From positions 250,118 to 314,117 of the forward strand of contig MU270031.1 in the NCBI GenBank assembly GCA_021432635.1: a stretch of DNA of 64,000 nt. The letters are read 5' to 3'. The notes below the pieces were generated by a model. That model had not been told where the DNA came from. It did no database searches and was given only the letters and a program-made list of their open reading frames with translations. This DNA comes from Thozetella sp. PMI_491. Taxonomy: Eukaryota > Ascomycota > Sordariomycetes > Chaetosphaeriales > Chaetosphaeriaceae. Positions 1 to 64,000 of the stretch are shown here, in pieces. A program made the position numbers and the translations under genes. Position 1 is the first letter of the stretch, and each line of letters opens with the position of its first letter.

Positions 1-198
1 CACCTCAATGGCTAGTGCCAGTCAATTACCTAAGCACTCGTCGCCGACCCTTGTTTCGAACCCCCGAAATTTTAGGGCTGCGGGGCAGATTTACACCCAC
101 GAGAAGAATTTCGGGTCGCAGAAATTCCATCTCGAACTTTCAACCAAACCACAAGACCAGACTTTGCTGAGAGCCACCACGCAGCAACCACAGTCACA

Positions 199-1343
199 AT
201 GGTAAGTTAAAAGCAGCCCTCGAAAGAGGGACCAACTCATTGGCATGCCTCGACATGCATTTCCAAAGACGCGGCGCGGGTTGAGAGAGTCAATGCAAGA
301 TGCTTCGGGCTGGAGGAAAAAGATATTCTGAAGCGATAATTGCTGACTCGGGATTCTTGCGATTAGCCATTCCACAAGTTGGTTAAGAACAGCGCCTACT
401 TCAGGTAAGCATGCCCGTCCCCTGACGCCCGCGATAGAGAGAAGCGGAGGACCGAGTCTCTAACCCTGCTCGTCACAGCCGCTTCCAGACGAAGTACAGG
501 CGCAGACGTGAAGGAAAGACCGACTACTACGCCCGCAAGCGCCTCATCAGCCAGGCCAAGAACAAGTACAACGCGCCCAAGTACCGCCTGGTCGTCCGCT
601 TCACCAACCGCGACATCATCACCCAGGTCATCAGCTCTGAGATCAATGGCGACAAGATCCTAGCTTCGGCCTACGCCCACGAGCTCAAGGCCTATGGCAT
701 CGACCACGGTCTGACCAACTGGGCGGCCGCCTATGCCACTGGCCTCCTGATCGCCCGTCGTGTGCTCAAGAAGCTCGGCCTCGACGGCGACTTCGCTGGT
801 GTCGAGGAGCCCGATGGAGAGTTCACCCTCACCGAGGCCGCCGAGACCGACGAGGGCGAGCGCCGCCCCTTCAAGGCCTTCCTCGATGTCGGCCTTGCCC
901 GCACCTCGACTGGTGCCCGCGTCTTCGGTGTCCTGAAGGGCGCCTCCGACGGTGGTATCCTGGTTCCCCACTCGGAGAACCGGTTCCCCGGTTACGACAT
1001 GGAGTCTAAGGAGCTCGACGCCGAGACCCTCCGCAAGTACATCTTCGGCGGCCACGTCGCTGAGTACATGGAGACCCTCGCCGACGACGATGAGGAGCGC
1101 TACAAGTCGCAGTTCCAGAAGTATATCGACGATGACATCGAGGCCGACGGCCTCGAGGACCTCTACACCGAGGCTCACGCTGCCATCCGCGAGGACCCCT
1201 TTAAGAAGGCCGAGGGTGTTGGCGCCAAGAGCAAGGAGGAGTGGAAGAAGGAGTCGCTCAAGTTCAAGGCTGAGAGGCTCACTCTCGCACAGCGCAAGGA
1301 GCGCGTCCAGAAGAGAATCGCCGAGCTCCGCGACGACGAGTAG
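199..1343 (+). CDS. RPL5: 60S ribosomal protein L5 (uL18), three exons
   Basis: This is a structural protein of the large ribosomal subunit that binds 5S rRNA and forms the 5S RNP with L11. The exons I infer are 199-201, 367-404 and 479-1343, giving 301 aa, which is the usual L5 length. The first exon is just the ATG, followed directly by GTAAGT; intron 1 ends TTAG at 366 and intron 2 runs 405-478 (GTAAGC to CACAG). The N-terminus reads MPFHKLVKNSAYFSRFQTKY, then the hallmark RRRREGKTDYYARKRL, and later GLLIARRVLKKLGLD and GGHVAEYMETLADDD. The C-terminus is lysine/arginine-rich and ends in AELRDDE. Codon use is strongly C/G-ending, as expected for a highly expressed gene. Only about 200 nt of upstream sequence is in the window, so the promoter is largely outside. 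Confidence 0.97.
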
Positions 1344-3936
1344 ACGATCTCTCGGCTGGTTTGGTATTGGTTTGGGATCACGGACTCATGACTTCCTTTA
1401 CAGGGACTGTTTTTCCAGGAGTTCTCGCGGGCATCAAGGGGGTTTATTGATAGGGCTCGTGAAAAAGTTAAATAAACCAATCAAGAGTCCCGGAGCATCC
1501 GGGCGGTGAAAGCTGTCCTTGGCGCCCCGAGTTACTGCCACCATGTAATCTGTACCTGGTAAATTACCTATAGGGAATCATTGGGTCGCGAGGGCCGGTC
1601 GTGCCCACCGGCTGTCGTCCATGTCCAGCGGCAGTCTATGTCAGGTGGACAGAAGCATTGTGGTAATTACCGTATTATAGCCGCACATGCGTCACACAGG
1701 ATAGATGCGGCACAACACGATGGGCACACGAGATTCTAGTGGCTGTCATGTGCGACGTGATCGACGAGATGCAGGAGTTCGAGCCAGAAAGTAGGTGCGC
1801 ATACACCCTGCCTTGGGCCGAGTCTGTCAAAGTATGAGGTCATACTGCCTGGGACCCTCGCTGAGTGAGGTTCGTGCGGCGTCGCCAGGCACGCCAGCTA
1901 TCAACGCTCCCGGACGGGGCGAGGTTTCGCCAATTCGACGGCGCCGTAGGTGACGAGGGATTAACTAGAGCAAGGTGCCAAGAAAGCATTGCGAACCTCG
2001 CAATGCGAACTTGCCGCTGGTGGCTCATAGCCAGAAGGCTGCAGCGCCTAAATCGGCGCCAGGCAAGCAGCAGTTGGCGTGGTAGCTTTCTTCCCACACA
2101 GCTGCCAGGCCAGGCCTGTCTAGGCCTTCAAACCCCTCCTTTTCGACGCTAGCGATCCCAGGTGGCCAGCAACCATCAAATGCCTGCTCTTGCTCGTCGA
2201 GTAAGGAAGCGGCGACGATCGAACCCTCCTCCGGATGGTTTGGACAGCACTTTGAGACGCGAGAGCATGGTCAACGGAGGGTCGGAAGGCTAACCTGGAG
2301 TGGAGCGCGGCCCCTTCCTGTGCTTCGCAGTTTCGCCGGTGTGAGCAGTCCCCATCGGCACGGAGCAGCCGGTTCGGCAAGTTGACTGTTTGCGCCGGTT
2401 TTCAATTAAAGAACGCAGTGGACAGTACGACCCCGATGCCGCTGGAGACAGACAAGCCGATGGGGGTGGTGTCCCCTATTTCGAGGACGTAGCAGTGGGT
2501 CAGGTGCCGGTGGCTCCAAGAGCTGGGGCAGTCAGGGCACCGTGGGCTGACTGAGCGGGTACTCTGAGCCATTGCACCTATCTCCGAGGGTTGTTGGTGG
2601 CTCTTGGATGCTCGGATCGGGTGCTCACGGGCGGACGAAAAGCAACCTGCATGTACTATGTATGCTCAAGCAAACCCCCCTCCCCCCCTTTCGGGGTTTC
2701 CTTGGGGCATATGCTAAATAGATGCCGAAAAAAAGGCGGCCGAGAGGAAAAGGGCTGATAAATGAAAAAAGAAAAAAAAATGAGAGCAAAAATTGGCAAA
2801 GAAAATGCATCTATTGCGTCAGGGAGAGACGAACGACCATGGAGGCTCACCCTTTGTTCTCCCTATCGTTAGATAATTGTGCAATTCCGGGGCCCCAGCT
2901 TATCGTGCCCACTCGCAACGCCCCTTATGGTCAAGCTTGCAGGGCTGCTAGTCGCGTGAGCTTTGGGGGAAGAAGCCAGGCGAGCAAGGGACGTTTTGGG
3001 GGGGAGTGGGAAGTCTCTCGGGGCGAGCAAGGCCCCTCCGGGCCCCTCCTCGACTCCGCTCCAGGAAATAAGTCCCCTCGCACTACCCTCGCGTGCAACA
3101 GAGTGACGTCTCTAGCGTGGAATAGTCGCATGGCGCGAGGGCAGCTAGTCGGGGAGCCACCCAGTCACCCGTCACTTTGCCAAACTTACCGCCACCTGAT
3201 TGTGCAAGATTGCCCTCCAAGCCCTCTTCCGGCTGTCTCCGTTGGTCCTCTCAGCTGCCCGCGATTTGCGAAAAGCGCAGTGGCCGTGAGCTGCATGAGG
3301 CTGGGGGCTGTGGCCACAAACCCTGCCATGCTATAGGGCGGGTTGCAGAGGAAAGAGTTGGAGCATCCAGCCGCCGCCGCCTGTGCTTTGTCCAGTACTG
3401 CAGTACTGTCCTCCGTACACTTTTTTTGACTGAGTTGCACTCAAGGGGCTTTCGCTCACCTAAGCGGCGGCCCTGTACCAAAATATCCGCCGCCCCCCCA
3501 GAAACCTACCCGGACCCTTACGGGAGTGCTTAGTCTATCACCAGGAAGCTTTCCATATTAGAAATTCCTCTGCCTTCCGGTCTCCCTCCGGCAACATTTC
3601 TTCACACACCCCCCCTTTCTCCCCAACCTTTTACTCCACGGCGCCATCTCCCACTTTCTTCCCCATTCCTTCCCGCCGTCGCCTGTGCGAGACAGAGTTT
3701 CAACGACCGCATCGCCTCGACGCTATGGCTGCCCCTGCTATCATCAGATGCCAGTGGCGCCAATGACGGAACCCCACCCAGAACCATCGCAGGACCCGGA
3801 ATTCTAGTTGGACACCCCCGCGGGAGTCCGTTGGCCTTCCTCCGATATCTCAACTCATCAAATCCCGAGCCGGCAAACTTGAAATACAAAATTTGTGCCC
3901 TTTGTCGTCTTCGTGCGGCTGAACGGCGACATCAAG
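1344..3936. other. Intergenic region between RPL5 and the Mhp1-like gene
   Basis: No gene is supported here. The first few hundred bases should hold the RPL5 3' UTR. Open frames on both strands are short, overlap each other and show no family motif. A double AGTACTG element lies near 3395-3415, and a C/T-rich tract around 3600-3680 (runs of C and CTTT) immediately precedes the leader of the next gene, as is usual at fungal transcription starts. Confidence 0.6.
3600..3680 (+). promoter_or_regulatory. CT-rich promoter tract upstream of the Mhp1-like gene
   Basis: Pyrimidine-rich stretch (CACCCCCCCTTTCTCCCC and following) about 260-340 nt ahead of the ATG at 3937. Such CT tracts commonly lie near transcription start sites in filamentous ascomycetes. 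The assignment is by composition and position only. Confidence 0.4.
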
Positions 3937-6900
3937 ATGGAGCACATTCACGGCGTAGACGTGAGCTGGATGACCCATGGAAACCCCAAAGGTGAGGAGC
4001 CCGCAACTTCTACCCTCCTGATAACGTTTCCACACGCCATTGCGACTAGTATCTCTGTCGCTGGGAATGCCCTCGAGGGGGTCGACGGAGAGTAAGATAG
4101 AGCTGACCAGAGTTTTTTTTTGGTATCGCACAGACAAGGCAACCAAGACGGCCGCTGCTGCCCGTCAGCGGTCCTGGTCGCAGACTTCGCGTGACGCCAC
4201 TCCCCCGGCTCCGGCCCCGACATCATCCTCCCCAGCTCCCTCTGCTGTCCCCAATGGCGACCACACCGAGTCGCCTACGAGCAATCCGAACACTACCCCC
4301 GTCCCCACCGCCCCAAAGCCCATCCCGGGATCTCGGCCGGGATTCACCCGGCACTCCTCCGCCGAGGAGAAGAAGACCGGATCACCAGCCTCCTCCCCAT
4401 CTAGAAGAGGCTCTTGGTTCTCCAATATCTCTTCCAAGTTCTCCTCATCTGGCGGAAATGCCAACCAGAGTCCCCCGCAGGCCAGCAATGCCTCGCCGAA
4501 ACCCGCCGAACTATCTGTGCCGAAGGCAAATCCCGTAAAAAATGCGGTGCTACAACACGCTTCGAGGCACGAGGGTGAAGGCCCGTACACCCCTGCGCCA
4601 CCGCGGTCCTCCCAGGCAGGCATCTTGCATGTCTTCCGGCGGCTATCCGCTTCCAACGGCACCCTGAGTCCAAATCAGAAGGCGAACAACCATGGCCTAG
4701 TGGCGCGCCGAGTGCTTAACGTGGATCGCAACAGGGAAAGGTGCGATATCTCGGGCCTGAATCAGGCAAAGCTGCGGAGGGTGGCATTCTGTGTAGATGT
4801 CGAGATTGCGCCAATGCCGAAGTACGCCGATGGCGATGCCACGGCCAAGAAGCCTTGTGAGAAGAGCGACAAGGACAAGGCCGAGAAGACCCAGAAGAAG
4901 AAGATTGTTGAAAGAGGCGAGGGAGATGCCTTGAAGCAAGCGAAGCCCATTGAGTCCCTGGAGGAACAAGACTCCCAGCCGCAAGGAAAGTCCGCCGCCG
5001 AGGGGACTTGTGATCCAACCAAGGCAGCCCCGGCGGGTGCGGAAGCAGAGAGCCCGAGCCCGAACCTGAGCCCGGATTCCCAACCCGCCGAGTCCACTCC
5101 TGATTCTGGCGCGGATAAGAGCTGCGACCGGAAGAAGGAGAAGAAAAAGAAGAGCGAGGAAGAGAGGAAAGCGAGGAAAGAGAAGAAGCGCAAGCTCGCT
5201 GAGGCTAACGGCACCATTCCCATGGAGATCCATCTCGATAGCGACGAGTCGGAGAGCACGAGCCCCACCACGGCGGATGCGCCAAAGGTACAGGCTGTGC
5301 CGACGACGAATCCAGTCAGGATATACCGAAGGTGCTGCCAACTTCGCGAGACGCCGATTCTCAAGAAGATCACTGAGCAGCTCACCAACACAGCCAACTT
5401 CTCAGCCGAGACCGGCGTCGTTGAAAAGCTGGACTTGACGGGTTACTGGATGCAGCTTGCGGACTTGGTCACATTAGGCGACTACTTGGCCGTCGTGCCT
5501 GTAAAGGAAGTGATCCTTGAGAACTGCGGCCTGACGGACGAGGGTTTGCGCGTCGTCCTCGCCGGCCTACTGGCCGTGAACAAGGTGGATGCCAAGAAGC
5601 GGAAGACGCATGGTGACATCCTTGCCCACCAGGGCGGTTTGGTGGAGCGCCTGGTGCTCAAAAACAACAAGATAGGCCCTGAGGGCTGGAGGCACGTCTG
5701 CCTCTTCATCTACCTCTGCCGAACGCTCAAGAACCTTGATCTGTCGACGATCCCATTCCCCAAGCCTGTGGCAAACGGTACCCAGGCCGCGAACCAACCA
5801 GTTGACATCTGCACTCTCCTCTCCAAGTCTCTAGGCGAGCGACTGGCTGGCTCCACGTTGAGTCTGGTGAACGTGGGCGAAACCAATCTCAACAACGATC
5901 AGCTAGGCAGGGTAATTGATGGGGTCATCAAGTGCGGCGTCAAGAGGCTCGGTCTTGCGCACAATAATATAGACGCCAAGGGCATGCAGTTCGTTGCAAA
6001 GTTTCTTGCGAACGGCGGCGAGGCTCTTGATCTGGCCGGGAACAACTTGCGCGAGCAAATGCCGGTCATCGCCGAGGTTCTCAATGGAGACCACCCTCTC
6101 TGGGCCCTGAGCTTGGCTGAGTGCAATCTCGATCCTTCGTCGCTGTGCAAACTCTTCCCCAGCCTGGTTGCGCTCAAGTCGTTCCGATTCATCGACCTCT
6201 CCCACAACCCAGAGCTGTTTAATGCGGAACCCAGCGCCGTCAAGCTCTTGCGGCGATACCTTCCACTCTTCACGGAGCTGAAGCGCATACACCTCACAGA
6301 CTGTTCGCTGAACTCGTCGCAAGCCATTGCCATCTGCGAGATCCTCCCAGAAGTCCCCAGCTTAGCCCACTTCAGCCTGCTTGAGAACCCTGAGCTGCAG
6401 GCCCTGACCAACGCCACGACTGAAGAGACCCAAGAAGAGGCTGTGGCCCTGTTTGCATCTCTTCTTGCCGCCACGAGGGTTTCCACGACGCTGGTAGCAG
6501 TAGACATTGAGGTGCCGAGTGAACAGTCTAGCGATCTCGTGAAGGCCATGGCTAGGCAGGTCGTCGCGTACTGCCTGCGGAATATGGAGCGTGTACCCCT
6601 CAATGAGCTCGCCGCTGCGGCCATGGCGCAGACCGAGGAGGCTGCTAGGATTGATCCCGAATATCCGGTCGTTCTACAGCATCTCGTCGGTCACGACGTG
6701 ATGAGCCCCAGCACCCTCGACGCGGACGTTGACGAAGCTCCGGATGACGACTACGTCATCGGGGGCACTGGGGTGGTGAAGGCACTGGCTTGTTGCCTAG
6801 ACAATCGCGGTGATGAATCTAGGAGACAGTCGCGTGACTTCAGTCTTGGAAACGAAGGAGGCTTGCCTATACCGCAGCGTAAGAACACTGGCGGCAAGGC

Positions 6901-7750
6901 CAAGGAGACATCCAAGCACCTGCTCTTGAGCGCCAGGAAGATTCGGGACCGGCTCCAACCGGCCATCGCCAAGGCGAGGAGGGCGTCTGCCCAGAACACT
7001 CACGCTTTCAGTAAGTCGGAGTCCGCTTTCCTCCTATGTGCATGGCCACATACTAACTGCTTGCTAGACCGTCTGATTTTCCTCGACAACACGCTGAATG
7101 GCATCATCAAGCGTTTCGAGGACGAGTTCCCCGACACGCGTGAGTCCATTGACAGCGGCATTGCGATGTCTTCGGGCATGAAGTTAGGCAGCTCAGTCTC
7201 CTCGACCGAGGCGGAGCTGTATCCCACCACAACCATCTCGGATGACGGCGAAGTCGAGGACGAGGGAGAAGCCGACTTTAGCATCAAGTCGCCATCGCTA
7301 TCGCGCACCAACTCGGTCATGAGCACCACATCCAAGGCGCTTGCCAATGAGGAGGCGCGCGTGCTTCGCGCGGGTCACAAGTTCCGACTTGGCATCGTGA
7401 AACCGGAACACTGGAAGCTCGTCACGGGCATCCAGATGGTGGCCGCCAATCCGCGTCACATCCGTATGCTGCACGAGCTGATCGATGAGCTTGGCCGGGA
7501 TGACCTGGCGAAGGAGGCTGAGGAGAAGGGCATCGAGGCTGTATTCCAAGAGCACCGCGAGGAGCTCCTGAGAACAATGAAGGAGACGGATCCAGAGCAT
7601 TGGGAACGCTTCGCCGAGAGCCAAGAGATGACGAGAGCCAATCTCACGCTCGAGAGTGGAGTGGCTAAAAGCTTGGTCACTGCCACCGCTGAGGCGGTAG
7701 CTCAAGGGAAGGAAGAGAATGGGGAAGACAGCATTGCTGTTGTGGACTAA
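3937..7750 (+). CDS. Mhp1-like leucine-rich-repeat protein (cell wall biogenesis/microtubule-associated type)
   Basis: Inferred exons are 3937-3991, 4134-7010 and 7068-7750, giving about 1204 aa. The protein opens MEHIHGVDVSWMTHGNPK, the short conserved start I associate with fungal Mhp1 proteins. A Ser/Pro/Thr-rich disordered part follows with RRGSWFSNISSKFSSS (about residues 115-130), then a Lys/Glu-rich charged stretch (about 350-400). From about 450 to 780 there is a leucine-rich-repeat array with units such as VEKLDLTGYW, VKEVILENCGLTDEGL and VERLVLKNNKIGPEGW. The C-terminal third is acidic and partly helical. In yeast MHP1 is a microtubule-associated protein; filamentous-fungal relatives are usually labelled cell wall biogenesis protein Mhp1, and the exact role here is inference. 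The second intron (57 nt, with a perfect TACTAAC branch site) is a multiple of three and contains no stop. Intron 1 ends after a T8 tract in GCACAG. Confidence 0.8.
7011..7067 (+). other. 57-nt in-frame intron of the Mhp1-like gene
   Basis: GTAAGT donor, TACTAAC branch site and TTGCTAG acceptor. The length is 19 codons with no stop, so retention would add 19 residues without shifting the frame. Removal gives HAFNRLIFLDN across the junction. Confidence 0.8.
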
Positions 7751-8966
7751 GGGGGGTTGGCTTTTGCCCCGTTGCAGTTTACTATTACTCGGGCTCGAGG
7801 ATGAAGGCGGATAGTCCCGTGATGCCAGCTACGAACAACATCTCTTTCTTTTCTACGGCGTGTACCAACAGGGAGACGAGCCCATAGCCGGCACAGCGTC
7901 ATGACTGGCTTTATTCCTATAGTCTTGGGCAACCCCCAAGAGGGCGGAGGAAAGGATGAAGGCACCATCATCGCCCATGTCCCTCTCCAAAACAAAATTC
8001 GCGGCAGTGTGTGGCTGGACGTGCTTTTGGGCATACAGATACGACAGACGCTCTTTCCCCAACTCAGATACCCTGACGGAACGGCAACGGTCGGGAGGCG
8101 GGGGCACCAATTGTTTACTTTTCCCCCTTTCTATACGAGCCAACATGTAACAATCACTAGCCTAGTCTAATTCCTCACGAGCCGCGAGTTCGGCTCCGCA
8201 GTTACTGAACCCAAAGATGGTGACCAAACTAGACAGCATCGCAGGGGAAGGGAGGAAGCACGCGGGCTGGAGCCCTGCATTGTGGCCTCTGGCATGGCAT
8301 GAAGGGTCTAAGAAACCAGATATTAATAACGCCATCATGATATTTACCTCCACTATCGATGGCCTTCGCCAATTGGCCTCCTCCACGATAGTCTACTCGC
8401 GTTGTCACGGGAACGCGGGGCAGCTACGGCGCTTCCATTCTGTTCGATTCCTCGGGGAAGTCTCCGGTAGTTGACCCTTCGATTCTCCACTGACGAAGCT
8501 GAGGGCTTAGTTGGCCGAGACGACGTCTATTCTTTGTACCCGCTTCTCGCCGATCGTTACCATCTTTCATGCGGAAAACCTCACTTTCAAGGCTTTCTTG
8601 GTTTGTTGCAAGGGAGCGAATGGGTGGTCAGAGAGGCTACTTTACTGCGATCTGGCCCATTCCCAAAACATTATTACATGAGATGAGACGTTGGACTCTA
8701 AGACGGCCTGTCTCTGAGTGTGATCCAGCAACGCTTAGGCCGCATAGCCAGTGGCGTCAGAAACATGCCTCTCAGGAGATGGGTCCATGTGCAATGCTAG
8801 TCCGAGGCCTGGTTCAGCTTCAGCAATAGGGATCTTATTCGGAAGAAAGCACTGCGTGGACAACCGAATTCTAGCCAAGACGACATGTAATAGACACATG
8901 GCTGCTGTCCAGTTATTCCCGGGAGGGGTGAACGTGCTCCCTTCCTCTCCCTAGTGGGTAGTGGCT

Positions 8967-8993
8967 ATGTGGAATATGTGGAATATGTGGAAA
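8967..8993. repeat. Short tandem repeat, 9-bp unit
   Basis: The unit ATGTGGAAT is repeated almost three times in direct tandem. It lies in intergenic DNA. Confidence 0.8.
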
Positions 8994-11679
8994 TGGGCGA
9001 AAGCGGATACCCCATGCTATCACCAGCTTTGACTTCACTAAAATGACGTTCCCCGTTCGGTGTTCCCTGGCCTATGCAGCTCTGCAGGAACATGTTTGCT
9101 TTTGGCTGGCAGGTGTAGCCGAGCTTGGTGCACTTTTAGACCGTGGTGCCACGAGGGTATGGGGTATATAGTCCGACTGACCATTTTGGTCGTCGGCCGC
9201 GAGGCTGAGCAAAAGGGGGGTCTGGATGGGGGCAAAAGAAACCAAGGCACAGTCCACAACTCGGCCATGGCTACGTCCTTAATCAAATAGCTTATCTTCA
9301 ACGCAGGAATCTCGCCCAGGGGCTCTCCATACCATCCGCCGTGGTACCAGTATAGACGGGCCGTTAGCAAGCCACGATGGAGACGAAAAGAGGAGCACGC
9401 GGGACAGAGCGCCGTCGACTCGGGCCAGGCTGCGATCAAATTGAGATTCGATCGGGCCAAGTTCAGACGACCTGCCCGGGCGCAGCCACCCGGCCCCCTT
9501 GACACGAGTCGACTAGCTTCGGGCGTGCAGGCCAGGTCTTCATTTCAATCTCTCGTCATGTTTTCAGTTGTTCGGCTCGCAACGTCTTGGCATGGCTGAC
9601 GAGAGTTGGCTTTGTGCGGCGGCAAGCCTGGTATTCTGAAACACGACGAGCCTGACAGGGGGTGGGCCGTTGCTGACATGCCACCCAACGACCCGGCCAG
9701 CGTAGGTGCAGGTATTACGATACACAATAGTTGGGTTCGGCCTCGTCACCTCGTGGGATTGGCACGGCATTGGGGATGTGAGGTAAGGGAGCAGGTTCAA
9801 AATCCGGGCTGCTGGATGGCAGCCGAGACTGCCGCCTCTCTACTGCCTACTGCCGTCACAAGCTTGTCTGGATTTTTTTTTCCTGCAAGAACGCATGTGG
9901 TAGTGTTAGTAGACTGGGTACGATGAAGGGGCGACTGGCTAGCACTTGGCGCATGAATGATCCCCTGAGCCATCCAAAGGAAGGAGGGGGGGGACCCCGC
10001 CACGTTTCAATGCTCCTGGCCACCCACGAACCCTGTCATGACGAAGAGGGCAAGTAGGGGCACAAATGGCAAAGGCCTCGTTGGCCGGAAGGATGGGGCG
10101 AGGGCGGCCAGCACTGGATTGTAGATGGCTGCTCCGTCATGCGATGAAGCTCGGAAACAAATGGGCATGCACGGCGAAGTGACGAACGGTGGGTAGATGG
10201 TTGGCTCTCGGGCGCCCAGCTCATCACAACCAGCCACTCGACTCCTAACATGAATAACGTGACGGGGCCAACCTCGTCGGGAAAACAACGAGCCACTGGG
10301 AGGTTATCGATACCACCGACCGTTAGAATGAGCGGTCGGCTCCCGTCTCCATCACCGGCCTGCCTTGCCTGGGCCTGCAAAAAAATGTCCCGATTGGGGT
10401 TGACGTGCAAGATTGCCGCAAAAAGGGTGTTCGGCACTTGAATGCAGCCGGGTCCCTGTCAGCGTCCCTCGGGGGCCACGCACGGCGTCGGCTCGATTCT
10501 AAAGAAAGACATTTACCTACATGCGCATACGTATGTGCCTACATACTAGTCGAAGCTACACACTAAGTCGCGTCAATGGCGTCGCATCCCCTCCCTCCGT
10601 TCGCGCTTCCCGCCCACCCTTTTTTGGCTCTGCCGTCGTTGCGTCGGCGGTTGGAAGAAGAGCTCTCCGCTGCACGGCGGGCAGAACGGGCGAAAGAGCA
10701 AGCAGCGTAGTGTGCCGGCTATAGGGCCGGGCACTATTTTGGGGATTGGAGATCCTGAAACGGGCCATGGCTCGCTGGTGAGCTCGCTAAACGGCACCCA
10801 GCCCACGCCTAGCCCGACCACCCGCACCAGCAGCCGGCTCTACCGTCTGATCGCCCAACCGGGTCCTGGAGGCGAAGAACACCTCGTCTTACCTTGCCGT
10901 CAGAAAAAGCTGAGAGCGTGCACCACGTTTCGTCGGGGCAGCCTTGGCACGCGATGGAGAGAGAAAAAAAAAAGAAAAAAAAGGAGAGATGCTGGAACGG
11001 AATGAAGAGACACGCAAGTCGGTGTATGACGGCATTGCTTAGTCGCACGCATTTCGATCCAAACAGGCTCCCCTCCGCTTCTCATCAAACAACGCCATCT
11101 CATGTCTTCAGAAGCATCGACCACAGCGAAGCTCAAGCCACCGATTGGTCGTGGGCGGGAGGCCAGCCCCAGGTGCATAGAGCGTCTTAATTATAGACAC
11201 CCCTGTCGGCCTTGATGCACAGCTTTGCAGAAGTGCAGTGCGGTGGGTACTTGTGGCGGCTCAGCGCCAAGTCCTGGTCACCTCCCACCTCAGAATGGCC
11301 CCTCTTTCCCCCTCCAGGCCAGGGTACTCGTGCTCTTCCCGGCTCCGATCCCACGTTCTGAGGCCAGACCAGGCCCCGGGAAGTTGCAAGGAAGGGGCCA
11401 TGGAGCCATCATGGAGGGGAAGTACCTAGCCCTAGGAAGTAGCCCGGATAGGTACCTGCGAACATACCTCTTGCTTCCTACTCTCCCCCTTCGTCCCCAC
11501 CAAGCCCACTCAGCCGAAGAGATGGCTCGCCCGTTCTCAGCAGCGCAACCCGTCTGTGAGTGTGAGCGAGGCTTGGGCGGCGGCCCCCCTCCCCGGGGTG
11601 CGTGAGTGATCCTCGACCGGGATGCGTTGTGTAAGTGGACGGCCCTGAGGTTTTGAGGTGGCCCATCATACATAAGGCC

Positions 11680-11990
11680 CTCAGTCGCTCTGCCTCCTGG
11701 ACCCCTGTCTTGCCCAACCTTTTCTGGTTCCTCTTCTCTACGTAGGCATCATCGCCACGAGTCACTCCTTTCTCTTCCTCTCCGTTCCTTTCTGCACGTC
11801 GGTGTGCGGCCTCTGAGCTGTCGCGCGAAGATCTTACCTGGTGCAGCAGCTGTCATGCCTCTAGCCCAACCATAGGCAGCTCTATTCTTCCTCCTTCGCC
11901 CCAGCCACCGCCGTGCCCCCTCGAGCCGCCTAACCACCACCACGCACACATACATCCAGCGATCTCTTTTTTCTTCTTCCATATGTCTCT
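11680..11990 (+). promoter_or_regulatory. CT-rich leader/promoter tract of the DUF6536 gene
   Basis: Long C/T-biased stretch including CTCTCTTTCTC-like runs and TTTTTTCTTCTTCC near 11967, ending about 50 nt before the ATG at 12038. Interpreted as core promoter and 5' UTR from composition and position. Confidence 0.4.
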
Positions 11991-12037
11991 ACTTCTCTCG
12001 ACATTATAGCAAACCGGCTACCGCCTAAACCAGCGGG

Positions 12038-14599
12038 ATGGAAATAGTAATACCACCACGAGACCACGCCAAGTCCGCCTACAGGTACACCTGGGACGAG
12101 AACGGCGAGGTGACTAACGTATCAAAGTCCGAACCCCTCTCCCTGCCGGCTTTTAATGTGGTATGAGAACTGACTGGGTGAGCAGGCTTAGCGAGCAGCA
12201 GAGGCAACAACAGCCATCGCCAGAGCAGCCGTCGGCGATCCCGGAGCGCATCCGTAAGGGGAGGCAGACCGTGAACTGGCCGTTTCAGAGCATAGTGACC
12301 GAGACGGAGATTTCGAGCCCGGTAACAGAGCATTTTGCGCGGCGGGCGACCTGGCAGCCGAAGCGCAGGGATGCCGACTCGGACTCGGTATTGCGGGATA
12401 TCATCCCGGACTATGTCATCAACTACATCCGCGGGGAGACGCCCGAGACGGTAGCACGCAGGAAACAGAATAAAGGCGCGCTAGGCGAGCGCGGGGTCGA
12501 CGTCGCGCATCAGCATCGGTACCACCAATCCCGCGCGGCCGAGTTCGAGGGTTTCTACGAGGACGACACGAGCAGGGGTTCTTCCCCGATGCAGGTGGAC
12601 GAGGAGCGGCGGTTGACAGGCTCGGGCGAGAAGCGTACGAGGAAGTGGGGGCGGATCACCGAGGGTTGGCGCAGCGGTGTGGCCATGTATGTGTTGCTGG
12701 CGGCCCTAATCCTCGTGGCCGGCGTCGTGTCCTTGATCGTCGCCATCGCCCGTTCCTCCGTCTCGGCAGATGACGGTGTGGTGTACTCAGGCACCTGCGC
12801 CATGGCGTCGAACATCGGCTGGGGACTTCACGGGGCAATCGGCGTCTTCGTGATTGTCCTGATCGCGGGGGCGAACTATGCCTTCCAAGTCCTCAGCAGC
12901 CCGACGCGGCCCGAGCTGGGGCTTGCTCACAGCAAGACCGTATGGGTGGACATCGGAATCCCCTCGGTCCGCAACTTTGCGCACATCGCAGGCAGCCGAG
13001 TGTTTCTGGCCGTGATCCTGCTCCTTTTGGCACTCGCTACTCAAGTAATGTTCGTGGCCTCCTTCGCTTCCTTTGTAGCCATGCTTTGCAGCTGAGGGGA
13101 GTCCCACACTAACTCGAGCCACCAGATATAATGCCACGATCTTCACCACTCAGTCAGCCTTCGACGCCGACCTGGTCTTCGTCACCGAGAGCTTCCTCAA
13201 GGGAGCGCAGTTTAGTAACGACACCAGCAACAACGCCGGCAGGCTCACGCGGCTGGACATACTAGCGCTCCAAGACTTGGCCGCGCGCAACCAGCTTGTC
13301 AATTTGACGACGGCTAAGTGCACCCAGCAGTTCAGTGGAGCCTTCCAAACCGACTTCCGCGCCGCCCTTCTCGTGACGAATCGCGAGTCCACCGCCAGCT
13401 CGCTGCTGCAGACGGCCAATGCCGCGTCCCTAGCTAACTTCCGCAGCGTCGACTCTACCAATGCTCTCGACCTGGACGGCGCCGCCGTGCTGTACTGTCT
13501 CGCCCAAGAAAGCGGCGCGGAGGAGCAAACATGCAGCGTGAGCCTCAACGGCTCGCTGCTGGGCATCGTATGCGTCCTCAACCTCATCATCGTCATCTGC
13601 GCCGTCTTCGCCTTGACGAAGCGGTCCTTCGAGCCGCTTGTCACTCTGGGTGATGCCATAGCGTCCTTCCTCAAGGATCCCGACCCAACAACTCGCGGGT
13701 GCTGTCTCATGACCAAGCCTGATGTCTGGCAGGGCCGCTGGGGGCTCCGCGAGGCCAAGTACTGGGTGCCCAGCGAGCATTTTTGGTTCAAGACACCTTC
13801 GCTTCCGCGCTGGGTCTTTGTCATATTCGCTTGGCTCGCGCCGGCAGGACTAGCAGCGGCCGCACTAGTGCTGGGGATGCGTGCTGACCCATCAGGCATG
13901 CTGTCCGGATTCGGCTCTGCCTCGTCCCACGACGTCTATACCCTGCCGAACGCTTTTCCCATTTCGGCCGCCACCATCGTCGCCAGCCTACCTCAGCTCC
14001 TGTTAGCTGTACTGTACTTCGCCACAAACGCCCTCCTAACCACCTATTACCTAAGCCACGAGTCCTCGCTGTACGCACTCGGCCAGCCGCGCCCGCTGCG
14101 CGTATCGGCCGACGCGGAGGGCCACCAATTCACGAGTCTATACCTGACGCTACCCCGGCCGTGGTCGTGGTTCCTGGTGACGCTCTTTGCAGGCATGAGC
14201 TTTGTCCTCAGCCAGAGCGTTGTCCTCGTGTCAGTATCGTTGACGAGTGCGACTGGGACGAGCCGGCTCATCGCCATCGGCTTCAGCGGCGTCGGCCTGC
14301 TCGTCTTCCTCGCGCTCCTGGTCGTCCTCGCCGTGGTCGTGCTCGGCCTCGGCTTCCGGCGCGCCCCAGCTGCCGTTCTTGTCAACGGCCAGGCAGTCGG
14401 CAACCCGCTCGTGCTGCCCGCCGGGTCCTGCAGCGCTGTTTTCAGCGCGCGGTGCCACCGCATCCCGGGAGAGTCGGACGTCTGGCAGTATCCTGTCAGC
14501 TGGGGCGTCGTGCACCAGAGCGAGGGCATGGACGCGAGCCACTGCACGTACACGGCACGTGGTGCGGCTCAGCTGGATATTGCAAGGAGTTATGCTTGA
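12038..14599 (+). CDS. DUF6536 family multi-pass membrane protein
   Basis: I infer exons 12038-12084, 12186-13049 and 13126-14599 (about 794 aa). The soluble N-terminus contains RIRKGRQTVNWPF. A first membrane segment (VAMYVLLAALILVAGVVSL) is followed by the family signature: GTCAMASNIGWGLHGAIG, then NYAFQVLSSPTRPELGLAHS and VDIGIPSVRNFAHIAGSRV. After a luminal or extracellular loop with NATI and NLTT glycosylation sites come further helices and the C-terminal block YYLSHESSLYALGQPRPLRVS ... FVLSQSVVLVSVSL. This order matches fungal DUF6536 proteins, whose biochemical function is unknown. Intron 2 uses a GTTCGT donor with an ACTAAC branch, joining ATQV-I-YNATIF. The first intron is the least certain: its donor would be GTACAC, and the acceptor could be at 12185 or 12191. 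Confidence 0.8.
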
Positions 14600-15083
14600 T
14601 ACCCTTTTCTTTAACCCTAGTGTCTGTTTGTGTGTGTTTGCGGGAATGTGTTGCATTTACATGACCGGTCCGCGGAATCTCTCATGGCGTTCTTCCGGAG
14701 TAATATAATCTCGGGGTGGGTGGTGTCGTACCAGGTTGTACTGGGTGGTGTTCTCACTGGTGGCTGGGCCTCGGAGTGAAGTGAATGGATTCACACAGGC
14801 GGCGGCGCGAAAAGTGTATTTGGAACAAACGTGGTCTGGTTATCATCATATACCCTGGGGGGACAGCATACTATGCTAGAGAATAGGTATTCCTTAAAGA
14901 ATATTTTCAACTAAACCCGAGCTCTTGACCTGGCCCAATTGATATACACGCCGTATGTGGCTCTAGTTCTTCTTGGCTCCTTGGGTGTTGGTTTTTCATG
15001 GAACCATAACATCCACTTTGCAGCCCATTCTAACACTTAAGTAGGCAGTTATTGTCCGTCTAGGCTGCGTCCGTCGCATACAT
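14600..15083. other. Convergent intergenic spacer
   Basis: This 484-nt spacer lies between the 3' ends of the DUF6536 gene and the minus-strand T5orf172 gene. It is AT-richer after 14820 and presumably holds both 3' UTRs and polyadenylation sites. Nothing else is evident. Confidence 0.6.
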
Positions 15084-16547
15084 CTAGTCGTCCTGCTCCT
15101 CCTTTTTAATAATTACTTGTCGCTTGGCAGAGACCACCGCGCCCCCGGCACCCACGGTCGTCGGTCTTCGTACATACTGCCCGTAGACAAACTTCTCCCA
15201 GCACCGCGGGTCTTTCACATCTACCAGCTCCAGATTTCTCCGCCACTCCGGTTTGAGATGTCCTTGCGTGTCGTACGGCTCCCGATGGGCCCAGTCTCGC
15301 CACATCTCGATGACCCAGACGGCGTCTTCAGCCGGTTCCATTTTAAACCACTCCTTATGGCATGTCGAGCACTGCGGACAGCCTAGGCTTTCGTGATGCC
15401 GAATATTGTGCAGAAAAGCTAGTAGTCGTTGCTGATCAGCCATCCATCCATCACATAGCGACCGGGGGCCTTGGAGCGAGTCTCTCTGAACTATCCTCGC
15501 CCAGTTCAGAGTGGCCAGTGAGGTATACGAAACGGGGCAAGGAAAGAAGGAGTGCTCACAGTGGATTATCTGCTCATATCGCCGTGCGTGCGTTGTCTTA
15601 ACACTTACCAGGACCGCTGGCTCGTATTTGCACGTATATTTGATCCGACTCATGCGTTGATTTAGATCTCCAGAGTAACCAATCTTAACCATGATGCTGC
15701 CTTCTTTTCCTTTGGATATCTCCCGCTCGGATTTTTCCTTAGCCCCCGGTAGCGTGTATCCATAGACATATCCAGGTTTAAAATCCTCTCCTTTCAAAGG
15801 CTGGGCCACTCTGCTCTTGACTTTTTCGTTCACCGCGGAGACAAGGAGGCGAGCACTGAATAGCTGAAAGGAGTCATCAGTTTCAGACTGCGGCTGCCCT
15901 GTTGGGGAATCTCCTGTGTCATATCGAGCTCGGCGGGAGGCCCGAGTGGTTCTGCCTGTTGAGGGACCGAGTGCATCTAATGGGTGACTTCCTACCCTAC
16001 TAGACTCGGCCCTACTCGGGGCTGAAGGTGTCTCTTCTGTCTTCACCCTGGGGGCTGGCGAATGCTTAAGCGGGCTAATGGGCCGGCTTTCTGGCTTTAT
16101 GTAAACCACGTCGGGTTTCTTGTCAGGGTTATAAGCCTGGGGTTTAGTACAAGTGCCTTGCTCTTGTCTCGAGGCTTCGACCCTGTTGCTGGTTGCTATC
16201 AGTTGAGTTTTATGACCACGGTTGTATGTCTCGAGGATGGCTATCCAGTCTGTGGCTTTTCCCGGAGCCTGGTTTCGATGAAATTGTGCGCATAGGGCCA
16301 GATTTGCGATTTTCTCGAGCTGTTCCCTGGTATGGTTGGTGACCGATTCCTCGGCTGCGACCTCTTGGAGCAATTTTTTAAGTAGATCTAAGTTAGAGCA
16401 GGCGATGGGCTTTTTGCATTTTTTTTGGTCCCTTTGTGTCCGTCCGATGCATCTTGTATCGGTGTAGGTAGTAATGCTCAGGATCTTGGCGAGCTCGTCG
16501 CTATTGTCCGGCCATGCCGGCGACGCCTGCTGTTTGCTTCTAGCCAT
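15084..16547 (-). CDS. T5orf172 (GIY-YIG-like) domain protein
   Basis: Exons on the minus strand are 16547-15560 and 15418-15084 (440 aa); an upstream in-frame ATG at 16634 would add 29 residues. The N-terminal part contains a short Cys/basic motif (CIGRTQRDQKKCKKPI) seen in many fungal members, then a Ser/Pro-rich linker. The T5orf172 domain starts at about residue 258 with KPGYVYGYTLPGAKEKSERE, continues with SIMVKIGYSGDLNQRMSRIK and YEPAVL, and after splicing gives HARRYEQIIHSFLHNIRHHE followed by CPQCSTCHKEWF. This domain is named after a phage T5 protein and is related to GIY-YIG nucleases; fungi carry many copies of unknown role. The intron (15559-15419, 141 nt, GTGAGC donor, CTACTAG acceptor) is in frame and lacks stops, so the unspliced frame is also open but breaks the domain. 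It sits in the most variable-looking part of the window. Confidence 0.75.
   Translation of the reverse strand: MARSKQQASPAWPDNSDELAKILSITTYTDTRCIGRTQRDQKKCKKPIACSNLDLLKKLLQEVAAEESVTNHTREQLEKIANLALCAQFHRNQAPGKATDWIAILETYNRGHKTQLIATSNRVEASRQEQGTCTKPQAYNPDKKPDVVYIKPESRPISPLKHSPAPRVKTEETPSAPSRAESSRVGSHPLDALGPSTGRTTRASRRARYDTGDSPTGQPQSETDDSFQLFSARLLVSAVNEKVKSRVAQPLKGEDFKPGYVYGYTLPGAKEKSEREISKGKEGSIMVKIGYSGDLNQRMSRIKYTCKYEPAVLVSVKTTHARRYEQIIHCEHSFFPCPVSYTSLATLNWARIVQRDSLQGPRSLCDGWMADQQRLLAFLHNIRHHESLGCPQCSTCHKEWFKMEPAEDAVWVIEMWRDWAHREPYDTQGHLKPEWRRNLELVDVKDPRCWEKFVYGQYVRRPTTVGAGGAVVSAKRQVIIKKEEQDD
15419..15559 (-). other. 141-nt stop-free in-frame intron inside the T5orf172 domain
   Basis: Length is 47 codons with no stop. 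The domain consensus (Arg-Arg-x-Glu-x-x-x-His ... Cys-x-x-Cys ... His-x-Glu-Trp-Phe) becomes contiguous only when this segment is removed. A competing GTAAGT donor lies at 15608, but using it would delete the conserved RRYEQIIH part. Confidence 0.65.
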
Positions 16548-17722
16548 GGGGGATCTGGCCGGCCAACGTGGGAGTAGCTCAATATAGTAGATAGAATATT
16601 CTCCAGCAAGGAGAGTGAATTTCTGAGGAAACAACGCTATTCCTAGTCCAATATACAGGCAGGGCTCTTCCTAGTGGAAGCACGCAGATAGGTGCCCAGT
16701 GCTTAGAACTTCAGGATTCTGGAGGCGTGGAGGTGGTAGGGCTCGTGGGAGCTCTCAATAGCTGTGTCCTGTAACTCGCAAGAGTATCTATAGTACTGCG
16801 CACACGATGCGCACTACTGTCAATCTGCCTTTCAAGCCGTGGTCGAACTTCCTATTTCGAATGGGAGCGGGGGGGACCAGGGGGCTGTTGGCTGCAGGTG
16901 CTTCACCCGCCCCCTTCCAGTCATACTTCCGAGGCCTTCTCTTGCCCCAGAGGCAGCCAACCCTCCCTCCCCTGGACACTCGGGAGGAATTTCCCCGGCT
17001 CAAGTCTGCCTCATGTTCCAAGTCCCTATTTCGCGGGGAAGCCGATAGAAGTTTACACCTCTTCTGACTTAACTCAGCCTCGTTATCGGATAGACGGACG
17101 TCGTATGCTGCCTATTCTACCCCCTTTCCCCCTGCGTTGTGTCATCAAAAGCCTCAGGAACGTCATGTGGAAGACACGCACCCTGCTTTGCACATTAGCT
17201 ATCGACTCTCCCCCCCCCCCTGGATGGCTGATGCTCTAGCCGCCGACCAAACGCGAGACCGCAATTAATGCAGCGCACAACCAACAGCACACCGGGTTTA
17301 AACGGGTATTACCTGAGCTGAGACCTCTTCACCTTTCAGTTGCTTTGGCTGGCCTCTAGTAAATGTCGCCGGTACATAGCGGCCCAGGTGGCCGGTCGGC
17401 AGGGGCAGTGCACAGGCAGACGAGGTGAGATATCACAACTGTCTCTTGACCGGAGCGCCAGCTCCAGAATCATTCGTCGCACAGCCTCGGATTTGTCTTG
17501 GCAGAAAAAGACCGAGTAAAAGGCGCTAGGTAGAAGACTTCCTGATGCGCCGATAAGGACATGGGAGTTGGGCTGTCATCTCGTCCCAAATCTAACACCG
17601 GAGAACCCTCATGGCGTGTACGCTTCTGCGGCACTCCTGTGCTTGCTCGATAGCCGACGCACGATGCGTTCCTCCCTCTCTCGCCGCTCACCAAGCCACA
17701 GAATACGCAATGCCACAACGCG
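16548..17722. other. Intergenic region upstream of the T5orf172 gene
   Basis: This contains the promoter of the T5orf172 gene and, near 17722, the 3' flank of the dienelactone hydrolase gene. A run of ten or more C lies around 17210-17221. No gene is evident. Confidence 0.55.
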
Positions 17723-18632
17723 TCAGGCGGCGAACTGGTTCCTGAACCATGCAACGGCTTGGTCCTCGGCCTGCAGGCCCAGCTCAGCCTGTCTTGGATC
17801 CCGCGGGTCTCCGCGCACGGCGAACCCATGCACGGCGCCTTCGAGCACCACCACCTCATGGCCGGCGTGCTTCTCCTCTAGTATCTTCTGGACGGTCTGC
17901 ATCTTCTGGCGGCCCATCCACATGTCGTCGTCGCCGTTGGCCAAGCTCAGGGGTCGGCAGACGGCCTCGACCTCGCCGGGGACGGCGACGAGGCTCGGGT
18001 GGGCCGTGAACCCGCAGTCGACCAGGGACGTCCCGTCGTCCTTTGGCGGGAAGGCATTTCCACAGAGGAGAATAGCGTAGCGTCCGCCGAAGCAGAAGCC
18101 TACGACGCCGATCTTGAGGGATGTGGCGCCACGTAGAGCCCTGAAGAAGGAATCCACGCGGGGTTTGACGACGGCCTCGCGGCAGTGGTAGGAGAAGGAA
18201 ATCGCGCCGGTGATCAATCTCATGATCCACCATGGCTTCTTGACAAGCGTGGTAGTCCAATCCGGAGAAGGCTTCATGAAATTATCCCCTATTACCAGAA
18301 AGTTGCCTGGAAATGCCTTCCCTGCCACAGCTTGTTAGCCATCAAGGCACACCCCGGGGGGTGGGGGGGTTCTAAGACTTACCGTCCATAAACTCAGGGA
18401 GATAGACGATGAAAGGCCCCCGTCTCGCATAAGAGTCGGCTAGAGCCCTCGTGTTGGGAAGCTCCCAGCCTATGGCGTCCGGGACGATCACAACGATGCC
18501 CAACGGCGTCTGGTCTGGGGGCGGTCGAGCCACGTAGGTCTGGAGACCATGTATGACCTCGACCGTACCGGTTGGCTCGACATCGCCTCTAAGAGTGCCG
18601 GTGAAGCACTGCGGACAGAAGGTGGACGACAT
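17723..18632 (-). CDS. Dienelactone hydrolase family protein
   Basis: Exons on the minus strand are 18632-18383 and 18321-17723, giving 282 aa, the usual length for fungal cytosolic DLH/Aim2-type proteins. The alpha/beta-hydrolase triad is visible: nucleophile Cys160 in GVVGFCFGGRYA, Asp in ANGDDDMW (about 214-215) and His249 in GAVHGFAVRGD. The family's N-terminal acidic region appears as VVIVPDAIGWELPNTRALAD. The start MSSTFCPQC is typical; an ATG seven codons earlier is less likely. The 61-nt intron has a GTAAGT donor and joins PEFMDG-KAFPGNF. Family members hydrolyse dienelactones or related esters; the natural substrate here cannot be read from sequence. The T5orf172 gene lies downstream on the same strand, about 1.1 kb away, so there is no reason to link the two functionally. 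Confidence 0.95.
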
Positions 18633-19260
18633 GAGGGAGAAGTGTCGAAGCAACCCGGGCGCCTAGTATACGAAATGGGGCGACGTCGATTAACCTACGT
18701 GCTCGCGCCGGATTAAATATGCCGGGAAGCAAGTGCAAAGACGAACGGGGTTGAACACAACGAAAAGCCCGAGCGTGCCATCGGCACGTCACGTTTACGT
18801 CCCTATGGTGTCGATGAGACCCCTCGTTCCATGGTAGAAGAGGGGAAACGGGACCGGTTGAGAGCAATCCGGGATGACAGGTGACGCGGCCGTGCGATGC
18901 AGTCTGTGGCTGCAAGGCGGCTGGCAGCCAGTCGGTGACCTAGCTGAAGCTGAAGCAGATAAGACGGCCTAATTCGGGGCGCTATCGCCGGTTCGGGTCT
19001 TTTTTGAGCTCGACGCTGGAAAAGTACTGGCCCCAAAGCTAGTGTTAGGAAACCGAGCAAGCTGCTTCGCTTGGCAGTCAGGCTAGAGATGGTGGTGCAG
19101 AGGTGGCTGCGGCGGGGTGGTGCACCGCATGCCTCCTTTGCGAGAAAAGGATATGCGAGGAGGTGGGTTTCGCTGTGCGTACAAGGAGGGAACCCTTTGG
19201 GGAAGATGGGTGTAATAGAATATACAAGGTCAGATATGGATTGTGCACTGCCGAATCCGT

Positions 19261-19278
19261 ACCTACCTACCTACCTAC
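19261..19278. repeat. ACCT microsatellite
   Basis: Four and a half copies of ACCT in tandem, just at the border where the sequence becomes AT-richer. Confidence 0.85.
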
Positions 19279-19399
19279 TACAGGTAAGCAGCGGCTATGT
19301 ATGGCAGCTAGCTACAGTACTGTAATGATCAGGTTCAGCATCCACCATCTAATGTATGAAGCTTTCTTGCCAGGCGCCAATCATGGCTAGAGACAGTAC

Positions 19400-20160
19400 A
19401 TATTTTATTAACACTGTGTTCAATACAGAAACTTGGCGTAACAGAGGCCAAGAATGGAGCCAGGGCACAGCTGAATGGTGCACCGGTCTTCAGCAGAGTT
19501 TCTGGCCTTTCTTAGGCCAGTAACAGGCCGTAAGACTGGTTTTAGGACAAGCTTCGAGGTTGCTAACACCAGAACTGACATGTTGAAAAGGGCTCACATC
19601 TTCACCTTTTTCCAACTTTTCCGCCTCTTTCAACAGATTCAGCATCCGCACATTATTGTATCATTGTTCTTCTGCCAAGTGCTACAAATGGTTAGCTGCA
19701 GTTAGTGCAGGCCTTTGTTTCCTGAGCTGCCATTTATACTAGCCCTGACTGCACCAGACTAGCAGGGCTTCCAGCGTACAGTATAATGTGAACTAGCTCG
19801 CCATATAGTATCAGCTGCAACACCTGCCCTCCTCAACAGCTCGTTCAGAACCTGGGCACATTGAGACTTGGTAAGCGCTGGCTAGGGCCAGGGCTTAAGC
19901 TTAACACATGACAGCACCCAACCAGCCTGCCTACAACACCGACCATCGCCACCAGCTATTTAGCTGTATAACTACTATCGAGGCTCTAGCAGTAGTGTTG
20001 GGTTCTGGGAGGGTTCCTCGTGGCTGCTGCTGCCCTCAGCCAACCACGCCTACACTAATAACCTAGACTTATATATAGCTAGCTAAGTAGCTATGTATTA
20101 AGAGTGCCTAGGCCCCTAATGCTCTAACAGGAGCCTAATAGCGAAGCCCAAGGACCGAGA
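19400..20160. repeat. Degenerate, RIP-like repeat relic of unknown family
   Basis: This tract is poor in CpG and rich in TpA, CTA and TAG words compared with the GC-rich surroundings, for example around 20065-20110. That bias is what repeat-induced point mutation leaves in old repeats of ascomycetes. The minus strand between about 19780 and 19880 shows a short peptide-like stretch, but no family can be named. It is broken, and its ends and age cannot be fixed from one copy. Confidence 0.35.
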
Positions 20161-20303
20161 TTTCCACGGTGTAAAATAAATCGCACACACGCAACAGCTC
20201 GTTCCTCTACTACATGGTCTCTAGTCTGCGCCTTGAATATCCATGACTTATGATTCGTTATGAAGAAGTGCAAAATAACGCCACGCCAGTCTTAGAATTC
20301 TGA

Positions 20304-22524
20304 TTAAACTAGAATAATGTGCTCAGCAGAAGTGTCAATCCCTATCCCTTCGCCATACATAATTCCGCGTACGTAGGCCTCCCCAACGAGCTTGTAACAT
20401 TTCTCGCCTTCCTCATTTTCAAGGCTTTCGCGTAAAACCATAGGAACACCGCCACCGCTCATTACAAAGACCTTATCACCTACTCTTGTGTTAGAGGGTA
20501 CAAGACTCAGTAAATTCTTACTTGTCACGCCGAACCTAGCACCTCTAATCAGCCGAATGTCTTGAAGGAATTCAAAGGAATAAGGCCGTTGTCCATCTCT
20601 TTTCTTGAGGAAGTTAGGAAGCTCAAAAAATGGCTTGGCTTCTATATCGGGATCTCCATCGTTCAGAGTTGTCGAGTCAGACGGCTGTGCTGAATCTGGT
20701 TCTCGCCGAGGCATCGCCGTACCGACGAGAGACATGATTGCTAGAAAGCCACCCATACTCCGATAATAATCAAGGCCACGGTCACGCGTAGCCCGGATTA
20801 AAGTCTCGAAGAGGGTGATCATTGGGTCCTCAACATTGTTTGCATACACGAGCCCGACGCCCTCGGTGATGAAGGTAGCAAATACCAACCCTGGGGGGTA
20901 GCAGATGCACTCGGATTTGATTGGGCCCGGGCGCGTAACTAGCTCTTCGCAATTGCAAGCTAAGCTCGTTGCCACGATAGTATCTAATATGTAGCCTTTG
21001 ACGCTGATTTGCGATTTCTGGGCGACAATGCGAACCTCAGGCGTCGTCTCACCACCTGCAGTGAAATCACGGGCCTCAATACCTGTCGTCTGCTTAGTTG
21101 CCCAATTCTGGGACAGATGGGTATTAGATAGAGGTCAAGACAAAGCGGTCTAGGCAAGAGATGACACTTACCGGCACCCATGTTGGTTGTCCGTCCCGGC
21201 TGGGGAAGCGGCACGCTTGGTATAACAGCTTGACGCCATCTCCAGATCTTATGAACCGGCAGGCAAAATCTTCGTAGACTTGAGGCGCGGGCCGCGTATA
21301 GCTGACTAAAGATTGGAACTGGTCGCCGTCAGTGGCCAGACCAAGTAGCGCAAATATCTTGTCGCGTTCATCGCTGGCATCGAGAATGCCAGCATCGTCG
21401 AGCTTATATATGAGGCTCCTCTGGTCGAGGGGTGGCGTGACAACGGAATACCCGAGTTCCTTATACGCGGGATCCAGGCCACGGCAACAAGTTCTTTCGT
21501 TAATCATGAGTTTAATGCCGTGGAGACCTGACAGGGCACGGTTACTGACATCCGGGTCCGAGCCACTGTCAAGATACACCGTGTTGAGTTTGCAGGTTTT
21601 GGATTCGAGGACACTTGTGCATTCTCGGATAAGGGCGACACCGTTGATCGACACCGTTGGCCCCAGGGCCATGCGGATATTCTTTGCCAGAGAGAATTCT
21701 TGAAGGATCCACGCGCGTACGAAGTAGGGCGAGGCAAACAGATGTCTCCAAGAGACCCACAGGGGGCTGTCCTCGTCAGGAAAGCCGTGGTCCTCAAGCG
21801 AAATATTATCCCACGATATCTTCAGATTCCCCTCCTGGCCACTCGGCGAACCCTGTGCATCCTCTTTACTAGCCTTGCGGCTTAGATGTGTCTCTGCTAT
21901 CGAACCAGCAGCCTTCCTTGCTTTGTCTGTGTCGTCGGCTGCTTTCATGATGATGGTGCAAAGCTTCATGATATTTTCCCCGTGCTCAGAAGAACTTAGT
22001 ACCTGAGCATGAACGAAGTCAGCTTGCTCATAGATGCGTTTCATCAGCCCTATCTGGATCTTCTTCTCCTCTGGGTCGGCTTGATTGATGCAGATAGCGT
22101 CAACCCATACTCGAATGCCTCTTTTTGGATCACGAATACTCCGTAGTGCTGCATCCAGGTTCTTGGTCACCCGGAATGCGTGGCCCTCCAGTGATATGGT
22201 CTGCAAGTCTTCATCGCTGCCCCAAACGTAAGATAGAGCAAAGTAAGACTGAAATGGGTGCGCTTTGAGGCCTTCCGCTGAGAAGTACTGATCAATAGGC
22301 AACATGAAGGTCTTTTCAACTCCGTCTTCTGTTGTGCCTATTGCGACGGCCATCAACTCCATAGGCTTGGGTTTATCAGGGGACAGGTCAGGGTCTGCGT
22401 CCAAGTCTGAAGGAAGAGTCCAGCAATAGATCTCGTCATCAGGCTCCCCCGCGGCGACTACCAAAATTCGAATGCCTGCCGGGCCTTGAATTGGCTCGTA
22501 GTGAAAGCGGGCATTGAAAGACAT
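20304..22524 (-). CDS. HET-domain (heterokaryon incompatibility) protein
   Basis: Exons on the minus strand are 22524-21172 and 21107-20304 (718 aa). The HET domain covers about residues 93-280: SYFALSYVWGSDEDLQTISL, NLDAALRSIRDPKRGIRVWV, then DAICINQADPEEKKIQIGLM and SPYFVRAWILQEFSLA. All three classical HET blocks are present. The region after it contains the usual DERDKIFALLGLA motif. The C-terminal third has no recognisable NACHT, WD or ankyrin domain, so this is a HET-only architecture. The 64-nt intron (GTAAGT donor, TCCCAG acceptor) joins PTWVP to NWATK, matching the family's P-W-V-P-x-W motif. HET proteins act in non-self recognition and cell death after hyphal fusion; specificity cannot be inferred. 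It lies next to a degenerate repeat tract, a common setting for this fast-evolving family. Confidence 0.93.
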
Positions 22525-23322
22525 TTCAAGATTAGAGAGGTGGAAATGGCAAAAGCAACTGTGAATTCATTCCCCAGTCAGAAAAAAAGGGCTGTCAGAA
22601 AATCGGCCTCGAATACCTATAGCATTTATGCTTTCTTGGGTTGTTTTTCCATCCTGTCCAAACTTTAGGCAATCTTTAGGCAAAATGTAAATTTAAGCAG
22701 CAAAGGTATGCCTAATGAATCTCATGGGTTACGATGCTACACTACTTTGTTATTTGTACACCGCATGACAGATAGAAAGCCAAAAAGCATGCGCAGAATG
22801 TGAACGAGCAGTAGTACCCGTATTTGTTAAGGAGCGAATCCTGAAGGTACTTTGAGCTGAAAACTGCACACTGTCTTGGCTCCGCTTGTGACCCACCTTT
22901 GAACTAATTTATACATCAAAAAGCGATCGCTGAACCTGAACGTTACTGTACACAAGTACAATAGCTCTCCAATACTGACAACCCCAGTCCGACCCTCGTG
23001 CTGAGCACACTACGCCCGAAGCGGGTGGGTCACCCAAACCCGCTGCTATGGTCCGCTGTGGTCCGCTTGCGAGCCCCGGAAAGGGTTCCATTAGCGGAAG
23101 GAGGGTCTCTTGAGAATCGCGAATCACGCAATTCGAGGCCCACAAAGATCAGAAAGATTCGCCTCTGCAGGGCTGACTAACAGGTCCCTGAGAAAACCAG
23201 GACCCTGAATCCCGCCATCGCAAACCCATTCTAAACGGCACCACGGGCGACACAGCGCTATAGTGATACGATACTGCTCCGAGACCAGTACTAAAACCAG
23301 AAATATAAATCCTCGCGGGACC
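22525..23322. promoter_or_regulatory. Divergent promoter region, HET gene / fRMsr gene
   Basis: An 800-nt spacer between two divergently transcribed genes. It is AT-rich near the HET start and becomes GC-richer toward the fRMsr start. Contains a GTTACTGTACACAAGTAC stretch near 22942. No coding frame is evident. Confidence 0.5.
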
Positions 23323-24201
23323 ATGGTGAGTGAGCAACCGAGCCCTCTCTGTGGCCCGCGTGCCCCTTGGCTGAACGCATCCCATCCAGGTTCACGCCGA
23401 TGCGTCCAACTTCGCCGAGGGCGTCAACAAGAAAGAGGCCTATGAGCAGGTCCTGATGCAGGCCGAAGGGCTGTTCATCGATCAACGGAATTGGGTGAGA
23501 CAGAACCCCCCGTGTGGAAACTGCCGTGAAGTTCTTGTATCCTGTCCCTCTATAGCTACTAACCACTTGCTTCCTATCAGATCTGGTAAGTCTGGCACTC
23601 TCAGCCCCTGAGCTGATAGAAAGGGCCAGAGGGCTCCCTCAGGGGGGACGTACGGCTAACTGCTCTCGTCCCAGCAACACCGCCAATGCGGCCTCGCTGC
23701 TATGGCACGCTTTCAAGTCGCTCCCATCCCCGAGCAACCGCGTGAACTGGGCTGGTACTATACCCCGACCCAATCCCGTGCATGCCATCATCATCATACC
23801 CCGTCATCATGCCCTAGCCCCCGTCTTTCTGCTTCCCAGAGCTTACTATTCCCTCAGGTTTCTACACCCTTGACCCACTCTCGAAGCTGGGCAGCCCACA
23901 GCTGATCCTAGGACCCTTCCAAGGCAAGGTAGCATGCCAGACGATCGCGTTCGGGCGCGGCGTATGCGGGGCCGCCGCGTCGACGCAGGCCACACAGCTT
24001 GTGCCGGACGTCGAGGCGTTTCCCGGCCACATCGCTTGCGATGGCGACAGCAGGAGCGAGATCGTGGTGCCCGTCATCGTAGGCGGCAAAGTGGTGGCTA
24101 TCATCGACGTCGACTGTGCCGAGGTCGATGGGTTCGATCAGGTCGACAAGGAGTGGCTGGAGAAGCTGGCGGATCTGGTGGGGAGGAGTAGCGACTGGTG
24201 A
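23323..24201 (+). CDS. Free methionine-R-sulfoxide reductase (GAF domain)
   Basis: Reduces free L-methionine-R-sulfoxide in the cytosol, part of oxidative-damage repair. Five exons are inferred: 23323-23325, 23390-23494, 23581-23585, 23675-23754 and 23858-24201, giving 178 aa. The spliced protein begins MVHADASNFAEGVNKKEAY, continues with DQRNWICNTANAASLLWHAF and VNWAGFYTLD, and has the GAF core. The three catalytic/resolving cysteines fall at Cys91 and Cys101 (VACQTIAFGRGVCG) and Cys125 (GHIACDGDSRSEI), the same spacing and numbers as in the yeast enzyme. The first exon is only the ATG, and the third is a 5-nt micro-exon needed to make the conserved W-I-C-N. The final Glu/Asp-rich segment IDVDCAEVDGFD is also typical. 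Confidence 0.95.
23581..23585 (+). other. 5-nt micro-exon of the fRMsr gene
   Basis: ATCTG is flanked by CTATCAG on the left and GTAAGT on the right. Including it keeps the frame and supplies Ile-Cys in the conserved QRNWICN motif. Skipping it would shift the frame. Confidence 0.85.
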
Positions 24202-24882
24202 CACACCTGGGAAGCGATCACATGAAATCTTACATAGCTCCGCGCAGTCAAACATGCGGAATTGGACACGGCGAGGCTCTCGTGGGACATTCTCTAGCAA
24301 TGTTTTGTCTCAGTTGCTCCTGATAGCTTCCGGGGCGCACTCCCAGCAGGATCTGGGCAACAACCTTCCTATACTGCTCCTGGCCTACAGGACATGGAAA
24401 ACCGATAATCAAGACGGTGGCGAGAGACTTAGAGCCGCAAGGCTTCTAGCACAATTCTTCCCACCCGCATGCCCTTTTTGACGATACCCCAGTGGTCCGG
24501 TAAACGAAAAATGTGCAGCGATCAGGACGCTGCTGGCGGCGATGAAGCCGATCATCCCCCAACACTTTCCGTCGTGAGAAAAAGAAACCGTAATTATATA
24601 GTGTGCCCTCTCGTTTGGTTTGTATGTCGGTCTAATGTGCGACCCAGATGTCCCCTGATTCATTGAATTCCTCGATTCCTGAATTAACCGCGCGAAACCC
24701 TCGTCGGCCCAGTTGCATTCCAGCTGGGGGAGAGGAAGGAGCCACCATCGGTGGCTACGAGCAGGAAAAAGAAGTAGACGTTCCGTTTCAACCATTACGC
24801 CGCTACCGAGCCGAATATATGGAATAGAGAAAGCATTTCTTTGTACACGTGCGGTTTAAGGGTTTCGTTCGGCTCAGCTGGT
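24202..24882. other. Convergent intergenic spacer
   Basis: A 680-nt region between the 3' ends of the fRMsr (+) and GH72 (-) genes, holding both 3' UTRs. No other feature is recognised. Confidence 0.6.
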
Positions 24883-26412
24883 TTAGAGCGCAAGAGTGCC
24901 GAGAAGCGTGAGCATGAAGACGAGACCCGTGACGAAGAACGGTGCCTTGTCCATCGGGGGAGCGGGCATGCCTCCCGCAGCGTTCTTGGAGGCGCTCGCG
25001 GTGGCCGAACCAGATCCAGGCTGAGCGTCGCCAGTGCTAGTGCCGTCACCCGCCTGCTGTGATCCCTCTCCCTTGAGACCGGGGCCAGTTCCAGCACCAG
25101 AACTGAAGAACTACAGTGTTGGTTAGCACGCAGCCGAGGCAGAATTACTTCCAGGCTCGAATCACTTACAGCCTTCGCTCCGTCGGGGATGGCCGGGAGA
25201 AGAGTAGAGTCGACAAGCCAGTTTCCGTTCTTGGTCGGGCAGGCAATCGAGTTGGTGGTTGAGACAAAACCACCGTTGCCAGTGGGCGCCGGGTTGGCGG
25301 ACAAGGCGCTGGCATACTTGGAGAACTCGCCCAGCTCCTTCACCTGGGTTCCGTCGATTTCGACAATTCCGTACCCACTCGGCTCCATCGAATACTCGTA
25401 CATGAGGCCGCCCGAGTAGACGCCAGTCATCTCTGAGCTCATGAGGGCAGCAACTTCGCCAAAGTCACGGCCGTTGGTAGTGCATCCGTACTCGGACAGG
25501 AAGATGGGAATGCCGTAACCAGTAAAATTCTTGACCTTGACGTCCCAGCCAGCCGTCTTGAAGTCGGTCTTGCACCACGAGTAGTCATTCTGTATCTCGG
25601 TTAGGAGAGGGTCTCGGCAACGCGCAGTAGCCGCAGGGACGGGGGAGGCTCACGAAAGCGAAGAAGTCACTGCGCTCGTCCTCTGTGCCGCAGTTCATGT
25701 AGTGGGCCAGCTCCATGCGGTTCTGGGAGACGTCGGCAGCAGAGTATCCAACAGGGACGCCTCGGTAACCGCGGTTGCGAATGTACTGCCGCATGTCACG
25801 GGTAGTAGCCTTGACAAAGCGAGCCGCGTCGGTGCTCGTGACGTTTTCGTTGATAACCTCGTTTCCAGAGAAGAAGGCGAGCGTGTTGGAATAGTTGGCG
25901 AAGGCGTCAATGGTGGCGAAGACGCTCTGGAGATACTTCGTGTTGTAGGAGCGAGCAGCATCGTAGCGGTTGATCGAGTATTTCGGGTTGTTGGCGTCCA
26001 GGATGACGTAGATGCCGGCGTCTGCAAGCGCGTTCATGCACTCGTCGTGGTTCTGAGAGTTGTCCGTCATGTACACCCGGATCGTGTTGATCCCTAGCTT
26101 CTTGAACTCGGCGATGTCTCGCTTGCAAGATGCCGAGTCCGCCAGAGGGTCCGACTCGCCCGAGGAGCCACCGGGCTGGTAGTCGATACCACGAACGTAG
26201 AACCGCGAGCTTCCGGCGAAGAAAGCTGCGGTAGCTTGTTAGCAGGTGTGCCATGGCTCTCCAAGACGCGGGTATAGGTATTTACCATTGCCGGAGGCGG
26301 TTACAGTCGGCAGAGTCGCCCGCTTGTTGGGCCGCTCAGGGTCCGTCGGGGTAGGGTTGGCGGCAGCATAGCCGGCGAGGGCAGCCACAGCAGATACAAT
26401 GGCGGCCTTCAT
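24883..26412 (-). CDS. GH72 beta-1,3-glucanosyltransferase, GPI-anchored (Gel/Gas type)
   Basis: Elongates beta-1,3-glucan chains at the cell wall. Exons on the minus strand are 26412-26286, 26225-25654, 25589-25170 and 25110-24883, giving 448 aa. A signal peptide (MKAAIVSAVAALAGYAAANP) is followed by the GH72 fold: FFAGSSRFYVRGIDYQPGG, NTIRVYMTDNSQNHDECM, acid/base Glu165 in FFSGNEVINE and nucleophile Glu266 in PIFLSEYGCT. After about residue 375 there is a Gly/Ser/Thr-rich linker, and the C-terminus is hydrophobic (FFVTGLVFMLTLLGTLAL), a GPI-anchor signal. There is no room for a Cys-rich X8/CBM43 module, so it belongs to the GH72 subgroup without it. All introns have GT-AG ends and the junctions restore family motifs (SDFFAF-NDYSWC). 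Confidence 0.95.
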
Positions 26413-28946
26413 GGTAGCTTGTTGCTCTTTGGCGTCTGGGGTTTAGCTTCCACGGCGATAGACTAGGGATATCTAGCTCGGGGCCAGGATCTGGACACAA
26501 TTGGGTCCCGATAACTGGGCAATAGGCAATCCAAAATTTGGTGACAAGAGGGCACCAGATAGATGGATGGTGAGAGCGAGCGTGTGGACAATATTACAAC
26601 AAGTACGACAAGGCCAGGGCGAACGAGTGAACCTGGCTGGGGAAAGGCACGAAGGAGGTCGAGTGAAGAAGGTGGTGGGGGAAGGGGCAAGAGCGAAGGG
26701 CTACGGGCATGAGAAGGAAATGCAAAAGGAAAGGAGGGCCGAGAACAAAGTTGGCACGCGCCTACGTTAAAAAAAGGTTGACATCTGAATCAAGGAAACG
26801 GGACGGCGGGAGAGCACGTTGAACTGAGGAGCGCCAACGCTGGTGGTGGGTCTGAGACCCAGTCCAACCTCGCTTCCCCTGACGGTCGTCACAGTACTTC
26901 CCTCGGAAGAGCAAGTGCGCCGAACATCAGGTATCCCGTGTCGGTCCGGGCTGAGCGCCTCTCCCTAACACTGCATAGACATAGGTATTCATGCCTCTCC
27001 GGCACCCACTCGCCACACGTAGACGGTCTGCCGTACGGAACGGAGTCCAGGTTCCGCCTCCCATCCAGCCACCCCGCGGCCACCGTACCTGACGCGACGA
27101 ACGGAGAGGGAGCCAACCCGCGTGACTCCGTGTCTTCTATTCCTGCACAGTAACCATTCATGCCCCTGCATTGGCCTGCGGGCCGAGAGGGTGGGCAGGC
27201 GGCTGCAGGATCGAGCGCCAGCAAAACCCAAACTTAGCCACAACTATATTGTTGCTGAGCCTCTAATTCATTCTCGCTCTCTCTTTCCCACAATCCCCAA
27301 TCTGCGGGAAGCGGGCACCAGGTCGCCCCATCCCAGTCGATCAAGTCTGGCCTCCTCGAGGGCTTCTGTTGGATCAGCCAACGCCCTGCAGTTAGATTGG
27401 ACGCTCCCCAGTTCCCTCCACACCAATCTCTCGTCCCTTACGTCTTGGCAATACATGCAGCAGGGCATAGGCCGACGGGCAAGCCTTGAAAAGTGCTGGG
27501 AATTGGACCACACCAACCACACCGATGGCTGCGGAATGGGAGATTTGGCTGCACCGATAGGTGCACTGCCACGGAGCCAAGATCGTCGAGGTCCGTTTCA
27601 AGAAATGGCTGGCAGCGCCGATCCGGTCTCGTGTAAACAAACCATTGGCCTTTCCGTGGCGGCGCCTCCTTGCTCCCTTAGTGGCCTTGGCTTTTTGGCC
27701 TTCGTCGCGCCACAAAACCAAAGCAATCGACATGGACTCCAATTCCAGCAGCCTTCGGCGTCGTTTCAGAGGGGACGGCGGCCGCCGAGTGTCTGCGCTG
27801 GAGAGCGCGGGGCAAACACGCCGCGCCGAAAGTCAAGCTGCGCTGCTCACTCTCGGGTGAAACGGCTAAACCGGTTTTCAACTCGATGAGACCTCGTGTC
27901 TTTATGCAAAGCACATCCCAGTGGTGATTCACCAATGCCCGCCGACAACGCGTATCCCGTCCAGCAATTTCCAGATGGCTTTCCGGATGCGACTCGAGAT
28001 GCGTCCTTCCAAGGTCCGCGTTTCGATGAGGTTGGAAGTGGATCCTCACGTCATGGAGCCCACCGCCGTATTCACCGTCACCCCTGTTTCCCGCGCCTTT
28101 GGGGGTCTGGGCGGCCACGGGCGATCCACTGTACTGTACCTGCCGGAACCCCCAACTCCCCCCCTCCTCCCAATTGTCTGTTGCTTGGGCGTGCCAAGGT
28201 ATGCTTATCCATACATACAGTTTAATTTCCGAGGATGTCCACAGCGCTCCTGCATTATGTACTGTGTATGGAGTAGACAACACAGAGGTTTACGAGTTGT
28301 TGGCAATCAAAACATTAGGCATCTCCACCTCAAGGTGGATTGATCACCTCTCTCCCTCAGCTAGCGAATGTCTCAATCTCGACGCTCCAGCACTAACATA
28401 GGCGGTAGGCGAACACGCATTCTGTACATAGGTACGTCGCCCGGCCCGACTGGACCTGTAAGCTGTGCCGCATGGACGTCCGATCTATCAATCCTTCAAT
28501 GACAGCCGGGCCTGACCCATAGGGCTTATTCAGACGACCAGGGACCCAGGTAAAGCTTCACGGCCAATCAAGCACGCCCTCGGCCCGTGACTTGGCCTTC
28601 AACTCGTGCGGCGAGGGCCAGTGGTCACAACGTAGAGAGAAAGTGCTCTGGTGCGACTGGCGAGTCTCCGCCGGAGTATATTCGTCTTTTTTGTCCCCTG
28701 GGCTATGCTATAAACAAAGAAGGCCGTCGCCTCAATGCGTCGCTCCCAACGATGCAATCCAGACATATGCCGCCCGCCTAGAGAAAAAGAACTAGGCATA
28801 GCCCACGTCTAACGTTTCCCACCCAGTCTGCGCAGGTCGGCTGCTCGACTTGCAGCCCCCCAGGCCCCCAGCCCCCCCCCCCCCTATCTCGCTCAACGTC
28901 GCGCAGATGAGCGTCCATTGGCGCGCCGGGACAGCACGCCGGCATA
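26413..28946. other. Gene-free stretch, 2.5 kb (GH72 promoter side, BZZ1 3' side)
   Basis: The left part should be the GH72 promoter and leader. Long overlapping open frames exist on both strands (up to about 255 codons) but show no family motif and are what GC-rich DNA gives by chance. An ACTGTACTGTAC element lies near 28130 and a run of 13 C near 28872-28884. Confidence 0.5.
28872..28884. repeat. Poly-C homopolymer run
   Basis: Thirteen consecutive C residues in the 3' flank of the BZZ1 gene. Several similar G or C runs of 9-13 occur elsewhere in intergenic parts of the window. Confidence 0.9.
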
Positions 28947-31378
28947 CTAAACGACTTGGACGTAGCTTGCTGGCACGCTCTTGGTAGCACCTCCCTTCTC
29001 GACCTCAACCCAGCCGTCACCAGGGTCTTCCTTGATCAGCACGAACCGCTCGCCCTCAGCCATGCTGTGTTCAGCATCGCTCTGCGCCGTGTAGTCGTAC
29101 AGCGCCTCGACGTACTTGAGCTTCTTAGCCCCGCGCCGCGGCGCCACGGCGGGTCCCTTCTTCCTGACTGCCGGAGCCGACGTGATAGACGACCCGCTGT
29201 TGGAATATGTCGATGCCGGCCGGGCTGACTGGCCCGTGTTTTGCGGCGCGATAGCCGTGGCGGGGAAAACCTCGACATAGGACGCCGGCACGAGCCCCTC
29301 CTTGAAGCCCGCACGGACTTTGACCCAGCCCGATCCAGCTGCGGAAACCAGCGTCAGTAGTGTAGACGAAGATGGGGGCGAAAGCAAAGCAAGAGCGCGG
29401 TAATCGCCCCTTTACTTACTATCGGGTTCTAGGACCACAATGTCGCGGCCCTCGGTGACTGTAAGTTCACCATCGCCGGCAGCATCAAAACCGTAGAGGA
29501 TCTTTCCCTTCTGCTCCGTACCTCCGGACGAGCCGTTCGGGGTGCTACCCGGCAACTCGCTGATGTATGCCGCGGGTGGCGGCGCAACCACTCGGTTCTT
29601 CTTAAGCGTACCCCCCGAGATCGTGCTCGTGGGCCGGGGCCCTGGTTCAGGGGGTGCCTCCTCAGTTGGAGACATCGGTCCAGAGAGCGATCTTTGGGCG
29701 CTAGCGGCATAGCCGGAGCTCAGCGAGTTCATCGTATTAGAACGGCTGAGATCTGGCAGCTCCGAGGTGGACGGCGTGCCCGATGGCTTGAGCAGCGAGT
29801 TGGCAGCCTCCTGCCTCTCCTGCTTGAGCTTCTTGCGGTCCTCTTTCGACTGCTCTCCCGGGCATTCTGCCGGGACTTTCATCTCGCACTTGCTGTGGCA
29901 CGTGTAGCCACAGTCTCGGCAGTCGAACCCCTTAGCCGTCAGGCCCCATATCCTTTCGCCGCAGAGATCGCAGTTTGTGGGGATCTTGAACGTCTGCGAC
30001 CTGAAATTGTGGTTCCTAGCACCGAGCGTCACGTCGCCGACTGCTGCAGTGATGGTAGATGTCTCGACCTCGGCCGTCAGGCGCTTTCGGTCGACCTGGT
30101 GCAGATCCTCCTGCATCGCGAAGAGCTGCGACACGACCGAGACCTCGTCTTTCTTCTCCGTCCCCTCCCGGACCCTCTGCTTTATTCGTTTGACACCTTC
30201 TACCTCGCGCCTTTTCTTATCTACCTCTCGCCTGAGATCACCGAGCTGACTCTTGGACTTGTTGAGGACGTTTCGCAGAAAGACCTTGGCCGGGTCGTCT
30301 ACGATCATGGCGTCGTCGTCGTGCCACACCGGGCTGGGCTCGAACGTCTTGTCTGCAGGTTCGTTGAAAGCACCCATATTGTGCCGTATGTACATCATGG
30401 AATCGAGGTGCGGGAGGTTACGCGTAATCTCCTGCGACATGCGGTCGATGTGGCCGGAGCTCTGCTGAAGCATGCCGGCCTCGAGCTGGGCAGCCAGAGA
30501 CCATAGCCCGTTGAGCTTGAGCGTACGGAACTCGGAGAGATCTTGCAGGCTGTCCATGACTTCGGGAATGTACTCGTAGTAGTACTTCTCTTTCTGCTTG
30601 TTGGTGACGTTAATGGCGATGAGGTAAGTGTTCTTGGCGTTGTTCATCTCGATGATCTGCTGCTGGTAGGCATTCTGGGTTTTGGCCTTGTCGAACATGC
30701 CCTCTGACTTCTTGCGCTTGCTCTCCACCTCTTGGCACACCGAATCGTACTTGCCCTTGACCTTGCGGAGGTCAGCGTAAGACGAATCCCTCTCCTTCTC
30801 TAGCTTCTCGGCGTATTCCACATGGCGCTTGCGAAGTTCTTCGAATCGCGCGGCTATTACTTTCAGCGGCTCGGCAACTTGGGACAATAGGTCGTTCCCG
30901 TACTTTTCGTGCTGGTCGGCACGCGACTCGACCGTCGTGAGCTGGGTTGACCAAGTGGTGAGCGAGGCGCTGTGGCACAGCCGCGTCAGCGCTCCGATTC
31001 TAGCGGGCAACAGATGGGGGGTCGAAGAGCCTGTTGTTCTCACCTCTCGAGCGACCCGGGGGTCATGGAAGGCGTGTCGCCGACGCTAAGGCTCGCCGAT
31101 TTCTTGTTCTTCTTCTCAAAGTACTTCTTGGCGAGCCCGTTGAGCCTCGCGCTGTACTCCTTCTCGATGGCAGCTCGCTCGCGATAGAAGGCCTGGATCT
31201 CGTCGAGCCATTGTATGCCCTGGGAGACCCAGGCGTTCGCAGGCTTGAAGCCATCCTGTGGTGGGTGGGGTCAATCCCGGTCGCAAAGCCGTCGGTCCTC
31301 AGGTACGGACGCGCGCAATGAGGGGATACGCACCTTCAGCTCAGCGCCGAACGTCGGCGCCACGTCCACCTCAGTCAT
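28947..31378 (-). CDS. BZZ1: BZZ1-type F-BAR, C1 and double SH3 protein
   Basis: An endocytic/actin regulator that binds membranes through F-BAR and recruits WASP/type I myosin machinery through SH3 domains. Exons on the minus strand are 31378-31334, 31255-31044, 30969-29420 and 29338-28947, giving 732 aa. The N-terminus MTEVDVAPTFGAELK-DGFKP leads into the F-BAR/FCH region (YRERAAIEKEYSARLNGLAK) and long coiled coils to about residue 370. A C1-type zinc domain sits at about 405-452 (HNFRSQTFKIPTNCDLCGER ... CRDCGYTCHSKCEMKVPAEC). SH3-1 is at about 575-628 (ILYGFDAAGDGELTV, GSGWVKVRAG) and SH3-2 at the C-terminus (VEALYDYTAQSDAEHSM, VPASYVQVV). The last intron splits SH3-1 (EPD-TGSGW). Size and domain order match fungal Bzz1. 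Confidence 0.95.
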
Positions 31379-32187
31379 GACTTGGTAGCCGTTTGCTCTC
31401 CCGAGACTCTAGGAGGTCGGGTTCTAACCATTCACGATAGGTAAGCAAGGTGTAGGCATAAAGGCGAATCTGTTTGTAAGGGGAGGATTCCGTAGAGAGG
31501 CGTTGGCACGAGGGGTTTCGTCCTGCACAGCACTTGCGCGGAAGGAGCATTTGAACGGTCCGTCTAGACCGAGAAGGCGGGGTGGAGATGCAGTGTGGAG
31601 ACCAAAGAATGGGGTGTGGGCCGCCGAGCATACCGTACGGAATACGTACGTCCAGGGCAACAGGGGGGGGGAGGCGCCGCCCCTCAGCACCGCCCTTTAG
31701 CGGCAGCAGCTGCGCAGCAACTTACGGAATAAGGTAGCCCATTTTTCCCGTCATCCATCAGACATCCGTATATTGCCACTTTATTGCATCGCCGCCGCTC
31801 AGCCAGCCGGAGAAAACCAATAGGCGTCACCTAGGACTGTCTCTGGATGTACCATTGATTCGCTGTGTCTGAGCCCAGAATTTAGTTTCCACAGTAGTCG
31901 AAGACGGCCGAGTCAAGTTTCTTTGCTGGGATCAGGGTCTCACACCAAACGTCGTTCAAGGGAAACCTATGGCCAACTCAGAGCTCCTCCCAGGGCCTCC
32001 TAGACTCATTCTTTCAGCATTCGGATATTCCAGCCCATCATTCCGCATTGAGCAGTGACATCACACTCATTCGGTCGCATAGAAATGCCATGCTAAAAGG
32101 TCGAAGAATGCTCGGATTAGATGATGTGATACAGTCTATTTCAACTTTGAAGGGTCTTGTGCATCTGCATCCCCTGCCTTCTGACCT
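31379..32187. other. Intergenic region: BZZ1 promoter and OYE 3' flank
   Basis: About 0.8 kb. The BZZ1 side contains a G-run and the palindrome-rich stretch CCGTACGGAATACGTACG near 31632-31650. No gene is evident. Confidence 0.55.
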
Positions 32188-33291
32188 CTACCTCGCGGAA
32201 CCGTGAAGTTCTTCAAACTCGGCACTAAATGGCTGGTCGATGTATCCCCGAGCTGACTTGGCCAGATAGAAGCTCGGCCGGTCATAGTGGTTCAGTGCAA
32301 TGTTCTCTCGCAGCCTGAAAACCAAGTCCGGGTTGGCTATGAAGTGCCGGCCAAAAGACACCAGTACCTTCTTATCTGGCCGCGCGTCTAGATATTTCTT
32401 TGCAGTCTCGCCGTCGAAGCCGCCTGCTACAATGAAGGTGCCTTTCCAATTCTCAACGGCGAAATCAACCGACCCCGTTCCTTCGACATCCGCATCTCCT
32501 TTAATCCTCGGGTTGACCATGTGGAGCCAGGCAAGCCCGAATCCATTCAGCCTAGTGATAACGTCAAGGAACTGAGGCTCGGGGTGCTTCATACCCATGC
32601 TCAGGAACTCGCTGAACGGGCTGAATCGGATAGCAGTCTTCTCGGGCCCAATTGCAATTACCACGGCCCTGACGAGCTCGACGACGAATCGAGAGCGGTT
32701 CTCAATGCTACCGCCGTACTGGTCAGTTCGTCGGTTGCTGCAATCCTGCAAGAACTGGTCGATCAGGTGACCGTTGGCTGCGTGTAGCTCGATGCCATCA
32801 AAGCCTGCTCTCATAGCATTCTTGGCTGCTGCAACGAAAGTCTCGATGATGTCCTTTATCTGCTCTATCGTGTACTCCTCTGGCACTGGCCCGTGAGGAT
32901 CTAAAGGGATCGGGCTAGGCGCCGCGACTGAGAAGCCGTGCTTCTCGGCGTAGGCCGGCGAAGCCGCACGACCGGCTGCCCACAGCTGACACACAATGTA
33001 GCTGCCCTTGCTGTGGACGGCATCGGAGACCTTGTGCCAGGCTGCGATCTGCTCCTCCGTGTAAATTCCCGGTGCATTGAACATGCCGCCGTACTTCTGC
33101 GATATGGCAGTTGCCTCGGTGATGAGTAGGGTGCCTGGAGTCGAAGCCCGTTGGCTGTAGTACTCCACCATCATGTCTGTAGGGACATGCTCATCGCTGG
33201 CACGGTGGCGAGTGAGAGGAGCCAAGACCACTCGATGCGTAAGTTGACTGGTGCCGACCTTGGCAGGGGTAAACAAGAGGGAACTGCTCAT
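32188..33291 (-). CDS. Old yellow enzyme family NAD(P)H:flavin oxidoreductase with His in place of the proton-donor Tyr
   Basis: Single-exon FMN-dependent ene-reductase fold, 367 aa. Visible family features are RVVLAPLTRHRAS near the N-terminus, VEYYSQRASTPGTLLITEAT, the substrate-binding pair His170 and Asn173 (HAANGH), the RRTDQYGGSIENRSRF motif, and the C-terminal phosphate-binding VSFGRHFIANPDL. In classical OYE the residue two after Asn is a Tyr that donates a proton to the substrate (Tyr196 in OYE1). Here that position is His175. The loss may alter activity from reduction toward isomerisation or another reaction; this is inference, by analogy with the Tyr/Phe switch described for EasA in ergot alkaloid biosynthesis. 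No biosynthetic cluster partners are adjacent. It is divergent from DBP5. Confidence 0.95.
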   Translation of the reverse strand: MSSSLLFTPAKVGTSQLTHRVVLAPLTRHRASDEHVPTDMMVEYYSQRASTPGTLLITEATAISQKYGGMFNAPGIYTEEQIAAWHKVSDAVHSKGSYIVCQLWAAGRAASPAYAEKHGFSVAAPSPIPLDPHGPVPEEYTIEQIKDIIETFVAAAKNAMRAGFDGIELHAANGHLIDQFLQDCSNRRTDQYGGSIENRSRFVVELVRAVVIAIGPEKTAIRFSPFSEFLSMGMKHPEPQFLDVITRLNGFGLAWLHMVNPRIKGDADVEGTGSVDFAVENWKGTFIVAGGFDGETAKKYLDARPDKKVLVSFGRHFIANPDLVFRLRENIALNHYDRPSFYLAKSARGYIDQPFSAEFEELHGSAR

Positions 33292-34536
33292 GATGATGAT
33301 GTATCACGCCTATCGGTATGGCTTTTTCTTGCTAGGATACTTCAGTTTTTGAGGGGCTGTGATGGTCATGATGGTCTCGGCGGGACATGGAGCTTTATAC
33401 CAACGCAAGCATGCCGTCTTGCGAGGCATTTGTCATCTGTAAGTGTTGGACATTGCGAGGTGATGATACATGTCCCTCTCAAGCGGATGTGTTCAACTTA
33501 AAGACTATAGAACTCTTTGATATGGTTGACCACCAATCATCTTTGCCCATTTCTGCTTCGGTACCGACGGCTAGGGAGTCTCTCGGGATATACACCAAAT
33601 CCGTATTGATTACTCAAGAAAAAGGCACGTTTGTGAGCACCTCAAGCATGTTACATGGACTAAGCGTGGACGAAAGGCGCGTGCGACATCAGATAGCAAA
33701 TGCTCGAAACCCAGGCCAGTAGATGGCTGGTGCTTTGGCAGGGGCTTCTCAACTTCGCTATTTGCGCCGCATCGAGAAGCCTTCCCGTGTTCAATACAAG
33801 CGGGATAACTTACCACCCTCTCTCGACAAGAAAACCATTGTCCGGGGTTGTGTAAATGACAAATCCCGTTGTGACTAGAGCGTGACTAGAATAGACTCAT
33901 CAGCTTCGTGCGCCTTGAGCAACCGAGCGGAGATGCCTGTGCAGTCAGTTTCTACGAATAGCTGAGTCAAGGCCTGCCTGCCTATTTTTAAAGTGATTCC
34001 TAGGCCTATTTTATGTACAAGCCAGAGCAATCAAAATTTGCATGCAGTGGCAAGGGCTCACCAAGAAATATGTTTGCCTGGATGGTCAGGCATCAATAAC
34101 CCCGCGGTCCCCTGCAGGGGTCGCATCTACCCCACCATCCGCAGAGAGCCACTGTGATTTTCGCAAGCAGCCCAGAGCTTCACACCTTTGACGCCTTGTC
34201 CGCTCCCTTTGTTTCGTGCTGGACAGAAGGCCAACCTCGCTCTTACTGTGAGCAAACTGTATCCGTTCTCCATATTTACCTCTATCGAACCTCAGGCGCC
34301 CTTTCGGTATGTAACCCATCCACTTCTCTTTCGAGTTACTTCTATCGTCGCCTCAAGGCGGAAGCTTCCCCCACCGCAGAGGGCAAGTACGATTGAGACT
34401 AGCTTTGTCCCGACAAGTTTGCCTATCTTGTGTGACTCTTTCGATTTCCTGGCCTTCGCGACGGTCTTCTCTGCACATTCTCACCCATACATGGCCTCGC
34501 ACTGACCCTTTCGCAGCAGCCCGACCCGCGATCAGA
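33292..34536. promoter_or_regulatory. Divergent promoter region, OYE / DBP5
   Basis: A 1.2-kb spacer between divergently transcribed genes, AT-richer on the OYE side. On the DBP5 side a possible 5' UTR intron runs 34307-34516 (GTATGT donor, TTTCGCAG acceptor), ending 20 nt before the ATG. That intron is a guess from signals alone. Confidence 0.45.
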
Positions 34537-36133
34537 ATGGCGGACCTCGCAAGTCGCATTACTCGACCCGACGACGCGCCCGCCCAGGAGGCCAGCGATG
34601 TCCCGGCCGAGCAACCTCAGGGAATCATCGAATCCACCTACGATGTTGAGGTCAAGCTGAGTGATCTCCAGGCAGACGCCGGCAGTCCTCTGTACTCCGT
34701 GTCCTCGTTCGAGGAGCTCGGCTTGCCCAAGGAGATCAATGACGGCCTGCTCGCGCTCAACTTCAAGAAGCCGTCCAAGATTCAGGAGAAGGCCCTTCCC
34801 CTGATGCTCACAAACCCGCCTCGCAATATGATTGCGCAGTCGCAGTCGGGCACCGGAAAGACGGCCGCTTTCGTCCTCACAGTTCTCTCGCGAGTCGACC
34901 TCAGCCAGTCGACCCAGCCGCAGGCCCTCCTTCTTGCGCCCAGCCGAGAGCTGGCGCGCCAGATCCAGAGTGTCATCCAGAACATCGGCCAGTTTTGCAC
35001 CAACCTCAACGTTGCCGCCGCTATTCCCGGAGCCGTTGATCGGGAGCAGGGCATCAAGGCCAGCATTGTGGTGGGAACTCCAGGTACCGTCATGGATACC
35101 ATCCGCCGCCGCCAGTTTGATCCTTCAAAGTTGCGAGTTCTCGTTATTGACGAGGCCGATAACATGCTTGATCAGCAGGGCCTCGGCGAGCAATGTGTTC
35201 GGGTTAGGGGGTGAGTCCCATGCAACCATGTCGTCATCAGATGCCACGTCCAAGCTAATGCGGGCTACATAGCCTCCTTCCCAAGGACATACAAATTCTG
35301 CTTTTCTCAGCGACGTTCCCAGAGCGTGTCATGAGCTATGCCCGCCGATACGCGCCGAATGCCAACGAGATGAAACTCCGCCAGCAAGAGCTCACCGTCA
35401 AGGGGATTTCACAGATGTACATGGACTGCCCGGACGAATCGAAGAAGTACGACATCCTATGCAAGCTATATGGTCTTATGACTATTGGCTCGTCGGTTAT
35501 CTTTGTCAAGGTATTTTATTTTCTCGGCTTAGACTGCCCCCTAGGCTATGGCATCTCCCTAACCTTCGGCTATAGACGCGTGAGAGCGCCAATGAGATCC
35601 AAAAGCGCATGGAGGCCGATGGCCACAAGGTCTCGGTCCTCCATGGAGCGCATGAGGGCCAGAACCGTGACACCCTATTGGACGACTTCCGCACTGGACG
35701 ATCTAAGGTGCTCATCACCACCAATGTTTTGGCACGTGGCATCGATGTATCGAGCGTTTCGATGGTCATCAACTACGACATTCCCATGAAAGGAGTTGGC
35801 GCCCGCGAGGAACCTGATCCGGAGACCTACCTCCACCGTATCGGCCGAACCGGACGTTTCGGACGTGTTGGAGTCAGTATCAGCTTCGTGTACGACAGAA
35901 AGAGCTTCGATGCCCTCTCGAAGATCGCCGAGACGTACGACATTGATCTCATCCAGCTGAGCCCTGATGACTGGGACGAGACTGAGGAGAAGGTAAGTGG
36001 CCGATTTTGGTCGCCACACAAACATGGCACCCACTTTTCGGGGCTGTCACTTACACGTATCATCTAGGTCCAAGAAGTCATCAAGTCAAGCCGGGCTCGT
36101 CCCGACTATGTGCCCAGCGCCACCCACGGTTGA
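34537..36133 (+). CDS. DBP5: DEAD-box ATP-dependent RNA helicase Dbp5 (mRNA export)
   Basis: Remodels mRNPs at the cytoplasmic face of the nuclear pore together with Gle1/InsP6 and the Nup159-type nucleoporin. Exons are 34537-35210, 35273-35510, 35576-35992 and 36068-36133, giving 464 aa. In order: Q motif ([20 protein letters not shown]), motif [11 protein letters not shown] (residues 100-109), motif Ia APSRELARQ (the Ser form is characteristic of Dbp5), VGTPGTVMD, motif II DEAD, motif III SAT, motif V ARGIDV and motif [13 protein letters not shown]. The insert [20 protein letters not shown] is also Dbp5-specific. The last small exon encodes [15 protein letters not shown] and the stop. All introns have GT-AG ends and keep the frame. 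Confidence 0.97.
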
Positions 36134-38400
36134 TGACGGATGCAGGAGCCAGCGCTTGCTGCTCCCCGCCTGGCACCTCCGCGGCTAGCTGGGCGCTAGC
36201 CAGGTCGCCAGCATCAGCAAAGAGCCCCCGCCCTTTTCATGCATATGGATGGATGTAGCAGAGCAGGCTATTTTATTGTTCTTCGATGGCGTCGTGGTCC
36301 GCCAAAGCGTGACTTGTCCTGCAGGGAAGAAAGGCGCGGCGGACAGGGAGGAAAGTAATAAGCCACGAAGGAACGAGAGAGCGAGTAGATACCACAAAAG
36401 CAGATCTTTGTGTCCGTAGCTCCCCCCCAACCAACACACGGCCACCCTTCAGGCTGCCCAGCGTCTCTCAAGTCCAGTGATGTGCCAGACCTTGGCGCCG
36501 AGGCAGAGCTTTATACTTGAATCGGCCAAACTTCGTTTCGGATTATGTAGGCAGAACCGGTTGGCCGGCATGGATCCCTCGGCGCTACGCACGAGTGGAC
36601 TATACTTCTCCCCGCAACCGGGGCCGCAGAGACCATGACCCTCCCGTGCCGCAGCCTATGCGCAAACTTGTCGTGGATGCCTCAACCAACCCACACCAAC
36701 CCACACCAGCCTGCGCGTTTTGCAGATGTCGGGTCGCCGCTTGGGATCCAGACGAGTCTTCTGATTTTTGGCCCCTTCCCCTCCTTCTGCTCGCAACATA
36801 TGAGCGGCTGTCGAGAGACCGGCAAGGCTCTCGTTGTGCACATAAAGGTCCGAAGGATTTGTGACGGCGGGACTTGGGTCCACTAAGAGCCTGCTGAGAG
36901 CACCAACAGCAGCCATGCGTCTAGCCCCACCCGAGCCCGGCGGCTGCCGGATCGCGGGAGCGTTCGTTTCCTTCAGCTCGGGACGGCCTTGTCTTACAAA
37001 CCCACCTTGGCCTTGGGCGGCGGAAAGGGACGGAAGGGGGAGGACGGAGGAGGCCCCGTTTATGTAGTCAACGAATGAGTTATGCCGTGTGCGCTGTGTG
37101 ACGAAGGGCAGCCAGTGTCGGCGATGTTTCAAAGAGAACCGCGAGAGAAGCGAAACCAGGGGCAAGGCTCTTGAAGGTCCGAAGCAGCTTTCAACACAGT
37201 TGTAGCAGCAGGCCTGGACCAGAAGGAGAAGGTGTGGGCGCCAAGGAGGAGAGCAGCAGGCTTGCAGCAGGCGTGATTGGCCGGCGACGACCACACGTGA
37301 TGTGTCGCCGACTGCTGAGGGCGGTCGCCAGTCGCGCCGTTTCCTCGAAATGAAACCCCCCCTGTTCGCAGTCCCTTTGCCCATTTTTAGGCGCCGAGTA
37401 AGCGCGCATGCAAGGCCAGCGCCCACTCAGCCCATTCGTCGTACAGACAGAATAGCAGCTGCGCGCGCTGTTCCTGCGTCGCTCCTCTTCTTGCCGTCTC
37501 CCCATTGGGGCGCCGGCGGCAGGGTACCGCCACACCACCCTGCTAGAGTGGTCTCGAAATAGGGCGCGACCAATGGCGCGGTGCAGACATGATGCAGATG
37601 GCGGCCGGGGCTCCATCCCCAACGCTGTTTTGGGGCTCCCCGGGCCCGTTGCCCACCCGATCGAGGTCCCAGGCGGTGGGCGATGACGCTTCGGCTGCAA
37701 TTCCTGCCCTCGCGCTGCCCTATGGCAACCATCCCGGCCTGCGGCCTGGCGGCAAGCCTGCGTGGTGTTTGGGTTGCAGTCCAAATATGCGCAACCGCAA
37801 GCAGCCGGGCCTGCATGGTGTACTTGTGAACTCGGCCAGCCGAGCTGCTCTTAAAGGGGCCGTGCCAGCGGTGGCCCGCCAACATGATGGCTTCCTCTTC
37901 TCCCGTTGGTCGTGGTTTGTTCCAGTTGCCTCCGAGTCTGGCCGCTGTTCTCTATTCTCGTTTCCTCTTTTCTTTTCCTGTGCCTGTCTTCCATCTCCTT
38001 CCTAATCGTGCCGTGGCTCCCCGGGTCTCGTTTTCGGGTCTGGCATTGTATGCGGCGAGGCCGACTCCAACAAACTTATCATACGCTCTCGTCCCCTCCC
38101 CGCTCATGGAGGCCGCCTTTCCTTCTCTGTCCATCTGTACCCTGTAACCAAGCGGTGTTGGCTTCCGCCTTGTCCAGCTGCCCGCCATATAGACCATGAG
38201 ATGCTGGCCATCTCTCTTAATACCCCACCCTCGACGATAGGTGTGTGCCTTTCTCTCCTCTCTCAACCCATTCAGCCGGCTTCCTCGGGTCTGCAACTTG
38301 CCCTATCTGAGATATGCGATGGGATCTGCGCAGCTGCAGACGCGGGAGCGAAGGAAGCAAGATGCTAACGCCCCGTTCCCGTCAGATGTTGCTATATAGA
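36134..38400. other. Gene-free stretch, 2.3 kb upstream of the CFEM gene
   Basis: Contains the DBP5 3' UTR and presumably a long promoter for the CFEM gene. Overlapping open frames near 36650-37880 have no family features. A 10-bp tandem duplication (ACCAACCCAC) lies near 36685-36706, and C/T-rich tracts lie around 37960-38000 and 38250. Confidence 0.5.
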
Positions 38401-41173
38401 ATGGCTCCCCGGCCACTCCTATTCCTCACATTATGGACGACAGCAACGACCTTGGCCGCCGCTGGCCAGATCAACATCACAAGCGAGATAGCGAACTTTG
38501 TACCGCCCTGCGCCCAAAGTTGCCTGCGCTCCTTTGCAGCGAACAACTTCCAGGAAGGTGACTGTGGCGACCAGCCGACCCTCCAGTGCCTATGCAGGCA
38601 TACCGGAGCCTCGGGATACACAATAGGAGAGGGAGCAGTGCAGTGCATCATTTCTGAGAACGGGCAGGGCGTTTGCAGCGATAGCGATGTCGGCGGTAAG
38701 CGAATCCTGCCAGAGCCAACCCAAACCTTTGGGGGCGAAGGGAGCAGATGTCTAACGTGTATCAGCAGACGCAAGCCAGGCAATCAATACCGCATATAAT
38801 ATGTGTGTTGGAATTTCGAGCGCAGCCCCTGAAACACACTCAACTATCGTGGCAACCTATGTGTCCCCAAGTGGCACTGGTGCAGCGTCGGCGTCTACCT
38901 CGTCTACCACGCACGCCTCTCGCATATCTGCTGTGCCCACCTCCACAGCAGCAACAACGGCAGCCAACACGGCAACGCCGGTACCGCCGGCGCCGATTCC
39001 AGCCACGGAGACAAACGTGGCGAACAGCACGAGCCCAGGACTCCCGACAGCGGCCATCGTGGGCATTGTCGTCGGAAGCGTCGCCATCTTGTTCTTGGGC
39101 GTGGCACTTATCTTGCTCGCAAGATGCGCCCGAAGGAGACGGTTCGGAGACCAAGAGTCTGGCTTCTTCAAGATTAAAGACGCGAAAAGCCGGAACGGGA
39201 GCCCACACATGCAGATATCAGGACCCAATTACAAAACACCGGTTGAGATGGAATTCGGGTTCAGCCGCCCAGGAGACTTCACCACCCCTATCGTCCGTCC
39301 GGAAGCCATTGGCCTGGCGATATCCCCGGGGGACATGGCAACTGAAAGGCGAAGCGCCCAGGCTGCTCCCAAACAAAACATCACGCCGGCCATTGTGCAG
39401 GGGAGATCCCTGACGAACCCACGACAGCAGAACTTCGCTCCTGCTATCATCCCACAGCCAGTACAAAGTCCAATCAAGCCGGTCCTCACGCTTAACATCC
39501 CCAAAGAGGAGAGGCAGCTTCCACCGCTGCCGCCGCCGCCTCCGAGGGGATTTGCGGGCAACGTGACATCGCGAGACAGTGTCGTCACTGAATTCGCAGA
39601 GGACGAAGAGGCTGAGAACGGGGCTTCTGCTCAGATATGGCGCCCACCACCAAGTGATCCCCAGTCCGCAACGACATACTACGTCGCCGACAAATGGGGT
39701 AACTGGGTATTGGGCCATACAAACGAGAAGCCCGCGCCTCCAAAACCGGTGGAGATGGCGAGCCCGACGGACAAAACCAAGGCAGAGAAGGCCCAGGACG
39801 AGCTTGAAGCCAAGAAAGCTGCCGAGCTGGCAAAATCCGCGATGCTTGCGGTACCTGGGGCCAACAAACCAACGCCGAAGCTGGGATCTCCCATCAGGTT
39901 TAGGGATCAGGCTCCGGCTCCGCGTGCCACGTCAAGCGTATACTCTACCATCAGCGTACCTCAGAGTATCGTTCCGGGACCTCTGAACCCCCTGCCGCCG
40001 CCAAAAGCAGAGTTGAATCTTGCTGGGGCAAGGGAGAATCGGCAGACGAATGGCGGAAGCGCCGCGGCTGCCGGTAACAGAGCCTCTACTAAGCCCCGAC
40101 GCAAGCCATCCCGCCGTTCCCGGGCTTCTGAACGGCGCCGGTCCCAGGACTCGGCCACGACGATTGAAGATGGTCTCTCTGACGACGACTTTGACGATGG
40201 TGCTACTCAAATGGATCTCTCTCCCGTCGCAGAGTCGCCGGGTCCGGCTAGCGGTGGCATCTCTCCAGTTGCTTACCCCAAGATCACACCGCTACAGCGC
40301 GATGCGAGGCTCTCTCCCACTCTTAATAAGGCTGTCAAGGTTCCGGCGCCGCTGAGCGTTTTCCCTTCAAAGACTCCGCCGCCTCAAATCCCACCTACCG
40401 CTGCGGAGGTCATGCTGAAGTACGAAGCCTATCGGCCAGGAGCGAAAGGCCTCCCCCCACGCTCGGCCACTCTGAACCCGAACCCGAACCTCAATCCAGC
40501 ACAGGTCCGTACAGGATCTCCTGAGACGAGGCTTGGACCGTCTACAGCGGCAAGCATCGGGGCCAGGGCCGCACAAGACCAAGCGCGACAGCAACGTCAG
40601 CTCCAAGATGTCCCACGTCCGCGTCCGGAGGCATATACGTCGCCACGGATGGCGACCTCGACGCAACAGAGGCGGATGCCGCCGCCGGCACTGGCACAGG
40701 GGCAAGGCAGAGAGCAAGTATATCAGCAGCCTCCTGTTCCACAAGAAGCTCGTCGACCTTCTCCCGGCACAACCCTCTCTCCTCGCCTGCAAACTCAGGG
40801 GCAGCAGCCAACACAGTGGCACCCGTCTCAGAGCCCCGTCTCACCTACCCAGTTGCCTTCCCCCCAGTCACCACAACAACCCCAGCAGGGTCGCCGTCCA
40901 TCTCCTTCCACGCCACAGCAGCAGTCGCCTTTAGGGGCTCCGCATGTTGCTAATCTTGCCTCCAGCTCTCTGCTTGCCAAACGAGTAGGGCAGGACCGCG
41001 CTGCGGCCTTCATGCTAGGCGGGTCCTCTGGCACGCCCAAGAAGCCCCAGCCCAAATGGATGCGTGAGCAACAAGAAGGCGACTTGGGGAGTCAGTTACC
41101 GATGACACCTGGATGGCTGCCGCGCTTGACACCAACTCGGCGGGGCGATGACCTGTTCTTGAATGTGCAGTAA
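38401..41173 (+). CDS. CFEM-domain single-pass membrane protein with long cytosolic tail
   Basis: Exons are 38401-38695 and 38769-41173, giving 899 aa; in-frame ATGs at 38314, 38362 and 38386 are possible but the one at 38401 starts a clean signal peptide (MAPRPLLFLTLWTTATTLAA). The CFEM domain has its eight cysteines at residues 37, 41, 55, 63, 65, 82, 92 and 111. A Ser/Thr/Ala-rich stalk leads to one membrane helix at about 195-217 (AAIVGIVVGSVAILFLGVAL) followed by RCARRRR, which places the rest inside the cell. The roughly 680-residue tail is Pro/Ser/Gln-rich and disordered, with proline runs (PPLPPPPPRG), a YYVADKWGNWVLG motif, and a C-terminal block with RVGQDRAAAFML and LTPTRRGDDLFLNVQ that looks conserved. 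CFEM domains occur in fungal surface, haem-binding and adhesion proteins. This layout suggests a surface sensor or wall anchor, but its role is unknown. Confidence 0.88.
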
Positions 41174-43191
41174 CCTCTCTAAAATTTCCTATATCTTTCT
41201 GTACCCGCGCTCTAGAGGGCGCATTTGCTCGCTCATGATACGAGAGAGCTGGTCATTATGGCGGTTCAAACACTAGCAGAATCGGGGGGTTTTGTTTTTC
41301 ATCCTCATACCCCACACCCATGGCGAGGCGCCTTTTCTTTCATAAGTCAGTCAGGTATATGGCGTCGGCGCTGTTGGCAAACAGCCATCTTTCCGCCGAC
41401 TAGATGGCGAACACGGATAGTAGATACGGACCTGCATCGGTGTGGTTAAGGCGTTCAGAGCTGCTTGCATACTATATCCATCTTACTACTTCTTTTTTGT
41501 AATTTCAAGCTTCTGTAGCTTTCATTTCTAAGAAATCTATTACAACACTCGTTCGGCTCAAAAAATAACAAGGGATGCCCCACCGCCGGCCGTAGGCCTC
41601 CATAAAAAAGGGGTTTGTTGACATGGGAGTAGCGCAATACAGCCAGTCAGTTGAGTGATCGTAGGGGGGCACGAGGATTCCTAACGCGTCACCAACGGAC
41701 TCCCAATGTGTTCCGTAAATAAATAAAACTGTATTATTGTGGCAAAGATGATGCAGAGTACCACTATTTTGCCATGGGTCGTTGTCTTATTCGCCACGCG
41801 CCACGCCTTCCTTCGAGGTCATGTTCCTCTGGCCTCACAGCCTTATCATGTATCTTAAGGATCTGTTCTTCTAGGACTTTTTCAGATAGGTGTCCGCCAT
41901 GATCTCCTTCACGGGGGCGCCAGTACAGAACAGCAAGAAGATGAGGCAATAGGATATCGGATGAAGATGGACGGAAAATGGGAGAAAGGCCCACCAAAGA
42001 TAACAAGGGCCGCGGCTAACTCGATCAACTTCTTGGGGCGAGTAAGGTGCTCTTGGTGGTGACGCAGATATGCTCAGTGGTCATATCGGGAGGCTCGGTG
42101 AAGTCCAAGTGGTAAGCGAGGTCGTGGGATATCTCCGTGGCTCCAGTCGCCGCTCAGATCTTGCAATGGCTGCAACCCTCCCACCAACTGCTTACTCTCG
42201 CCCTATTGGAATATATCTGAGTCATCCCAACTGTGTTCGACCGGCCCAAAAGGCCCTGCGAATTCCGCCTACCAGAGTTCACAGACACCCTTTCGGGCAT
42301 ACGCTCCCCTGGTCGACCTCGGTTATATGCCGTCATGCTCGTTGGGGGATATGCCATTGAGTTCTATACTTTGCCTAACTACGTATCTTCTACTTTTCTG
42401 GATGCCGAACCACGCAGAGACGAAGTGTGACACCAAGCACCCACACGGAAGAGAGCAGGAGCTACTGTACGGACGCCGGGAGACATCTCCGCGGGCCGAG
42501 GCTGGGTCCCGTTTAGGTTCCGGAGCTAAGAGCCGCCCGTGGCCCGAGCGGTGCAAGATAGGATGCTCGCATTCCTGGGGGAGCAAGCGGCGCGAAGGAA
42601 ACAAAACGACGGCCCGTTCCACGGGGGACAGACGACATTGCAGGACCCAGGCGCGAGGAGCGCAGGTGGCGATGCGCTCCGGAGGCGTCCTTGATGGCCC
42701 AGCATAGCGTGGCAGCCACGATCCGATAGTCGAAGCCTAGAATGGTAAACACGTTTGCTACGTGGCTCCTGGGGCCCGGCGCAGGCGGCACTGTCCCCTA
42801 GCAAGGTAGACCGAACCGCCACTGGACAGAGCAGAAGGAAGTCCACCAAGAGGCATGGAAGGAGAGAGGGACCATGCATAGGACGGCACATGGCGACTGA
42901 GACAGCGCGGCTCACAATGTCTCACTCGCACGCCGGGGCTAGAAAAACACATGGCGAGAAGCACATTACTGTTGCGCTGCTTCCAGACCACGCGGAGGAG
43001 CAAGCCTTCCGGCCGGTGGCGGCTGCTGCGACTTCCCTCAGACCCAGCCGAGGCGGGCTTGAAGCAGGGACTCATCTCCCAAGGCTCATCTCCCAAAGTT
43101 CTTTGCGGCTGCCGATAGACTCGCGACGCAGCTTACGGCGCTCTTTTGCACCCGAGTCCCCGATGTCAGACGGGGACGGGTCCAGGCGCAA

Positions 43192-43216
43192 GGAGCGCAG
43201 GGAGCGCAGGGAGCAC
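43192..43216. repeat. 9-bp tandem repeat
   Basis: The unit GGAGCGCAG occurs twice in perfect tandem with a partial third copy. Confidence 0.8.
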
Positions 43217-43712
43217 ATCGCTCATCGAGCTGAATCTTGTGGCCTATGCCACACCCGCTAGTGCTTCCTGCACCGCCGCTGGTCGGGTCCGGCCGTCTCA
43301 GCCGTCCTACGGGCTGCTATGTGTGGTAGCCTATGCGCCAGGGCGCACCTGGGGTCGTTCTTTAAGCGAAAGGAAGCCCGAGCGAATCCTTTTCGAAGCT
43401 TCAGGGCTGCCACTGGCAGAGCTTCTCGCGCTTGCCGCTCGCCTCTGGACAAACGCTTAGAAATCCAGACGCCACCAGGAGCAGGCTCGTCGGCCCTGCA
43501 TCTTACTACGGCATTGCGCCAGAAACCTGGTCCCCCACGCAACGGGCACCCCCCCCCCCTCCTCCTCCTTCCCCTGTCTGCCCTCCCCGGATATCGCGCA
43601 GGACTCTCGCCCAGCCGTGCTGCGACGCCACTGACCGGTCTATGTACACACCAAAGGAGGAGTGAGGGCAATGCAGTGCAGTTGCGGGAAAGCGGGGGTT
43701 TGTAAAGAGGAA

Positions 43713-43733
43713 GGGGGCGGGGGGAGGGGGGGG
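43713..43733 (+). repeat. G-rich run with G-quadruplex potential
   Basis: Runs of 5, 6 and 8 G separated by single bases; these can be divided into four G-tracts of three or more. Confidence 0.6.
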
Positions 43734-45684
43734 AGACGTGCGCTACATGCTGTCGATGGTCTGTGATCGCGGGCCAAGTCCCGGAGGATTTTTGCGGTCG
43801 AAAGCTCAAATGGCTGGGGTAAGTATCACGCATCGCCGGCCCTGGGTTGTAAGCCATCTTGCTGCACACTGTAGGGGGCGGCGGTGAGCGACGGAACGAG
43901 GGGTGTGATATCGGGGATGCTTGTCAGATCCGTCCGTGCAGCAACGGCAGGGTACGCAGGGCGAGTTGGGCGGGGAGACAAAACAAAATGTTGCTTCTTC
44001 AGTCTAGGATGATTGCACAGCAGCGAATGGAGCGTAAGCCAGCACCGTTGCGGTCTCGAGACGGACCAGCGGTCGACCTCGGAAGGACGTGGCCAAGTGC
44101 ACTACAACAAGATCCCCCACCGCGCCGTGTATGCACAGTACTGTACATGCACAATAGTCCCGACTAGAGGGATCGTGGTGATCCAGATAGGTACGGGGTA
44201 AAATGGAGCCCTTACCGGTGGACGAAGCCCCTGTCCGACCAAAACCCTGGCAATCCCGGATTGGATCTCGCGGTCCCGAGGCATAAGATATGCACCCAAG
44301 ATGCCACTTCTTCTGCAAACCCGAAAAATGTGACTTGTCGGGTGCCAAACCGCCTGTCCCACGCAATGCTCAGTCTGGTTCTCATGTCCGGGCGAGCCCA
44401 GTGCGAAGGTGTGACAGGCCGGGTGTGGGTGGCCATGCCTCCCTTGCTTGCGGCCCCATCTCGGGGCCAGCCTTTGCTGGAACTTAGGTATGTATCAGGC
44501 CAACGGGCGGGAAAGTGACTAGTCAAACTATTTAGCATCTCGATGGGGTCCCGTCCCTCCTGTCGGTATCTCGCCAACGAGTCTCGCGCCTCCCACTAGT
44601 CAGTTAGTAATTAGTACTGCTAGATCTCCGCCGATGCTCAGAATCTACCCCCTGGAAGACCTTGCTCGGGCGGGCCAGGGAGACAGACTCTTCGGAGACG
44701 CTAGGTTAGCCGCCCCCCTCCCCCCCTCGATCCCCTGGGCAGTGTTGCCTCGGTGGCGTGTTGGGTAGGTTTATATGGTTCCCTCCTTAGTGCTCTAATT
44801 CGTAGGCGAAGTTTGCAGGCGTAATACCATCCTCATAGGGCGCTCGCCGTCCATGGCAGCGAGTGCTAGAGGCGGTTCCCTGCCACTCCGGGTTGCATCC
44901 GTATACCTCCACCCCCAGAGGTGGGATGTGTGGTGTGGCCTCCCTCGACGCTGGACATTACACCCCCCCCCCTTACATGGACGGGCCGCTAAGGTCTCAA
45001 TATGGAGAGGGGCAGCTGCTTCGGCGCCCCGACCGGGCAAGCTTCTGCTTCTACGCGCTAGCGGGCCACACGTGGGAAGGTGGTGGCTGTTTTTTGTTTT
45101 CAGCTGTCGAGAGAGGAGGGGGGTGGGAAGGGAGGAAATCGAGACAGCCACCACCTCTCGGCAGGGATGCAGGAGCGGCTGGGATCGACGATTGAGCCCC
45201 TCTGGCGAGAGAAGGATCGCGGTGCTTAGGCAAGGCAGGCGCACGCGAGAAGGGCCAACGGAATCGGTCGCCAACCACATGCGGACCAGGGCCGCGCTCA
45301 GCGCCCTCGTGACAGACAAGCTGGCGCGCTCGCATCCGGTGCGACGTGATGCAAGTCCCTTGCTTGGATGCGCTGGGATGCGCTGGTAGGCGACTGCATC
45401 GAGGGGTCACTTGGTGACGCGGTCGACAAACCGACACCGTTGGGAGGGGACCAATCAACAGCTGCGGGTATCGGGCGCGACCCGTCCCTGGAAGTCCCAG
45501 CCGAATCGCACCCCAGTATTCCGGTCGGGTAACTTGCCGAAGCACAGCGAGTGTCTTTCGGTGGGACAACGAGGCTCTCTGCGAGGAAGCCCGCTGGAGA
45601 AGCGCAATGTTCATGGGTCGCTCTCTGAGTTCACCGCCGGAAGGCGAGGGCCGTCTGCAACAATTGCGTAGGCGACAGCCTCTT

Positions 45685-45719
45685 TGCTGCTGCTGCTACT
45701 GCTGCTGCTACTGCTGCTG
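45685..45719. repeat. CTG-rich compound microsatellite
   Basis: CTG triplets broken at regular spacing by CTA, giving a 12-bp higher-order unit repeated almost three times. It could be read as a Leu, Cys or Ala/Ser tract, but no surrounding frame looks coding. Confidence 0.8.
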
Positions 45720-46131
45720 GGGTCGTCTCTTGACTATGACCAACCGACGCTTCGGAACTCATCGTCGGAACTCGGACGGGATCCTTCTGACGGGCTCTAG
45801 ACATGGCAGGGGGGGTGGAACTGTAAACGAAGCGCTGTACAAGGTAAACTACCCTATGTACCTTTCTAGGACTTTCGTACTCCACGGCCTGTGCCCATGG
45901 CTGATCGGTGGAGGTAGCTAATTCCCGAGATAGCGACGGCACAGATTTAGGGTTGTTTTTTATACCGCCTATGGTGACACCGGGGTGCCACCGTGCAACA
46001 CTGAGAGTGTTGGGCAGCCTGAGGCCGCGCCCAAGTCTGCTATAGGTAGCAACATCCATCCCTCGGGGCACGGGCTGATACCCGTCCTTGGTGTTGCGCC
46101 CGAGACGCAGAGATAACGTAAGGAGAGAGGC

Positions 46132-46190
46132 AAGAGCAGTGAGAGAGGAAAGAGGGGGGAGGGGGGAGGAGAAAAAGAGAGGAAAAGAGC
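46132..46190. repeat. Purine-only tract
   Basis: About 55 nt made almost entirely of A and G (GAGAGAGG, GAAAGAG, G-runs, AAAAAGAGAG). Polypurine stretches of this length can form triplex or promoter-like structures; no function is evident. Confidence 0.6.
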
Positions 46191-48289
46191 GATAGGTCCA
46201 AACCAGGCTGTAACCCCTGCCTCCCAACGCCCCCTTCTTTCGAATGTCAGGTTTGCACCTGTGCGTAAGGAACAAAAAAGTAAGAGGGAGGGGGGGAGAG
46301 GGGACTGGGCTTGGGGTAGTCGCATAGATTGTTTCACACTCTCAGTATTCTATTTTCAGCGTCCTCCATCGCGCGGGCGCGAGAGCAACAGACGAAGGCT
46401 TCGGATGGTTTTTCCTATTGTCTGGTTGGACAGCATCCCCGCCAAGTGATGTGCCGGGTCTGGCGGACGAGGAGATAGGACGCTATCTCGTCATCTCCCC
46501 AAGCACTGCATGCAATATGTACGATAAAATGGGAACCGATAGATGAACTGGGGTGTTTGTTGGCTCCGAGCGCACAGGACGGAACGGACGGCTCATGTGG
46601 GAGTCCCTGGGAGAGTGGTCGCGTACGAATGAGTAGTTAATCTACTTGCGATCGCAGAGGCAGATGGGAAGGTTGGAGCCGGATCTGACCTACTCCAGAT
46701 CAGACGATCGGGATGGACTAAAGTGGGGGATGCCCAGATCCGGGGATGGGTTGGGATGGCATGAGAGCACGCCAGCTTCGTATTTAGCCTGATTGCGTGC
46801 ACCTCTAGCACCACGGGGGAGGAGGGGGGAACGGGGGCTTCATGGACGCGTTTCTACCCAACAGGATTGCATGTGAACCGCCTGGCCGACGAGGATGGGG
46901 CTGCTGGCTGTAGACGTGGCCGAACTACTGCGTAGGCTGCTCACAGCGATGCTGTTGGTGCTACCCACACGCCTATCGCGTCGCCCAGCCGAGCCGCCGA
47001 CTGGTTGGATGCGAGCCCCAACGCGCTGTCCCGTCCCAATCCAACCCAAACTTTGCTCACCGATTCCGTTCCATCAGAGGGCGAGATACGAGGGCGATGC
47101 TGCGCTGTCAGACGCACAGCCCGCACCTTGGCGCCAGATCGATCCACCATGTCAGCACTCAAGCCATCCTTCCTGTGCGGGCGGCTCGGGGGGGCGGCTC
47201 GCCTTTATCGCGTTCGGCCATCGTGTGCAGGTCTGGCACAGCACAGCACAGTACTGCCCACCCCCTCTTCCCGCAGGCGGTTTGCAACGCGAGATCTCGG
47301 GATCGACTACTGTAAGTTCGTTGCTAGTCTCGGAAGATTTCGCCGGTAACGCCAGCCTCCTCCCAATGGTTGTCCATGCACCGTATAGTGTGCGACACCG
47401 CGGCCGTTTGAGCGAGCCTGACCGCCGAGAAGGGTGTGTAGGCTTGGTCGGTGAATAGCAAACAAACCGGCCACCCACGGCACGGTACAACTGACACAGA
47501 TGGGATGGGACGGGTGGGTTCTACCAAGCTCGCGCTGGTGCATCCCGCCCGAAGCACCGATTGCCACCTGCCTATGGTGATATGGCGAGGCGAGAATCGG
47601 TCAGCCAAGATCTCACTGGACGACGACGGATCGTGGCCGAGTGGGTGGACCACCCTGCGGCGTCCATCTGGTTGGTACGTTGGTGCCGTTTCTCAACTGC
47701 CACGCCCAATGGATCTGTGCAGTAGCCGCCTTGGGCCATGCTGCATGGCTGTGTTGGGAGGATTGGCTCTCCAAAATGATGGTCTGGTATAGCTACCATG
47801 GCCGAGAAGGGAGAGAGTGGCCGGCCAGTGGCTGGACTGTGCAGGTAATGCGGACCAAACGGGGCAACACGACCCTTTGCTCCCGCGCGAAAAGGGGGTG
47901 GGATAGGGCATCCTGCGGGAGGCCGATGACTGCATCAGAATTGTGACGGATCAGGCCTGTCTGATGGCCAAAAGCATTGCCTCTTTACACAAAGGGGAAA
48001 AAGGAAAAGGGAAGGGGGGTTGCGAAAGGTCCCTCCTTGGGTGTGCCTCACCCCTGGCTGGTCGCTACGACCCGGCTGCAGGTTTGGCAGGTCGTGATAT
48101 TGGCGAAGGAGGTGGTGTTAAGGTGCCTCTACGGAGTATCAAAAAGAAGCAACCTAGTTGCGCTGGCCTCCTTGATTGCGGCTTCTGGGCTAGTGTTTTG
48201 TTGCGCATTAGGGACCGACAGCCAATAGGTCGCTCGGGAGTCGGCAGTGGAAACCTTCTCGATGCTGTAGCAGCTCGGTGCTCTCACCC

Positions 48290-48314
48290 GGGGAGGGGGA
48301 GGGGAAGGGGGGGG
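48290..48314 (+). repeat. G-rich run with G-quadruplex potential
   Basis: Four G-tracts of 4, 5, 4 and 8 separated by one or two A residues, fitting a canonical G-quadruplex pattern. Confidence 0.65.
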
Positions 48315-51300
48315 TGCCCAAGGAACCTAGGCAATAAATCCCCGTAGCCTCCCCTCCCAGCGGAGTCCAGAACGTGTCTCTCGTCGAAACAGCACAGTAC
48401 AAGACAGTACTTGAGTACAGTCACGTCCGGCACCCCACAACCCAGAGGAGAGGTTCGAGAGATGTGATATTCCTGCGCCCCGCTTGATCTGGTGCGCGGC
48501 TTGTAATCCGTGTCCAATCAGCAGTGCTGGGATAGAGGCCCCCGACCCTTGTCCAGAGGACATAACTTCCCGTTGGGGAAGCCATCACCGGGAGCAATGA
48601 CAAGGCGGCCGCGGGCGGCGGGACTGTCACTCAGAAACGAGCCCGGGCGTGCGAGGGCGAACTTAGGACGCCAAACACATCCTTGCCCATCCCAGGCTGC
48701 AGCCACGGGCATGTTAACTGCATGAGATCGAGACCAAAATATCGATTCCCGAGCTTTGACGGGAGAGCCACCCAGGCGGTTGATGTCTGGAGGGGCGCAG
48801 CTGGCAATGCTCCGACCTCCTCGCCCGCGCAGTATCCGCTGCGGCTGTTGCATTCATTCCCTTTGCGGTGAGCGGGCGGACAGGCTGACAACGACAAGGG
48901 GGGGACGGAAAGGAGGGGCGGGGAGAGAAGACGCAGAGCAGATTATGAGGACAGCAGAACGAGGACTGATCGAACTGCCGAGTCCAATCTGCGTCGTCGA
49001 TCTGGTCCCAGTTTGGACCAGAGTGCAACTCTGGCTGATTCATCTCTGTTGATCCAGGCGGATCTGTCCTTCCTTGTCAATTTGTGAGGCGTCAAAGTGA
49101 CAACGCGCGATTCGCGCCTGCCACGGGGTGCCCGCCATTTTCGACCAAAAGCTCCTTAGTTGCCAAGCTGTCATACCTCAGAAAAAAGGTCCGAGGCGAG
49201 CCAGGGCAATTTGCCGCGTAGCACCTGGGCTGGAGCGCGATGGAGAGGTACTGTCTGTGTATCATAGCCAAGCCAGCCTTCCCACCCTCTAGTGTGGTTT
49301 CGCTCGACATGTCAAAACTCGGGAAATGCGCTGACCCACCTGGTAGGTCTGCTACTATCCTTCTTACGATGCACCATTGCGTGTCACGAAGGGGTTGTAA
49401 CGCTCGATTAGCGCTAGACGGCACCGGAAGGCTGTTCCGCAGCAGCTTTAACCCCACAGCTAGGTGGAGCGAAGAGAAGCGATGGCACAAGCGCTGGGGA
49501 CCTGACAAGCCTGGGAGACTTTTACAGGCCGGGTAGACCTTGCCAGCTTGCCTAGAGAGAGGAACCGCAATAATTACTGCGTTGGAAGCTCCATCCCTGA
49601 TGCTGACGCTGGCCGGCTCCTGTCCTCGCGATGCCACTACTCTTTGGGGTATTGGCTTCGTCGTTGCTGCCGACCATTTGCGTGCTTCCCGCAAAAGGCT
49701 CCATGGGGGGAGGTTGCATCGCGGGGGGCCTTAAGGGGAGGCTCGCACATCTGTCCATCGGAGCTTTCTAGATTGCAGGGCCTATCGTGCGCCGCTGGCA
49801 CGGACGAAGCGTGTGCGGGCGTGTGGGTGTGTATTTTTAGCTCAACCTGGCCGTACCAAGTTCCTGGCTCCCGCCGCAACAGGCTGTCGAATAACACCGA
49901 ATGGGAGCGGGTTAGGTGACAATCAGCATCTTAAAACCATCGGCGAGATCTTCTCGGTCCACTTTTTCACACACCTCTCGTGCTCCACGAACGGCGACGC
50001 CGACTCGTTGAATCGGCGATGAACCAGAAAAAGCGAAACAAAAACATTCGTGTCCGAGATCTCTGGCATCTCGCAAGCCATCGCCCGGGGCGCCGCGCTC
50101 TATTGGCGCGTGTTCAGCCGTCACGTCAGCTTCGGGGGGTTTACGGGTAGGTTCGCGTCACGGCATCGTCATTGGCTTAATACCCCCAGCCTCGAGAAAG
50201 CTGCCTTGCGCTTGTGGCATTCTCGTCCGATTTTTCGCCAATTGGCGCCATCCTTCCTCGCTAGGTTTCCGCCTGGCTGCCAATTGCCGCTGCTAGTAGT
50301 GTTTGTAGCGTCCTGTGGTGCTTGTAATTAGGGCAAATATTTCAGGCGTTCTCGCAGACGGCTGGCCCCGGAGATCTTGGAAGCTTCTGCTGCTTGCCGT
50401 GGTGTTCGTGTCATACCACGTGTCCTGGAGAGAACTCCGGCGAGAGAAGCAGGCATTGGCCTGCTTGTCGCTGCTAGCCGAGTGTCGCGAAATGGCCTCT
50501 CTTAGATCAAAACGAGCACGCGCTCCACTCTCCAGACTCTAACGCTTGCCCCTCTCCCCCCCCCCTCTCAACGCTCCCCGCAACGCGCAAGCCACCCGGC
50601 GGCCCTAGGTCATGGCGGGCAGGGACAAGGTCAGTTGTTTTGGCACGAGTTGATGTCTGGAAGCGGTAACCACGTCAGTAGCAAGTCGGCGCAGTGGCGA
50701 CACTAAACCCTCTATCTGTAGCGTAACTCGCCTATTCCCTGAACAAATCCCCAGCCTGCCGCACTCAGCGCATGGTTTCTCTGCACTCGGCCAGGAGCTG
50801 CAGGAACGCCTATTCGGCGCGTCGACTCCCCAGACGCTAGCTAATCTGCTCGTCTATCTGGCCGGATGCCTTCCGCGAGTCTGAGTTAGGACCAACCTGG
50901 AAACTATCTCGCCGTCCTGTCTCCCTCGCCCGCCTCACATCTTGGTTCGGACAGATCGCGGTGGAGTTTGTATGCATGACATTCCGGCGTTTCTCCTCGT
51001 CGCACGCCTGGGCCAAGGTACTTTCTGTCTGCCGATGCTTCTTGATACCAGGGTCGCGAAGAATAGCCCATCAGCGCACTGGTTCTCAGTGGGCTAAGGA
51101 GTAGGAGACCGTAGCAGTGAGGATATGAGGGGTGACAAGGTCCAGTACGATTTGTACCAAATTTACGACATGACGATAACGAGGAAACCAGAGGAGAGTC
51201 TCATCTCCTGAAGGTGGCCCCTCTTGGTGTAAGATCCAAGGCGGGCGATTTTTTGGGCTTTGGGGTCCCTCCCCCTGCTGATGCTGGGCCAAACGTGTAG

Positions 51301-54300
51301 AGTTGTCACCTTAGCCACACCGATAGAAGGTGTGTGCCATTTGCCAGGGAGCCCTCCCCGGCCTCCAATGGCCCCGAATGTTAAATGACGTGATGCACAC
51401 AGCCTGTCTTGCGGGAGGGCGATGGCACGGCAGGCAACCTGGGAACAACCTGGGAAATAACCGAACCGCAAACTCTTCCTCGTGCGGTTGTCATTTGTTT
51501 CCAGAACCGCGCAGTTTCGTCCTGGTGACTCCGGAAATAGCAATTAAGCTCATGAACGTATGTGAAACGCATGATCTGCACATTTGCCAATCTTGAGGGG
51601 GAGCGTCAAGATGGACCCAGGGGTGCTCCAGGGCAGACCTGGGGCACCTCTGACAGCACTGACCTGTCCGCCGGGGTTTGTTTACGGCGAGGACCGTACT
51701 CCTCGGCCGGTGGTTGGGCTGCAAGGAGGCCTAGGAACCAGTTGGGTAGGGGCACTCCAGTGGCTGACCGCTGACGAGAGATGCAGCCTGAACGATTCGT
51801 GGTGCCGAAGGCAATGTCGTAAACAAACGACGATCTCGGCCGAAGAAGAACAAGACGACTGTCGATCCCAGTGTTGGCGCATTGGCAGGATGTTGAAGAG
51901 CAGAGCCACGGCGCTTCGGGACAGTCTCTAGGTGGATCTGACATATTGCGTGGTCCCTAGCAAGTCTAGCATCGGTCCTCCGTGTAGCGGTAACATCGTC
52001 GGGAGGAGTTGATATCGCCTGGGAGTTCCCATTACGAGAGGGCAAAAGTGAGATATGATGGGCTGTAATTGCTACGGGCTATCTCCTCCTATGGAGTATG
52101 TACCCGAGTACCCTTCGCTGTGGGCACTTCGGTAATTCAGCAGACCCAGTGGCTTAGGGCGTTTCACCCAACTACCATTCTTTCGTTTCGACCACACCTT
52201 TTTGCGGTGATTGTCCCGAGCCCCGGACAGAGTTGCATTGACAGACAAAATCGATCCTGTCTGGGGATCAAGCCGTGCCGCGCCTGTCAATGATCTGCCA
52301 CCAAGAAGATTGGTTTTTTTTTTGATCTGCTGAGCGCCCTGGCACGATGGGACCCTGGGAGCTATAGTACAGGTTGTTATGTACGGAGTGGCCCCCCCCC
52401 TTTCCAGGGCGCTCCAGGTGATCCGGCGGCGCTTTGCCCTGGGGGAAAAGGGGATGACACGAAACATGAGAAACGCTCACGGTCTCTCGGTGGGTCGCGG
52501 ATGATGGTCTAAACATTCATCTGGGGTGCCAACCCAAGAGCCGACGGTATGCCATCCAGACCTCATCGGTGTCTTGAGAATATTGGTACAGACGACTTTG
52601 TATCGGATGCACAGCTAGGGGGGTGTGCGGTTGGCCGGATAGGGCGCCGGCTACGAGCCGAGAGTACTGTGAGGGCGCGGAAGCCTGTGTGGGTCGCGCT
52701 GTCCCCCTTCATCAGCGGCAGCCCTGCAGTCAAGCTTCTGTTGCTTCTCTTGGGTCCCGCTTGCCCATCCCTCGGATCTGTCCTGTTTCGCTAGCATCCC
52801 AGCTCTGCCCCCATTCGATAAGCGAGGCGACTGGCCCATTACTTTGGGGGATGGCGCGAGATGATTGGCCCAATCGCTCTCGTGCCATCCATCGAACCCT
52901 TGCCTTGGGAACGGTCAACGGGGACCGGGGAGCCCGCTGTTATTACGGGGAACATGTTCATCAGAAACCGCTGGCTGCTAGTGCGCTCAGTGGCTTAGGT
53001 GGGTAAAAACAACAGAGGTGAACACCGTCGGGCTGGGGCCGCGACAGCTTACCCACTCTTTCCCCAACGCTGTCGTGATTGATTCGCAGTTTTAGTCTCG
53101 AAACCTCCTCCCGGCCTTCCGCTCAGCGTATCTCAGCTTCCATCCCGGAGCCTGCTCCTGCTGTGGAGCGATAGGCTCTGCCCTGTATGCCCAGCCCAAG
53201 GCAACTCGGGATACCGTTGCTACCGGCCGTGGGAGGACGACATAAACGGCTCTTTTCCCAGCGATCGTCATCGCGATGGCTCCATGGACATAGCCTCGAT
53301 CAGAAGTTCGACCCTCTGTGTTGAGCAGCTTCATTTCCCGTAACGAGCCATTTGGCGCATGCAACGGCCAGCCATCTTCCCGACTCAGTCGCCCTGCGAA
53401 AAAGGAACGCCGGGCTCGCCTAATCCAGCTCTATCGCTCCGGGGCGGCGTTTCTCTGCCCAGGGGTGGGGGGAAGGGGGGATGCCTGTAGCGCGCGTTGG
53501 CGACCCCAAAAAATGTGAGATAGACCGGTGAAGCAACGAGTATCCCAAAATACCGCATGGGCGAACGTCTCCAGCTCGTGTCCGATCTTCAGAAAGGGAA
53601 AAACAAAGTCTTACCGGTTTCCCTGGTTCCTGATTCCCAGGCAGTACTAGAGCATCTCGATTCTGTTGTCTGGTTCCAGGGGCCCCCTGGCCGGAAAGAC
53701 AGGCCTTGCCAGTTTGCTTAGGTCTCCCATCACCGAGCTCGTGTGCATTGGTACCGGAGGGCACTCTGCCGAGGCAGTGGCACAGTACCTGAAGCGCCAG
53801 AGCTTTTCATTTTTGTGAAAAGTGACGTATCCATCGACACACCCACCGCCCCGCCCACTGCAGGACCCCAAAAAGCAAAGATTGCCAGCAGGGACTTGCC
53901 GTCCTGCTAGCGGGCTACATGATCTCGATCCATGCTCCCGGCGATGCTTGGGTGTGGCAGCCTGTGACGCGCGACAGGCGTGGGTGGAAAGTGGGTAGGA
54001 CCTTAACAGCTATAGCATCGACGCTAACGATGCGGCACCTGGCGCTGGGCCGCTGCCCACCGCAACCAATCTGCGATCTTTCCCCGGCGCGGAAGCACAG
54101 CCTGGAGCCAATCGCGACCTGGTCTTCTGAGGATGCCCTTCCACGAAACCCTGCTCAGAGAAAGTGGTGCCATGTTGACTGGAAGGAGATTAGCGATCAG
54201 CTCTTTCCCCAGCCCAGACCAGCCAGGCCCTTGCAACCACCCATGTTCACCGGCGCCCCCCAGCAGCAACGAGCCAATCGCCCACCTGGCGTCAAGGCTG

Positions 54301-55607
54301 CTCGGGGAGTGCCTCTTTGCTCCCCAGCCAGCATGACAAGACAGGTCAGGACGAGCAGAGGAGGAAATCCCGACTCAGCCCGGCCTGGCCCGTCGATTGG
54401 GCAGGCCGGGGTCTGTGTAATGCCTGTTTCCCGCTCTGAGAAGCCCACCGTAGCTAGGTGGGCAGCTCCCCCATCCCACCTTGCTCACTTTGCCCTTCTC
54501 TTGCAGCATGCTAGAATGTTCGCGGGCTCCAAAGTTGTGTATGCCTTGTGGAAGGCTCTCAAATCGTCCGTTATTGGCTTCTGAGTTGAGAGTTGAGGGG
54601 GGACGTAGCGCTGCGAGGCGGGCAAATTGACGGAAGGGGATGGAGTGGAGGAGGTCAAGAGCCGGCAACATTCACCCTGGCTTGTCATCAACCTACGCTG
54701 CACATTTTGTAGCACGCTGGCAGGCCTTTCCTGGAGGTGGTGAGGCACAGAACGAGTACTAAAGAGAGGGAGGCATGCGTTCCTACCTAGCGACTAGGTA
54801 CCTACAATAAGTCATCTGTCGCGCGCCTCTAGCTTGTCGCTTGGAAGTCTAGACACGTTCTAGCCAAAGCCGGGCGGCGATTTTCGGGTGCAATATCGCG
54901 CCAGCTGAATGCAGACAGACGTCATAACGGCGTGGAAGAAGAATTTATTGATTTTTTTTTTTCTCCAGTTAAACTCTAGGCCCTCCTTCTGCTCCGGGTG
55001 GTGGCCGCAGTTGCAAAATCTTATCCTAACCACGCGGCAGGCGCACAGGAAGGAGGTGCCAGAGCTTAGGGATAGGTGCCAGGTCATTGCCTCCCACACC
55101 CTCTTCGGCGCCCCAGTGGGGGGAGGGGAGGGAAGGAAGCTGCGACCACTCTCACCGCATCTCGCCCAAGTGGGCCAGCATCCCGGCCACTGTGATCCCA
55201 GGCTGAGCGATACCCCAGCCATGGAACCGCAAGATGTTTCCGTGCCGCTCGTCAGATTCGTGCTATCCCTACCCCCCTCCATTCCGCCTACCATGTCATG
55301 CCTGGGCCGCATTTTATCGATTCTTACCACTCCTGGCTTGGATCGTATCTCTTCCCTCGACCTTCTATCGGTTCCAGACTTCTCCTCCCGTCCTCACCTC
55401 AGCATCTTAAACAGGACCGGGACGACACCAACTCTGGATCCTAAGGATGCGCCTGGACGGGTGGTATACGTATACCCATGAATCGTCTCTCCGGGCCGCT
55501 TGTCTCGCTCGCTGGCCCCTCCATCTGCTCCGGTCCCATGGTGGCAGACTTGAGTGATCAGGGCACCGTTCGCGCGATTGTCTAGCCTGAGTAGGCAACC
55601 AAAGTAC

Positions 55608-55660
55608 CCGCCCCTCCCCCCTCCCCCCAAGGGTACCGGGGGGTGGTGGGGGGGATGGGG
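55608..55660. repeat. Near-palindromic C-run/G-run hairpin
   Basis: A left arm of C-runs (CGCCCCTCCCCCCTCCCCCC, 55609-55628) is followed by a 9-nt spacer containing GGTACC and a right arm of G-runs with single T/A interruptions to about 55660. The arms are close to reverse complements. It lies about 2 kb upstream of the GATA-factor ATG. Confidence 0.7.
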
Positions 55661-55974
55661 AGTGTTCGGAATCCATACAGTGCCCACTGCCTGCACGACG
55701 CACCGGGATACGGAGGGGCTGTGGGACTCCACCTGCTAGACTCCCCTGTCTACCAGACTGAGCTCTGGAGGTGCCAACGGTCGTGTACCACATAGTATTG
55801 CATGTATGGTATAGCGCAGTAACATGGGCCCCCTCCCTAGCAAACACCCACGTCTATCATCTAATCGAAGTCGCTCGTCTCCCGTCTTTTGTGACCCTCC
55901 ACCAGGCCGCACAAGCTACCACAGTCTCATCCGCGCCGCTGCAGCTGCCCAGTAGCCTACCTTATTATACTACA

Positions 55975-56080
55975 TTTCCTCCCTCCCACACCCCCCCTTT
56001 GGTCTGCCTCTCCCCTTTTTCTTCTTTCTTACTTCTCCCCCTCCTCCCTCCCCCATCCCGGCTCCGGCATCCACCACCTC
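55975..56080 (+). promoter_or_regulatory. CT-rich tract, candidate core promoter of the GATA-factor gene
   Basis: A strongly pyrimidine-rich stretch (CCTCCCTCCC, CCCCCCTTT, CTTCTTTCTTACTTCTCC) about 1.6-1.7 kb ahead of the ATG. This is the usual composition around fungal transcription starts. A second C-rich tract at 57510-57560 is an alternative closer start. Confidence 0.4.
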
Positions 56081-57363
56081 GCCGACGTCGACGGTGCCGC
56101 TCTCCTACCTGGACTGTCTCGTCGTCCGTAGCAGCTCGCCCGTCTTTTCCCAGCGCCACGCACCACACAACACGGCCGCCACCTCTACTAGACTGACTGA
56201 CTGCCTGCCCTTCGCGCCGTCCGAGCCACGAGGTCGCTTTTAGACAACACTTGAAGCTAAACCAAACAGCGCAAGGCTTTGGGAGGGTTTAGCTTCGGCG
56301 GACGTAACAAGAAGAACAAAGAATCAAGCCTGGAATTGGAGCTGGTTTTGGCAGTTCCTGGTCTTAGCCAAACCACGAGGTCGGGCCAAGAACGAAGGCG
56401 TCGTTTCCACGTTTTCCGGTCCACGATCGCCTGTCCAACGACTTGCGGAGGCGAGAAGGAGCTGAATCGCCTGCCCCTTGTCCCGCTTCTTTGGCGCTGT
56501 CACCGCTGTAGCAGCTAGTAGCTCGTGTTTCCACCAGACACGCGGCACGACACAGACTACCTCGAACGCCAAGCCTCGGTCGGCTCGCCTCCCCTCAGCG
56601 GACGACCTAAAAACGCCCATAGACAGGAAGTCTTGCGCCATTGGGAAAGAAAGACCCTTCGATTCCTTGCCACCGGCAACACGGGAATCTAAAAATCGGG
56701 GCCCCACCCCCTCTGACGATTGCTCCCAGCGCAAACTCTCGGGCGACGCTTTTCGCGCTACACTTTCGGCGTCAGGAAAGAAGAAACGCCGCCGCCACGA
56801 GCAAGAGCCCGCACCACCTTGACCAAGACCCTGGGTTCTATTGTATACCGCCTCAAAGCACCCTAGGCCTGGGGCTAGCGAGACAAAAGAAAGAAAAAGG
56901 AAGCTTCCGGCCGCGCACACCTGCCGACGCACACTCTCTTCGTCTCATATCCAGATCTAGAGAGCACCGGCCCCCCCACCTCCTGTCGAGGCACCGCTTG
57001 ACTTTTCCTGACTCTTGACTTTTGGCTTTGGAGTCTTCTAAGCCGTCTTCAAGCCTAAGCCACGAAATCACACTATCATTTCTCACCGGCTGCGGCGATC
57101 TGCCACTTTTCAGGCACTGGTCGTGTCTGCTCCCACCCCTCCCCCATCCCCCATCCCTGCGGTGACCAAGGGCCGTTCTTCTCCCGCCCTTCTGCTTGAC
57201 CGCGTGCTTCGACGACAGATAGACATTCTTGTGTCTCACCTGCTAGGTGGAGCCTTCTTCCAGACGCTCTGGGCCTGAATCACTGCTCGCGCTCAAGTCA
57301 CCGGTCGGAACAGCGAGGGCACAGCGCATTCCAGCCACGTTCTTCCCCAGTCTTCTGAGTCAG

Positions 57364-57402
57364 ATGCGCGAAGGGTTGTCGCTGGCCATCTTAGGGTTTT
57401 GA
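57364..57402 (+). other. Candidate upstream ORF, 12 codons
   Basis: ATG to TGA encoding MREGLSLAILGF, 273 nt before the stop-to-main-start interval ends. It would lie in the leader if transcription begins at the distal CT tract. The coding effect is unproven. Confidence 0.3.
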
Positions 57403-57428
57403 CGCCAACAGTCGCACCAGGTCCCGCT

Positions 57429-57485
57429 ATGGAAGTGGGCGAATCTGGCACTACTAGATCAAGGTCCGTCCCAGCTTACAGCTAG
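57429..57485 (+). other. Candidate upstream ORF, 18 codons
   Basis: ATG to TAG encoding MEVGESGTTRSRSVPAYS, ending 189 nt before the main ATG. As above, its relevance depends on a distal transcription start. Confidence 0.3.
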
Positions 57486-57674
57486 CTGCATCCCCTATAT
57501 ATCCTAGCCGCCCACCCCCCCCCTCCTCTCCCTCTCCGACCCCCTCCCCCCTTCCGGCGTGCATCCTCTAATATAGCCTGCTCCCACAGCGGCATCCCAC
57601 CTGTCAACAACTCTGATCCTTTCACGCACCACCGAAGAGAATCGGAACGATCATTCAGAGAAGGTCCATCAGCC

Positions 57675-59094
57675 ATGGCGACTGCAACTCTGATCAGTCC
57701 GAGCAACGCGTACCAGCCGTACCACGCTCCCTCCTTTTCCTCCGGCTACCACGCACCCCCTCCCCCTCCTCCACCACCCAGCCAAGCTCCCAGCATCCAC
57801 AGCATGGTCTCGCCCGCCGAACCCCCTCGCAGGACTTCAGACGAGCCCGAGATTCCTCATCGCCAGTCTCTCCCCTCCATCCAGGAGGTCATATCCGGCA
57901 CCAAGGGACCTCAATACCCACATTCAGCCCCCCCGACCGGACCTCCTGCCCCGAGTCTGCCCTCTCCCTTTTCTACCTCTGCACCCAGTCGACCATATGG
58001 AGAGACGACGACGGACCCCAACCCATCGCCAAGGACACTGCATCCTACCTCCAACTACCCGCGCCCTGAGCCCACGCCGGCGTTCTCAGACCCAGCCAGG
58101 CATGCCGTGTCTGGTCGACCGGCCCCTCCGCCTCTGAACACATTCCCGGCCTCTCACCCTTCGCCGCCCAGGAACGAGCCTGAGCCGAGGCATCCAGAGC
58201 CTCACAGTTCCTTCCCGCACGCCTCCCAGCCCCAACCACCTCTCTATGCCCACACCGGTCGACTTCCGCCTGGCCAGCTGCCGCTGACAGGTTACGATGT
58301 GTCTCCGCGACAGGGCGGCCACGCTCTTCCTTCACCATATGAGGCCCAGCGGCCACCCATCTATGAAGAGGGAGACTATGTGCAGAGGCCAAACGAGTAC
58401 AAGAGCACCGTCGACCGAGCTTTCGAGGCATGGAGCTACGCAGAGGCTTTGAGCGATGTAGGACCCGTCGCAACCCCGTTATTTTTTTGGTTTCTTCGGT
58501 CATTCTAACTGTGCCTTGCAGATCTCTACCAGTGCGCGAACCATCTTTGGGTTCGCCGATGCCTTCGACGCCGCCGCTCGAGAGCAGCAAGGGCAGCGGT
58601 CAATTCCGTCAAGACTCCCGCTGGAGAACGAGGTGACATCAATTATCGAGACGGCGCTGCACGTTAAGAAGAAGCTGGAGGAGGTTCGCGATATGGTACA
58701 GCAAAACCGACTCAACCACGAGCGGGCGCGAGCCAGCGGTGGCCGGAAGCCTTATGACGATGAGGACATGCCAATGTACAACGACGGCATGAAGCAGCCC
58801 TTCACTCTCAACGAGGTGAAGAAGAGGCGCGGTGTAAGTCTCTTCTCACTCTTTTCTTTTTCGTTCATCCTAGCCGTCGATCATCCATGCTAATGCGTTG
58901 ACGTCGAACAGCGCGCGGCCCCGCCTGGGCGATGCCATAGTTGCAACCGGGTCGACACGCCTGAATGGCGGCGAGGACCGGACGGTGCTCGCACACTGTG
59001 CAATGCTTGCGGCCTTCATTACGCGAAGCTCGAGCGGAAGCGCCAGCTCGAACAGAGAAACATCCGCCCCAAGCCCTCCGATGACCGAAATTAA
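57675..59094 (+). CDS. nsdD: GATA zinc-finger transcription factor, NsdD/SUB-1 type
   Basis: Regulator of sexual development (NsdD in Aspergillus nidulans, SUB-1 in Neurospora). Exons are 57675-58457, 58522-58833 and 58912-59094, giving 425 aa. The N-terminal 240 residues are Pro/Ser-rich and disordered, starting [20 protein letters not shown] and including [20 protein letters not shown] helical, possibly coiled-coil part follows ([20 protein letters not shown]). The GATA finger is at the C-terminus, Cys373, Cys376, Cys395 and Cys398, spacing CX2CX18CX2C, preceded by RAAPPGR and containing [20 protein letters not shown]. The tail [19 protein letters not shown] is characteristic of this family. 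It is somewhat shorter than A. nidulans NsdD. Introns are 64 and 78 nt, phase 0. The gene stands alone in non-coding DNA on both sides. Confidence 0.94.
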
Positions 59095-62000
59095 TGCACG
59101 ATCTGGCGGATCCCTGACCTTGCATTGGTCACAATTTCGCAAGACACCCGGTCCGCATCTTATCAACAACACACCTAGTCTTAATTCCAACGATTTTCAC
59201 TTGCTTTATGGGCCGGGCGTCTATTTACGACTACCCGACGATGGCCCTCGCCTGGTAACCGCCCTGTCGACAACCCCTATCGACACAAACTTCGGAGCGA
59301 GCGAAGCATGCGTGCATGATATTTTGGGCTCACCCCTTATTTCCCGTCCTCTCTTCACAGCGTGGTCCAAGCAACAAAATGTTTACGTGTTTTCTCTAAT
59401 ACCCGGATTTCCTGGCAAGGAAATATCCACCACATCAACTACCACCTACTATGGCTATTACGGATACATCTACAGTGCCCATCGGCCCCCACTGGCCCCG
59501 GCTTCATTGTGTATATATACCCCAGGAAGAGAGAAGGAGAAGATATACGGATCTCGGACGGCGAATTCCTTTTCTGGCGGCGGGCAAGGGAACTTCACGG
59601 CTGGCTCGGCTCTGGCATGAACGGGCGTTCTATTTTTTTTCTCCTCACTTGGTTCTTAGTGCTGCCTCATCCGGGGACAGACTGTGGCAAATGAGCGACA
59701 GGCGCTCTTTTCCTGCAATGGCTTGAGGAGGGTCATGCCTGGCGGCAGGCATATGCGCCGCTCCGTGCAATCAGCTAGCGACGTGCCCTTAGGACACGGA
59801 TGATGGCCCCACAAACGTGTGTACTTCCCTGCCCAGCCTGTAGATAGCATGGCGGGCTTAACTACGGTGCTCTGACTCTCACCACTGCAACTTCGTCTCT
59901 TGTGACTGTTGGCCGGCCCTCTTGGGCCCTTCGGCTTGACCTAATTCCCTCAATTATCTCGCATTTCCTGCCGTCGTCTGCCGCCCCAAAAAGAAACTTG
60001 GAAGGCTTGCGATCGGCACGGCTCGGACGCCTCCGAGCTAGCCACCTAGACACCTTGGTTGTACCTCGCAACCTCAGTTACATCGGCGATGAACGGAGAC
60101 ATGATCTTCATTGTCGTAGGTAGCGCCAGATAAAGCGGTGGTTACGAAAGACAATTTTGGCGAGCTTGTCAGTAGTATACGTCCTTCCCTACCCTTTCCT
60201 GTCATTCCAACAAGAAAAAGGACCTCGGTTTTCGCCCGTCTTCTCTGCCTGCTTCTACGCCTAGGGAGAGAGGGCAAGACAAACCGATCACTCAAAAGTT
60301 GCCCCCTTCCTTCGTCACTCCCCACCTGCGTCCGGGTTACACAAGAGAAGGGAGCGACTCCGCGCCGGGAAGTGGAGAGGGGAGTAGCAATGTTCCTCAG
60401 CAGAACCACCAAAGCTACCTTCCCCCCATTCGAATGTAGCAACGCTTACCGGGGACAAGGGGGTAATTTGAGGTTGGTGGTCAGCGCCGGGCGTATAACA
60501 CCCACCAAAACAACCCTCAACGGCGCTTTGCTCCCTCGAGTTGCGCAAAAGTCGCAAGTGGCGGCAGCAGGACCGGCAACCAAACCCCCCGTAGGCCCCA
60601 CGGCAAGATGAGATTGGCCGCGGTTCGGATCTACCTTCCGGGGGGGCTAAACTAGCCGCACGTCGTGGCGGCCCCCAAGCGGTTGGCGAGAGAGCTTCGC
60701 ACGCGCCGTCTCCCTTTCGCCGTCCAAAAGCACTATGCTTGGGTGGACTCGCCCACCCTTCAGCTACCACAACACCCCAGTACGAGCGCGGACCTATCAA
60801 GAGACGGTTGCGATTGGCGAGCAGGGGCCTATAATCTGCGGTGACGTCTGGGTCCCTTTAGGTCGCCTCCTCTAGACAGAAAGCCACGCCAGGCCAGCCC
60901 CGTTAGCCCAGTTGAGTCCACAGGGGTGGGTGACCCTCGTTGAGGAGCGAAAGGGTGCCTGCCCCCGGGGCTAGCTCAGTAAGCAGCTGCCGGGATCTTG
61001 CGAATGAGGGATCGCGCGAAAGGAGGATTTTACGATCAGAACAGGGAGCGCGCAACGCCCGGGACCATGGCGCCGGCGACTGTTCTGATGACCCGATTGC
61101 CCCTCTTCTAGCCTGGCCACGAAGCCCGCAGGCTTAGGACCGGTTCGGTGGCGGACATGGCATGCAAGTGCTGCGGGTAGACGGTTGCGAAGAGGACCGG
61201 GGCTCGCGAGGATTGGTTTGATTGGAAAGGTCGGCTAGACTAAAAAAGGAAGTGCTCGTGTTGCACGACGGTGAGAGACAGGCGTGCGGGTCGGTGAGCA
61301 ATTGACTGGCTGGCGACGGAGGAAGGGGGCAAGGAAGGGGGGAGGGAATCGGGCTGCCAGCATGGCGGGCTGCCGGGGCGCAGCTGACGAGAGAGAAACA
61401 TGTCTCAAGCTTGCCTAGATGCGCATTGTCGAGTATCTGCTCTTGGGACGGGGGAGGAGGGGGGCTGAGATATCGATCCCGTATGGAAGCCAGAGGGAAG
61501 GGAGACTGCTAGAATCCCATTGTTGACATTGTCCCCTGACCCTGACCCCATCCCTCACTGAAATCTCAGACAAGCTTATTGGTGTTTTTCTCTCCCTACC
61601 CCCCCTCCATCCGCAAGAAAAGGATCGTCACATCGCGATTTGCGGGCCTCACCGTCCGTCTCGCTAGAATCTCATCCCCCTCCCAGGACCAGAGTCTGGA
61701 ACGCTGCTTCGAACCCTGAATGGCCAGACGCCAGACGCCAGCATTCCTAATCTTGATCTATCTTCCACTGCGGCCCAAACGGTCGTACCCTTGGCGGAAA
61801 GGTCTTGGCCGCTGCGGTGCAACGTGACCTGTCATATGGCGGGCATGTGCTCACGTTTCCGTGTTGGCCGTCAAGGCTACACCCTGTGCTCTCGCGAGAT
61901 TCCCCAGAGGAAAGGTATGCCGGCCCAGAAGAGGAGTAGAAGGCTTGAGGCGGCGTAACTGGAGGTTGGGTGGGTAGAGAAGGGGGCGGGGGAAGGGGAA

Positions 62001-64000
62001 GAGGTTGAACGTGAACAAACAGCCGCCAAGTGGCTACGGCAGACTGTCGGCGCTGGGCGAGCTTTCGGTTGTCTCATTGGATCATGTCAACAGGTAATCA
62101 ATAGTCGAGTGGCTTGAGAGCCGCCAGGTTCCATGTTGAGACCTGGTCAGGACCTCCACACGTTAGCCGTCGTTGTTTCCCTGCGGAGCGGCCGGGTGAT
62201 CGGCCTAGGACTTGAACAACTCATATCACGAAAAGTAACCCGAGGCAGACTGTGTGAGAGGCGAGAAAACTCCCGACCTCTGTGTCTGCACAACGTCGCG
62301 CGCCCCTCTTCACAGCATATGTACGTAGCCAGATCTGGAAGCAGGCAAGCCCAAAGTGAGCCTTCTGCCTCGCCGGGCGACGGGGCAACTAGGCAACGAG
62401 GCACTGGCCACGCTAGATCTCGTGCGCCTCGAGAGGTAGCCTTAGTTATTTACACATGCCGCCTCAAAAGACAACGATTTCGGAGTGACAGAGGGCGGTT
62501 TACGGAGTACATGTGTTGTGATTGCCGCAGCTGCGTCGAAAAGGGAACAAAAGTCGAGAGGAGCATAGACCGGCGAGAGGCTTGCCGATCATGGAATGCT
62601 TTGTGTCCCCTGAAGCTGGAAAGGCGCGGCATTCGAGCACTTGCGAGCCGTCCGAACAGCTATCCCCACCTCGGCAGCGATCGCCATCGGCCAGCACCAG
62701 ACTATTGAACTCTCCAAGAACGCTGCCTGCTTTCAAGCGTCGCGATACGCGCGATCTCCAGCACCAGTTGAGAAGGCGCTCAGGAAGTTGCCGTGCCACC
62801 AGCATGCCGGAGGGCTAGTCCAGGGCCGAGTCTATGAAACAACCTTCTTTTTATATCACCTGTGAGCAGCTTTCCTATTTGATGGGTGCGCGGGTGATCG
62901 ATCCGATCCCCTGGCCTAGGAGCAAAGGAGGTCAGGAGAATCGCGATGCTGTTAGGGCTGACAGTGCAGTGCCTTTACATTTGCAATGCGTCCAGGGACA
63001 TCCCTGTGCGGGAGCCCTACTGAGCTATTTCCGTTGCGGGAAAGTTTGCCCGCCTGCTGGGAGGATCTTATAGTGTGCCCTCGGGGTAGTGCTACTGTGA
63101 CCCTTGTTACTCAACGGAACTCCACCCTGTAGAAGGACGCGAGACCCGTGGGTCACCAGCGGTATGACCTCGTTGCAGGGCCAGTCAGGATTCATTGGGG
63201 GATGGAAAGTTCCCCTCCCCCGGTTGTACTGGTCTCGTAACGGCGGGAGGCGGGGGTTCGACCACACCACCGAGATGTGCGTGAACCATGGGGCCTGCGT
63301 GTGTACAGCATAGGTTTGTTCTGGACGAGATTTGTCGTCGCTCAGCACACAGACGAGGGAATGCCCACTTCCCGAGATCCACGCAAACAATCAAACTCAA
63401 AATTGTTTTAGCCTTTACGAGCCCTCCGCGCGGGGTGTGCTGCCGTAACGGAAAGGGCACAGTGCCAGGTGCGGGATAAGATCTTGGGAGACGGGGCCCA
63501 CACTCATAATTCTACGAAAGGGTTTGGCCCGAGAGCTAACAGCTGTGAGATGCCGGGGACGACATTAGACAAAAAAAGAGGGCAGGGGGTGCCGGCATGG
63601 GGGGGGGGGAGGAGGGTCCCACCTGGTGCTGCGGAGGTTTTGTTTCGTTGTCAAACGACTCCTAAAGTCGTCGGGAAAGGACGGCCGCAGGGGTTGCCAG
63701 TGTGCCTCTCCGCCCTTGGGCAAGATTCGTAATCCACGACAAATGTTTGTATTCCAGCCTAGCGGCAGGTAGGACGGAAATGGCATAGATCGTCCGAGGA
63801 AGGGAACCAAGGTGAAGGACGGGGGCCCGGAAGGCATTCCGGAGCAATTAATTAGTCGCTCTGCGAGGGCGTGGAAAGGATGGAGGCATGGAACGGGCCT
63901 AGCATACCTCGCGTAGGCGTTCGACGCGGCAGTCTCCGTCTCTCTCCATCCGTCTACCTTGTCTTTCCCCTTTGTCCCTTGTTCACCGGCACGGAGAGGC
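59095..64000. other. Gene-free region downstream of the GATA-factor gene, to window edge
   Basis: The first part should be the 3' UTR. I see no coding family in 4.9 kb; open frames stay under about 190 codons and overlap. G-rich runs occur near 61320-61345, 61450-61465 and 63599-63617. A TTTACGGAGTACATG element is at about 62498. The region may continue beyond the window. Confidence 0.55.
63599..63617 (+). repeat. Poly-G run
   Basis: Eleven consecutive G residues followed by AGGAGGG, in intergenic DNA. Confidence 0.85.

Follow-up and report, generated by a model that had tools for sequence, protein, structure and literature searches.

A 16.5-kb region without detectable genes upstream of an NsdD/SUB-1-type GATA factor gene in Thozetella: candidate promoters near the gene and a probable long spacer beyond

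Does the long stretch of apparently empty DNA in front of a GATA factor gene of Thozetella sp. PMI_491 belong to that gene, and what does it contain? The gene occupies positions 57,675-59,094 on the plus strand of the window, the 64,000-nucleotide stretch of contig C17 analyzed here, and its three exons (57,675-58,457, 58,522-58,833, and 58,912-59,094) encode 425 amino acids. A Pfam match to PF00320 (C17:309050-309151, E 2.8e-13) places a single GATA zinc finger near the C-terminus, and the model ends 27 residues past the last cysteine of the finger. From the finger sequence, we take the protein to be of the NsdD class; the other GATA loci of this genome presumably correspond to AreA, ASD-4, WC-1, and SRE, which they resemble by eye. 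Long proline-rich N-termini are a feature of NsdD/SUB-1/PRO44 factors, and 425 residues fall within their length range of about 420-480; published proteins of this type have 461, 466, and 481 residues, and the alpha form of Aspergillus nidulans NsdD is given as 424 (PMC4929475). The layout of finger and C-terminus suggests the same orthologous gene type as Sordaria macrospora pro44 and Neurospora crassa sub-1. The gene looks like a master switch of sexual development.

The empty region comprises 16,501 bases (41,174-57,674), starting after the stop codon of an 805-aa frame and ending before the ATG of the GATA gene. This stop-to-stop frame (38,756-41,173, plus strand) is the 3' part of the upstream neighbor gene; it matched no Pfam family at E 0.001, and just upstream of it lies what we assume, by eye and without Pfam confirmation, to be a CFEM-like cysteine-rich N-terminus. 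The first part of the region (41,174-42,000) is probably the 3' UTR and terminator zone of that neighbor, as GC content is lower there (0.50 at 41-42 kb) and an AATAAA signal occurs at 41,718. We trained a periodic hidden Markov model (HMM) with seven states on 264 kb of C17, leaving out 38-64 kb of the window. It placed no coding segment anywhere in 40,495-58,540, and none appeared within 41,174-57,674 under two very permissive settings either. When all 108 HMM segments in 264 kb (C17:90,118-354,117) were kept, this gap was the longest of 107, and the second longest (11.2 kb) lay directly downstream of the GATA gene; the median was 0.9 kb and the 95th percentile 4.8 kb. At the level of genes (70 gene-like clusters), these values were 1.5 and 5.9 kb. 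The initial annotation had seen no supportable gene in 16.5 kb, at least 4.9 kb of empty DNA downstream, and a regulator alone in more than 21 kb. The first and last of these statements hold, and the downstream emptiness is real and larger than was thought: the empty stretch at 59,095-64,000 continues for about 6.0 kb past the window, to about 10.9 kb in all, and ends at a convergent glutamate-cysteine ligase gene at about 70,043. The GATA gene therefore has no detected neighbor from 41,174 to about 70,042, or about 29,000 bases. The gene desert is real, extreme within these 264 kb, and centered on the regulator.

Could ordinary genes that are hard to detect, such as those for small secreted, disordered, or orphan proteins, be hidden in the desert? 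Of 53 non-overlapping open reading frames (ORFs) in C17 that reach 300 aa, the HMM matched 43; the 10 misses, some of them chance frames, include a T5orf172 gene and the frame of the proline-rich NsdD exon 1, which means that an unusual, disordered, or very small gene could escape. Among planted coding pieces of 150, 300, 450, 600, and 900 bp, it recovered 20, 47, 55, 52, and 54 of 60, respectively, figures that are optimistic because the pieces were drawn largely from training frames; no false segments arose in six shuffled deserts. The desert contains eight ORFs of at least 200 aa against about 1.5 expected from dinucleotide shuffles, but trinucleotide shuffles, which raise the expectation to 3.8, remove most of this excess as a coding sign and leave a slight residue (p 0.03 for the count, 0.05 for total length, and 0.6 for the longest ORF). 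On the other hand, each of the 14 desert ORFs that reach 150 aa has a non-coding score, and all six windows with a raised period-3 signal (45.38-46.0 kb) contain a CTG repeat, so that we rejected this signal as evidence of coding. Among 159 ORFs of 62 aa or more, 150 were scanned and yielded no credible Pfam match. Weak matches to NOMO1-like (E 0.005) and Kisspeptin (E 0.0053) families were taken as chance, as was one to GATA (E 0.0041, in 1 of the 150 ORFs). The latter is probably a 17-residue stretch in ORF 54,194-54,436, the top match of a profile built from the genome's own fingers, and the paired-cysteine pattern was not found in that ORF. Hidden genes are thus a very unlikely explanation. 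Even less probable is that a decayed transposon or the remnant of an insertion, or else a misassembly, happens to be located here. The genome is large (72 Mb), and an 80-bp block of the desert (43,726-43,805, plus strand) is 100% identical to C3:837,835-837,914 on the minus strand. Against this, no second copy of the desert was found beyond that block and a simple repeat (seven rows of matches), at the sensitivity of a search that passes over simple and very common words; there is no RIP signature and there are no Ns, and composition is inside the range of other long gaps. The C3 copy of the block is flanked by long poly-C runs, in what resembles an intron.

The part of the desert nearest to the GATA gene differs from the rest. 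A run of 1,539 nt (55,825-57,363) has no ATG on the sense strand and is a candidate for a transcribed leader of the gene. It is the longest such run in 264 kb with both strands counted (the next is 826 nt); the longest among eight simulated 264-kb strands was 626 nt, although the simulation used average non-coding composition whereas this region is C-rich. In dinucleotide shuffles of the stretch, ATG was absent in 0.02% of 5,000 and in 10 of 20,000, probabilities that apply to a stretch chosen for its lack of ATG. Within 55,950-57,363, AAC (z -3.0) and CTC (-2.9) are depleted along with ATG (-2.9). CAT, its antisense counterpart, is overall about as frequent there as expected (11 vs 10.4); the same stretch also contains the desert's longest run free of CAT (549 nt, 56,069-56,617). 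GC skew is negative in the proximal ~1.85 kb. Of 33 pyrimidine blocks, 16 have a gene start on the same strand no more than 1.5 kb downstream, compared to about 8.6 expected, and two such blocks accompany TATA-like elements here. The candidate distal promoter (55,965-56,065, plus strand) would consist of TTATACTA at 55,965 and a block at 55,989-56,065, and the candidate proximal promoter (57,496-57,558, plus strand) of TATATATC at 57,496 and a block at 57,508-57,558. Two short upstream ORFs (uORFs) occur at 57,364-57,485 (ATG at 57,364, 12 codons; ATG at 57,429, 18 codons). The candidate proximal promoter is downstream of both; only a long-leader transcript would carry them. An acceptor-like site near 57,590 led us to consider a leader intron, but the candidate leader proved to have no consensus splice donor; a spliced leader is thus not supported. 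The initial annotation tentatively assigned the empty DNA to the GATA gene. For the proximal ~1.85 kb, this assignment is supported by the ATG-free run, the negative skew, and the promoter-like blocks; it is not supported for the 10.9 kb downstream, which lie between two 3' ends and thus do not directly precede any detected gene.

The ATG-free run and the blocks may be read as a long-leader/short-leader promoter pair comparable to that of A. nidulans nsdD. There, leaders of 1,037 and 150 nt are described, the short form lacking the first 37 aa (PMC4929475, available text); here, the candidate distal and proximal promoters would give leaders of about 1.6 and 0.1 kb. The predicted long leader exceeds that of A. 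nidulans and is deduced from sequence alone. Fertility of the S. macrospora pro44 mutant was restored by complementation with 1.5 kb of upstream DNA, a stretch that includes a UTR; the UTRs of pro44 measure no more than about 500 bp (PMC6293562, available text). In Botrytis cinerea, the function of bcltf1, an NsdD/SUB-1 homolog, is disturbed by insertions that lie 1.6 kb in front of its ORF, and the 5' non-coding DNA that was manipulated spans only about 1.7 kb (PMC3886904, available text). In the accessible text of the literature searched, we found nothing on gene spacing around nsdD orthologs.

What, then, are the ~14 kb beyond (42,000-55,824), which hold no coding segment, are mostly single-copy, and show no RIP signature? 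The initial annotation proposed an extended cis-regulatory domain; such a domain would carry many WCC, GATA, Ste12, velvet, and other sites and control the timing of NsdD in sexual development over long range. The extreme local length of the gap and the identity of the regulator are consistent with this, as is the precedent of Candida albicans WOR1, with about 6 kb of bound upstream DNA, a 2-kb leader, and a circuit whose intergenic regions are 5-fold longer (PMC2924316; PMC7793994; available text). The accompanying statement that some fungal master regulators have large upstream regions is borne out by these Candida loci, which are bound by many regulators. The binding sites themselves speak less clearly. 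Eighteen regulator motifs were counted in the desert and compared to shuffles and to 119 kb of other non-coding DNA, and no convincing enrichment was found for any of them in the distal ~14 kb. GATCGA occurs 13 times against 7.0 in shuffles, but this excess vanishes in comparison to other non-coding DNA (0.79 vs 0.70 per kb); GATA sites are no more frequent than in shuffles (17 vs 17.2). Only AGGGG is denser than in the 119 kb (80 vs 53.6 expected, p 0.0004; 62.5 in shuffles); however, its excess is weaker against GC-rich gaps (64.8, p 0.04) and disappears when longer G-runs are left out (40 vs 36.6 or 42.3), so that we attribute it to G-runs. Together with the sufficiency of 1.5 kb at pro44 and a 10.9-kb downstream gap located between two 3' ends, this makes an extended cis-regulatory domain rather unlikely. 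Long non-coding RNAs, the other suggestion of the initial annotation, seem quite unlikely. They might be transcribed from the minus strand at pyrimidine-rich blocks around 46.1-48.9 kb and either regulate NsdD or act independently. Four of the seven pyrimidine/purine blocks of the desert are on the minus strand (46,118-46,198, 46,263-46,309, 47,989-48,030, and 48,890-48,938), GC skew is positive at 45-49 kb, and a list of 1,089 such RNAs is reported for A. fumigatus, in which the median length of those between genes is about 1 kb (PMC12921299, available text). However, these block counts are small, and an Rfam scan of the desert found no family that reaches the threshold; a sub-threshold match to HIV-1_SL3 at 56,439-56,461 was taken as chance.

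Long upstream gaps recur at some regulator genes of this genome. We compared four other loci, a small sample of the places in the genome found to encode DNA-binding domains. Upstream of the AreA-like and STE12-like genes, no coding segment occurs for at least 9.4 and at least 10.2 kb, respectively, whereas the gap is about 2.9 kb at the ASD-4-like gene and about 2.6 kb at the WC-1-like gene, where the start was set from open-frame length, 1.4 kb between two loci went unread, and a 758-aa upstream frame is assumed to be a separate gene. These shorter gaps indicate that long ones are not general among regulators. Upstream gaps of at least 9.4 kb were found for two of four regulators and none of 68 C17 genes (Fisher p 0.002), a value that is only suggestive because the cut was set post hoc and one C17 gene has 9.16 kb; a variant of this test in which NsdD itself is counted was set aside as circular. 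One may go further and imagine a subset of master regulators (NsdD, STE12, and AreA) with 10-18 kb of non-coding DNA as long-range, super-enhancer-like platforms, to which NsdD would add a 1.5-kb leader selected to be free of ATG, together with a switch between promoters by which the two uORFs are either retained or skipped; we consider this combination unlikely.

In our opinion, the desert is probably ordinary intergenic DNA of unusual length, made up of a proximal regulatory front end of ~1.85 kb and a long spacer of ~14 kb. The distal promoter near 55.97 kb would produce a leader of about 1.6 kb, free of ATG except for the two short uORFs near its end, and the proximal TATA/pyrimidine promoter at 57.5 kb a transcript that bypasses both. 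The ~14 kb beyond would be a long spacer of the kind seen upstream of some regulator genes in the same genome, probably combining a few dispersed inputs with much unconstrained sequence.

The desert and its GATA gene may be compared to a known kind of locus. Like C. albicans WOR1, with its leader of about 2 kb, this regulator has a very long upstream intergenic region. The two differ in that Wor1 binding was measured at WOR1, whereas only sequence was read here, and in length, the Thozetella interval being more than double that of WOR1 (PMC2924316, available text). In the accessible text of the literature searched, we recognized no filamentous-fungus counterpart of the long bound upstream regions of Candida. 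This regulator, alone in 29 kb, offers a clean locus in which to test for them. The ATG-free leader predicts a long-leader NsdD transcript that would start near 56 kb, and uORF control of this regulator that could be avoided by a switch of promoter.

The initial annotation described a 16.5-kb gene desert (41,174-57,674) directly upstream of a GATA factor gene, and its emptiness is borne out. We used a periodic fourth-order Markov HMM trained on C17:90,118-354,117 (C17 is the contig on which the window occupies 250,118-314,117) minus window 38-64 kb. The interval 40,495-58,540 came out free of coding segments and is the largest of the 107 gaps between 108 HMM segments, with no segment dropped. 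HMM gaps in this 264-kb region have a median of 0.9 kb and a 95th percentile of 4.8 kb; gene-level spacing over 70 clusters gives 1.5 and 5.9 kb, respectively. The second largest HMM gap (11.2 kb) lies directly downstream of the GATA gene, and the earlier proposal that this regulator stands alone in more than 21 kb can be enlarged to one detected gene in 28.9 kb. The GATA gene itself (57,675-59,094) consists of three exons and encodes a 425-aa protein whose GATA finger is C-terminal; from the finger sequence and layout, we take it to be of the NsdD/SUB-1 type. The published length of NsdD/SUB-1 orthologues is 461-481 aa (PMC3886904).

Two very permissive HMM settings still found nothing coding within 41,174-57,674. 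Planted coding pieces of 150, 300, 450, 600, and 900 bp were recovered in 20, 47, 55, 52, and 54 of 60 trials, rates that are optimistic because most pieces came from training frames. Six shuffled deserts yielded no false segments, and the HMM matched 43 of 53 long ORFs, its misses including the NsdD exon 1 frame and a T5orf172/MUG113-domain gene (15,087-16,670, minus strand). The latter has a low third-position GC (0.55) and is possibly acquired or of mobile origin. The desert contains 159 ORFs of 62 aa or longer; a Pfam scan of 150 of them returned two hits only (E 0.0041 and 0.005), about chance level for so many proteins. ORF lengths roughly fit trinucleotide shuffles (eight ORFs of at least 200 aa vs 3.8, p 0.03; longest ORF, p 0.6), and the period-3 signal is shuffle-like apart from six windows, each with a CTG repeat. 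The desert has no tRNAs and no Rfam families above threshold. In the empty stretch downstream of the GATA gene, the period-3 signal is slightly raised at 66,171-66,821 (about 2,171-2,821 of locus L009), where there is no credible Pfam hit.

The GC content of the desert (0.582) is above the intergenic mean elsewhere (0.540, sd 0.034, n = 54) but does not fall outside the values seen in other long gaps; the desert shows no RIP signature and contains no internal repeat exceeding 30 nt. The genome match search, which skips simple and very common words, listed one strong match, a 120-base stretch whose 80-bp core (43,726-43,805) has 100% identity to C3:837,835-837,914 on another contig (loci L029/L034); the seven other listed matches are to one simple repeat. 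The C3 copy is flanked by long poly-C runs and lies in what by eye resembles an intron of a permease-like gene. The shared block may have arisen by templated insertion or as an artefact of assembly from homopolymer reads. At 46,118-48,938 within the desert, the GC skew is positive and there are four pyrimidine blocks on the minus strand; together these may mark unannotated transcripts of that strand. When 119 kb of other non-coding DNA served as reference, only AGGGG among 18 fungal motifs was clearly denser in the desert (80 vs 53.6, p 0.0004), less so against GC-rich gaps (64.8, p 0.04); the excess disappears without longer G-runs (40 vs 36.6 and 42.3).

Next to the GATA gene, the sense strand has 1,539 nt without ATG (55,825-57,363), and no other ATG-free run in the 264 kb is as long on either strand (runner-up, 826); simulated non-coding DNA of average composition reached 506-626 per 264-kb strand. 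Dinucleotide shuffles of the stretch itself, which preserve its C-rich composition, lacked ATG in 0.02% of 5,000 and in 10 of 20,000 cases; the stretch was chosen for its absence of ATG, so neither figure can be read as a genome-wide probability. The complementary word CAT is not rare overall in 55,950-57,363 (11 vs 10.4 expected). Near the start of the run are a TTATA site and a pyrimidine block (55,965-56,065); the run is followed by two short uORFs (57,364 and 57,429) and, downstream of both, TATATATC with a second pyrimidine block (57,496-57,558). Pyrimidine blocks are about 2-fold enriched upstream of same-strand genes (16 of 33 vs about 8.6 expected). The simplest reading of these features would be a long-leader and a short-leader promoter of the GATA gene, the uORFs being carried by the long-leader form only. 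A. nidulans nsdD has leaders of 1,037 and 150 nt (PMC4929475); there the two leaders are published, whereas here they are read from sequence. On the other hand, AAC and CTC are depleted about as much as ATG in 55,950-57,363, and the longest CAT-free run of the desert (549 nt) falls in the same ATG-free stretch, both of which count against a leader.

The idea that the empty region belongs to the regulator is partly supported: the 1.85 kb beside the gene is probably its own promoter and leader, and the support stops short of the other ~14 kb (42,000-55,824). That the GATA gene requires so large an upstream domain has two facts against it. The 10.9-kb downstream gap sits between convergent 3' ends, which means that a large gap in this region need not be a promoter, and Sordaria pro44 was complemented to fertility with 1.5 kb of upstream sequence (PMC6293562).

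Elsewhere in the assembly (72.3 Mb, 157 contigs), the AreA-like gene (contig C97; loci L041, L001) and the STE12 gene (C24; L040, L037) have at least 9.4 and 10.2 kb upstream without coding segments. In C17:176,498-194,368 (L020-L018), a LIM-domain gene (878-aa frame) is bordered by two gaps that rank third and fourth in the 264 kb (9.2 and 6.4 kb). Upstream gaps are 2.9 kb for an ASD-4-like gene and about 2.6 kb for a WC-1-like gene found in the same genome (assigned by eye). Long gaps are thus a recurring feature of some regulators, in a small sample with a cut-off picked afterwards. The stretch adjoining STE12 (L040:1-1387) has two sense-strand ATGs only in about 1.4 kb and is perhaps another long ATG-poor leader. 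As to the setting of the genome, the ribosomal protein L5 gene (window 438-1340) best matched 7r81 (535 bits) and 7olc (504 bits), followed by a group at 412 bits or less, which we take to be Neurospora crassa, Chaetomium thermophilum, and yeasts, respectively. Judged by its genes, the source is a filamentous ascomycete, and the L5 ranking makes a Sordariomycete probable.

In Candida, the leader of WOR1 measures 2 kb and about 6 kb of its upstream DNA is bound, and the intergenic regions to which Wor1 binds exceed the expected length 5-fold (PMC2924316; PMC7793994); N. crassa sub-1 is induced early by light as a target of the white-collar complex (PMC4169166, PMC5217103). Given these precedents, the phenomenon is of a kind already known, and its value for follow-up lies in the extent of gene-free DNA at the GATA locus together with the putative ATG-free leader.
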